Positions 1 through 64,000 of a stretch of DNA of 64,000 bases are shown here, piece after piece (the first letter of the stretch is position 1; each line of letters begins with the position of its first letter). The position numbers were made by a program, and so were the translations under genes. The notes beneath the pieces are model-generated. The model made no database searches, had not been told where the DNA came from, and saw only the letters and a program-made list of their open reading frames with translations. This DNA is from Branchiostoma floridae (Eukaryota > Chordata > Leptocardii > Amphioxiformes > Branchiostomatidae). Where the stretch lies: assembly GCF_000003815.2 (NCBI RefSeq), contig NC_049986.1, forward strand, positions 19,933,991-19,997,990. The letters run 5' to 3'.

Positions 1-653
1 GATAGCAAGGCTAAGACACAGTTAATGCAAATGAGTCAATTAGCTCCTGTTGTCTATAGTAATATTTTACATTGATGTACTTTACGTATAGGACAACAGG
101 AAGAATAGCCAAGGCCACACCAATGTATTTCCTTGGCCCTCAGATTAAAAAAAAATGCTATACTGGAAGATTTATTTTAATACAAGTATTCATACTAATC
201 AATTTCTTATACAAATGTCCAAGTTAAGAAATAAATCGAACTGCTGTGGCCCAAAAGAAATGTCAAGCTAATTGACTATTGTGGATCCAAAAACAGTCAA
301 AGTCAAATTGCACACACTTCACTTGTAAAAAAACAACAACCCTGGGCCTGATATTTCCAAAAAGGAAAATAAATTTATTCAAATCAAACATGAAAAAAAT
401 ATGCATGTAGCATATCAAGAGCCATAAGTAAACTTAGGTACCTTATGCCTGGTTTCCAATATTGTTTAATCACCTATTGAATGATACAATGGAGATATGT
501 TTCAATATCAACATATCTGCTATACTTCATTTGAATATACCTGTATTAAAAAGTCAGTAGTCCCATTACCCATAAAATATAAAAGTATTATCCAAACACA
601 CTTCCACAAGGCAGTTTGATAATTATATCACTACTACATTGTGTGTTTTGTGG
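1..653. other. 3' flank of zinc-finger gene 1, no gene seen
   Basis: AT-rich sequence downstream of the first zinc-finger gene. About 107-165 carries one half of a dispersed inverted-repeat element (motif AGGCCACACCAAT followed by a TTTCTTGG-type stretch and an A-run) that recurs at about 32955, 40226, 43128, 57163, 58590, 60869 and 62284. TTTATT at 172-177 and 373-378 reads AATAAA on the minus strand and could serve as a poly(A) signal for the neighbouring gene; neither can be chosen by eye. Confidence 0.4.
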
Positions 654-3587
654 CTATGTGTAAGAGTAAAATGTTTCTCCCTGCAGTACAATAGTTACAC
701 GGGTCACGTCTGAACGATTTTCGCCCTTGTGTCGTTTCATATGTTGGGTTAGGTTCGACTTGTCCGCTGCCCTATACTCACAGTCTTTGCATGCGAAAGG
801 TTTCTCTCCAGTGTGTTTAGTCATGTGTGCTTCCAAACAGCTTTTCCTTAGTGCAGAATAGTCGCACAGGTCACATTTGTGGGGCTTCTCACCTGTGTGT
901 ATCTTAACATGGTTTATGAGGCTTTTCTTGACATGTGTTGTGAAATCACACTCCTCACACTCGTAAGGTTTCTCACCTGTGTGTTTGAACAAGTGTTGGT
1001 CAAGATGGCCTTTCTGCGCAGCAGCGTAGTCGCACAGGCTACATTTGTAGGGCATTTCACCCGTATGCTGTCTCATATGTACATTCAGGTTGGCTGGGTA
1101 AGCCGTCCTGTACCCACACTTCTCACACAGGTAGGGTTTCTCTCCGGTGTGCTTGGCCATGTGCCGCTTCAGGGTTCTTTTCCGCAGAGCCGCAAAGTCA
1201 CACTTGTCGCACTTGTAGGTTTTTTCGCCCGAATGTTTCTTCATGTGCGAGATGAGAGCAGACCTGTCCGCCGTCCTGTGGCCGCACTCCTCGCACATGT
1301 AGGGTTTCTCGCCACTGTGCTGGGTCGCAACGTGTCGGTCTAAACCGGGCTTTTGAGCAGAAGCGTAGTCACACTTGTCGCATTTGTAGGGCTTCTCTCC
1401 TGTGTGTATTCTCATGTGTTTGATTAAGTCCCCTTTAACGGCAGTCTTGTAGCCACACTCTTCACAAATGTTACGTTTCACTCCTCCATGTCTAAGCATA
1501 TGCAGCTCCAAAGTGGACTTCTGTACAGCAGAATAGCCACACTTGTCACATCTGTAGAGCTCCTCACCATTCCTTGTGGTGCGTGTGAACATGTTAGTGC
1601 GACTTCTTGGTTCTGTCCGGTTGCCGCCACACTTGCGTCGTTTCACGTGTTGTGTTAGGTGAGACCTGTCAGCCGTCCTGAAATCACAGTCTATACACGT
1701 GTAGGGTTTCTCGACGGTGTGTCTGGTAAGGATGTGACGGGTTAAACCAGACTTTTGAGCAGAAGCATAGTCGCACTGTTCACATTTGTAGGGCTTCTCT
1801 CCTGTGTGTATCCTCATGTGTTTTTCTAGGTCCTTCCAATAGGCTGCACAGTAACCACACTCTTCACATACGTTAAATTTCCATCCCTCATCCAGGTCAA
1901 AAGTGGACTTCTGTGCAGCAGAATCGCCACTCTCATCACTTCTGTAGGGCTCATCACTTTTATGCTTTTTTTGGGGTGAGGGCACGGGAACGTCAGTGCT
2001 TCTTCTTTCTGGTTCTGTCAGGTAACCACGTTTTTCAGCCGTGATGCGTTTTTCACCTGAGTGTCTTCGCATGTGCAGGGTGAAGTTCCTCTTCTTTGCT
2101 GAGGAATAACTGCAATGGGTGCAGTTGTACTTTGTTTTGTCTGAACGTTTTCTCTTGTGCTGCGATGAGTTTTTACTAGTCCTGTCTGCAAAGTCTCCAG
2201 AGTCTGCACCTTCATTTGTCTCTGCTGTAGGAGCCTGAGCATGTGGTTGTGTTGATTCCTCGTCAGTCTGGACAGAATTTACAACGCACGCTTCTTTATC
2301 CTGACGTCCTCTTGTGTCTGTTGTCTGGTCCTCTCTGATGTCTGTCCCGTTATCATCCTGGGTAGAGGCTACACCGTGAGTTTGCTCACATGGACTCTTC
2401 CTTTCCTTGTCCTGCTGCCTTCCCGTGTCTGTTGTCTGGTCCTCTCTGCAGTCTGTTTCGTTATCAGACTGGGTAGAGCCTACACTGCAGGTTTCCTCAC
2501 ATGGCCGACTCTCCCTTTCTTTGTCCTGCTGCTTTCCTGTGTCTGTTGTCTGGTCTTCTCTACTGTCTGTCCTGTTATCAGATTTGTAGGGTTCCTCGCC
2601 AGTTTGTCTGGCCATGTTCTGGTCTAGAGCTTTTTTCTGCAAAGCTGCAAAGTCACGTTTGTCACGTTTCTGCAGTTTTTCACTTGCCCGTTTCTTCTTA
2701 TGTGAGGCCAGGGCAGACTTGTCAGCTGTGTGTTTGGTCATGATATGTCGTTTTAAACAGGACTTTTGAGCAGCAGCATAGTCACACTGGTCACATTTGT
2801 AGGGCTTCTCTCCTGTATGTATTCTCATGTGCTTGGCTAGGTCCTTCATATAGGCTGCCCTATACCCACACACCTCGCACACATGAAGTTTGCCTTCCGT
2901 ATGTTTAAACATATGCAGGTCTGAAGTGGTCTTACGTACAGCAGAATCGCCACTTGGGTCACTTCTATGCTTTGTGGTGTGTGTTAACATGTTATTGTCA
3001 CTTCTTGGTTCTGTCCGGTAGCCATGCTTGTGTCGTTTCACACATTGAGCTAGGTTAGGCTTGTCAGCTGTCCTGTGGGGTTTCTTACCAGTGTGCTTGG
3101 TTATGATGTGTCTGTTTAAACCAGACTTTTGAGCAGAAGAATAATCACACTGGTCACATTTGTAGGGCTTCTCTCCTGTATGTATTCTCATGTGTTTGTC
3201 TAGGTCCTTCTTATAGGCTGCCTTGTAGCCACACTCCTTGCAGATGTTAGGTGAACTCTTCATTTTCTTGTTCTTCTGCCTCCCTGCATCTGTTGTCTTG
3301 TCCTCTCTGCTGTCTGTACCGTTATTATCCTGGGTAGAGCCTACACTGCGGCTTTCCTCACATAGATTCTCCCACTCCTTGTCCTGCTGCCTTCCTGTGT
3401 CTGTTGTCTGGTCCTCTCTGCTGTCTGTCCTGTTATCAGACTGGGTGGAGCCTACACTGCAGGTTTCCTCACATGGACTCTCCTTTTTCTTGCCCTGCTG
3501 CATTCCTGTGTCTGTTGTCTGGTTCTCTCTGCTGTTATTCATGTCTTCAAGACTTGATTCTCCAATGGGATGTCTTGTTTTGTCCAT
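654..3587 (-). CDS. C2H2 zinc-finger protein 1 (about 18 fingers), probable DNA-binding regulator
   Basis: The open frame runs upstream to 3752, but the first part is intron. A 3' splice site (pyrimidine-rich then AACAG) ends at 3596, and the first ATG of the exon is at 3587, giving 977 residues. About 18 C2H2 fingers with TGEKPY-type linkers are visible: two pairs near residues 115-170 and 230-290, then mainly a run from about 480 to the end. CGYRTA-type and CDYSAA-type fingers alternate. Several fingers are decayed: one near residue 330 has lost its ligands and one near 640 ends in Cys. Non-finger regions carry six copies of a roughly 34-residue module (REDQTTDTGRQQDKE...PCEETCSVGSTQ). KRAB or BTB domains are not seen. 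Nuclear DNA binding is the family expectation; target and function are unknown. It is a paralogue of the gene at 6091-8541, which has one copy of the same module. Confidence 0.85.
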   Translation of the reverse strand: MDKTRHPIGESSLEDMNNSRENQTTDTGMQQGKKKESPCEETCSVGSTQSDNRTDSREDQTTDTGRQQDKEWENLCEESRSVGSTQDNNGTDSREDKTTDAGRQKNKKMKSSPNICKECGYKAAYKKDLDKHMRIHTGEKPYKCDQCDYSSAQKSGLNRHIITKHTGKKPHRTADKPNLAQCVKRHKHGYRTEPRSDNNMLTHTTKHRSDPSGDSAVRKTTSDLHMFKHTEGKLHVCEVCGYRAAYMKDLAKHMRIHTGEKPYKCDQCDYAAAQKSCLKRHIMTKHTADKSALASHKKKRASEKLQKRDKRDFAALQKKALDQNMARQTGEEPYKSDNRTDSREDQTTDTGKQQDKERESRPCEETCSVGSTQSDNETDCREDQTTDTGRQQDKERKSPCEQTHGVASTQDDNGTDIREDQTTDTRGRQDKEACVVNSVQTDEESTQPHAQAPTAETNEGADSGDFADRTSKNSSQHKRKRSDKTKYNCTHCSYSSAKKRNFTLHMRRHSGEKRITAEKRGYLTEPERRSTDVPVPSPQKKHKSDEPYRSDESGDSAAQKSTFDLDEGWKFNVCEECGYCAAYWKDLEKHMRIHTGEKPYKCEQCDYASAQKSGLTRHILTRHTVEKPYTCIDCDFRTADRSHLTQHVKRRKCGGNRTEPRSRTNMFTRTTRNGEELYRCDKCGYSAVQKSTLELHMLRHGGVKRNICEECGYKTAVKGDLIKHMRIHTGEKPYKCDKCDYASAQKPGLDRHVATQHSGEKPYMCEECGHRTADRSALISHMKKHSGEKTYKCDKCDFAALRKRTLKRHMAKHTGEKPYLCEKCGYRTAYPANLNVHMRQHTGEMPYKCSLCDYAAAQKGHLDQHLFKHTGEKPYECEECDFTTHVKKSLINHVKIHTGEKPHKCDLCDYSALRKSCLEAHMTKHTGEKPFACKDCEYRAADKSNLTQHMKRHKGENRSDVTRVTIVLQGETFYSYT
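2275..2590 (-). repeat. Coding tandem repeat, block 2 of the 34-residue module (three copies)
   Basis: Three consecutive copies of the module with core DxRTDxREDQTTDTGxQQDKE, two of them followed by PCEE(Q)TxxVxSTQ. Block 1, three further copies, lies at about 3255-3540 in the same frame. The module is polar, has conserved cysteines and is inserted between finger clusters. Because it recurs once near the N-terminus of the second zinc-finger gene (8390-8480), it predates at least part of the divergence of the two genes. Confidence 0.75.
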
Positions 3588-3595
3588 TTGTACAC

Positions 3596-4515
3596 CTGTT
3601 GAGGAGAGGAGACAGAAGAAATAACATTTAAGATTTAAAGTCAATTTTCCAATTTTGAAGTTTTGCGTGTCTCTCTCTTGCCCGTTCTTGTTCTGTTCAA
3701 TCTTGTCTATGTCCCACTTTATACACAAGAAAAATAGAAAATTAGGTAGCACGTGAGTTCACCTTAGATATTTGCATGTGTATGTAACTTCAATTATGTT
3801 TCCCGCCAATAACTGTGCCCCACAGTAGTACACAAACAATGGACATGTTTGCACTCTCAGCTTTTCTCATAATGCTATAGCTATGCTTGTGCAGTTTTCA
3901 CCATCATCTTCATGACAAATCTACCGATTTAATTTTCACTGCGTAGCATACTATTTCCAAGAACTTACTCATCTCAAAGTTGGGACTTCAAAATTGGGTC
4001 TTTTTCGGCCAATTCTTCAATTTCTTGTACCGAACTTCCCCAGACATAAATTATGATAAAATAACCCCTTGCTCTTGAACTTTTTGCCTGAATAACATTC
4101 AGTTCATGCAAGGAGGTTAAAGATTTTTTTTAACCTCCTTGGTCAGAAGTTTTGGTTAAGACCGCATAAAGCCGGTCACAAATATGCAAATCAGGCGTTT
4201 TGCACATTGTCTTTTGAAAATTTGAGTCGGAGCAAATTTATCACCTGAGTTTTCATGTGGATTGGAACTAGGGTGGGTTTGGTAGTTTTGGTTCGAAGTT
4301 CGGAACAAGTCAAGAGTTTGGAACCTGGTTTCGTACGTCTTCCACCTACTCCCCATTTTGAATAGCCCAAAAAATTATATGAGGTACAATTTCTGCCCCA
4401 TCCTCCATAGTAGAGTAGAGTAGAGATCTTCGCGGTTTAGTAAGCTTCAACAAGAATCGCACCAAAATATAAATCTATTTTTTAAGTTTTCACTCTATGA
4501 TAAACTTACACTCTC
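3596..4515 (-). other. Intron between the 5' exon and coding exon of zinc-finger gene 1
   Basis: The 3' splice site is at 3596 and the likely 5' splice site (CAGACAG|GTGAGAG on the minus strand) at about 4515. Inside it is a short perfect hairpin: AAGGAGGTTAAA at 4110-4121 and its complement at 4129-4140. No coding signal is seen. Confidence 0.55.
4110..4140. repeat. Short perfect hairpin
   Basis: Twelve-base arms (AAGGAGGTTAAA and TTTAACCTCCTT) flank a 7-base loop, within the first intron of zinc-finger gene 1. It may be a decayed end of an inverted-repeat element; nothing further can be said. Confidence 0.6.
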
Positions 4516-4640
4516 ACCTGTCTGTTTATGAGACTTTGTGACTGACATGTGTCGGATAATGAACCAAACACACGCAGGGAATAAAGAGTCCACACAGCAA
4601 ACTAAAGCCAGCCTTCAAAATGGCGGACAAACGCATTGAA
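4516..4640 (-). promoter_or_regulatory. Probable 5' untranslated exon and promoter of zinc-finger gene 1
   Basis: A consensus donor on the minus strand ends an exon at about 4516. Some 100 bases upstream is AAAATGGCGGAC (4617-4628), a YY1-like element often found at or just downstream of animal transcription starts. The ATGGCGG core also appears beside the predicted starts of C6orf136 and PPT2 exon 7. The exon's 5' limit is not visible. Confidence 0.4.
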
Positions 4641-6090
4641 AGGTCAGAGGTCGCCAATTTGCAGAAACCTGATTATCCGGTTTTGTTCGACGATACCAGG
4701 GGGTCAGGTAACGTCCACCAGGCCTTTCTAGTATGGATCTGAGAATTTGGCAAAAAATATTAGGCAATTTGGCCAGGGTGTCAGTCCACGCTAAGGTTGA
4801 TTTCTAAGGTACTTTCTAAGGTTGCTTTCTTAATTCATCATCATTCTTAATCATATATACAAACAAGTCTTCTCTGCATCATTCTCAGTTTAAAGTTGGG
4901 TTATTGATTTAGGAAATGGCCATATTGATTTGATTATATGGATGCCATTGAAAATGAAATTACTCCCCCCCCCCCAAAAAAAAAGTTGCATTCATTGTGA
5001 AATCTAAGTGCATAGGAAGGCTGAATAAATGACTAAACACATGTTTGTATACTAAGTCATAGAGTATTAAACTTCATTCATATTTTCCTTTAAACTGGCC
5101 TGGAAGCGACGTTGGTATTCTATGAATGCAGTATCCATTTTCTGATATTTATTTGCAATATACAAATGTATCTGCTTATTTTACAGCTGGTTTGTACGAT
5201 TTATTGTATGCCTGAAAAATGTTCTTTGTCGGAAATGCCTGAAAATTGATGTGCCCACAGATGTCATCCATATAATAAAGTCAACATGGCCTTAAAAGAT
5301 GATGAAATTCTTTTTGATTTATTCTGACAATGGCATCAACGTTAGCAAAACACAAGACACAGTCAGATGATGATAAATTTGTATATTTGTGCAATCAAGT
5401 GATAACAGATGTACAAAAGCACATAGGTTGTCACATTATTCAAGCCTCTGAATAAATGTACTACTAAACTAGACTGATACAATTATAGTTGTAGCAGAAT
5501 GTCCTAATTCTAATGACATTGGAAATGATTACTTATAATTATATAAGGTGTGGGTTACACCCAGCCATGAGTCATGGGGAAAATATTACGTACAAAGAAA
5601 ATAGACTCTCACATTAGCCAGAGGATGTTTTTATACACTTTTCAAAAATCTCCTGCAATTCATTTTTCCACATGTAAATAGGGTAACAAGGGCTCTGTGC
5701 CCCTATGCCCTAACCATGCACCCCTACTCAGGGGAGCAGATTCTCTGACAGCCATAAAATTTAGATTGACCAGAAATGCTACTAGGTCAAACAGTTTTTA
5801 ACTGTGATTTGCCTGACAGTACACCCCCCCTTCAAGAATATCTCATTTTGACTTACCAGGGAAGGGTAGAACTGTTTGTTAATCTGAGCTGCTTCATAAT
5901 GCCCCCATTCAATCTTTTTAAATACAAACAGTTCTGTCCTGGAATTTTTGTCTTACCAAAAAAGCCTATATCACAGAATCATGAGTGCAAGATTCATCCA
6001 ACTTTTTTTATCACATCAAAGCTCCATGATCACATTCCTTGTACTACTAGTACAGGGTCCTGGGTTCATATCAGAGTACAGGAATTTCTG
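4641..6090. other. Intergenic region between the two zinc-finger genes
   Basis: No convincing gene. There are A/C homopolymer tracts near 4967-4984. The segment 5690-5800 resembles dispersed repeats at 22690-22980 and 37080-37210 (shared words GGGGAGCAGA, TCTCTGACAG and CATAAAAT). Short open frames at 5776-6141 have no recognisable domain and run into the 3' end of the next gene, so they are not annotated as coding. Confidence 0.5.
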
Positions 6091-8541
6091 TCACTCTACC
6101 TTTGGTACATTACTTTCCTGTGTACCATAGAAGTCGTATAAGTCATTACGATCTTGAACCTCTTCCTTTACATGTACCTCTTCCTCTTCCTCCTCCTCAT
6201 CTTCAAAATCAACATCTTCATCATCTAGATCACTCCAACTTTCCATCTCCTCCGGATCCTCCTCCTTGCTATCATCATCATCGTCATCATCATCATCATC
6301 ATAGTCATAGTCATCAACCTTCGTCTGGTATAACTTCCCTGTGTAATTTGAGCTCTGGTAACTTGGGTTCCACCTGTAATACGGGTTCTTCTGATGCTTG
6401 GCCATGTGGCGCTTCAGGTACTGTCTACTGACCGTCCTCATCTCACATTTATCACACTCAAAGTACTTGGCTGGATTGTGCGTGGCGATGTGGAGGTCGA
6501 TGGTGTGTTTCCGCGCGGCTGAAAAGTCGCAGAAGTCGCACTGGTAGGGTTTCTCCCCTGTGTGTCTTCTCACGTGTAGGGCCAAGCCTTGTTTATTAGC
6601 TGTCCTGAAACTACACAACTGGCACGCGTAGGGTTTCTCCCCCGTGTGCTTAGCCATGTGTAGGTCTAAACATCTCTTATTGGAAGCAGAGTAGTCGCAC
6701 TGGTCACATTTATGCGGTTTCTCACCTGTGTGGGTCCTCAAGTGACGAGTCAAGGAAGTTCCATGCGCAAAGGCGATCCCGCATGTATCGCACAGGTAGG
6801 GTTTCTCACCTGTATGCTTTCTCCTATGAATGACAAGTTTACGTGCCTCTGATGCTTCGAAGCCACAGTCTTCACACAGGTAAGATTTTTCGACCGCATT
6901 CAGTGCGGCAGGTGGGAGAGCGTAGGTGTGGTCCCAGACGTCGGGTGCTTTCCCCGTGTGCTCGCTAAGATGCAGGGATAGAACGATTCTGTCTGGGGTC
7001 ATGAAGTCACACACCCCGCACATGTAATAGTCTTTCTTAGCTGTGTGTTCAGCATTCTGCTCTTCCGTGCTGTCTTTTGACAATACAGAAACGTCATTCT
7101 GATCACCCGAATCGTCTTTCTCAGTGGTGTGTGTTGCCTTGTGCTGTTCCATACTGTCTTTAGACGATGTCGAAAAGTCGCACTGATCACATTTGTAGGG
7201 ATTTTCTCCGGTGTGTGTTGCCCTGTGAACCAGTAATAGCGAACTGTCTGCCGTTCTGAAGCCGCACCAACACACGTAGGGCTCAGTGTGCTTCAGCATG
7301 TGTTTGTCCAGGAAGTGTTTCTTTGAGGAGGCATAGCCGCACTGGTCACACTTGTAGGGGTACTTGTCTCCTGTGTGTGTCATCATGTGTGTGGATAGTT
7401 CAGACTTATAGTCACACTTGAAATCGCACTGTCCACACGCGTAGATGTAAGGTTTGAAGTCTTTATTAGTTTCACCAGTCCTTTGTAGTGAAACTTTGTT
7501 GTCGCTGGAGTGAGTAGTCATGTGCCTGTCCAGATAGTATTTCTTTGCAGAGGCATAGCTACACTGGTCACACTTGTAGGGATGTTTGTCACCTGTATGT
7601 ACGATCATATGTTTGGATAGCTCAGACTTATAATCACACTTGAAGTCGCACTGTCCACACGCATAGATGTAAGGTTTGAAGTCTTTATTAGTCTCACCTG
7701 TCGTTTGTAGTGGAACTTTGTTGTCACTGGAGTGAGTAGTCATATGCCTGTCTAAGTTGCTTTTACAGGCAAAACAAGTGTGGCATTGGTCACATTTGTA
7801 GGGTTTGTCAGGCCTGGCTGTGTGTATTTTCATATGTGGGGACAGTTGAGATTGATACTCGCATCTGAAGTCACAAAGTCCACATGAGTTGCTTTCTTTT
7901 CTCAGATGCTCACTTATTTGTGGTTTTGGCGCTGTGGGTCTGTCAAAATCCTGTTTCTGAGAAGCAGAGCTTGATTCTTCAGTTCCATGGTTTGCCATGT
8001 GTGGCTCCAAGTCGTATTTTCCGCTTGCAACATCGTTGCACTTGTCTAACTTGTAGGGCTTCTTCCCGGTACACACTTTCATGTGCTGTTCAATAAGGGT
8101 GGCCGTGTATGGTGACGTAAACCAGCACTGACTACACTTGAATTTTTTATGCACCGAATCACTGGGGGGCTTTGTGTCTGTGTGTTCTGCCACATTCCAG
8201 TCCATGTCATCTGTAAGAACCTGTACATGTGATGAGGTACTTTGGTCACCATATGGACTCTCGGGGATGTCAGAATTGTAAGGGTTTTCACCCGTATGCT
8301 TTTTCATGTGTACTGTAAGGTTTGCCATACGACTTGTTCTATATCCGCACTCTTCACAAATGTGGAAAGTCTTTGCAGAGACTTCACTGCAGGTTTCCTC
8401 ACATGGTCTCTCTGTTTCCTTGTCCTGCCGCCTTCCTGTGTCTGTTGTCTGGTCCTTTCTGCTGATATTCCTGTTCCCAGGATGTTCATCAATACGTGTG
8501 AGCAGTACAATAGGAAGAATACTGCTTGGCTTCTCCATCAT
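6091..8541 (-). CDS. C2H2 zinc-finger protein 2 (about 17 fingers) with acidic tail
   Basis: The ATG is one base after a 3' splice site (CAATTCTTAG, ending at 8543), giving 816 residues in one exon. About 17 C2H2 fingers run from residue 60 to about 715. One has a Cys in place of the last His, one has only one residue between its first two cysteines (CWC), and one early finger is degenerate. Fingers 5-6 and 7-8 are a duplicated block that includes the linker SSDNKVxLQxTGETNKDFKPY. The C-terminus is an Asp/Glu-rich tail (a run of ten Asp, then two mixed acidic clusters) containing VKEE, a match to the sumoylation consensus. One copy of the module shared with zinc-finger protein 1 lies near residues 25-55. 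Probably a nuclear regulator; targets unknown. Confidence 0.85.
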   Translation of the reverse strand: MMEKPSSILPIVLLTRIDEHPGNRNISRKDQTTDTGRRQDKETERPCEETCSEVSAKTFHICEECGYRTSRMANLTVHMKKHTGENPYNSDIPESPYGDQSTSSHVQVLTDDMDWNVAEHTDTKPPSDSVHKKFKCSQCWFTSPYTATLIEQHMKVCTGKKPYKLDKCNDVASGKYDLEPHMANHGTEESSSASQKQDFDRPTAPKPQISEHLRKESNSCGLCDFRCEYQSQLSPHMKIHTARPDKPYKCDQCHTCFACKSNLDRHMTTHSSDNKVPLQTTGETNKDFKPYIYACGQCDFKCDYKSELSKHMIVHTGDKHPYKCDQCSYASAKKYYLDRHMTTHSSDNKVSLQRTGETNKDFKPYIYACGQCDFKCDYKSELSTHMMTHTGDKYPYKCDQCGYASSKKHFLDKHMLKHTEPYVCWCGFRTADSSLLLVHRATHTGENPYKCDQCDFSTSSKDSMEQHKATHTTEKDDSGDQNDVSVLSKDSTEEQNAEHTAKKDYYMCGVCDFMTPDRIVLSLHLSEHTGKAPDVWDHTYALPPAALNAVEKSYLCEDCGFEASEARKLVIHRRKHTGEKPYLCDTCGIAFAHGTSLTRHLRTHTGEKPHKCDQCDYSASNKRCLDLHMAKHTGEKPYACQLCSFRTANKQGLALHVRRHTGEKPYQCDFCDFSAARKHTIDLHIATHNPAKYFECDKCEMRTVSRQYLKRHMAKHQKNPYYRWNPSYQSSNYTGKLYQTKVDDYDYDDDDDDDDDDSKEEDPEEMESWSDLDDEDVDFEDEEEEEEEVHVKEEVQDRNDLYDFYGTQESNVPKVE

Positions 8542-9065
8542 TCTAAGAATTGAGGAGAAAAAAGAGGAAAAATTGGAAGATCAGCTATATATACGTGTAC
8601 TTTCTGTATCTACCTGTGATATTAAAGAGCTGATAAATTTGTTATAGAGTTTCCTCCATTGCTCCTACAACAACAACAATTGTTTATCATATCTGACCCT
8701 CCCAATTCCAATCTTCTAACATATTTGGGTCCCATGCATGCTTTCTTTCCCAATCAGAGGATTTTAATGGCAATCTCACAAAAGCAGAACTGTCATAATT
8801 TCATGGGACGTTGTACAAATTACTACAATCAAATGATTTGTAGGATCAATTTCAATCAAACTCAAAGCTCAGCCTAGCTATATGAACCTATCTCGCTATA
8901 TAATTTCGAATCCCTTGGGCAGCATTCTTTGGCTATATAAAAAAATCCCGTTATCACCTATCCGTTCCTTTTCTAGTGCACAAAAAAGGAACTTTGCGCC
9001 CCTCCCCCTAATTTTTGATGTGCCAGCACGGAAAAGTGAATGATGAAATTATCTCAAGGACTTAC
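8542..9065 (-). other. Intron between the 5' exon and coding exon of zinc-finger gene 2
   Basis: Bounded by the acceptor at 8543-8544 and a donor (minus strand CTAG|GTAAG) at 9064-9065. No other structure is seen apart from A-rich stretches. Confidence 0.5.
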
Positions 9066-9499
9066 CTAGCCACTTGTTAGATTTCCGAAAGCACAGAAAT
9101 ATCTTTAAAATGTTGGTTTTGGTCGAGAAAAAAAGAATTCCTTCTGACAAAAATGGTGGCTGCAAGATCACAAAGAATTCTAAGGTCAAAGGTCAAAGTT
9201 TGCAATTTTCGAAACGGTACTAGGTGGCGCTTTTGAGATATCAGTATGTTTATAAAGAGTGCTGTCAAAACAATCCTTCCAACCAATGCATTACGCTTAG
9301 TGTTAAAACTTTATTCAGATATGAAATAAACATTATATGTTTACATATTTAATGTGCCATGAAGCCAAATTATTTGCAATATTTCTAGCTGTAAAATTAT
9401 CCCTACCGGTAACACTTGGACCGTTCCAAGATGGCGGGCTAATAATACGAGATTGTTGCATTTTGATCGCTGTCGAAAAGTTTATTTTGTGCGGGCGAA
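9066..9499. promoter_or_regulatory. Bidirectional promoter between zinc-finger gene 2 and C6orf136
   Basis: The minus-strand donor at 9065 marks the end of a 5' untranslated exon for zinc-finger gene 2. The C6orf136 start codon follows on the plus strand at 9500. CCAAGATGGCGGG at 9426-9438 is a strong YY1-type match some 65 bases before that ATG, and AAAAATGGTGGCTGCAAGAT lies near 9149 on the other side. The spacing of under 450 bases between divergent transcripts suggests a shared promoter. No TATA box is evident. Confidence 0.45.
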
Positions 9500-12400
9500 A
9501 TGGCCTTCCAGCTACGGTTCCTGAAGCCGACCTGCAGCAGCATCGTGCCGAGAACGAGCTCGTGCCGGGTCGGGCGGCATTTCGGCTCGCACGAGGCCCG
9601 GATCTCCGAGAAACCGTCCTGTGGCGAGCTTTCTAGAACCGCAGAGGTGAGAGTAAAAAGTGTGACCTGCGTTTGAAACATCCCAAATGCGCGGAGGGAC
9701 GTTCTTTCTGCGGGGCTGTCGACTTTGTCGACATTTCGACATCTACTGTGTTCAATTATGACGAAAATATCACAATGATTAGTCCTGTTTTCCTCAAGAA
9801 AAGCAGAGAAAGTGTTGTCTGTGTTTTGGCGGGTTCTAAATCTAAGTAAGGGAGGGGGCGGGTTCCGTAACAGGTGACTTGCCATGAAGGTCAGTAACTC
9901 AGACATGTAAAGCGGCTGATATAACGGGCCTGTAGGGCTGATGTAATGTTTTATACAGAGCTATGTCGGTTTTTATAGTTGGGAAGTAGAATTTTGGCGC
10001 TGTCATGCTGGTAGATTTCAAGAATGAAGTAAACAAACATCTCAGATTCTGAGTTCCAAAATGAACACGTATGTTGACCTTAAGAGGTGAGCCTTAAGCC
10101 TTAAGGTCATGGAAGTTACAGGATTAATGTGGCTTAACGGTCTTGAATAAGAGCTATGTACATGTACTATGTGTTCAGATATTCTATCCTGGGATTAGGA
10201 GACTGAGTGACAGCAAGGACTAGAAAAAGTAATGTTGTGTTTCTGATTATGGCCTCCAATATATTAGCATTAGTAGGTTGGGATTCTCTTGGGGGGGGGG
10301 GGATTTCTTTCTTTAAGGGGGTGGGGAAATACCCCCAGTACGATGAACATGCAAACAAACAAACCTGTTAATACTATACATACTGCCTGTCTTTTTGGTC
10401 ACAACCAGTGTAAGATTAGCTCTTCTGCTCATAAAGTTAAGTTGAGCTAACTGTTAGTGTTTTATCTCTTGTATTTTCCTGCCAGGTTGGTAAGCAGATA
10501 TGTAGCAGCAGTGTCAGTGTGACGGGACACCCACAATGCACCAGTGGCAGGCTGACATGCGCCCTTCCTCCCTGTGGGCTTCAACAAGTCACCTGTACCA
10601 GACTCGGAACGCTCGTACGCGAAGATCAGAAACTGGACTTCCGTTGTGCAGGAAACGATGGCAGACACTCGCACAGATGGAGTTCTGTGGCGAAAGAACA
10701 CAGTCCCATGTCACTGATGGTTTTACCGGACGGAACCCTTCTGCAACCCTTCATCTTTGTCAGTCCTGGGAAACCTGCCAAAGGAGAGCAAAATATCTTG
10801 AAGGAAACTGTTGAGGAACCTTTTCTTTCATCTGCAAATGGAAAACACAAGTCAAATAAAGAGGCAGGCTCAGAAAAGGGGTATTTTGACTCTGATATTG
10901 TTAATGAGACAATTTCAAGTCTGTTAGCTCAATTTGAGGACATTTTTAAGGACAATGTCATCGCTAGGGAAGTACAGAAGGTGACGATGTTGCCGTCACA
11001 ACAGCTGCTACCATGGCAACAGGACAAAGCCGTGAAATCTGGAGATGTTATAGGGGATATGGACGTCATGATGTCTGTGGAAGTTAAAAAACAGGAGAAG
11101 AGACATGAACTTCAGATGACCTCCGACAACAAGGTCACGGGACCGTCAGACAACAGAGTAACGGAGGAACAGTTGGCAGAGGTGCGCGCCAAGCTGGCTG
11201 AACAGGTGAGCTTGAGTTGTTTTTAGTTGTTCGTTCACTAGGATAGCTTTCTGACATCCACACTTTTCAGTTTTTTGAGGTATGCACCCATGAAGTTAAC
11301 ATTTTTTTTACCAATTACCAATTTGCCAATTACCAATTTGATTTTAAAAATGACTTTTGAAAGTCAAATTTTGTATACTAGTACCTTATTATTATATCTT
11401 ATGGTAGCCTTATTTCAAGTTCTTGCCAGGTTTTTCAGGTACACTTTTAAACTCCTTCAATAGATATTGTATATAAGTCACCATAATACCTGTAAACCTT
11501 AGGCTGAAGTGCCCAGTGTTCTGTGGGTACATTGAAACCATATGTTCTCCCCCTCCCCAGATGCCACAGTTCTTCCGTGGTAACCATGACTACAGAATGT
11601 ACCATCCTGACGTGGTCTTCATCAACGACTTCCTCAGTATGACCACAAAGTAAGTTTGGTTCCTTTTTGTGTTCAATTTTGTAAGTATTTGTGTGTCCTT
11701 TCTGTAGCAGTTCACTCCAACACATCAAAGATATATGTACTTGAAGTTGAAGTGCTTTTGGTAATTGGTAGGTAAGAAGAAGAAAACAGAAATTTTTGTG
11801 CTGGTTTGAGTTCACTGAGCCTGTGAAGCAGTCATCATGAAAATTGTGAACATATAAAACATATACTATAGAACATACAAGCATTTCTGCATTTACTGTA
11901 TTTAATTTGGCTGCATGTCATTTAAACAAATAGCATAAACTTAATGCTATCTATTGCACTTCCCTTTGATGTGGCATTTGATGATTTTGACAGAGGCCGT
12001 ACAACGTACCAGGCGGTCCTGATGTTACTGAGGCTGGCTGCGTGGATCTACTACGCAGATGTACGACTGGAGGTGCTGAAGCTTACCCACGAGGTGCAGG
12101 ATGGTACGGTCCAGGCTCGCTGGCGTGTTCATGGCCTCCCACTGCACCTGCTGATGCTCAGGTTCTGGAGAAAGGACAAGTCTGGACTCTACAGGTGAGG
12201 GGAGGAATCTTAAGGTGGGAGGGAGTGTCTTAAGGTGGGAGAACTTTAGAGTCTCTTTGTGCAAACCTTCAGCTGTTGGGCTCCAAAATTTATATTGGTT
12301 GTGAAATTAAACCGGGGGAAGATTAAACAAAGTTAACATGATTATGTGGAAGACAAAAATGGGATAGGACAAGACTGGACTACATACAAGTGATAGGTAA

Positions 12401-13484
12401 AATTTTTGGTCACTCAAACATGGAGGGAACAAGCACGTCACCGGAACGTACTGCGCCTGCGCGAAAAGTATAGACATGCTAAACCTTGCTAAACCCCCGG
12501 TTTACTAAAGGGCCGCATTTAAGAAAGTATGTGCGTATATAAGGGTAAAATCCCGTGTACGTTTTACATGAAACCATGTCTCTAACATATACTGTGCAAC
12601 AAGCGGGATTTCAATGCAATGTTGACCAAACCAAGCCCCAAAACACCAGGGTTCGCGCAGGCGCAGTACGTTCCGGTGACGTGCTGAGGGAACAATGCTA
12701 GGTGATCCCTTTCTGCAATTTCAGTTTCTGTCAGAGTTTGAAGTTTAACTCCTTGTATTTCCAGATCGATCGATGCGTTCTCCATGTTTACTGTGGGGCC
12801 GGATGGACAAATCACCAGACACCACTGCTCAAAGGTTTGTCTCAAATATAAGGTTATTATGTATGCATAGTACAATGCTAAACTTTCTACCAACACAAAG
12901 GTAAACACGGATCAAATTTTCATTAACCACTGTCAGGATCAATACTGAGGAAGGCGACAGTGGTCGTTGAAAATTTGATTGTTTTGGAAGAAAGTTTAGC
13001 ATTGTACTATGATCACTACCAACACAGATGAGCTTCCATGATAATGAATAAAAGTAGGTCCAGATTACTAGATTCTATCTTGCTATTTAGTTATTTCTTC
13101 AGTCACCACTTTCATCATTCATTTCTTAGATAATACAGACCAGTAGACCCAATTCCTTTACCTTCCCTCTCTTCCTCCATTACTTACTCAATCTTTCACT
13201 CACTCCCACTTTTCATTCACTCGTTACAACCAACACGTGCAGTCACTCGTTCACTTTTGCTGCCTCCATCTATCCATCCAATCCTTTATTCTTTCACTCA
13301 ATCACTCATTCCCTCTGTATATCCCCAGATGATGCCAGACCCAGGGAAGTACCGGCGTGTGGTGAGCCTGTGGGAGCGCATAGTCGGCCTGAGAGTCCGC
13401 CCAGCCGCCACACTCAGCATGGAACCCACCTCTCTCTCACTCACTGCGCCGAAGGGGTCAAAGGCAGCCGGGCAGGTGTACTGA
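9500..13484 (+). CDS. C6orf136: C6orf136 homologue (DUF2358 family), six exons
   Basis: Exons 9500-9646, 10486-11205, 11561-11649, 11994-12194, 12765-12834 and 13329-13484 join in frame to 460 residues, all with GT/AG borders. Exons 1-2 encode a poorly conserved N-terminus; the first 49 residues are Arg/Ser/Cys-rich with few acids, as in mitochondrial presequences. Exons 3-6 hold the conserved core: YHPDVVFINDF, then YYADVRLEVLKLTHEVQDG, VQARWRVHGLP, FWRKDKSGLYR and DAFSMFTVGPDGQI. This predicts an NTF2-like fold as described for DUF2358. Biochemical function is unknown. In human this gene is next to DHX16 in the MHC; DHX16 lies 21 kb away here. It converges with RABEPK. The ATG at 9500 is the first after the YY1 element. 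Confidence 0.85.
12432..12685. mobile_element. Non-autonomous Mutator-like inverted-repeat element (254 bp)
   Basis: Perfect 34-base terminal inverted repeats, 12432-12465 and 12652-12685, begin AGCACGTCACCGGAACGTAC. A perfect 9-base direct repeat, GAGGGAACA, flanks them at 12423-12431 and 12686-12694. A 9-base target duplication with long terminal repeats fits Mutator-like elements. It carries no open frame and sits in intron 4 of C6orf136. The perfect arms and target duplication suggest a recent insertion. Confidence 0.85.
12866..13011. repeat. Imperfect hairpin element, family B
   Basis: The left arm begins CATAGTACAATGCTAAACTT and its complement ends at 13011, with further pairing around ATCAAATTTTCATTAACCACTG. 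Similar sequence recurs at about 62155-62260, including the flanking words GAGCTTCCATGATAATGAA, so this is a dispersed family. It lies in intron 5 of C6orf136. Confidence 0.7.
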
Positions 13485-13730
13485 GTCTTGGGGACATTGT
13501 TGATGTAAAACTGGTCAAATTTAGGCTCAGAAAGATGCTGAATTCAGGCCTAGGAAGAAATGTTATGTCTCCTGGTCAAGATCTAATACCTGAGAAAGAA
13601 ATGAGATTTATCTGTTTGGTGCATCCAATAATCTGACTTTTTTTCTAGCATTGGGATGGGAAACAATTAAGTAGATTAACATACCCATAAACTTAGGCCT
13701 GCAGCTGTCTAAGGCCAATGGCTGGTACAG

Positions 13731-13830
13731 AACCGCCACACTTAGTATGGAGCCCACTTCTCTCTCACTCACTGTGCCCAAGGGGCAGGGCAGACGGGCA
13801 GGTGTACTGAATTATCGGGACATTGGTGAT
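13731..13830 (+). pseudogene. Echo of the last exon of C6orf136
   Basis: About 100 bases closely match 13392-13495, the end of the final C6orf136 exon plus its 3' flank: CGCCACACT, ATGGARCCCAC, CTCTCTCACTCACTG, GGGCAGGTGTACTGA and CATTG. It lacks the upstream half of the exon and its acceptor and lies beyond the stop codon, so it is probably untranslated 3' sequence. Confidence 0.75.
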
Positions 13831-13833
13831 CAG

Positions 13834-16023
13834 GGTTCTAACCAGCTTGTTGGTGAATGAAGTTTCAGATGAAAAATATTTTCTCTGTATCTTTACTCTA
13901 AAGCTGCCATGATTTCATTATCATTGAGAAAATGTCTGAAGTCTATATTAAATTGGACCTTGTCAGTCTTCCAGCATCTTTCACTCAGTGGAACTGATCT
14001 ACTGATTCTACTGGAAGCTGTCAACATAAACATTGTCTCCTTTGCTGTGAAAAGGCAACAGAGAAGAAAATCAAAGGATGACAAAATAAGTTGAAAAAAT
14101 TAAATGCACAGTCTGTGATAATGGTAAAATAGGTAGAATACCTCTGGCATTCTAGTATTTACAAATCTGTCATACTGGGCACTGTATTGTGTTTACCAAC
14201 TATATACCAACTCCTGGAATTCTATGTTGTTTTGTTGCGTACAAAAACAAAACTAATAAAAAACCCCGAATTATTAAGCAAATCTATGTGGGTATATTGA
14301 CATTTTCTATACAGTCTTTCTACAATGTAGAACAGTAGTATGTTTTTTTTGTATAGCAAAAAAAGTGTACATGCACTTTAAGATGGTATAAAATTGTCAA
14401 CATTTGACTATACAAAACAATCTTGACACTGTTATTGAACAATATGTGTCACACATTGTATCATTCTATCAGTAGTTTGGCACATAGATATCAGGTGATT
14501 TTTTTTCTGCAAGTTCAAGTGATGAAAGAAGTTTGAAGTGCATAGAATGTACTTTGCGTGTATGGTATATCTTTTTTATTAACAAAATATGGCCTGCAGT
14601 CCCCAGCTATGTAACTAGGGGGCAATTTTGCTGCTTGCAGTGCTTGTGATCACAAGATTTACCAATCGTAGTACATGTACGTAGCTCTGCTTTTGGCCAC
14701 CCCAGTTAAGTATAAAGTGTCTCACATATGCACATGTAGTACTGAAACAGGGTAACTGCAAATGTATAACATATACACTAGAGTTGTATATCTTACCTAC
14801 TGTATCTAATGATGATTACAAAATCTATTCTGTTCTGTTTTGGGGTGATTTTATTTTTTCAGATCCAGCCACTGTTCATGATACTAATTTCCCTCCTCAT
14901 GCAAAATTAAGTCCCCACATACAATTTTAAAGTACATGGATTTACAGGAAGACCTTTACATTTAAGGGAAACAACTTTGAGAGGTGAGATGAACACAAAT
15001 TCGCACTTAATCTAGGATGAAATAACTTGCACAATCAGTTTTATATGTCACTGCCTCTTTGAGGGTCTCATACTTCATAGTATGTTATATACTGGCAGTG
15101 ACAAAGACACCACTAACTTTCAGTCTTAAGTACCTGCAGTTTGGCGCCGAATTGATTTTGTTATGGGTTTAGACAACAGGGAGGAGGTTGGACAGAAAAT
15201 GCTGGCATGGCTGACACTTACAGCTGCTAGATGAAATGTCTTGGAAGTATGATTCTCATTTGGACAGAATGATATGCATGGATAACATGTATGGCTATGC
15301 TGTGGATTGTACATTTATGGTTGTATGTGAGAAGATATATATGCAGAGATAAAGTTACACCATGGTAAGGATGTGACAGTTTTTGTATTTTTACCTAAAT
15401 AATCTGGACTGTTACAAATAAAAGTATGAAAGATTGTCTGTGTCATGATCTGCTTTTTTATTTCTGTAGCATTCTGATTGGACCTTGTATGGTACATCAT
15501 AAATTTTTCTGACCGGTACACCTAGTTGGAAAGATTCAGAAAGAACTTTCCTCCTACTAGTATCTGCCAGGAGACATTTATCAATTGACTGTTAGAAACA
15601 AGTTTATGTAAATCATGCTTGTTTAAAATCTACAAAAAAAAAGAATAATCCAGATAAAAAGATGCAGCTTTAGGGAATGTGTTTAATATTTCTTTTTGAC
15701 ATAATTGAAACACAATAAAATCTTGCAAATGTTCATGTCTTGCACAATACAAAATGTAACTTTCTCAAGCAACTAGTATACGATTTTGTTACAGGTTGCA
15801 TCAACTATCTTTTTGTCCTTGAAAGATAGATATTACCTGAAATATCTCTGTTCACAAAATCTATCCAGATGCTTGAATAACATTAGTATTGTGTACATTA
15901 CAACATGTACCTTTATGTCTAACCTACATCAGCGTAATAATATGTTCATGATTGTCATTATTCTCAATTTTGGAGGAATTTTCCTGAATTTGACTCTTAC
16001 TTCTAAAAGAGAGCAAACTTAAA
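13834..16023. other. Intergenic region between convergent C6orf136 and RABEPK
   Basis: AT-rich, with no convincing coding sequence. AATAAA at about 14255 could end C6orf136 transcripts. Short open frames at 13909-14094, 15126-15314, 15315-15521 and 15786-16022 show no domain, splice context or low-divergence pattern. Confidence 0.5.
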
Positions 16024-19000
16024 TCAAGCAATTCTCATAACGAGGCAGTCCTCGTGAATGATTCCCTGCGTGTCCATCCCGCCATACACCAGCAGCATCG
16101 TCACCTTCCCATCATGCACTGGACCAATCCCAGCATGCTCCTCTGACCCTGAGGCTGCTGCACGACCTTGAGCTGCTGCTGTGACCTTGGGAGCAGCTTC
16201 CTCCGGCAGAAACTGCTCCGTAACGTCCAATATTGTCGGCTTACTGCTCGCCTCTTCCGCGCTAGGAACTAGTTCTTCAGAATCTGCATTTTCTGACTGA
16301 CTGGAATTTGCTGAAGGAGGAACACTGGGTTCTGTTGCCACAGTTTCTGTTGCCACAGTTTCTGTTGCCATGGTTTCTGATGCCATAGTTTCTGTCTGTT
16401 TTGCATCACCTGCCTCGTTTTCTGGACCAGTGTTCTGTTCTTCACTATCCTGTCCACTGGCACAATGTGTCAGTGATGCGGTGCCCTCTCCAGAGTTTTT
16501 TGGAGCCCCCGATCCCGATGAACCGGTCCCACCCACAGACAGGTGTATGATACATGCCCCATGGTCCAGCCTTGGTCCGGGGGGTGGGCCCTCAGGTCTC
16601 AGCTCACTCCACGTCAGTCTTTCTACAGGAAAAAAACACAAAACAAGGTGGTGAATCTGATGAATGATGTACATGAAAAAGCTAATTGCTTTGAAAACTA
16701 TTTCAATGAAATATTATGAATACAAAACTGTTATATAAATGTTAACACAGACAATATGGCTGTATAGAGTATCTACATTGCCTTAGAATGCTCATTACTA
16801 GGACATCCCTAATCAAAATCCAGTGAGAAAATGGGTATAAAAAACATGTTAAGTGCCTTTCCTAAGGGCACAACATTCAGCCTGCTAGGGATTTGAACCC
16901 TGAGCCTTCAAATCCTATTGCAACAACCCTAACCACAAGACTACCACCATAGTCCATACAACACTCACCAGTGTTGAGGACATGCATGGAGTCCAGAGCT
17001 CCCTCCTGGTTCATACCCCCAAACATGTACACCAGAGAACCATGCACCACAGCTGTGTGCGCCGCCCGGGCGGTGGGGACCGGACCCTTTGGCTTCAACC
17101 GCTTCCATTTCTTTGTGTCTGTTGAAAAAACAGAATGTTTGTAATTTTGATTCACTGGAAAGAGATATGATGGTTAATGCCATTTGAAATGCTTGTCTTT
17201 GTCATAAACTACATTTTGTACCTGGGGCTTTTGTATGCTAAGTTTTTAATTGTATAAGATGCCTTTCTAGAATAATAGTAGTGCATACTATCAGAACGTC
17301 TGACTCTTAGAGTCAGAGAGACTAGAGAATAACTTAATTCTAAACTGACTACAACAGAAATACGATAACTTGTGTGTAACTATGTAAGAATGTAAGACCA
17401 CAAATTAGTTTCAACTTTTAACATATTCAACATTGTCAAGGGGAAAAGGAGATTGTATTTGAAATCATATCAGTCAACAGAAAATGCATATTAACTAGTA
17501 GAAAAGATGTACATGCAATAATAAAAAAACTAAAACTATTAAATAGAGTTTGAAAAATCATTCAGTCCAAGGACTTGATACAAATCTAGAACTCACCCAG
17601 ATTGAGAACGTACAAGTCGTCATAGAACGTGACCCCTGACATGCCCCCGTGTACGTACAGCTTGTTGCCGACGGCAACCATCACATGACCATGGCGTGGT
17701 TTGGGCGGCTTGCCCTCCATCTGGGGCTGGCTCCAGGTCAGGGTTGCTAGGGAACCAGATGTAAACAACAAACAGTTGAATTCTGCATCACAAAATGTTT
17801 GATCAACTAGTCTACATGCTTGAGTATACTTAAATATGACATTTAGTTCACATGAGAATGATTTCTTGGTTCTCGTATTTTAAAAGAGGCAGTGCTTGAT
17901 GAAATATTCACATGACAACAGAGTTTGAGGGGCAAGTCGGTACTTTGGTGCACTCTGTTGTCATGATTAGAGAATGTCTAATGTTTTCTGTAGGTAAAGC
18001 AGAATCTCTGATTGGCTGACAGCTGGTTAGAGGCCATGTTGAAACTTTTTAAGTTCTGTTAAACATAGCCTCCACAAGGTATATTGTATTTATCTATTTA
18101 TTTGTCCATTTATTTGTTAGTGTAGCTGTATACATGCATGGTGTAGGCCACAGGCGAGGCTCTGAGTATACACTACGAGAATAAATCATCACACACCTGC
18201 ATCAAAGACATGGAGTTTCCTGTCTTCTATGGGCTCGGCCCCCGTCTTGCCCCCTCCCCACACGTACAGCCTGTCCCCCCGGTGGGATGTATAGTGACAG
18301 GTGCGTGGGGAGGGCGGGGTGCCCTGCACATCAGCTGTGGTCCAGGTACCTGTCCCTGTAACCAAGCAGAATACAATGTTACTATGGCAACATGGCAATG
18401 AGATAGCACAGATATGTTCAACTGTGGCCCAGGTACCCATCTCTGTACTAGTACCAAGAAAAGGTACAATCATCAATACATAGGAGAAAGTTGCTAAAGC
18501 AGGAATTAGGATACTGTAAATTTGTTTATTTTGGCTGGGACAGGAAAGGAGGTTCTTGTAGAGTTTTCAGTTTCTGTTGAAAAAATTCTTGAGTAAAATA
18601 CTATAAATGTATTTAAGTTTGCAGGGATTTGATTTTGCGGAAGTGGGGAAAAAGTGGACTGTAGCTAGTACACACCTGTATCTAGCACCTGGATGTTGTT
18701 AAGGTTGCAGCCCTGCTCTGCCCCTCCGAACACGAACACCTTGCTTGGCTGGCTTTCAGGTGTGAAGCAGGTGTGTTCATACCTGGCCGTCAGCCCCGCC
18801 CAGTCCGGCTTCTCCCATGTGTACTTGTCTGATGATGGGAGTGAACAATGTATGTTAATACTTCGATGAAGGTTAGACAATCAGGTGATAAGGCCACCCA
18901 ATTCATTTGTTGCTTCTCAGATTTTTTCAGGTTTGAACAATGTATGTTATTTGTTGGTTAGCAGTATCATGAATTTTTTTATACAAGTTTGTGCCTGGAG

Positions 19001-19613
19001 GCTATTTGCAAGTATATGGTAGACACATATGTAGGGTGCATGCATTTGTACATGTTGCATGAAACAACTAGAGTTGTACCTCAGTTTGGAGAGTAATTTC
19101 TTTATCATGGGCCACATGACTTTTTCTGGTCATGTTTATCAGGAGTTCTATTTTATACCATTTTCTCTATCTGCGAGACATTAAGAAAACGATACCCATA
19201 TAATAGAAAGCCTGATAAAAACACCTAAAAAAACGTTAAAAAACAACTGGGGCCTAACCTTTGCTTGGAGAGTATAACAGAAACAGGGATATGCACTGCC
19301 CGATACACCATTTGGTGTGGGAAGGTCACTTCTTAACTCTTGTAAAACTCTAAACATAAGATCTAGACCACCATACCAACTGTCATCCATTTAAAAACTT
19401 ACCTAAGTCCAGCACAAAAGTATCAGCAAACGGCCCGCTGGGGTTGGCACCTCCGACCAGCACCACCCTCCCACTGCCCCCCACCCTGGGGAGGTACGTA
19501 CAGGTGTGCCCCACCGTCAGGCTGGGCCCACCACCCCCTGGGGATAGGACATACCACATCCCCGGGGCAGGGGGGTCCGTCAGGGGCAGCTCCAGTATGG
19601 GGTGGAGCTCCAT
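16024..19613 (-). CDS. RABEPK: Rab9 effector protein with kelch motifs (RABEPK/p40), six coding exons
   Basis: Coding exons 19403-19613, 18676-18828, 18197-18355, 17597-17746, 16969-17118 and 16024-16622 join in phase 1 at every junction to 473 residues. An untranslated segment precedes the ATG from an acceptor at 19623. Each of the first five exons carries about one kelch blade: VGHTCTYLP..VVLVGGANPSG, RYEHTCFTP..VFVFGGAEQG, PRTCHYTSH..LYVWGGGKTGAEP, PRHGHVMVAVG..LYVHGG and AAHTAVVHG..VYMFGGMNQEGALD. The last exon closes the propeller with LLVYGGMDTQG. It also inserts about 140 low-complexity residues, including ASET/ATETV repeats, between the strands of blade 6; this explains the length excess over the roughly 370-residue human protein. 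By family, it binds Rab9-GTP and promotes late-endosome to Golgi transport of mannose-6-phosphate receptors. Confidence 0.93.
16857..16955 (-). repeat. tRNA-like SINE remnant
   Basis: AAGTGCCTTTCC(T/C)AAGGGCACAA followed by GGATTTGAACCC (a degraded B-box read on the minus strand) matches the fuller SINE at 40330-40744. It lies just downstream of the donor of RABEPK exon 5. It is not a functional tRNA. Confidence 0.55.
17909..17968. repeat. Short inverted repeat in RABEPK intron 3
   Basis: CATGACAACAGAGT and its complement ACTCTGTTGTCATG are separated by about 30 bases. It is a hairpin of unknown origin, possibly a small element remnant. Confidence 0.55.
18416..18458 (-). pseudogene. Echo of the 5' edge of RABEPK exon 3
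   Basis: The + strand words CTGTGGCCCAGGTACCCATC then TCTGTA copy the exon 3 acceptor region at 18335-18361 (CTGTGGTCCAGGTACCTGTC then CCTGTA). On the minus strand the copy reads TACAG followed by GATGGGTACCTGGGCCACAG, keeping a TWxT-like reading. It is immediately upstream of the real exon and could act as a competing acceptor. Confidence 0.55.
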
Positions 19614-20173
19614 GCTTTTTCTCTGGAAAAAAAGAAACAAAGTCAATGAAGGTTAGACATCCAGGTAATAAGTAAGATAGGCTGAATAGCAGTTACTCAA
19701 GCAACTGGATTCTAGTACATGAACTTTGAAGCCAATTCCTTACTAGTAAGTAAATGCCACTTGGCACACAAAAACAAAGGACAATTGGTCAGGAAAACAA
19801 ACTTTAGGTTATAATTAAGGTATAATCACATGAAACGTAAGATTGATTTGACATATTCATAGTGAATCTATTTTTGCAGATTTGGCAATGACAGTGTCAC
19901 AATCAAACTGCCAATCATGATATAAGTACTGTACATATGTAGCCCTCCCTCCTCCAAAGACTTCAAGGGCACTTGCCATTAAATTTGTTTGCCTCTGATC
20001 TTTGCACTTAGGACTTGTAGCCTTCATGTGATCTAAATGGCAAACAAACAAGTCTGTTTCAGTGTTTGAAAAGAAAACCAAGGTCATCCAAAAAACCATC
20101 AACAACAATACTGCTTGCCAGGTACGGTACCCAAGTCTAACAGGTGGTCTAACTTGAGAGAACCCAAGACACC
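19614..20173. promoter_or_regulatory. Head-to-head spacer between RABEPK and PPT2 first exon 1
   Basis: It contains the RABEPK acceptor at 19623. It also has a copy (19655-19715) of a dispersed repeat with words GAAGGTTAGACATCC, TACTCAAGCAACTGGAT. The 5' end of the RABEPK untranslated region must lie in or upstream of this spacer. No core promoter motif is clear. Confidence 0.3.
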
Positions 20174-20314
20174 ATGGGTGCTGACTACAGGGTTTTTGCT
20201 GCAACTTTTCTGACAGTGGTCCTGAGTGTTTCTGCCTACAAACCTGTTATACTTCTACATGGCATCTTTGAGCCAGCATCTTCAATGAACGCACTCCAAG
20301 ACCTGGTTACAAAG
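20174..20314 (+). CDS. PPT2: PPT2 alternative first exon 1 (most distal)
   Basis: ACCATGG start context. The 47 codons are M-GADYR, then a hydrophobic signal core (VFAATFLTVVLSVS), then AYKPVILLHG, then the tail IFEPASSMNALQDLVTK. It ends AAG|GTATGG in phase 0, compatible with the common acceptor at 28094. The HG dipeptide at its end of strand 1 contributes the oxyanion-hole loop in this thioesterase family. It is the shortest of the seven because the spacer between signal core and AYKP is reduced. It does not share the upstream block of exons 2-5, so it is an older copy or was moved. Confidence 0.8.
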
Positions 20315-21436
20315 GTATGGTTTTTCACTTGTATTCATTCATTCTCTCATTCCATTTTTGTCAACCGATTTGCTGCTTTGTTTATCACACCAAGTACATT
20401 GTTTTTAATTTTCTACCTTGACCACCATTGATGTCAATGGACCCACATTGTTTGTACATAAACATGTACCTACACTCGGCTACAGTTATACTAATAGAAA
20501 TAATATTGAATCACCCATAATGTGACATATATATACTATATATATAATATAGTAGTCAGGTAATTTCAACAAAAGGTTCTCAGTCCTTGGTGGTCCTTAC
20601 CAAGTCTTTTTGATACAGGGTTGTCCTATTACATCTGTGGAACTTTGTAGTCTCTATAGACTGACTACCCTGGTTATTGCTAAGGGAGTTTTGCTACTAG
20701 AGGGTGATTGGTCCTCCACAAAGAGGGGAAATGCTAACCTTAGGTTGGACTTACTCCCCCGGCCGATTTCCCAATTTTTGCCAAATTCTACGATCCACGC
20801 ACCCCCCCTTGGAAGGCCTGCTGGTGGCTAGGAACTTCAGGGCAGGGGGTCTTATCTCCCTTTACTTACCAGCCAGCTGATATGACTGTTCTCCAGACTT
20901 TGTTCTTTGACCCTTTAACTCAGATGCTCCACCTTACTTGTTTGGCAAAGATGTGTCTTATTTTTGTTGAGTGAGCAATGCTGCAAGGTACAGCTTAAAA
21001 TGATCAAAAACTCTATCTATTTGCCCATAACAATTCCTCAATGTCATTTACGTCAACTTTTTTTTTACGAATCTTTGATATTTGCAACTTTCCTTTATCA
21101 CAAATAAATGTCATATTTTTGCTGTCCACAACAAAATCAGCATTTTCTCCTAAAAAAGATCATCAATTACCTTATTACTGTAAATGCCTAGAACTAGCTA
21201 GTAATCGACAAGTTTGCAGGGATTTAACTACATGGTAGGGACAAACTCTCCAGAGCATTTGCGGTGGTTTGAATTTGAAGGTCGCAGTTGAAACAAGGGC
21301 AGGCAGAGAACAGAACATGCATTTTCATGGTGGTTCTAATGAAGTTATCGATAAATAGGTCACTGTGGAAACCATGAACAATTTAAACTAACGCAAAAAT
21401 GTCCATGTTTACAGTAATCCCCCTGCTGCTGGTCAT
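20315..21436. other. Spacer between PPT2 first exons 1 and 2
   Basis: No further first-exon copy was found. A segment at about 21060-21180 (TTTGATATTT, TATTTTTGCTGTCCACA, then AGCATTTTCTCC and A-rich) recurs downstream of exons 2 (21755-21855) and 3 (22273-22350). This indicates that the duplication unit included this flank. 20520-20560 is an AT palindromic stretch. Confidence 0.5.
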
Positions 21437-21542
21437 GAGGTGGCCTTTGGTACCAAATTTGTTTTGGTCATGAGGCCAGGTCGTTTGTAAACTGATATCA
21501 GACTTCAGAGTCCACTACAGCCAAATTTGAGAGTTGTCCAAC
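21437..21542 (+). promoter_or_regulatory. Shared upstream block of the PPT2 first-exon array
   Basis: GTGGCCTTTGGTACCAAATT at 21440, then TTTTGGTCATGAGG, then CAGAGTCCACTACAGCCAAA at 21507, ending CCAACATG at the start codon. The same blocks precede exon 3 (21921-22034), exon 4 (22384-22473, without the first half) and exon 5 (23078-23124, without the second half). Conservation outside the coding part may mean a duplicated promoter and leader or simply recent duplication; the sequence does not decide. Confidence 0.45.
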
Positions 21543-21716
21543 ATGGCTGCAGATGTCAGGTCACACCCCCTTTTTGTGAGGCACCTACTTGTTGTTCTGT
21601 TACTGGTGTGTTCAGCTAGGTACCAAAATGCAGCCGTGTACAAACCGGTGTTGATCATCCATGGTATATTTGATGCTGTAACGGACTTGGACGATTTGCA
21701 GACCATGATAGGAAAG
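21543..21716 (+). CDS. PPT2: PPT2 alternative first exon 2
   Basis: 58 codons: MAADVRSHPLFVR, signal core HLLVVLLLVCSA, spacer RYQNAAV, then YKPVLIIHG and the tail IFDAVTDLDDLQTMIGK. It ends AAG|GTACTG in phase 0. The reading frame is intact. The preceding CCAACATG context is shared with exons 3-6. It fits the same N-terminus of lysosomal PPT2 (signal peptide plus first strand and HG loop). Confidence 0.8.
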
Positions 21717-21920
21717 GTACTGTAACAGTTATGATATCAACCTTAAAGTTTGATATTTTAGCTTTCCTACATTGTAAACACAGTAGTAGTATTTTTGCTG
21801 TCCACAAAAAAAAGAAGAAGAAAAAAAAATACAATTCAGCATCTTCCCTAAAAAAAGATCAACCAATAACTAATTTCTACCTGGTAAGGTGCCCTGGCCT
21901 AGCAGTGGACTAAACTAACT

Positions 21921-22034
21921 TGAGTGGCCTTTGGCATCAAATAAATTTATTTGGGTCAAGCAGACCGAAGGTGTTCAGTGGACTAAGATGAGACATTCAG
22001 AGTTCACTACAGCCAAATTGACCAACTGACCAAC
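21921..22034 (+). promoter_or_regulatory. Shared upstream block before PPT2 first exon 3
   Basis: GAGTGGCCTTTGG at 21922, AAATTTATTTGGGTCAAG, then CAGAGTTCACTACAGCCAAA at 21998, GACCAACATG at the start. Counterpart of the block before exon 2, with substitutions and a short insertion. Confidence 0.45.
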
Positions 22035-22208
22035 ATGCCAGCTGGGAGTTCCAGCTTTCATCCCTCTGTGAGGCAACTACTTGTTGTTCTGATACTGATG
22101 TGTTCAGCGCCGTGCCAAAATGCAGCAGCGTACAAACCCGTGTTGCTTATCCACGGTTTATCAGAGCGCGCAGCGGATATGGAAGGTTTTCAGGACCTGA
22201 TAGGAAAG
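22035..22208 (+). CDS. PPT2: PPT2 alternative first exon 3
   Basis: 58 codons: MPAGSSSFHPSVR, signal core QLLVVLILMCSA, spacer PCQNAAA, YKPVLLIHG, tail LSERAADMEGFQDLIGK. It ends AAG|GTAATC in phase 0. Its tail is closest to exon 4 (ERAADMEG in both), so these two share the most recent duplication or have exchanged sequence. Confidence 0.8.
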
Positions 22209-22383
22209 GTAATCTCAGAATAATTATCTACAGATTACCTACTAGTAACCGACTAACTTTGTTTCTGCTAACTTTGACATTTCGATTTTCCTTCATCCAG
22301 TATTTTTGCTGTCCACACAAAAATATTGTACAATTTAGCAGCATCTTCCACTTCAAAAATTAACTGTCTCTATCTCTGCCCAT

Positions 22384-22473
22384 TGTCACCAAATTTGTTC
22401 TGGTCAAGCGTGCCAAAGTCCTTAAAGCACACTCATATCAGTGTCCACCACAGCCAGATTCTAACTGACCAAC
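22384..22473 (+). promoter_or_regulatory. Shared upstream block before PPT2 first exon 4
   Basis: CACCAAATTTGTTCTGGTCA at 22387, then GTGTCCACCACAGCCAGATT at 22441 and ACTGACCAACATG. It lacks a clear GTGGCCTTTGG half. Confidence 0.4.
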
Positions 22474-22644
22474 ATGTCAGGGAGTCTGACTCTGAGGCTG
22501 AGCTCTTTTATGATGAGGCTGCTTGTTGTTCTGTTACTGGCGTGTTCAGCTCAAAACACCTCAGCGTACAAACCTGTGATGATCATCCATGGTATATTAG
22601 AGCGCGCAGCGGATATGGAAGGTTGGAAAGACATGATAGAAAAG
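22474..22644 (+). CDS. PPT2: PPT2 alternative first exon 4
   Basis: 57 codons: MSGSLTLRLSSFMMR, signal core LLVVLLLACSA, spacer QNTSA, YKPVMIIHG, tail ILERAADMEGWKDMIEK. It ends AAG|GTAGCA in phase 0. Further in-frame ATGs at codons 13-14 would still leave a full hydrophobic core. Confidence 0.8.
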
Positions 22645-22689
22645 GTAGCATTTTTTTTTCACATCTACCATAACCAGCAGGATGTATTT

Positions 22690-22985
22690 TATTTTTAGCC
22701 AGGCATGCATCCGGGCGTCCTTTGGACGAACTGTTTTACAAAACATAACAAACTGGAACGCACTGGATGCCTTAGAGTAATTAAGACACCCCTTACCTTG
22801 GGGAGCAGACCCTCTGACAGGCATAAAATTCTGAGAGACCAGGCCGGGATGCTACTACAGCAGGTCACATGATTGGTACACATGTACATAGAATGACAGG
22901 ATTCAAACCAAGGACCTCTGGGTCATGTACGCTGCAGTAACACCAGCACAACCTCATGAAAGAGATTTGTTACAAGGGCACAAAA
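22690..22985. repeat. Dispersed repeat copy in the PPT2 first-exon array
   Basis: Sequence with GCATGCATCCGGGCGTCC, GGGGAGCAGACCCTCTGACA and CATAAAATT, followed by a degraded B-box-like stretch near 22890 (CAGGATTCAAACC). Related sequence lies at 37080-37210 in the opposite orientation and at 5690-5800. Origin not identified. Confidence 0.45.
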
Positions 22986-23077
22986 TCATGGGACTTTGTG
23001 GGATCTCCCCCTCAAAAAATATCATCCCTTATCAGACAGGGCACTAGTACTTGTAAGCAGTTATTGTCTTCCTGCTG

Positions 23078-23124
23078 AAGTGGCCTTTGGCCCCAAATTT
23101 GTTGGTCAAGCATTAATGTCCAAC
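23078..23124 (+). promoter_or_regulatory. Shared upstream block before PPT2 first exon 5
   Basis: GTGGCCTTTGGCCCCAAATT at 23080, TGTTGGTCAAG, and then almost directly TCCAACATG. The CACTACAGCC half present before exons 2-4 is missing, so this block is a deletion derivative. Confidence 0.4.
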
Positions 23125-23307
23125 ATGTCGGCAACTTTTAGGTCTCATCCTTGTCTTGTGGGACAACTAAATGTAGTACTTGTTGTTCTATTACTGGTAT
23201 GTTCAACTCCGTGCAAAAGCACCGTAGCGCACAAACCCGTGTTGATCATCCATGGACTATTTGGGGTTCTAACAGGCTTTAGTGATTTGCAGCACATTAT
23301 AGAAAAG
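23125..23307 (+). CDS. PPT2: PPT2 alternative first exon 5
   Basis: 61 codons from the ATG in the CCAACATG context; an in-frame ATG three codons upstream (23116) is possible. MSATFRSHPCLVG, long signal core (LNVVLVVLLLVCS), spacer TPCKSTVA, HKPVLIIHG, tail LFGVLTGFSDLQHIIEK. It ends AAG|GTAACC in phase 0. The Tyr of YKP is His here, the only copy with that change. Confidence 0.78.
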
Positions 23308-23685
23308 GTAACCTTAAGTTCTTTGTAGAACAACCCAAGTCATTTAGAATATTCTGTTTTTCAGTCTTATTACATGTAGGACGTCATATTAGTATATATG
23401 GCTGCTGGTTGAGCTACTTGTGCCTGCATGGCGTAATGGCAATTTTTAAAGGTATATAACACACATTTGATGACGTCATCAGCCATTCTGAGTTTTGATT
23501 GGGTGAAGTTGCAAATGGAAGAAAGAAACAGAATGCAGCCAGCAGGCCAGCAAAAATAACATGTTTTCCTTCAGAAACATAAAAAAGCCCGATGAGTGTT
23601 TCTAACTGGAGTGATACTACCCGATGTACCCTTCTCTACTCATACTGAGTCATAGTGTGAGTTTAAATTAGTGGCAGTTGCCAAC
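23308..23685. other. Spacer between PPT2 first exons 5 and 6
   Basis: No repeat family or gene is recognised. A TGACGTCATCA stretch at about 23470 matches a CRE/AP-1-like site about 210 bases upstream of exon 6, which could belong to its promoter. Confidence 0.3.
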
Positions 23686-23862
23686 ATGTCAGGTTTTGGG
23701 TCCTACCTGTCTTGTGTGGTGCTAGTAGTAGTACATGTCTTCTTGCTACTGCTGCCTACAAATCAGTACCAACATGCCACGGCATACAAACCTGTCCTAG
23801 TGTTTCATGGAGTACTCATGGATGTTGTGGAACTTCAGTCTTTTCAAGATATGATAACGAAG
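23686..23862 (+). CDS. PPT2: PPT2 alternative first exon 6
   Basis: 59 codons: MSGFGSYLSC, signal core VVLVVVHVFLLLL, spacer PTNQYQHATA, YKPVLVFHG, tail VLMDVVELQSFQDMITK. It ends AAG|GTATGT in phase 0. Its upstream flank is unlike that of exons 2-5 apart from CCAACATG. Confidence 0.78.
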
Positions 23863-24334
23863 GTATGTAGCAATCAGGATTTTTACAGGGTAGTATAGGG
23901 GGCAGTGTTGAGTATAGGGGGCATCTTTGTATGGCAATCAAATACTAGTAGTCATAAGATAGTGCTTGTTTGGGGGTCAGGGAAATCCGCCCCCTGTAAC
24001 GTTTTTGAATTTATAATAGTAATATTACTTTCAGAAACACTAGTACTATTCCCTGCATTTTGAAGTGCTCAGTAAGATAGTGAGTGAAGGCCGAATGTTA
24101 TCGAATAAAGCCAAAATGTTTTACCTTAAAGCTTTGTTACAAAACAAAAGAAAAATCCCCTAGGCTTAAAACAGCATTTCAAAATGGTGGCAGCTGCTCT
24201 AAACCTGAGAAACCAAGTGTGAGTATAAGCAACAATGGTCAGCAGGGCAGTTCACAAGTATGTTGATTAAGTACCTGGATACCAATACCTTGATACCACA
24301 TACAGGAGAGAAGGTATCATATAAACATGTTTCC

Positions 24335-24506
24335 TAGTCTCCAAGCAGACCCTACGGTGCCTTAGAAATAGTATCAAAGCTGGCAAGGTACCAGGTGCCC
24401 GGTGCCCGTTTGACTCCCTTAGCCGGCTATCTCCCTTTGGCCGGCTATACTCCTTTGCCAGCTTTGATATTGTTTCCAAGGCACCGTAGGGTCTGCTTGG
24501 AGACTA
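24335..24506. mobile_element. Inverted-repeat element, family A copy 1
   Basis: Arms of about 55 bases begin TAGTCTCCAAGCAGACCCTA and end with its complement. A perfect 9-base direct repeat, CATGTTTCC, flanks it at 24326-24334 and 24507-24515. A second copy is at 33244-33606. The 9-base target duplication and long arms suggest a Mutator-like non-autonomous family. Confidence 0.85.
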
Positions 24507-24672
24507 CATGTTTCCCACATGTTTATATAACTACGCCCCCTTTACCATGGGACCTGTTTTACATGGTCTGGAGATAGTTTGATCTGGACATCATTTCTTT
24601 TGAAAACAGTGTTTAAATCTATTGACAATACATAGAACTTTGATAATAACTTGCATTCATGTAACGGTTTCT

Positions 24673-25295
24673 AGACGACTCGGCACCTGAGACAACTCGG
24701 CCCTAGTCGGCACCATACTTACTCGGCACATAACTTTTATATTTTGCACTCGAAGAATGATAATTCTATCATTCCGGCAGCATAATAAGTGACATAAGAA
24801 TGTAAAAATCAATCTCACCCTATGAGGTAACGTTTTAGATACAAATTTTTAGGATACAAGATCGTCCAATTCCAAAACATGTTGCGGGCCCCGCCGGCGA
24901 CGCCATTTTTAGTTGTTATATCGGCGTTCTTTCACGATGTCACTCTACTTCTCTTCTACTATGACCGTGTTTGCAAGTACGTACAAATGAAAATAGATGT
25001 AATAAGCATTTCAATATATTTTGTTGGTCATAGATTACAACTGTCTGTGGGTTTCAAAAACACGTTGAGATGACTGATCTGATATAGACAGAGCGTCGGC
25101 CGCGCCGTTCAAAGTTACATTGAAGTTGAAGTGACGTTCAGAGCCTCAAAATGTCCGTAAAATTGTGCCGACTGTATGACTTACAAGTTATTGCAGTGAG
25201 AGAAATGTTTTGCAGTTAAAATATTGTGAAGGTTTGTGAGAAACGCAATTCCCAATTGGCTAGGTGCCGAGTCGTCCCAGGTGCCGAGTTGTCCT
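24673..25295. mobile_element. Inverted-repeat element with CTCGGCACCT end motifs
   Basis: The left end carries GACGACTCGGCACCT and GACAACTCGGC (24674-24703). The right end carries the same two motifs inverted (25263-25295), so each end has a doubled motif. No transposase frame is seen in about 620 bases and no clear target duplication was found. Confidence 0.6.
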
Positions 25296-25983
25296 GATAA
25301 TCACAAATTCTATGATACTTGGTAATTTTGGTATCTTGAGTTTGATTTACCCCATACTTGAATTTTTGTTCTATTTATTCTCGTGCGGCAAAATCACGAA
25401 AGATATAGATTGGTGAAATTGAACTGGATCGGTCCTTAATTTGACATTTTCTAGAAAGAACTGAAAAACTGGTTTCCGCACATTTTACATGCTTCCGGCT
25501 GCCCCCCTCCCCATTGGTGCTTTTTGTCGATTAAAAATCTTTTAGCTGACTAAATCTACTCGCTATTGTGTTTGGTTTACTTATAGAAAGCCTATAGATT
25601 AAACCATACTTACGGTATAACTGCCAAGTGTTCCAAGAGTTCGCTAGAAGCAAAACTCTTGTCGTCAAACAAAACAGACGGAGAACTCCATTTTGGAACG
25701 CGCGCGGTCTCCAACAACAAATACTGTAAACATGGCCAAGAATTTGGTGCCAACAAAATTACGTAATGATATAAGAGAATAAAAGTTTAACTTACAATTT
25801 TTACAATAACTGACAACTAAAATGATTAATAATTCTTTTTTTATCAACCATTCTGTGAAATTTTATTTAAAAGAATAAAATTTACATAAGTCATTTTAAA
25901 AAAACTTTCTCAACATTCGCACCGAGCGAATAGATTGCTACTTAAACTCACTATATTTCGGTCACGATAGGTCAACAACAAAC

Positions 25984-26151
25984 ATGGCGGCGGGGTGCGT
26001 AAAAGTTTTCCCCAAATTCGTCCTTTCGTCGTTCCTGGTGCTTCTCTCCGCGTTACTGGTCCAAATCAGGGCCTACAAGCCCATAATCATCATACACGGC
26101 ATATTCGATCACGCCAGTACCTTTGACAACTTCAGCGTCGCGATCAAAAAG
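25984..26151 (+). CDS. PPT2: PPT2 alternative first exon 7 (most proximal, probably ancestral)
   Basis: 56 codons: MAAGCVKVFPKFV, signal core LSSFLVLLSALLV, spacer QIRA, YKPIIIIHG, tail IFDHASTFDNFSVAIKK. It ends AAG|GTTCGT in phase 0. The start lies in AACATGGCGGCGG, a YY1-type element at many animal transcription starts. The tail (IFDxxSTF) is the closest of the seven to the human PPT2 pattern GLFDSSYSF, which with its proximity to exon 2 argues that this is the original first exon. Confidence 0.88.
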
Positions 26152-26384
26152 GTTCGTAACATGCGTTTTTTGAAGGTTAGACATCCTGGTAAACAAACAT
26201 GATCGTAACGTTGACATGATAAATGTTTACCTGCACATAATTTGGGAAGCAAATTCTTCTTCCTTTTCTGCTTCTCCAAACAAATAAGGTCAATGTGCGC
26301 TGGACCAGATGGTTGTCATGTCACCATGGTTACTGGTAGAGTAGCAGACACCCTGTCCTGTGGTGTTCGATATTTGTAGAATGC

Positions 26385-26770
26385 AGCAAGCCGCAGCATT
26401 CTGCAGTGGCGTCCTCTCTCCGAAAGGAGGAGGAACGCCCGCCTCACCTTCTTTTATAAGTTAGTTAACAACAAGATTAACATAGACACACAGAACCTAC
26501 TGATTCCGACCCAAGGGCGAACCCGAGGCAGCCATCAACATAAGTACAAACCAATCTTTGCAAGAACAGACACATACAAGTACTCATATTTTCCTAGAAC
26601 AATTCCGGAGTGGAATTCCCTGCCTGGTGCGGTAGTAAGTGCTCCCACAGTTGAGAGCTTCCGCGCCAGGCAGGAGGGCTGCCCGCCCTAACCCGGGACC
26701 TCAGCTCCCCCCCTACTTTGCCCCTTGCGGGGTTATATGGGGGTAACCCATGATGATGATGATGATGATG
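26385..26770 (+). mobile_element. 3' end of a non-LTR retrotransposon with (GAT)n tail
   Basis: The plus strand decodes, with stops kept out over about 95 codons, to a reverse-transcriptase C-terminal tail: LQWRPLSERRRNARLTFFY, then TQGRTRGSHQHKYKPIFART and YSYFPRTIPEWNSLPGAVV. This FPRTI.WN.LP signature is typical of CR1/L2/Jockey-group elements. The rest of the ORF is absent (5' truncation). It ends in a short (ATG)n repeat at 26752-26770. It lies in the long intron between PPT2 first exon 7 and common exon 2. Confidence 0.8.
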
Positions 26771-27969
26771 CAAGTGAGTCAGGACAGCTAGAGAGCTAGC
26801 TCATATAGTTAAATTAAGCGTGTGTAAGGTTGTGTTTCACTTTCAGAAAAGATAAACAGATCTAGAGCAGAAGTTTGTTAGGCCAGACAATTTGAAGGTT
26901 AACATTATGTATCTGTTTGCAAGTCACAGTTACCTATCTACTTGTCTTCAATGATATGTCAGCTATTCATATTCGCACCACAGTTGTCCGATCCAACATC
27001 ATGCAACTTTGACTAGAAAACTGTCACTTTAAATGTAATGTTGTGTAGAAATGTAGAAATTAGAGGGGCGAGTAGGAACAGAAAGAAACCAACATGCCGG
27101 ATCGAACCCGGGTTGGCAGATTACCAACCAGCAGTGAAACCACTGTGCTAGAAAAGGCTGATCAGCCATTTCACACAGCTGTTTGACACTTCTTACACCC
27201 CCCCACCCCCACACTGTTACAGTTGTCTTGTCAGCTATTGGTAACAAAAAAGTTGTAATTTGATATTACAACTAACATCATATGATTTGGGGGACATTTT
27301 AGCTACTGTTCTATAGCTATTTAGCCCAATCATTTCAGGTTATTGTCATTATTATCATCAATGATCTAGGTATGACGTTCCAATAGGTGTCATGTACCAG
27401 AAACGTGATGTAATCATCAAGGAGCTTTTATCAGAGCTCCTTGGTAATCATGCATGACTCTTTCCAAATTTTTTATTTAGAAGCTATGAGTTGTAGTAAT
27501 TTGTCCATGGATAGCAGCTCAGATAATCTATTACATGTACACTTCAAATGATCTTAAAATCGATTTCAGATCCCTGCAAAACAATATGCAAAACAGTGGA
27601 TTGACATGGCTCCTAGTCTATTAATCAATTGAAATTGTCAGGAACACCAAGGAAATCCTGGATGGAATGTGTTTGGAGAGACATTAAAACGTGCGGTCAG
27701 AGTGACAGGGGTGAACCCACTGGACAGAGCAGCATGGAAGTGCAGTGTAAAAACTAACAGACTGTTGCCTACCCGAGTCAGGGACCCCATCAGTAGTATA
27801 ATCAAATACTGGATAGAACTACTATTGGCGCTCAGTTCAGTTCCATTCATTTCATCCTCGTAGTATGAGGTGCCACGAAGAATGCCGCTCCAGACTTCTT
27901 AATCCAGCATGGCGGCCAGCAGATCGCGGTCCTTATGATAATAAATGAATGGATCTGTTGATAAATCTG
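26771..27969. other. PPT2 intron 1, remaining part
   Basis: No gene. A C-tract lies at about 27198-27210, and a tRNA B-box-like GGATCGAACCCGGG at about 27101 suggests a small SINE remnant. Confidence 0.4.
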
Positions 27970-28008
27970 GATCTCTGGCACCAATGTGACCATCATCGAT
28001 GAGTACAC
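27970..28008 (+). pseudogene. Echo of PPT2 common exon 2 (fragment)
   Basis: About 34 identical bases (CTGGCACCAATGTGACCATC and on to GATGAGTACACA) match 28103-28136 inside common exon 2, only 130 bases upstream of it. The exon's own acceptor is not copied and no other AG with a pyrimidine tract directly precedes the fragment, so it is unlikely to be spliced. Confidence 0.8.
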
Positions 28009-28093
28009 ATTTGTTCATACTGTATCACGTGCACATTCATTCCAATTAAACAGATGATCCTGCATTAGTAATGTTTTTCTCTCCCCTCTCCAG

Positions 28094-31000
28094 GCCCACC
28101 CTGGCACCAATGTGACCATCATCGATGAGTACACAGAACTGTTCAGCCTCTATCCCATGTGGGAGCAGGTCAGGGGGTTTCAGAAGACCATGGCTCCCAT
28201 CATGCAACAGGCCAAGGATGGGGTGCACATTATCTGCTATTCTCAGGGTCAGTTATAACACATTTAGTTTCTTTGCAGTAATAAAGATTTTCAAGTTTTG
28301 AACCAATATAAGGAAAAATCATGATGTATTTTTACTTTGACATCATTCTTAGCCTAATATTGTACATGTGTATTCTTATAATTGAAGTTATTTGGTTTGA
28401 GTTTTCAATGAAAAGTTCAAGGAAACCATAACACAATACAGTTTGCCCCCGTATATACTCACTGATGCTGCATATTGGTACAATTCCCTTTATATCACTT
28501 TAGATTCTCGTGTGGCAACTTATTATGGCATCTGGTGGAGTTATGAGAGTAACTGTTGATGTTACCATGAGTACACAGATTACTTAATTCTGATATACCG
28601 GTCTTGATCACATTTCTTTCAGTCAAAAGGCACTGTTATTTTCCTTGTAAGACCAACAGATATATTTGTCATATGACAAAATTCTGTTGTTTGATTGTTT
28701 GTATGACAGGTGGCCTTATATGTCGAGGTGTTCTAGAGTCGATGGACGACCACAACGTGGACACCTTTATTTCACTGTCTTCTCCACTCATGGGGCAATA
28801 TGGAGGTAAAACTGCAACATCTTATTGCTTTATCTACATGTGTATCGTTCATTCAAATCTAATTGACTAATTTCATGTAAAATCAAACAAGGATAATTGG
28901 AGAAAATGGAGATGCTCTACATAGAAGAGAACAAAACACTGTGTTTTATTTTAAATTTTAATTTAAATCTGATTTGATTGCCAAACTGCTCATAAAAAGG
29001 ATAGAATTTGACAACTTTATTCTTTCAGAAGATTGATTTGAGAAAAAATCGAACAAAAGAACTCCATTTGCTTGCAGTGGAGTGTGTTCTATTTAATTGA
29101 TGGAAGCCTGTGTGATACAACTAAGAAGCCCGATATGGAAAATAAGTTCCAGTCTGGAACACTTGTATCGTACATTATCACGACCCAGGTATGACATAAG
29201 CACATACATATATCATCACTAATAATAATGATAATATTATTATATCTTAAGGCATGAGTACTAGTGTCAGGTGATAAAGTTGCTCTGCTATTTATTTTTA
29301 TTTTCTTGATAATAGAGAGAGAGAAAAAAAGGGGGAAAAACATCAAACATGTGCCAAATCTGATTATCATGCCTTTTCCCTCCCATTGCAGACACAGAGT
29401 ACCTGAAGTATGTGTTTCCCCACTATCTGAAGGAGAACCTGTATAAAGTAGCCTATACTTCCTATGGACAGGACATCTCCATCAGTAACTACTGGAACGG
29501 TAAATATGGACTGTCTTATTAATTTCAATACAAGTTCTATAATTACTGTGAATAAGAGATGCTGTACGCAATGTTCACATATATCTAATGTACTTGTTCA
29601 GCAAATTTCTGTTGTTCAAGCTAACCTTTAGTGTATTTCTTTTTTGTCATTAACACTAGAAGCAAACCATTTGGTCAATGGAAGATGAGCCCATGATTAT
29701 GTCTAGATACATGTACATTATACACATTGGTGTATCAGGAACCTGCAGCTGGCCCTTCGTCAAACACTGCTCTAATTTCCTGCTTACATTGTTGCAAGCA
29801 TGCTGACAGTTCTGTGCAAGAATATGACGGTCATGGATGGATGCCATTAGTATATAAATAATCAATGATTTTGTTGTTTATGTTGTTTACTTGTTTACTC
29901 CCCAGACCCCCACCACCAGGACCTCTACAAGGAGAACAGTGTTTTCCTCGCTGTTTTAAACAACCAGACGGCCAAAAATGACAAAAGTAAAGGTAAGGGT
30001 ACTGCAGAGATACAAATTACGTTTAGTCTGTGTAATGCAAACTCTGCTATCCGGAGCTTGTAGCCTCCTCCCCGCGGAGCGGCAATGTAGGATGGGCCTA
30101 AGAAGCGCGATTAAATCAGGCTAAGATTACATTAATAAATCTATCAACATTCATCATTATATATATGAATATCACTCTGATTTGAGTTCACCATATATTT
30201 GGTTTCTGTTTTTTCAAAGGCATGATATGAATGCAAATTTATATTCTGTATGATTTTAATCTGCAGTACTACTTCTACTATTCCAGGAAGAGTAGTAATG
30301 TATCACTAAGGGAGATTCTGATAAACCAAACCAAATTACCCAAAACCAAAAAAAACTATGGAGGTTAAAATCTTATGATTTGCCAAAACCAAATAAATGA
30401 ATTTGCTGTATTCAGGGTAAGACAGTACAAGCTGTGTTGTGAGCTGGAAACTGATGAATTTTCCCATCACAGACTGTTTTTTTTTCCACCCCAGAATACA
30501 AGAATAACTTCCTCAAGCTGAAGAAACTGGTGCTGATTGGAGGGCCAGATGATGGTGTCATTACCCCCTGGCAGTCCAGGTAGGAACTGCAGCCTTGTCT
30601 GGTTGTTCATAGGAATACAAAAATGATCTGAGCAGACTGAACTAACATGATGCTGATAATATTAATGTTGAAAGCTGTTAATCATTGTTCTGTGTTTTTT
30701 TTTTCCAGCCACTTTGGTTTCTATGATGACAATGAGACAGTGGTGGAGATGAAAGAACAGGAGGTATGTCATCCTTTCCTGGCTCTGTCATTCCATTTTC
30801 AAAGCCTTTTCACACCTTGGCCTTTGGACCAGGGCTGTCTCCAGGACCCAGGACGTAAATTTGCTTGTTGGAAAAAACTCTCAGAAAATCGAATGAGAAT
30901 GATTGTATTTTCCTAGGCTCAAAATGACACACTTCATAATCATGCAACCTAACATGATGAGCTCCCAAGCAATGAGATGGCACTGATTCATTCATTCATC

Positions 31001-31553
31001 TAATGCTTTGCAGCACTTCTCAGCTGATTCAGGGTTGGACAAGTTGTAAAATTCACTTGTCCTATTAGGCAAGTACATATTAAAAGATTTGCTTGCCCGA
31101 AATATTATTAATTGAATAACATTTTTAGATATTTTTTCACTAACTGTCTTCCACTTTGAAATGGAATTCTTTTATTTTTGGCTCTGTTTTTCTGTGTTTA
31201 CCAATGCTTGATGCCATGACTATGAAAGGTAACAAGAATATCAAAATCTTTCTCATGGAAAAATCTTACTTGTCCAATCAGGCAAGTGGGGTAAGACTTG
31301 GGGTAGGACTTGCAGTTGCCCAATCAGCATTTTCACTTGCCCTGGACAATTGGGCTAATGGACTTGTCCAACCCTGTGATAACATATTGTACACTTCTCT
31401 TCTCTGTAGGTGTACCAGAGGGACTACTTTGGGCTGAAGACCATGGATGCGAGGGGAGATGTCACGACGTACGAGATCCCTGGGGTTCAACATCTCAATT
31501 GGCACAAAAATCTCACAGTTTTCAACGACTACATCGAAAAGTGGCTTACTTGA
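28094..31553 (+). CDS. PPT2: PPT2 common body, lysosomal palmitoyl-protein thioesterase 2 (exons 2-8)
   Basis: Exons 28094-28247, 28710-28805, 29392-29499, 29906-29992, 30495-30579, 30709-30763 and 31410-31553 read in frame to 242 residues. With a 56-residue first exon the protein is 298 residues, close to the 302 of human PPT2. Exon 2 ends in the nucleophile elbow (CYSQG|G, catalytic Ser). Exon 3 has [20 protein letters not shown]. Exon 4 has ISNYWN. Exon 6 has the acidic residue motif [13 protein letters not shown]. Exon 8 has HLNWHKN, with the catalytic His, before the C-terminal helix. All catalytic features are intact. Known role: alpha/beta-hydrolase in lysosomes that cleaves acyl thioesters, preferring S-acyl-CoA over palmitoylated proteins compared with PPT1. 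Exon 2 accepts in phase 0, matching all seven first exons. Confidence 0.95.
31030..31376. mobile_element. Inverted-repeat element, family C copy 1
   Basis: It starts CAGGGTTGGACAAGT and ends with the complement (ACTTGTCCAACCCTG). The interior has repeated ACTTG(T/C)CC words. Probable 5-base target duplications TGATT/TGATA are at 31025-31029 and 31377-31381. A relative is at 50890-51257. Lies in PPT2 intron between exons 7 and 8. Confidence 0.75.
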
Positions 31554-32954
31554 TCTTCCAAAAGATCATCTTTTAAAACAAGGCACCTTTTACATGACAT
31601 AGTGCCTTTTTTTATATGGCAAGACGTAACACACCTTGTAAAAGTAATCTCTGCAAATTGTCAAAATCTAACTATACAAGAAAACTACATCGAAAAGTGA
31701 CTTACCTGATCTTGATACAAGCTCTCAGGACAACAAGTATAATTATAGAATATAACGGGGTATTCTGCCCAAGGTATGGCCCAATTGCACCATATCTATA
31801 TCATGCCAACAGAGGAAACTCAAGTTAATCACACAAAAAATTGCACATCGCGTGAACAACTTTATTCATCAAATGAACAAAAGAACAAACGGCATGCCAG
31901 TTTGTTTTGAGAGCACTCTGTTCAAATTTTGACAGTGGCGCTTGTGGTAGGGTCATCTTTTAATCCACTGTATCATTTAAAATCACATGACATATTATCT
32001 TTATTTGGTAAAATGTAACAAACCATTTCAAAGCTCTCTATGCAAGTTGCCAAAATGCCTATGATGTGAAATAGCATAAATTAGAATGCTTGCAAATGTC
32101 TAAAAAAATATTACAAATGTCTTCCACTGCCATTTACAAAATGTAGTATTTCAGACATGAATGAACTTTATACTATGTGATGTTGTAGCAGGTTAGTTGC
32201 AATATATGTACCACTCCATTGTTATAACATAAATATAATTGGGCTGGGGAGTATGTATCAAAAATGAGTAACTACTACATCAAAAAGTGGCTTAGGTGAT
32301 ATTTGGGTAAGCTCTTAGGGTCTTTTCTTTAAACAATGTGGTAGGACCACTGATTTTACATTTTTTTATTTTGCAAAATGTAACAAAACCACATCAAACT
32401 TATCTCAGCAAGTTTTCAAAATCTGAAGTACTGGTGGTTCAAATCAAAATATCCGGGGATGAAATTTTTGTAACAAAAAAAAAAATTCTTCCAACAGTTA
32501 CCACGACACTATCACTTAACTTGCACAGTTTTACAAACCTGACAAAGAATCTTGCCAATTTTTGCTGATTTGAAACATTTGTTGAAGTAAAAAATAATTT
32601 AGGAGTGATATTTTGATGCTGTTTGTATATATATTGATGCGCACAACAATATTCATAATTTTATGTCATATATGATGCTAAATCAAATTGGTTGCAGTGC
32701 TTCCAGCTTTTATCAATAGAAAGTAGAAATTAAACAAATTGTTTGGAGTAATGTTTGATTCAATTACAGTATAATTATTCTTACAGTTTAGGGATACTGA
32801 CCTCAAAAGTCAAATGAGAAAACATTGCAGCTGGGCAACGTATTTGCTCTGCTTGTTGTGAGGATTGTTCCTTTTGTTAAATACCTTGTCAGGGAATGTT
32901 GTATAATTGTTTGGTTGTTCTATGAAATTATTTACATGTAGTTATAAAAAGTTT
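31554..32954. other. 3' flank of PPT2
   Basis: Contains three partial echoes of the exon end: ACTACATCGAAAAGTG(G/A)CTTAC appears in the real exon at 31530-31551, again at 31684-31705 and loosely at 32274-32293 (ACTACATCAAAAAGTGGCTT). The gene's 3' end has therefore been copied in tandem at least twice with divergence. No other gene. Confidence 0.5.
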
Positions 32955-33180
32955 ACTTAGGCCATACAAATTTAATTTGTTGGTTGTTGAATTTGAAAAA
33001 GAATAATACTGACCTGGAAGTTCAACATGAAAACAATGTATTTCTGGGAGTGAATCCTGGCAGTCAAGTTTTCCTCCCTGTTCTGTATTTTCAAGATGTC
33101 TTCTCTCTAGATTTTCAAGTTAAGATGTCAGAGAAATAAGGCAAGACAAATAAGGTGGTGTGTGGCCTTAATACTCCAAG
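32955..33180. repeat. Family G inverted-repeat element, copy
   Basis: It starts near GGCCATACAAATTTAATTTG and ends with the complementary GGTGTGTGGCC type end. The centre shows GGGAGTGAATCC and TTTTCCTCCCTGTTCTGTAT, words shared with the copies at 43128-43312 and 62284-62490. Confidence 0.65.
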
Positions 33181-33243
33181 GTAATGGATGTTCTTAGAAC
33201 CACTTCTCATACACTCAGGTTGACTGTAATTGTTGGTTGTTTA

Positions 33244-33606
33244 TAGTTTCCAAGCAGATCATATGGTGCCTTAGGGATAGTATCAAAGCTGGCCAACGAG
33301 TATAGCCGGCCAAAGGGAGTCAAACGGGCAAGAGTGCTGGATATCTGCATCTGTATCAGATTCTATACGGCTAGTATAACCGCCATGCGGCGTAACACAC
33401 CAGCTTGACAGGCACGCGGCGCGGCAGCAGCTGGTTATATTACACCAAAGGACCTGTCACACCTAACTTTTGCAAGTTTTAAAATCCTAAAGTACTGACC
33501 TACCAGTACTTCAGAATTTCTAAACTTGCAAAAGTTAGTACTGGCTATACTCCTTGGCCAGCTTTGATACTATCTCTAAGGCACCGTAGGGTCTGCTTGG
33601 AGACTA
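33244..33606. mobile_element. Inverted-repeat element, family A copy 2, with insertion
   Basis: The ends match family A copy 1 (TAGTTTCCAAGCAGATC... and ...GGTCTGCTTGGAGACTA). A 9-base repeat GGTTGTTTA/GGTTGTTTC flanks it. Its middle carries about 70 bases (33370-33445) like the 3' end of the retroelement fragment at 44300-44400 (CGGCGTAACACACCAGCTT, AGCAGCTGGTTATATTACAC). It also holds a 33-base imperfect hairpin (TAACTTTTGCAAGTTT and its complement). Confidence 0.75.
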
Positions 33607-33615
33607 GGTTGTTTC

Positions 33616-34706
33616 TAGACTAAGGAGTGAAACACTGCTGTGCAATAGACGTAGGTATGAGGTACCTATGACAGCTTCCATTGGATTGTTCACAAAGTGA
33701 TTACATGCATTGGATAGAAAATGTCTCGAGTGCCTTGTTTTTATTGCCTTTTAGTTCTTGATATACCAGTAGCCCTGATATGTGTGCAAGATGTCGGTAG
33801 CTTGAGGTATGAATCTACTCTTACAATTGCACATACCAGTAGTCCTGATATGTATTCACATGGATTGTTTATTTTAAATTCCATACTGTACATTATTATG
33901 TAATGTGTACATTCCAAGATAAGTATGAAACTCATGGCAAAGTACAGTTTTCTAGTACACAGCTTTACTGAACACAGCTTACAGATGTCTTTATCAAATG
34001 TTTTATTTACACCGTCAGGGTTCTCAGCATGTGGAACAAAAGAATGCATCCAAATTTACTCCCAATACACTAGATATTTATACGAGCAGTGATTGTAAGA
34101 TAACTATTTCAGGATGTTGCTATCAATATAAACTATACAAAACAACTCTGGAAACCTCAGTATCACAGATCCTGATATGTTGCCATGCATGTACAAGGCC
34201 TAACACAGCCAATTTTGTTTAATTTGGGAAACCCTGAAAAAGATATACCTATATCCCCAAATCAAAGTCTACACCAAATATCTATAGACTTTAATTGGAT
34301 CACTGGTAGTTAGTCAAAGTATACAGAAATTCAAAAGCAGATAATCATGTTACCTTAATGATCATTAGATATTATTTGCTCCACAGTCAATTTCAAAGAC
34401 TAAAGGATGATAGAGACCATTTCCAAATCACCTTTCCAATACGCTTCCTTAGATGTCCCTTCAAGTTTGCTATCTCTTTCACAACTTCTCTTTACATTTA
34501 GGAATGTACATTGTATATTGTGTTATTGTAAGAAACCAAGAGATGTGACATACATTTGTCATTGTCACAGTGGCATTTTTAACACCTCTATACAGTCTGA
34601 CAGTGTCTTTCAAATAGCAAGTAATTTTCAAGCAGATGTTAGTGTGGAAAACTACTTTTTTTTGCCAGTCCTTTATACAGTTTTAGGTAAAAAATCTGCT
34701 TGGACT
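33616..34706. other. Intergenic region between PPT2 and DHX16 (tail-to-tail)
   Basis: AT-rich. The open frame at 34407-34925 overlaps the DHX16 last exon antisense and is not believed coding. TTTATT at about 33999 reads AATAAA on the minus strand and could serve DHX16. Confidence 0.45.
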
Positions 34707-46881
<12,175 letters not shown>

Positions 46882-47228
46882 GGTGGGACCTGGGACACGG
46901 CAAGACTCCTGTGAGAATTTGCTCAAATGTGCAATTTACGACAACATAGATTAAGTTTTTAAAATGGTACGTAGTTATTTAGGTACCATTCTCTGCTGGT
47001 CGGCTTTGGGTTGCTTTACCCGGTCCAGTGCTAAGGCACCGACCTGCTTCTGTCAGTCTGTCTGATTAGCTGCCCTTTGACTTGAGATTTTGCCGATAGA
47101 GCTTGTAGCCGGCCTTTTGAGTTTACGCCGCCAGAAATTAAATTAATCTAACCCCGTAAGAACTTCCCCGGCCTGTATCAATTAGCTGCACGGGCGGCCA
47201 CCCCTACACTGCCGAGCGCCTCGATGGT

Positions 47229-48311
47229 AACGGGAGGGGGCCATACTTCGACACCCGTTCTAAGTGGATGTGCATGGCTTTTGTCAATGTACAGTTTACA
47301 GTGAACTCATCAAAAACAAGTTAAGATTTTGTATGCATCCATATAACTGTTATCGAAGCTGTACAGATATATATTTCATTTAACAGTAGTGTTCCGCACT
47401 GTACTTTGACAGCGCACGAAACTTACGGCAGGTTTTCGGCTTGCGTCCTAGCAGAACGTTCCAACACAAAAAAGGGGTCCAAACTCCGACATAGTAACAA
47501 CCAGACCATTGCCGTGCATTTTTAAACAACTTATGCAAATAGAATAGCACTAAAAGTCTTCATTATAATTTTTTTGTACCAAATATGGGTCATATTTTGT
47601 ATTACGCGACTTATTCAAATACGGTGTGTTAAAACGTTTACCTCTCACGGTGAGACCAACTTGCCGCAAAACGGCAGCGCATTGTTATGTTAGACCGTGA
47701 TGGCATTTTCGCTTTTCGGCTTCCTTGATTGCCTTTTCATCCTGTCTTTTGGCAGCAGCAATGGCTACAGGATTTTTTAGTTGGTAGGGATCGATTTTTC
47801 TTGAATGTTTGTCGCTCGACGGACGGGTTGACTGAGTTCAACGTGTTGAGCATCACTCGCCCGCCTTCGTGCGTGATAGTAAAATGGCGGGGCCCCGACT
47901 GCGTGAACATTGTGGCATCATTTTAGCTCTGTTTATCCAACCGAGTTAAAGGCAGAACAGAACACAGGTATTATTTTTCGGAAGGCTAATAAACATCATT
48001 TCTATGTGTGGTGGTATTTTTTCACATGTCGTATTTTGCGAAGAATAATTCAAGAGTTTCCCGGGCCATGGTCTCGATACGTTCGCTCGTCAACTTGCAC
48101 GGAAGGCGTCAAACTTGTGCAAGTTTTTCAATCGTTATCTGTGGGACTTGCTAACTTCGACACATACCCCGTCTTTGTAGTTATTTACAACAAGGTTTAG
48201 TCTACAGCTAGTGTACTTCTCATGTGCAGGCATCTATGCATTTCTCCGCAACAATGATTTTTAAAACCTGTCGAAATTTGGACCCCTGTCGAAGTATGGC
48301 CCCCTCCCGTT
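47229..48311. mobile_element. DNA transposon-like element (1083 bp) between DHX16 and SSNA1
   Basis: Perfect 25-base inverted ends begin AACGGGAGGGGGCCATACTT. Five-base direct repeats ATGGT are at 47224-47228 and 48312-48316. There is no long transposase frame; short frames at 47729 and 47910 have no recognised domain. Superfamily not assigned. Confidence 0.75.
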
Positions 48312-49253
48312 ATGGTACCCAGGCTATAATTTATGTCAAAGTGTTGGTAAATTTCCTATAACAATACTGGTGAAAACGGACATGCTGGTCCGTTCCTGTG
48401 CGTTGACAGTGGGGCACAGTCGGTGGCACCTGACCAAATTCTCACAGGGCCTATGAAGTGAGTTTACCAGTGTGGAAGGCCCAAGGGATGGGGCATAATT
48501 GTTGTGTATTTACAACAATACAAGCTCTTTCACACACACACAAGTTCAGAGTACGCGTATGCAGGGACAATTATTTGGGGTGGGAGGGAGACTGATTATA
48601 CAGAACTCTATCATTATATGACAGTATTTCCTGCAGTTGAAGAACAATAAATATGGTAGGATTATTCTACAGCAATCTTTCGGAGCATGGCCAAAGCTCA
48701 AGGAAGAAAATCAGTTGTGAGTTATGAGAAGAAAGAGCACTTTGCCGTGTCTGACGCTCAGTGATTATGATAAATAGTGATTGGAAGTACTTACTGTTAT
48801 CTTATGTTCTCAACCAGTGATAAAATAGGTCAGTATAACCCGCTTGCGGGGCAAAATCTTGTAAAACGTTTCTCCTGCGTGAATTTTGTTTCAGAAAGCC
48901 GCCATCTTGGAACGCAGTGTCCACGTTCCTCTCGTGCAGTCTCGCGAGTGTAGATGAGTCCATAACTAAAAAGGTAAATTAGTAAGTTTCTACACGTTAG
49001 TTAGAGATAAATTATTTTCAAATTCATAAAAAATCATACAAATATATATTTTTACTATTTAATTAACTTATGATATCTGCATTGAGTATCTGTATTGAAT
49101 ATTCTATGGAGCATAACTTTATAGAGAAAAAAATATTTTCCTTTTGTACCCCATTACTGCAATGGAATATCTCATTGGTTACAGCGCTCAAAACAAATCG
49201 AAAACGTCCAGTTTTCCAGTGTCCTATCTCGCTATTTGGTGTTTTTCTCCACG
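48312..49253. promoter_or_regulatory. Divergent promoter region of DHX16 and SSNA1
   Basis: GCCGCCATCTTGG at 48898-48910 is a YY1 element on the minus strand. TCTCGCGAG at 48940-48948 is close to the TCTCGCGAGA core-promoter palindrome. SSNA1 begins at 49254 on the plus strand and DHX16 at 46881 on the minus, so the motifs lie in the shared 5' region, 300 bases from SSNA1 and 2 kb from DHX16. The transposon at 47229 sits between and would have to lie in a DHX16 5' intron. Confidence 0.45.
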
Positions 49254-52200
49254 ATGGCACAGCAAGGGGCAGCGTTACAGAGTTATAACAACGAGCTAGT
49301 GAAGTGTAAGTACCCATGTCGTTTGTTCCATCCTGTTGATAGTTTTGTAAGTTTTAAAACAGCTGTATAAAATGGCGAAAGTTTTACTCGTTTTGCCTAA
49401 CATGGGGAGGGGGGCATGCGCATAATAATAATTCATGATCTACTAAGTATATACATGTACTATGGATATTGTATTACTATACTAATGGATGTGTATTATT
49501 ATTGTTATGTTAATTAGGTTGTTAAGCTTTATTCCATACCTCTATTTTGTACTTTAGGTACTAGTTGTTGCCATACATTGTATCTTGTACAATTGCCGTG
49601 CAATAAAGTTCTTCAGTTCTGCGTAAAAATATGTGATATACTTTTTGAAGAACAGCTACCACATGTAGAATCATACATTTATCACACATAATTCAATTTT
49701 ACATGGCTGATACTTTACTAGCTGGGGCAACAATCAGAGGATGAAAAACGTCATTTACATAACTATTTGCGATGTTTTTCGGTTTGACATTGGCAAACGC
49801 CACATAGGCCATAACGGTTTTTGCGTACCCTTTTCCTCCAGTTTTCTGCACGTCCTTGGCTTCCATGGAGTCTTGCCTACTGCGCCGCACCGTCCGCGAT
49901 TTCCACTTTCCCCAAATTGCCTGAAACATGACCTTTGTCAATGGAGCGCTATGCCTAACTGATCCTGTCTGCCATCTTGGAAACTTCGACGATGTACATA
50001 GGTGTTTGGGGCCGCCTTCGTCAATGCTCCGTAGCCTCCCAAAGCGCTTCTGACCTTTTTCCGATCATAGCCGGAAAGGCTATGGAGCATTGTATGGTTA
50101 CCAGGCTACGACTTTTCCTGTAATGTCTATATCATATGTAATTGTTGTCCCCCTGCAGGTATTGAGGACCTCTGTGCCAAAAGAGACGAGCTTCACCGGC
50201 AGATCCTGACTGAGGAGGAGGAGAAAACCAAGATCCAGAACGACATCAGGATTCTGACAGAAAGACTTGCCAAGGTTAGTCATTATATCCTTAAAGTTTC
50301 AAAGAAGTGACACTTGCAAGATGTACTTTTGAAGTAGTGTGTTGTCTTGGATCCAGAACGACATCTAGCCTGGGTACCATCCGGATAGCAGTTCGCTCCT
50401 AGGTTCGCTTATGCTATCCGTCTGGAGACTTGCGCATTCAAACCTTTTGGTGGTAACGTCAGTTAATAAGCAAAGTAAGGAATGGGCTCTAGAGCACTCG
50501 TTCGATGACAACAGCCCGGCGCCTGCATGCGCAAGGGGACGCAGGGCTTTTCCGGTGTTGGAACACCGGTTCGAACAAGCGTTTGAACCCATTCCATAAT
50601 TCGCTCATGAGTAGGGACCAATCAGCGCCTGCTTCCGAAATTTGGACGATTCCAGACGTTAAGATGGTCCGCGTTCCCAGATGGAAACACAGAGAAGCGA
50701 CTGTATATAGTGTACAATGAATGTCAGAGCTAGAAGCGACTGTTTATAGTATATAATGAACGCCGGAGCGAACTACTTTCTGGATGGTACCCAGGCTAGA
50801 ACAACATCAGGATTCTTACAGAAAGACTTGCCAAGGTCAGACGTTATTTAAAATGTTGACACTTGTATGATGTAGTTTTGAGTTGTGTTCAGGGTTGGAC
50901 AAGTCCACTAGCTATATATATATATAGCCCTATTGTCCTTGGCAAGTGAATTGATCCATTGGGCATTAGCTCATCTTTTACCCCACTTGCCTGATTGGTC
51001 ATGTAAGTTTTTCAATGAGTGAGATTTCGATATACTTGTTGCTTTTCACAGTCATTGCATCAAGCTTTGGTTGACACAGAAAAATAGTCAGCCAGTAGGA
51101 AAAGTATTTCATTGCTGGAAGTGAAAATGCATAGAAAACAAGTCATTCAAATTTGGGGCAAGTGAAAATTTGTGTTGGCCAGTTGGTAAGTGAACTTTTT
51201 ATGTACATATGCTTGCCTGATAGGACTTAGTGAAATTTGGAAACTTGTCGAACCCTGGTGTTGTCTTGGATCTCCTGACATGGATGATTTTTTTTTCTTC
51301 TTTTAATGAGCTTGCTTGAGGTGTAAGGCCACATGGACCACCCCTGTGCACTGAACTAATGCTCACTGTACTGGAGCAGCATCTCTTCTCCCTAAGTCAG
51401 AAACATCAAGCTTCTGCAAACATGACTATAAACTGACCAAATAGGCAAAGATTTATCTAATAGTATCCTTTTAAGACTGTTTTTAATCTGTGTATGTTCT
51501 GTCAACATTTCAGGTGAATGAAAGTTTGAGTAAGAAGATGGCCACCAGAAATGAATTTGACAGGACGATAGCAGAGACAGAAGCAGCATACATGAAGGTA
51601 AAGCATCTTTCAATCCTAGCATAAATTAAGCAGATTCTATTTTTTATGCTTGAATAATACTATAGTTCTTTATATATAATTATAAGATTTCCAAACATTG
51701 TCAAAATTTGTCACTGGCTCAGTATACATCAATTCTACATGCTCTGTAAATTGCTATATGTATGATGTTTTCTAGATGTGGCATTGATTATAAACAAAAA
51801 TATTGACCAATATATTTTGTGTCAGAATGATTTCCCCATATAGATAACCTTCCACAAATAACACATTGTTACAATTTTATTTGTGAAACTTGTGTCACTT
51901 ATGTTTCTTTTTACATGATTATGTTGTTGGATGGAAAGTGATGCATTTCAAACTTTAAGTTTTACCATGATCCCTTTGATGGAGGCTGTGATGCATGTAT
52001 TACCAGAATTGACCATCAGGGGGCTCTTCAGCATTATTGGCTTCCTGTATACATGTGGATTACCTCATAAGGCCAGTTCAGGGTCATGTCAGGACAGGGT
52101 TGTTTGGAACAGAGTGTGTATGTGTTTGGTAATCATTGATAGGGTCCCGGATCCAAAACTGGTGACTTCATTGTACGTGTGGGACATGTATATGTAAGTT

Positions 52201-55200
52201 TGTAACTAGTTGTTCTACAGTGGTGGAATGTACACGTATCTTTCGTGTACCGGTAATAGTTTGGTTCAGAATTGAGTGGTTGTTGAAATGCAGATCATGT
52301 ACTTACACACAACGTGAACAAGATTTGATAGACAGTCTAGAATAGATTTTACTGCAGCATTAAAACTGGCAACTTCAGTGTGCGACATGTATACAGTGTA
52401 AGTTTGTAGCTTAATTGTCACAGTGGTGGTATGTGTACATGTATCTTACATGTACAAGACTATCTTACGTGTACCAATGATAATTTGGTTCAGAATGAAG
52501 TGGTTGTTAAAATGCAGATCACGTAGGAACACACCCGGTGGCACAACGTGAACAGGATTTGATAGACAGTCTAGAGTGGATTTTACTGCATACACAGCAT
52601 AGCTCGACGGTCGCCTGTCAACACAGATATATACAGACTGTTTTACTGAAGCTAACAAGGAACATACTGTAGTGTAGTGCTCAAAACAGGGGTTTCGTGT
52701 CTGCTCTATATGTTAGTCTCAAATCGAAGACCCAACAGTGTCTATTAAAAGCAGTTTTAAAGCTTGTAACATTTCCATGTATGCATATGCCTGTTGAACT
52801 ATGTAGCGTTGTTCCCTACCACTGTGTCTGTAGCCGTAAAAGTAACAGTTGCAACATTTGCCACAGATGCAGATGCCTTTTTAACTCCAGCGAACACAGC
52901 ACAATCTGTCCCGCTGTGTGTTTATGTCAGTAAAACCACCAGACTGACAACCCACAAGCCTTGCAGGGCCCTGTCCTGACACAAGCCACAGTCACATGTT
53001 CAAAACAATTTCTTGTAAACGTTCCTGAATGCACCAACAGATCATGCGCCGTACGGTGCGTTCGGAGCGTAACGTGATACGACCCGCCGTTGGGACGTGA
53101 ACTCATGCGACCTTTGAACTGTAATGTAAACACTGATAAAGTCACTTCTAAACGCTGCCTGGACTCCAGTAACCTTTGGCGTGACAGTTGTAACACACAG
53201 GGCATTAGCTAGATAGTTAATATAATAAGCAGCTAATAAGCTACATTTTGTAAGCCTCGCTGTGTTCAATTGAGCCTGAAAAAAAACAACTGCCAATCAG
53301 TAGTCTTCAAGGTGCATTGAAAGCTAAAAAATATGCTTTCAATTATTGTCACGAGGTCTATTAAAAAAACTAAACAAAAAATTGACTTGCTTAGCTTAAC
53401 ATAAACTACAAAAATTGTTCCCCCTCCCAGGCCAAAATATAGTATCCAAAAATACCAAAAATGTCATGACTGTACATAATTTTATTGATTAACTTTAGGG
53501 AGGAGAAATTATGCACCGTTTGCTGTTAAACAGGCAATATTGTGCATCCGCGGCAAATGTCACAACCGTTACTTTTACTACAGTAACTAGTATAGACACA
53601 GTGGAAGAGACTAGTTACAGTGGAAGAGAACATGCATGTATATAGTTAAGCAGGCATTATGCATTCATGGCAAATGTTACAAGCTTTAAGATTGTTTTAC
53701 TACTTTAATCAGCAAGCTACCCTATGCCCCCCCCCCCATGTCTGAGTGAACCAGTCCTATTAGTGGTCTGAGTTGCACATACAAGGTCACCGATACCCTA
53801 AGAATACATTTACATGTAATTGCTTTGAAAAATCCTGGCTTCTTTTCCAACTTTGACTTTCAAGGAACCAATTATGCCAACTTAATGTAAGGTACATTGG
53901 GCTAATACGATCAATAGTTTGTGCAATTTGCATACACGTGCACGGAGCTGTGTATAAAATGTGCTTGTATGTGAAGTCATGTGAACTGTTATGTAATGCC
54001 CCCTGCTAATGTTACGTGTTTTACGTCATTGTAGAAGGTCAGTACTGGTAGACCTTGCCCTTTATTACTTTGTTTTAATAAGTAGTCACATACTTGTACT
54101 TATACTTGATGCTTTTTTAAAGTTTTTACATAAAAATTATAATCTTTTATAAAAGTTACATATTTAAAAGCCATTTGATTCAGAACGCTTGTGGAAAGAA
54201 CACAAAGACAGTGTTTTTATCGAAAAGTTTTGTTCAGGGTTGCTATTGAAAGGCAAGTCAAAACCTTTTTTTTCATTTCCTGAGGTTTTGATGAAGAATT
54301 ATATTTATACGTGCAAAAAGTCACTGTCAACATTTAAAGTATGAAGGGAAGTATGACAAATCATTTACAGAGCAAAACTTAAAAAGTAGTTACTAGTACT
54401 CAAATTTTCAAAATTTTATTTGCTTGAACTACAACACTGTATCCACATTCAAGACACATGAAGACAATTTTCAGTAGAGACAATATCTTTACTAGTATTG
54501 ACACAACAACAAAGTACAATGACATTGGTAAACAAGTTGATATCAATGAATTACTAGGTAGCTTTCATCATCATTAAGCTTTCAAACAAGTATATTTGAT
54601 AAAACATATTGACTAAATGTCAATGAAGGTTACTAGTAGACATCCCGGTAATAAGATACAGCAAATAGCAGTTAGTTAAGCAACTGGATATGATTTTGGG
54701 TAACATAATAAAGCATAGTATCCATGGTCAGGTAATACCAGCAAGAAATATTTAGTACATGTAGCAGCTAGTCAAGCAACAGGGATATGTTAAGTTTAAC
54801 GTACTATGATTTCTACTAGCTCTAAGGTATAACTACTCACTGGTGTGTTACTACAAGTCTCCTGCGCCTCTATCAAATTTAACACTTAATGAGTAACGGC
54901 GTTTAAGCTTACTAATAGGTACTAATACTTGCAAGAAACACTTAGAAGTAGCAGCTACTTGAGCAACTGGATAGATATGAGTTGTTCAATGTAAGTTTAA
55001 CGTAACACTATGATTTCTACTGGCTCTAACTAAGGTCTAAAGAATCACTGGTGTGTTACTACCAGTAAGTTTCGTGCGCCTTTATCAAGTTTATCACTTA
55101 CGTGACCTTGACAAAATCTCCGAGCTCCAAGCAACCGTTTGTTTACTTAGCCTTCAGTAAGTACACAAGTGTTAATAGTGATAAAAAAGGTTCCTGTCAG

Positions 55201-58200
55201 TGCTTAACGACCAGCTGCAACAAAACCAGCGCTCACGACATGTGGCTGACAGCGTCAAGACTTACTCAAACAATGGTCACGCCAACGTCTTAAAGTCCCG
55301 TCTTAGACTTGACAAGTCTGTGACGGCTAGGAGTGTTTTCCTAACCGCTCCCAGTGTAGTAATATGACGCCACTCTTATGTAATGGTGGGGAAAACCGGA
55401 GCTTTGGGTCTTACACATTACATGGAGAGGTCACGTACATGTACATGTATGTGCTTAGCTTGATAAAGACACAGTAGACTTGTTAGTAACACACCAGTGA
55501 ATATAGACTAGAGCCAGTAGAAATCATACGTGACCTTTACGCAAATAAAAACGTTAAACTGAACAATCCAAACTAGGAGTGTTCTTTTACCTACTCCCCG
55601 CGTAATATGACCCTATGTAATGCTAGAGAAAAACCTGAGCTTTGGGTACATATAGAACTGAGAAGTCCCCGGATGTGTGGCCGCGACTTTGCCCAGGTTA
55701 CAGCACGGCATGATGGGAGTTCGTGGCGTTCATTCCCCTCGCCGTGCATGCTGGGACGGGTTGTACCCGATTCCAGGCCACGCTTTGCCGTCACCCGGTC
55801 GGGTCACCCCACCCAGCCGCCAGTTTGTTCACCCCGACCTGGTTTCTGGGACACAATGTTGTAATGACTTCCCCAAGGTCAACTGTAACTGAGGACAAGG
55901 TCGCCTGCCTGGCTCACTTGCCTGGGAGGGGCCTTGGTTGTCTGGATGTGTTGATGGGATCGACTTCCCTCTGGAATGCAGGGTCTTACATAATCCACAC
56001 TAGTCTTGTCTCTCTCTGTCTTGGTGCACTCTGCGAAATGTTACTGTTTCAGTCGTGGCTTTATCATTTATGTAGTGGCTCAAACACATTTATGCATTCG
56101 CCATATGTGAGCCAGTCTCTTGTGAGGTAAAAACAATCTTTTGTCCAATCTGGTCCAATTTTTCGCAGCAAGATAAGGAAAATCAACAAAGGTTTTCAGA
56201 AATTTTGGCGTCTGTCCAAATATTACGTACTTGTGTCCCTGCGAAATGTTACTGTTTCAGTCGTGGCTTTATGTAGTGGCTCAAACACTCATGCATTCGC
56301 CATATGTGAGCCAGTCTCTTGTGAGGTAAAAACAATCTTTTGTCCAATCTGGTCAATTTTTCGCAGCGAGATAAGGAAAATCAAGAAAGGTTTTCAGAAA
56401 TTTTGGCGTCTGTCCAAATATTACGTACTTGTGTCCCTGCGAAATGTTACTGTTTCAGTCGTGGCTTTATGTAGTGGCTCAAACACTCATGCATTCGCCA
56501 TATGTGAGCCAGTCTCTTGTGAGGTAAAAACAATCTTTTGTCCAATCTGGTCAATTTTTCGCAGCGAGATAAGGAAAATCAAGAAAGGTTTTCAGAAATT
56601 TTGGCGTCTGTCCAAATATTACGTACTTGTGTCTCTGCGAAATGTTACTGTTTCAGTCAAGACTTTACATGTATGTAGTGGCTCAAACATCTTTAAGTTA
56701 GCATTTGAGCCAGTCTTTCCAAAGGTTAAATAAAGATGCCTTTTTGTGCAAACTGCTCAATTTTTTGCAGCGAGAATCAGATAAGAAAAATCAACAAAGG
56801 ATTTGAGATTTTTGGCGTATGTCCAAATATTCCGTACTTGCAGACTGCCTATCTTTGAGTGCACTTGAGAATGTTTTATCCTGTGACTGTGAGTCAAGGC
56901 TTTATATATGAGTGCCTCAGATACCTTAGAATTGCCACGTGAGCCTTCTGAGAATATTTGGAGACTTATCGTCCATTTCTACATTCCAATTTTGTCGTTT
57001 TTGAGGAATATTTTAAGGAAATTGGCTGCAAATTTCACAAAGGTTGGCACATGTCTAAATATTCCAGTTTTTGTAATCCATTAATATACACATGTCAGGA
57101 ACTGTCTCGTTTATGAAGATAAAGTCAGTATAGCTGCCACTTGAGCCTTCTTGATTTTTGGGCCATACCAATTTGACTTATTGGTTCTAAAAAATCATGT
57201 CAAACTGAGTGATCAACATGAAAACAGTGAGAGAGAAAAATATATGTATTACTCTCTAATAGGGCTGGGTACCGGTACGGGGGTATGATGTACCGGTACG
57301 GGGGTACGATGTACTGGTACGGGGTACGATGTTCCGGTACGGGGGTACAATGCACCGGTACGGGGGTACGATGTACCGGTACGGGGGTACGATGTTCCGG
57401 TACGGGGGTACGATGCACCGGTACGGGGGTACGATGTTCCGGTACGGGGGTACGATGTACCGGTACGGGGGTACGATGTACTGGTACGGGGGTACGATGT
57501 ACCAGTACGGGGGTACGATGTTCCGGTACGGGGGTACGATGCACCGGTACGGGGGTACGATGCACCGGTACGGGGGTACGATGTACCGGTACGGGGGTAC
57601 GATGTTCCGGTACGGGGGTACGATGTACCGGTAGGGGGTACGATGTACCGGTACGGGGGTACGATGTACCGGTACAGGGGTACGATGTACGATGTACCGG
57701 TACAAAACTGGTTTTTCTTATTGGACCGGTCCGGAAAAAACGGACCTGAAAAAATCAAGTGGACCAGATGTTGGACCGATTAGAAAATGAACATATTTTA
57801 CCAGCACTGACAGTGGCAGCCGTTCACGTGTTTTGAGGCTTACTGGTTCAAGAAAATAGCAAGAGAGACGTAGAGAAGAACTAATACAATGTAGTCATTT
57901 TTATGAAGTTTCTATAGTCAAACTTGGTCTAACTTTACAGACTGAGGCAGTAAGCATTGTTTACGTGAAGATAGGATTCTCCACCAAACAGATATCTTTT
58001 TACGGAAATGGACCATTGTTTTGAGTATTGCCCATTCACAAACAATCAGGTCCAGGTTCAGGTCCGGACCTGGACCGTACCTGAACCTGAATTTTCTGTA
58101 CCGGTACTCTGACCCCTACTCTCTACCATGATGTTACACGCAGTCTCTGGGAGTGAATACGGGCTAGGGGCTACGGGCTTTAACTTAGAGTTTCCTTCCC

Positions 58201-59775
58201 TGCTCGTTAATTTCAAGATTTTTATTAAGATGTCCGAGAACCAATGACATAAGATGGCATAGCCTCAAGTGTTAAACATAAGTTAAAGAACTGCCTTGTT
58301 AAAGCAGATCAAGCGGAGGGACAATAGACAGTACTGTATAACCTGCTTGTTCTCTGTGTTCATTATTGAGTGGGTGATTTACTATGTCTAGACAGTGACG
58401 TAGGTACAAAGGGGATAACACACTCCTAGCCTAAGGGTTCATGTAGGCCTTGTGTGGATCATCTACATTATACACTAGGCGAAAATTGTTTAGTTTGCCC
58501 GCTTAGACCACACTACCTAATCTATTTTTTTTTTTTTTAAACTTTAAAAGAACCTTTAGATAGAATATCATGATAAGTTAAGGTTATGATATGTTATGGT
58601 GAATACAGTCATATTCAATTTTTCCTCCTTACCCTCTAGCTTTATGATGTCCTCTTGCATTGCTATATTTTCACTTTTGTTTTAAAAATATGAGAACCAA
58701 GAAATTAAATTGGTATGGCCTTAGGTAGTAGGGAAAAGATTCAGTTGATATCACTGTCAAAGGTGCTTATCAGTCTGCCTTGTGTTTTGATTCCACCCTT
58801 ATAAAGATTGCAGAACAAAGCATTGAAAAAAGACTTCATGGTACATTTAGCAAAATCCATAGACAGACAGAACAAATAGAAATACATGTCAAAAGGAACC
58901 CCTGAATACAGTTAATAAATGGGAAAGATTTTTAAGTTAGTTATTGACCACTTCATGCTATTGCCTACACTAATATTTGTATGTCATGGAAGTTAATGTG
59001 AGAACATAGTTAACAGAAAGATGCAGTGTGAAAAGTATTTGATCAGGCTGGACAAAATCTATAAATAGCAAATTCCAAGGTCGTGGGTTAGCTCAGGCCA
59101 AGGTCACCTGAGAGGGTAGCAGCCAGTGGAAACCGGCATGCGCAGTGTGCGGCACGCTTTCACGAAATTAGTGGCTCCGTGTTTTCCTGGTTACCTGTTT
59201 AGAATTTTCTTCAAATTTTTGGTTTGTGTTAATCTTGTTTTTCTTCTTTTTACAATGTCCAGCTTCCCATATGTTCATTTTTATCTTTTACTAGTAATTC
59301 TGTGATTAGAATGTTGCATACATGTATATTACGATGAAAGTCTTGATAAAGGTCTTGTCCATACAAAATGTAGTAACTACACTGTACACATCATTCCAGA
59401 AATTAGTTTTACTTATTTTCCCAGAAGTACATTTGTATCCCCAAAAAAATTCTCAATCTAAGAATTCTTTTACATATAAAAAATGGCTGGTGCTATTGCT
59501 ACACTTGAGGTTTGAACAGATACATTAATATTTGCATATCATGTAGCTAATGGAACATACATGTAGATGCAGCGTGGAAAGCATTTCATATAAAAGGTAG
59601 ATTAAAGTCCAGGCCTACAATGTACATGTTTGTCCTATGTTTTCTACAGATCTTGGAGAGTTCTCAGACTCTGCTGAACGTCTTGAAGAGGGAAGCCACG
59701 AGTCTGAAGGAGCCGACAGCAGCCTCCTCCTCCCCTCCTCCACAGAAGGGGACCAAGAAGGACCAGCCTGCTTAG
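49254..59775 (+). CDS. SSNA1: SSNA1 (NA14), centrosome/microtubule coiled-coil protein, four exons
   Basis: Exons 49254-49305, 50159-50274, 51514-51597 and 59650-59775 join to 125 residues (human 119). The sequence starts [18 protein letters not shown] and continues as one long coiled coil ([35 protein letters not shown]). It ends in the highly conserved [20 protein letters not shown] and a short disordered tail ([20 protein letters not shown]). By family it forms fibrils, binds and branches microtubules, and acts at centrioles, basal bodies and the midbody. Exon boundaries are phases 1, 0 and 0. Intron 3 is 8 kb of repeats, far longer than the others. Confidence 0.95.
50340..50860 (+). pseudogene. 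Echo of SSNA1 exon 2, split by an inverted-repeat element
   Basis: GGATCCAGAACGACATC at 50349-50365 and GAACAACATCAGGATTCTTACAG plus AAAGACTTGCCAAGGT at 50799-50837 together copy 50233-50276, the 3' part of exon 2 with its donor. The element at 50366-50798 separates the halves. A third remnant of the intronic flank (TGGTGTTGTCTTGGATC) is at about 51256-51272. Confidence 0.8.
50366..50798. mobile_element. Inverted-repeat element inserted in the SSNA1 exon 2 echo
   Basis: Ends are TAGCCTGGGTACCATCC and GGATGGTACCCAGGCTA, with arms of about 33 bases continuing to AGTTCGCTCC. The direct repeats GAACGACATC and GAACAACATC (one mismatch) flank it. A 9-10 base target duplication fits a Mutator-like element. 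Confidence 0.8.
50890..51257. mobile_element. Inverted-repeat element, family C copy 2
   Basis: Starts CAGGGTTGGACAAGT and ends ACTTGTCGAACCCTG. Five-base direct repeats GTGTT flank it (50885-50889 and 51258-51262). The interior words ACTTGCC and TTGGCCAGTTGG match copy 1 at 31030-31376. Confidence 0.78.
52150..52560. repeat. Two-copy tandem repeat (about 210 bp) in SSNA1 intron 3
   Basis: 52155-52350 and 52365-52590 share GACATGTAT, GTAAGTTTGTA, CAGTGGTGG, TTGGTTCAGAAT, AGTGGTTGTT and TTTGATAGACAGTCTAGA. Divergence is moderate. No coding potential. Confidence 0.65.
53480..53730. repeat. Diverged tandem repeat in SSNA1 intron 3
   Basis: Two copies with words AGGCA(A)TATTGTGCAT/AGGCATTATGCAT, GGCAAATGT(C/T)ACAA and TTACT. 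Unit about 150 bases. Confidence 0.45.
54600..55620. repeat. Direct and inverted repeat cluster in SSNA1 intron 3
   Basis: CTACTAGCTCTAAGG...CACTGGTGTGTTACTAC (54815-54855) recurs at 55017-55060 and in reverse complement at 55480-55530 (GTAACACACCAGTGAATATA, GCCAGTAGAAATCA). TAGGAGTGTT...CCTA and GAGCTTTGGGT recur at 55328-55410 and 55574-55650. It contains two copies of the AAGCAACTGGATATGA family also seen at 60056-60480. Confidence 0.55.
56031..57065. repeat. 198-bp satellite in SSNA1 intron 3
   Basis: Units begin CTGCGAAATGTTACTGTTTC at 56031, 56239, 56437 and 56635. The two middle units are nearly identical and exactly 198 bases. The first has 10 extra bases. Units after 56770 are degenerate. 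Because 198 is a multiple of three and one frame has no stop, a 166-codon open frame runs through them (56233-56733). No homology is recognised and it is treated as incidental. Confidence 0.85.
57258..58118. mobile_element. Element ending in GGTACCGGTAC, carrying a 21-bp minisatellite
   Basis: The left end TAGGGCTGGGTACCGGTAC and right end GTACCGGTACTCTGACCCCTA are imperfect inverted repeats. The interior has TTGGACCGGTCCGGAAAAAACG and CAGGTCCGGACCTGGACC. A related shorter element is at 62622-63022. The minisatellite at 57268-57705 expanded from its left end. Confidence 0.55.
57268..57705. repeat. 21-bp minisatellite
   Basis: About 20 copies of GTACCGGTACGGGGGTACGAT, each with the palindrome TACCGGTA or variants (TTCCGGTA, GCACCGGTA, TACTGGTA, TACCAGTA). 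Since 21 is a multiple of three and no frame has a stop, open frames appear on both strands; these are artefacts. Confidence 0.95.
58590..58730. repeat. Family G element, right half
   Basis: TTTTTCCTCCTTACCCTCTA, CATT, then ATGAGAACCAAGAAATTAAA and TTGGTATGGCCTTAGG. No left half is visible. Confidence 0.55.
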
Positions 59776-60055
59776 CTGAACCCCTCCCCCTTTTGTAATG
59801 TATAAAAATATGAATATCACTATCAACCTTAAGCCTTCCCTGTGATACCTGTGTATGATACTATTGATAGCTGGGCAGATATTCCATATGGCAGAATCAG
59901 TTATTCTATACACTAAGAAATAGTGATTCGAGTATCTGTTGACAGAGATCGCGATCACTTATTCTGCCAGACTGGAATATCTACGTATACCCAATAATAC
60001 ACAGGTATTACAGAGAAGGCTTATATATGTAATGTGTAAAAATCTAAATATCACT

Positions 60056-60541
60056 ATCATTATCATCTGCCAAATAGCAATTACTAAAGCAACTGCATAT
60101 GATCTCGGAAACGGTCAGACATTTCACATAACATCCCTTATCTTTTGTCATTGACACTGGATGATTGAAACATAAATATCACAATCATTATCAACCGCAG
60201 TATAGTATTTTAACTCAAGCAACTGGATATGATTTTGGAAACGGTCAGACGTTTCACATATTAAAATCCGTTATCTTTTGTCAGTGACACAGGATAATCG
60301 AAATATAAATATCACAATATCATTATTATCCACCATATACTATTTTAACTCAAGCAACTGGATATGATTTTGGAAACGGCCAGATGTTTCAAATAGCATC
60401 CACTATCTTTCATCAATGACACTGGATAACAGATGTTAATTAATATCTGAAACATCTGACCATTTCGAAAATCATATCCAATTGCTTGAGTAATAATGCT
60501 ATTTGGCGTATCTTATTACATGGATGTCTAACCTTTATCGA
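60056..60541. repeat. Tandem repeats downstream of SSNA1, running into a gap
   Basis: Three direct copies (about 60060-60165, 60200-60300, 60340-60430) of AAGCAACTGGATATGATTTT, GGAAACGGTCAGACGTTTCA and ATCTTTTGTCA, and one inverted copy (60435-60500, GAAACATCTGACCATTTCG). The same family occurs singly at 19655, 54650 and 54950. Confidence 0.7.
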
Positions 60542-60868
60542 NNNNNNNNNNNNNNNNNNNNNNNNNNNNNNNNNNNNNNNNNNNNNNNNNNNNNNNNNNN
60601 NNNNNNNNNNNNNNNNNNNNNNNNNNNNNNNNNNNNNNNNNNNNNNNNNNNNNNNNNNNNNNNNNNNNNNNNNNNNNNNNNNNNNNNNNNNNNNNNNNNN
60701 NNNNNNNNNNNNNNNNNNNNNNNNNNNNNNNNNNNNNNNNNNNNNNNNNNNNNNNNNNNNNNNNNNNNNNNNNNNNNNNNNNNNNNNNNNNNNNNNNNNN
60801 NNNNNNNNNNNNNNNNNNNNNNNNNNNNNNNNNNNNNNNNNNNNNNNNNNNNNNNNNNNNNNNNNNNN
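60542..60868. other. Assembly gap (327 N)
   Basis: A run of N. Open frames through it are meaningless. Confidence 0.98.
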
Positions 60869-62621
60869 CCTCCCAGCCTTCTGTTTTCTGTCCTCTTGCT
60901 AGAATTTTACATGAAAATGTCAGAGATTCAAGGAATTAAATTGGTGTGGCCTCAGAGATAGCCTCTATTGCAATTAGGATCTCTATATGATCTGCCAGAC
61001 AGTACTAGTCAATTCTACCGGTAGACATCCTGATTGGAATATCTGTGGACAGAAATTTGACTTGTATTTTCCATGGCAGACAGTGGCAAGAAAGTACCGT
61101 CTGCATATTTAGGTAAAGTGTTTTAGGACTTGTAGCTACAGATTGTTATATTCATCATCAGTGTATTATATATTTCTATCAACAGCCCTGTCCTAACTGT
61201 TGTATGAATTAAAGGTGAGTTTTATATGCAACTGACATAATTACATGTATCCATGGGGTATACTGTGAACATTCCCATAGTGATAGATTTTTGTAAATGG
61301 AATAAAGGGTATTTTTCAAATGTTCAGATTTTGTGTGGAGGTTTGCATTTTGATTGTCAAGATCATGATGATGCACTTGAGATTGCCTCATGTGGATGTC
61401 AAACATGGCACCAATACATGCCTGTAGAGCAACCACCCCACCTGGAAGAGTAGGACGGTACTGCAGTATCTACCACATATATTAGGTTTTAACTGGTAAA
61501 AGAGATGGAATCAAATGGCACTTTTAATACCTTTGCCAAGGGCATGTTTTTGCTCACATATGTCCGCCACTCTTAAAGAATGTGTTAAACGTTAAAGGGA
61601 TCTCCAGTGCAACCCCAGTATAATTCACTCCTATATCTAATGGTGCTACTTGGGGGTGCTGCACTAGTTTTTTTTAGATTTCTGGATACATGTGCAGCCT
61701 GATTGATAATGGAGATACAGCCCAATCTTTATATTCATCAGTAGTATAATTCTATTAATCCCAATCTTATTCTTAACTTTTATGACGTACACACATCATT
61801 AACCTTAAGAAAAAAAAGTCATCAGACATTTTCCAGGGTTCAAATTCTGTTCTCTTCCAAAACATGATTCTGTGTTCCGCCACACTGTCAACAAACATCT
61901 AAAAACACAAGCTCAGGGCTGTTTAAGCCATTCTTTGTAAACAACAACAAAGCCATAACGTCACCAACTTTTCCTTTTTTCACAACAGCAAGCCAACATC
62001 GTCCAATTAACAAACCAACTATTTTAACTGCATGTACATTCCATAGTTAGTCTCCATACCTAGACATAGTGAATAGATTCATTTGAATGATCGCCTAATA
62101 TCAAGTAAGACTCAGCTGGATTTCTCAATAAATTGTGGCAAAGGAAAGCTTTTGCTGTACAATGCTAAACTTTCTTCCAACAGAAAGGTCAGAAGAAAGT
62201 TTAGCATTGTACTATGATTACCACCAAGACAGTGGAGCTTCCATGATAATGAAATATTTTGTTCTGCCATTAGAGCATAAGAAGCTCTTTAGGCCACACC
62301 AATTTTATTTGTTGGTTCTCCGATTTAAAAAAAATGATGCTGAAATGAAATATAACCTTGAAAACTGATGACTGTACCTTGGTACACACAGTTTGAAGGA
62401 GTGGATGTTTATGTTGTAAGTTTTCCTCCCATCTGTTTTCATCTATTTCTACTTCAAACAAGGAAATAAATTGGTGTGGACTTCAGTTAAAAGTTTGACG
62501 TTTCTAAAAATTACAAAAAATGCCAAAACGTTTTAAGTCTTGAAACCGGAATGTTCAAAGCAGCAGTAACTGGATCAAGCAGCACAGCCAATACAGCAAG
62601 TTCAAGGCCAACAACTATAGT
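60869..62621. other. Intergenic region with family G and family B repeats
   Basis: 60869-60957 is the right half of a family G element. 62155-62260 is a hairpin related to 12866-13011 (ACAATGCTAAACTTTCTTCC and complement). 62284-62490 is a complete family G copy. No gene is supported; short frames (61253-61453, 62135-62368) lie in or near repeats. Confidence 0.55.
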
Positions 62622-63022
62622 AAAGGGATGGGTACGGGTACAGAACATTCAGGTGCTGGTCCGGTTCAGGTCCAGAGAATCAGACCTGCATGTGGACCTG
62701 TTTGTGAAAACTTTCAAATTGGTGATAACTCAAAACAATGGTCCTTTTTGCTACAAAAGAATCTGTTTGGTGGAGTATCCAACTCCCACTCTTCATGTAA
62801 ACAAGGCTAACTACCTCTATGTATGTTAGAAATTTGGTGGAAATAACTTAACTCTACTCTTCCTCGCTCTTGTTATTACTTGATCCGATAAGCCCTCAAA
62901 CATGTGACTGTTCTTTTTCTAATTGGTCCAAAATCTGGTCCACATATTTCATTCAGTGCCGTTTTATTTACAGGTTCAAGAAAAATAAAACGGTTTTGTA
63001 CCAGTCCCCACCCCTACTAACA
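62622..63022. mobile_element. Relative of the GGTACCGGTAC-ended element
   Basis: It starts AGGGATGGGTACGGGTACAG and ends GTACCAGTCCCCACCCCTAC. The interior includes GGTCCGGTTCAGGTCCAGAG. It has no minisatellite expansion, so it gives an idea of the unexpanded structure. Confidence 0.5.
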
Positions 63023-63941
63023 ACACTAATCTTCAACATCTCAGAATTCACTTTGACACCAACATCATAGTCAAACTTCACATGATCAGACTTCCATGGT
63101 ACATGTATTTCAGCCATGATTTTTAAGCTTAAGCCCTTGTTTTCCAACACATCCATTAACTAAAACTTGAACAAGAACAATTTTGGCATATTTTCCACAT
63201 CTATCCTCTACATCAGCTTTAGATCTACACTAGCAACAATTCAACATCACAGCTCCCATTCTTGGCTTAAAGTGTTTATGACATCAAAATACAACATTTC
63301 TTGTCCATGTTAAACATTTCAACACATTTGGTCCATAAAGCCGACCTCCCAGAAATTCAAAAGACCAAGGCCATGGGGGAGACCTCCGAGGCGCTGAAGG
63401 ATCCAATTACAAAAGACACGGGACTGAGTCTTAAGTCTGTGGAAACAAGTGCAAAGGACCATGCAACTTGGAAAGTCCTGACGTAGAGGAACAAAGGGCC
63501 AGTCCTTGGCCTAAGCGCTTAGGTAGGTAGGCAGATGGAATATAATATTACAAAAATGTTGTCCTTTGATGTCATAATCACTTCAAATCACACTTTATCT
63601 TACTAGGTGATATTAAATGCAGCGTTTTGTGTCACATTTATAGCAAAGTCCACACAATAAACTCTTATTACTACGTCAAAACGTGACCAATGACTATCTC
63701 ACAGCAGCCTACACAGCTCCATGTGCATGTCTAACTAATTTCACTGTGGATACCTGAACAGATCATAGACCTGTTTCACCATTAACGACATCTTTTGGGT
63801 TCCAAACAACCTCTAACTTTACTGTGGATACCTTAACAAGTCATAGACCTGTGGAAAAGACTAAACTTTACGTAACCAACACCAAGTTAGATTGGGACTT
63901 ACCCCAAATTTTCAGCCGATTTCGTCAGCCTTGTTCACAAA

Positions 63942-64000
63942 ATGGACCCGTCTGCTGTAGCTTCCGGACTTGACGTCAGGGACACAGGACTGCAGCAGAG
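63942..64000 (+). CDS. Possible first coding exon of a gene continuing beyond the window
   Basis: ATG at 63942 in the context CACAAAATGG opens a frame to the window end (MDPSAVASGLDVRDTGLQQ), with a CRE-like TTGACGTCAGG inside. The frame is too short for recognition, and no splice site or homologue can be seen. It could equally be a chance frame. Confidence 0.2.
   Translation, partial: MDPSAVASGLDVRDTGLQQ

Follow-up and report, generated by a model that had tools for sequence, protein, structure and literature searches.

Clustered protocadherins operate by promoter choice and carry large ectodomain exons. Among enzymes, UGT1, GCNT2 and UGT2A have variable/constant layouts that are described as vertebrate-specific (PMC1885805). 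In vertebrate UGT1 (UGT1A), tandem variable first exons of near-equal length and identical frame are joined to one constant set, each encoding the signal sequence and the N-terminal part of the enzyme, and the same account reports an upstream motif common to the variable exons, birth-and-death evolution, and positive selection (PMC1885805). GCNT2 (IGnT) possesses a few similar variable first exons with their own promoters, three in human, mouse, and rat, and splices each of them individually to a small group of constant exons (PMC1885805).

The window examined here, a stretch of 64,000 nucleotides from the lancelet Branchiostoma floridae, contains a locus that is best read, as judged from its sequence, as a multiple-variable-first-exon cluster for a lysosomal thioesterase, laid out like UGT1 and GCNT2. 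We place at about 0.72 the probability that it constitutes a single PPT2 gene in which seven alternative first exons stand in tandem, every one having a separate promoter and being joined by cis-splicing to an acceptor at 28094. Vertebrate PPT2 normally has a single coding start. The seven exons, E1 to E7, are homologous, intact, and arranged head to tail, all 5′ of one PPT2 body:

20174..20314, plus strand: E1, alternative first exon, 47 codons, donor AAG/GTATGG, old copy
21543..21716, plus strand: E2, alternative first exon, 58 codons, donor AAG/GTACTG, younger subgroup E2–E5
22035..22208, plus strand: E3, alternative first exon, 58 codons, donor AAG/GTAATC, younger subgroup E2–E5
22474..22644, plus strand: E4, alternative first exon, 57 codons, donor AAG/GTAGCA, younger subgroup E2–E5
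23125..23307, plus strand: E5, alternative first exon, 61 codons, HKP replacing YKP, donor AAG/GTAACC, younger subgroup E2–E5
23686..23862, plus strand: E6, alternative first exon, 59 codons, donor AAG/GTATGT, old copy
25984..26151, plus strand: E7, proximal first exon, 56 codons, donor AAG/GTTCGT, CpG-rich DNA

Each exon comprises an ATG, a hydrophobic core, KPxxxxHG, and a 17-residue tail, and reaches AAG/GT in phase 0 without stops; HG is invariant (7/7), and the tails of the older copies are strongly divergent in sequence. The starts and open phase-0 frames listed by an earlier, sequence-only reading are thus borne out for all seven, its KP-to-HG gap of three or four residues has to be corrected to four throughout (7/7), and of its 16–17 residue tail only the length of 17 is right (7/7), 16 being seen in none. 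A cluster of this kind has at least two homologous first exons in tandem that carry a start codon and agree in splice phase, and here all seven do. In tblastn of the window on both strands, each peptide matches the other six at E <= 2e-3, and every remaining match is short, at E >= 0.06. Scored with an approximate matrix, all seven donors exceed 4.4 bits, the 90th percentile among GT sites in the window, the weakest, E2, E4, and E7, barely so (4.4–4.8 bits).

The common body was modeled at 28094–31553 with GT/AG at every intron, its exons 2–8 forming an open frame of 242 residues:

28094..28247, plus strand: common exon 2, phase-0 acceptor, AHPGTNV...YSQG, 1pja alignment
28710..28805, plus strand: common exon 3, exon model
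29392..29499, plus strand: common exon 4, exon model
29906..29992, plus strand: common exon 5, exon model
30495..30579, plus strand: common exon 6, exon model
30709..30763, plus strand: common exon 7, exon model
31410..31553, plus strand: common exon 8 with the stop codon, exon model

Joined to E7, this body matches human PPT2 (1pja_A) at E=1.2e-106 over residues 18–297 of the joined isoform and PPT1 chains more weakly (7.9e-20 and 2.2e-19), which places the mature enzyme with PPT2 rather than PPT1 and in the same family as vertebrate PPT2; the two isoforms tried of the seven, E7 and E6, both align near full length. The PF02089 match (E=1.5e-32) spans a 146-residue part. The alignment of E7 plus body with human PPT2 includes CYSQGG, GGPDDGV, and a C-terminal His (GVQH/GISH), and the HG element is present in all seven first exons; the Ser of SQG, the Asp of PDDG, and the C-terminal His are the catalytic residues. 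By homology, phase, and polypyrimidine–AG, the acceptor at 28094 appears to fit E1–E7. Transcription of each first exon would begin at a separate promoter upstream of it, with cis-splicing in phase 0 onto common exon 2; the signal peptide, the first beta-strand, the HG-X oxyanion element, and the following loop and helix would thus be particular to each product, this variable N-terminal part being joined to the single catalytic body bearing the Ser-Asp-His triad.

The body itself is unique, as the sequence-only reading had claimed. It occurs once in the window, where the only other match is at chance level (E=0.61), and a search of the genome (513,431,437 bases, 431 contigs) at E <= 0.001 gives seven matches, each to a different exon of this gene. 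A single constant region lies downstream of the array, and a check for hidden additional bodies found none in window or genome. The E2 peptide retrieves seven matches genome-wide at E <= 10, namely E1–E7 (all free of stops, E from 4.6e-32 to 0.38), and the E7 peptide five, all inside the array; neither search found decayed first-exon copies in the genome. PF02089 was detected at six places, three here and three in one PPT1-like gene (contig C2, locus L014). In the latter, tblastn with body and exon-1 peptides gave one weak exon-1 candidate, picked by eye (E=0.26), and the HG-motif pattern had no match, so that a single first exon appears likely there.

Tandem duplication is evident in the start-to-start spacings of E2–E3 (492) and E3–E4 (436), and could in principle have copied whole genes whose bodies were later lost, leaving truncated genes. 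The repeated units, however, consist of upstream DNA and exon 1 only, and remnants of exons 2–8 are absent between the copies (E <= 0.1) and elsewhere in the genome (E <= 0.001); we reject this very improbable origin. An assembly artefact, with misjoined haplotypes or collapsed repeats, is scarcely credible: lancelets are highly polymorphic, according to a report on the Chinese lancelet (PMC4284660), but pS between copies (0.35–0.91) is far beyond the allelic level, the array is free of N runs (the window's two lie at 42640–42739 and 60542–60868), and no second copy appeared on other contigs, either with the E2 peptide or among the 40 of 203 candidates scored in a separate search.

The surroundings of the array differ along its length, two features being pertinent:

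25300..26200, unstranded: CpG-normal promoter region of E7 by CpG o/e, putatively bidirectional with a minus-strand kelch gene
19613..25614, minus strand: putative first intron region of the kelch gene, with the coding ATG at 19613, an acceptor just upstream, and a candidate 5′UTR donor (GTAAGT) after 25614

Across the 400 bp that surround the E7 ATG, CpG o/e is 1.56; it is 1.03 (25320–25780) and 1.52 (25780–26200) against 0.33 (24200–24660) and 0.35 (26700–27200) on the flanks. E7 alone lies in a CpG-rich context; E1–E6 lie in CpG-poor DNA without a CpG-rich promoter. The E7 promoter is probably bidirectional and common to the kelch gene, which we take to be RABEPK-like, and E7 would most likely be the ancestral, broadly used start. 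If the donor after 25614 is joined to the acceptor near 19613, as we infer from sequence signals, E1–E6 probably reside inside the first intron of the kelch gene; the CpG profile fits both a location inside the kelch gene body and one inside a PPT2 transcript starting at E1. This minus-strand neighbor was missing from the sequence-only reading. A CpG island at 24.5–26.5 kb was considered and rejected: approximately 24664–25299 is a dispersed element with 28-nt terminal inverted repeats, which narrows the CpG-normal DNA to about 25.3–26.2 kb. With 40 of 53 candidates scored, this element has at least 45 matches, the copy in the window among them; 24 of the others are near full length.

Selection on the first exons was assessed with a codon-likelihood script written for this analysis, using likelihood ratio tests (LRT) of dN/dS (w) against w=1. 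Jointly, the seven exons give w=0.41 (p=2e-8); two alternative topologies yield 0.40 and 0.42, and iqtree2 (GY+F1X4, full alignment) successive values of 0.427 and 0.398. Each region lies below 1 over all seven: the signal part at 0.54, the strand/HG core AYKPxxxxHG at 0.095, and the tail at 0.46 (p=8e-5). As a set, the first exons are not decaying. The E1 terminal branch (w 0.036, p=8e-5) and the E7 branch (w 0.052, p=1e-4) both have saturated lengths at the upper bound, and the E6 branch gives 0.35 (p=0.04); E1 and E6 would represent old constrained alternatives. NG86 dS is undefined in 12/15 pairs outside E2–E5 (full exon). The check proposed earlier, whether dN/dS in the distal six is near 1, has a divided outcome: E1–E6 give 0.47 (p=1.4e-5) and E2–E6 0.60 (p=0.008), but E2–E5 alone give 0.75 (p=0.20; 0.81 on two other topologies, p up to 0.37), indistinguishable from 1 jointly and for each exon singly.

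Such w values, not distinguishable from 1, together with a position in DNA depleted of CpG, like that of a transcribed gene body, are what would be seen if only E7, perhaps with E1 and E6, were functional and E2–E5 were a recent non-functional burst in a neighbor's intron, undecayed as yet. We regard this as quite unlikely. All four exons are open and their gaps all preserve frame (coding gap runs are multiples of three in 9/9 cases counted row-wise against 9/29 upstream, the rows sharing events and not being independent); unconstrained drift along their terminal branches would leave all open with probability 0.006, and all open with ATG and GT with 2e-5. Furthermore, within E2–E5 the signal part (w 0.88–0.93) and tail (0.92–1.11) are near neutral, and the strand/HG core is held at 0.195 (p=0.0003), or 0.19–0.20 under three topologies (p 2e-4 to 3e-4). 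Clear constraint within E2–E5 is confined to this core, and these exons would be younger copies in which the structural core alone is clearly held. The two-tier age structure, old E1 and E6 versus younger E2–E5, was absent from the earlier account.

The upstream DNA of the younger copies retains traces of their common origin, including one element:

21442..21463, plus strand: GGCCTTTGGNACCAAATTTGTT, upstream of E2, with relatives at 22378–22399 (before E4) and 23082–23103 (before E5)

Its three matches with at most three mismatches compare with a mean of 0.00 in 100 shuffles. It is common to E2, E4, and E5 by descent of the duplicated unit, and may serve in their promoters. Over the 60 alignment columns before the ATG, E2–E4 are about as similar (0.68–0.81) as their exons (0.71–0.75). 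A separate region-wise comparison of the DNA puts some exon pairs, such as E5–E7 and E6–E7, at or near chance. The upstream similarity of E2–E4, the near-neutral signal part and tail of E2–E5 around a held core, and the failure of M1a versus M2a to detect positive selection (LRT 0.00 for E2–E5 and 1.60 for all seven; p 1.0 and 0.45, the power being low because the sequences are short and number only four and seven) would suit an array that only adds regulated starts, its isoforms catalytically equivalent, the tail drifting and the core kept. The chances of this are a little short of even. The upstream DNA of E5 is less alike (0.42–0.61), and the tail is constrained over all seven, yet the older tails differ strongly, a difference that equivalence does not require. 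Such an array is a sub-case of the seven-start PPT2 gene and not exclusive of it.

For that gene as a whole, the main effect would most likely be regulatory, through additional starts specific to a tissue or a stage; diversification of the protein may come second. The earlier claim of a family of thioesterases is supported in part: with w in E2–E5 indistinguishable from 1 and clear constraint only in the core, a family with selected differences is not established. It is rather doubtful that the locus encodes seven promoter-switched PPT2 isozymes differing in acyl-chain or head-group specificity, a UGT1A-like diversification of separate origin, affecting a lysosomal enzyme in a chordate outside the vertebrates, and any altered substrate specificity among isoforms is a guess. 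The exchangeable part contains the oxyanion element together with the loop that follows. Human PPT2 cleaves palmitoyl-CoA and not palmitoylated proteins (PMC5359973).

In its anatomy, the analogy with UGT1A drawn by the sequence-only reading stands (PMC1885805). Yet each UGT1 variable part is one unusually large acceptor-binding-domain exon with a distinct promoter, compared with 47–61 codons and putative promoters here; the upstream element precedes only three of the seven PPT2 exons; and the positive selection reported for UGT1 (PMC1885805) has no detected counterpart in the low-power test of the variable part here. GCNT2 belongs to another enzyme class and has three variable exons as opposed to seven. 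Nothing on a lancelet PPT gene with alternative first exons turned up in the literature searched, which excluded preprints and most subscription papers. The array seems to have arrived on its own at the "many starts, one body" layout of vertebrate detoxification and cell-adhesion genes. If true, this seven-fold lancelet case would mean that the variable/constant layout had a separate origin in another enzyme, where the exchangeable unit is very small and reaches into the active site, and would offer a compact test of whether promoter choice diversifies mainly regulation or enzyme specificity. Finally, whereas gene conversion is prominent in the clustered protocadherins (PMC1885805), a single 26-nt tract between E3 and E4, the best among six pairs, is mildly suggestive of it here (uncorrected p=0.018).

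The seven tandem homologous PPT2 first exons that the sequence-only reading had described (plus strand; E1 to E7, starting at 20174, 21543, 22035, 22474, 23125, 23686 and 25984) were each confirmed by reading the sequence there. All seven end in an in-phase AAG/GT, located by script, and their peptides, of 47, 58, 58, 57, 61, 59 and 56 residues, respectively, share six invariant alignment columns (M1, K, P, H, G, and the last K). Four residues separate KP from HG in seven of seven, so that the alternative spacing of three is set aside, and the tail after HG, previously put at 16–17 residues, is uniformly 17. Within the window, each peptide recovers the other six by tblastn at E <= 2e-3, and all non-array matches have E >= 0.06. 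Across the 513-Mb assembly (431 contigs, the window being bases 19,933,991–19,997,990 of contig 8), the E2 peptide has seven matches at E <= 10, namely, the seven array exons (weakest E1, E = 0.38), with stop codons in none of the seven; the five genome matches of the E7 peptide all lie within the array. Donor scores span 4.4–10.0 bits on an approximate matrix; judged against 4163 GT sites of the window (90th percentile 4.4 bits, 95th 6.0), the donors of E2, E4, and E7 are weak.

When exons 2–8 of the common body (28094–31553) are joined, the reading frame stays open for 242 residues. The claim that this body exists once holds for the window, besides one chance-level match (E = 0.61), and for the genome (E <= 0.001; seven matches, with a single one for each exon). 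Two of the seven isoforms were compared with human PPT2 (1pja_A), giving E = 1.2e-106 for E7 plus body and 7.8e-105 for E6 plus body; their PPT1 matches reach only about 1e-19 to 1e-20. A second, PPT1-like PF02089 gene, on contig C2, has one weak exon-1 candidate, recognised by eye. An exact 35-nt duplicate of part of exon 2 (28101–28135) lies in the intron at 27975–28009, 126 bp upstream.

Exon 1 encodes the signal peptide, beta-strand 1, HG-X, and the subsequent loop and helix, and the triad is located in the common body; following alpha/beta-hydrolase chemistry, we take HG-X to be the oxyanion element. Because a 3′ splice site is not required of a first exon, a transcript begun at any of the seven could skip the other copies and join exon 2, yielding seven predicted PPT2 isozymes. 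Our first choice for the main effect of the array is regulatory diversification; seven enzyme specificities would be the bolder reading. With many homologous first exons and one constant body, the locus resembles the UGT1, GCNT2, and UGT2A clusters. Li and Wu (2007, PMC1885805) describe these clusters as specific to vertebrates and as products of birth-and-death evolution; in their account, the variable exons of UGT1 and GCNT2 are preceded by distinct promoters, and those of UGT1 also by a conserved motif. In structure, and so far not in function, the PPT2 locus is a putative cluster of this type.

Selection was estimated with a codon model in a purpose-written script, with likelihood ratio tests (LRT) against w (dN/dS) = 1. 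All seven exons together give w = 0.41 (LRT 31.5, p = 2e-8; 0.40 and 0.42 under two further topologies), with the signal part (0.54, p = 8e-4), the strand AYKPxxxxHG (0.095, p = 1e-16), and the tail (0.46, p = 8e-5) each below 1. For the distal six (E1–E6), where a ratio near 1 would have counted against the proposal, w is 0.47 (p = 1.4e-5). Terminal branches give 0.036 for E1 (p = 8e-5) and 0.052 for E7 (p = 1e-4), rough values since both branches reach the upper limit set on their length and synonymous change is therefore saturated, and 0.35 for E6 (p = 0.04); those of E2 (0.57), E3 (0.56), E4 (0.85), and E5 (1.12) are indistinguishable from 1. E2–E6 jointly give 0.60 (p = 0.008). E2–E5 alone give 0.75 overall (p = 0.20), 0.195 in the strand/HG core (p = 0.0003), 0.88 in the signal part, and 0.92 in the tail; two further topologies return 0.81 (p 0.36–0.37), 0.19, 0.93, and 1.1, respectively. 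Judged by branch and by region, the array is thus two-tiered, with old E1, E6, and E7 set against a younger group in which the core is constrained and the remainder drifts. No positively selected class emerged in M1a/M2a.

The younger group, E2–E5, is intact independently of dN/dS. In the four-unit DNA alignment, nine of nine gap runs in the coding part have lengths divisible by three, against 9 of 29 upstream, counted row-wise with one event common to several rows. When drift was simulated from the E2–E5 sequences along the fitted terminal branches, all four exons remained open in 0.006 of cases and additionally kept ATG and GT in 2.1e-5; retaining KP....HG and the last K as well lowers this to 8e-11, for a motif picked after seeing it. 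Signal-core hydrophobicity in E2–E6, matched by only 0.6–10% of drifted descendants, is no more than suggestive.

E2, E3, and E4 align as units of ~440–490 bp, each taking in DNA 5′ of its exon (repeats D3, D6, D7, and D8). Over 60 alignment columns 5′ of the ATG, identity within E2–E4 is 0.68–0.81 (exons 0.71–0.75); upstream of E5 it is lower, 0.42–0.61. An element at 21442 recurs 5′ of E4 and E5, and dispersed repeats separate E4 from E5 (about 22693–22873) and E5 from E6 (about 23402–23590). Among the 40 of 203 candidates scored, no dispersed-repeat match except the window's own overlaps the exons. A 26-nt tract identical between E3 and E4 is a possible trace of gene conversion (uncorrected p = 0.018 for the best of six pairs). 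Saturated divergence suggests that the E1, E6, and E7 copies predate the Chinese–Florida lancelet split, dated to ~120 Myr by Huang et al. (2014, PMC4284660).

The promoter context involves one neighbour:

About 17600–19613, minus strand: kelch-repeat gene, head to head with PPT2, with Kelch_4 in its first coding exon

This gene is presumably RABEPK-like. Its coding ATG at 19613 (minus strand) is immediately preceded by a polypyrimidine-AG, which makes an additional 5′ exon to its right probable; on the same strand, the GTAAGT after base 25614 is a candidate donor. In 1-kb windows, CpG o/e is 0.19–0.49 at 15–24 kb (the kelch gene and E1–E6) and 0.17–0.39 across the PPT2 body (28–32 kb); at 25320–26200 it is 1.03–1.52. 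In B. lanceolatum, nearly all 5mC falls within gene bodies; bidirectional promoters make up 25% of those defined by CAGE and show an enrichment for housekeeping genes (PMC6292497). On the simplest reading, E7 would mark a bidirectional kelch/PPT2 promoter, and E1–E6 would lie within the kelch first intron on the opposite strand. The low-CpG pattern is ambiguous, as a PPT2 transcript from E1 would look identical.

Beside the E7 promoter region, 24664–25299 holds a MITE-like dispersed element of ~635 bp with 28-nt terminal inverted repeats and, among the matches scored, 24 other near-full-length genome copies (85–94% identity). An inverted repeat at 24335–24506 (52-nt arms, 94% complementary) is probably a dispersed palindromic repeat, since visual inspection shows closely similar arms near 33249–33606. 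Elsewhere in the window, two long minus-strand open frames (654–3758 and 6091–8580; 1034 and 829 aa) resemble, by eye, C2H2 zinc-finger proteins, and 38244–39383 (minus strand) is a DEAH-helicase-like exon (Helicase_C, HA2_N). A single open frame at 56131–56733 contains a unit repeated ~3 times, and a short-period repeat array at 57231–57754 has several frames open on both strands.
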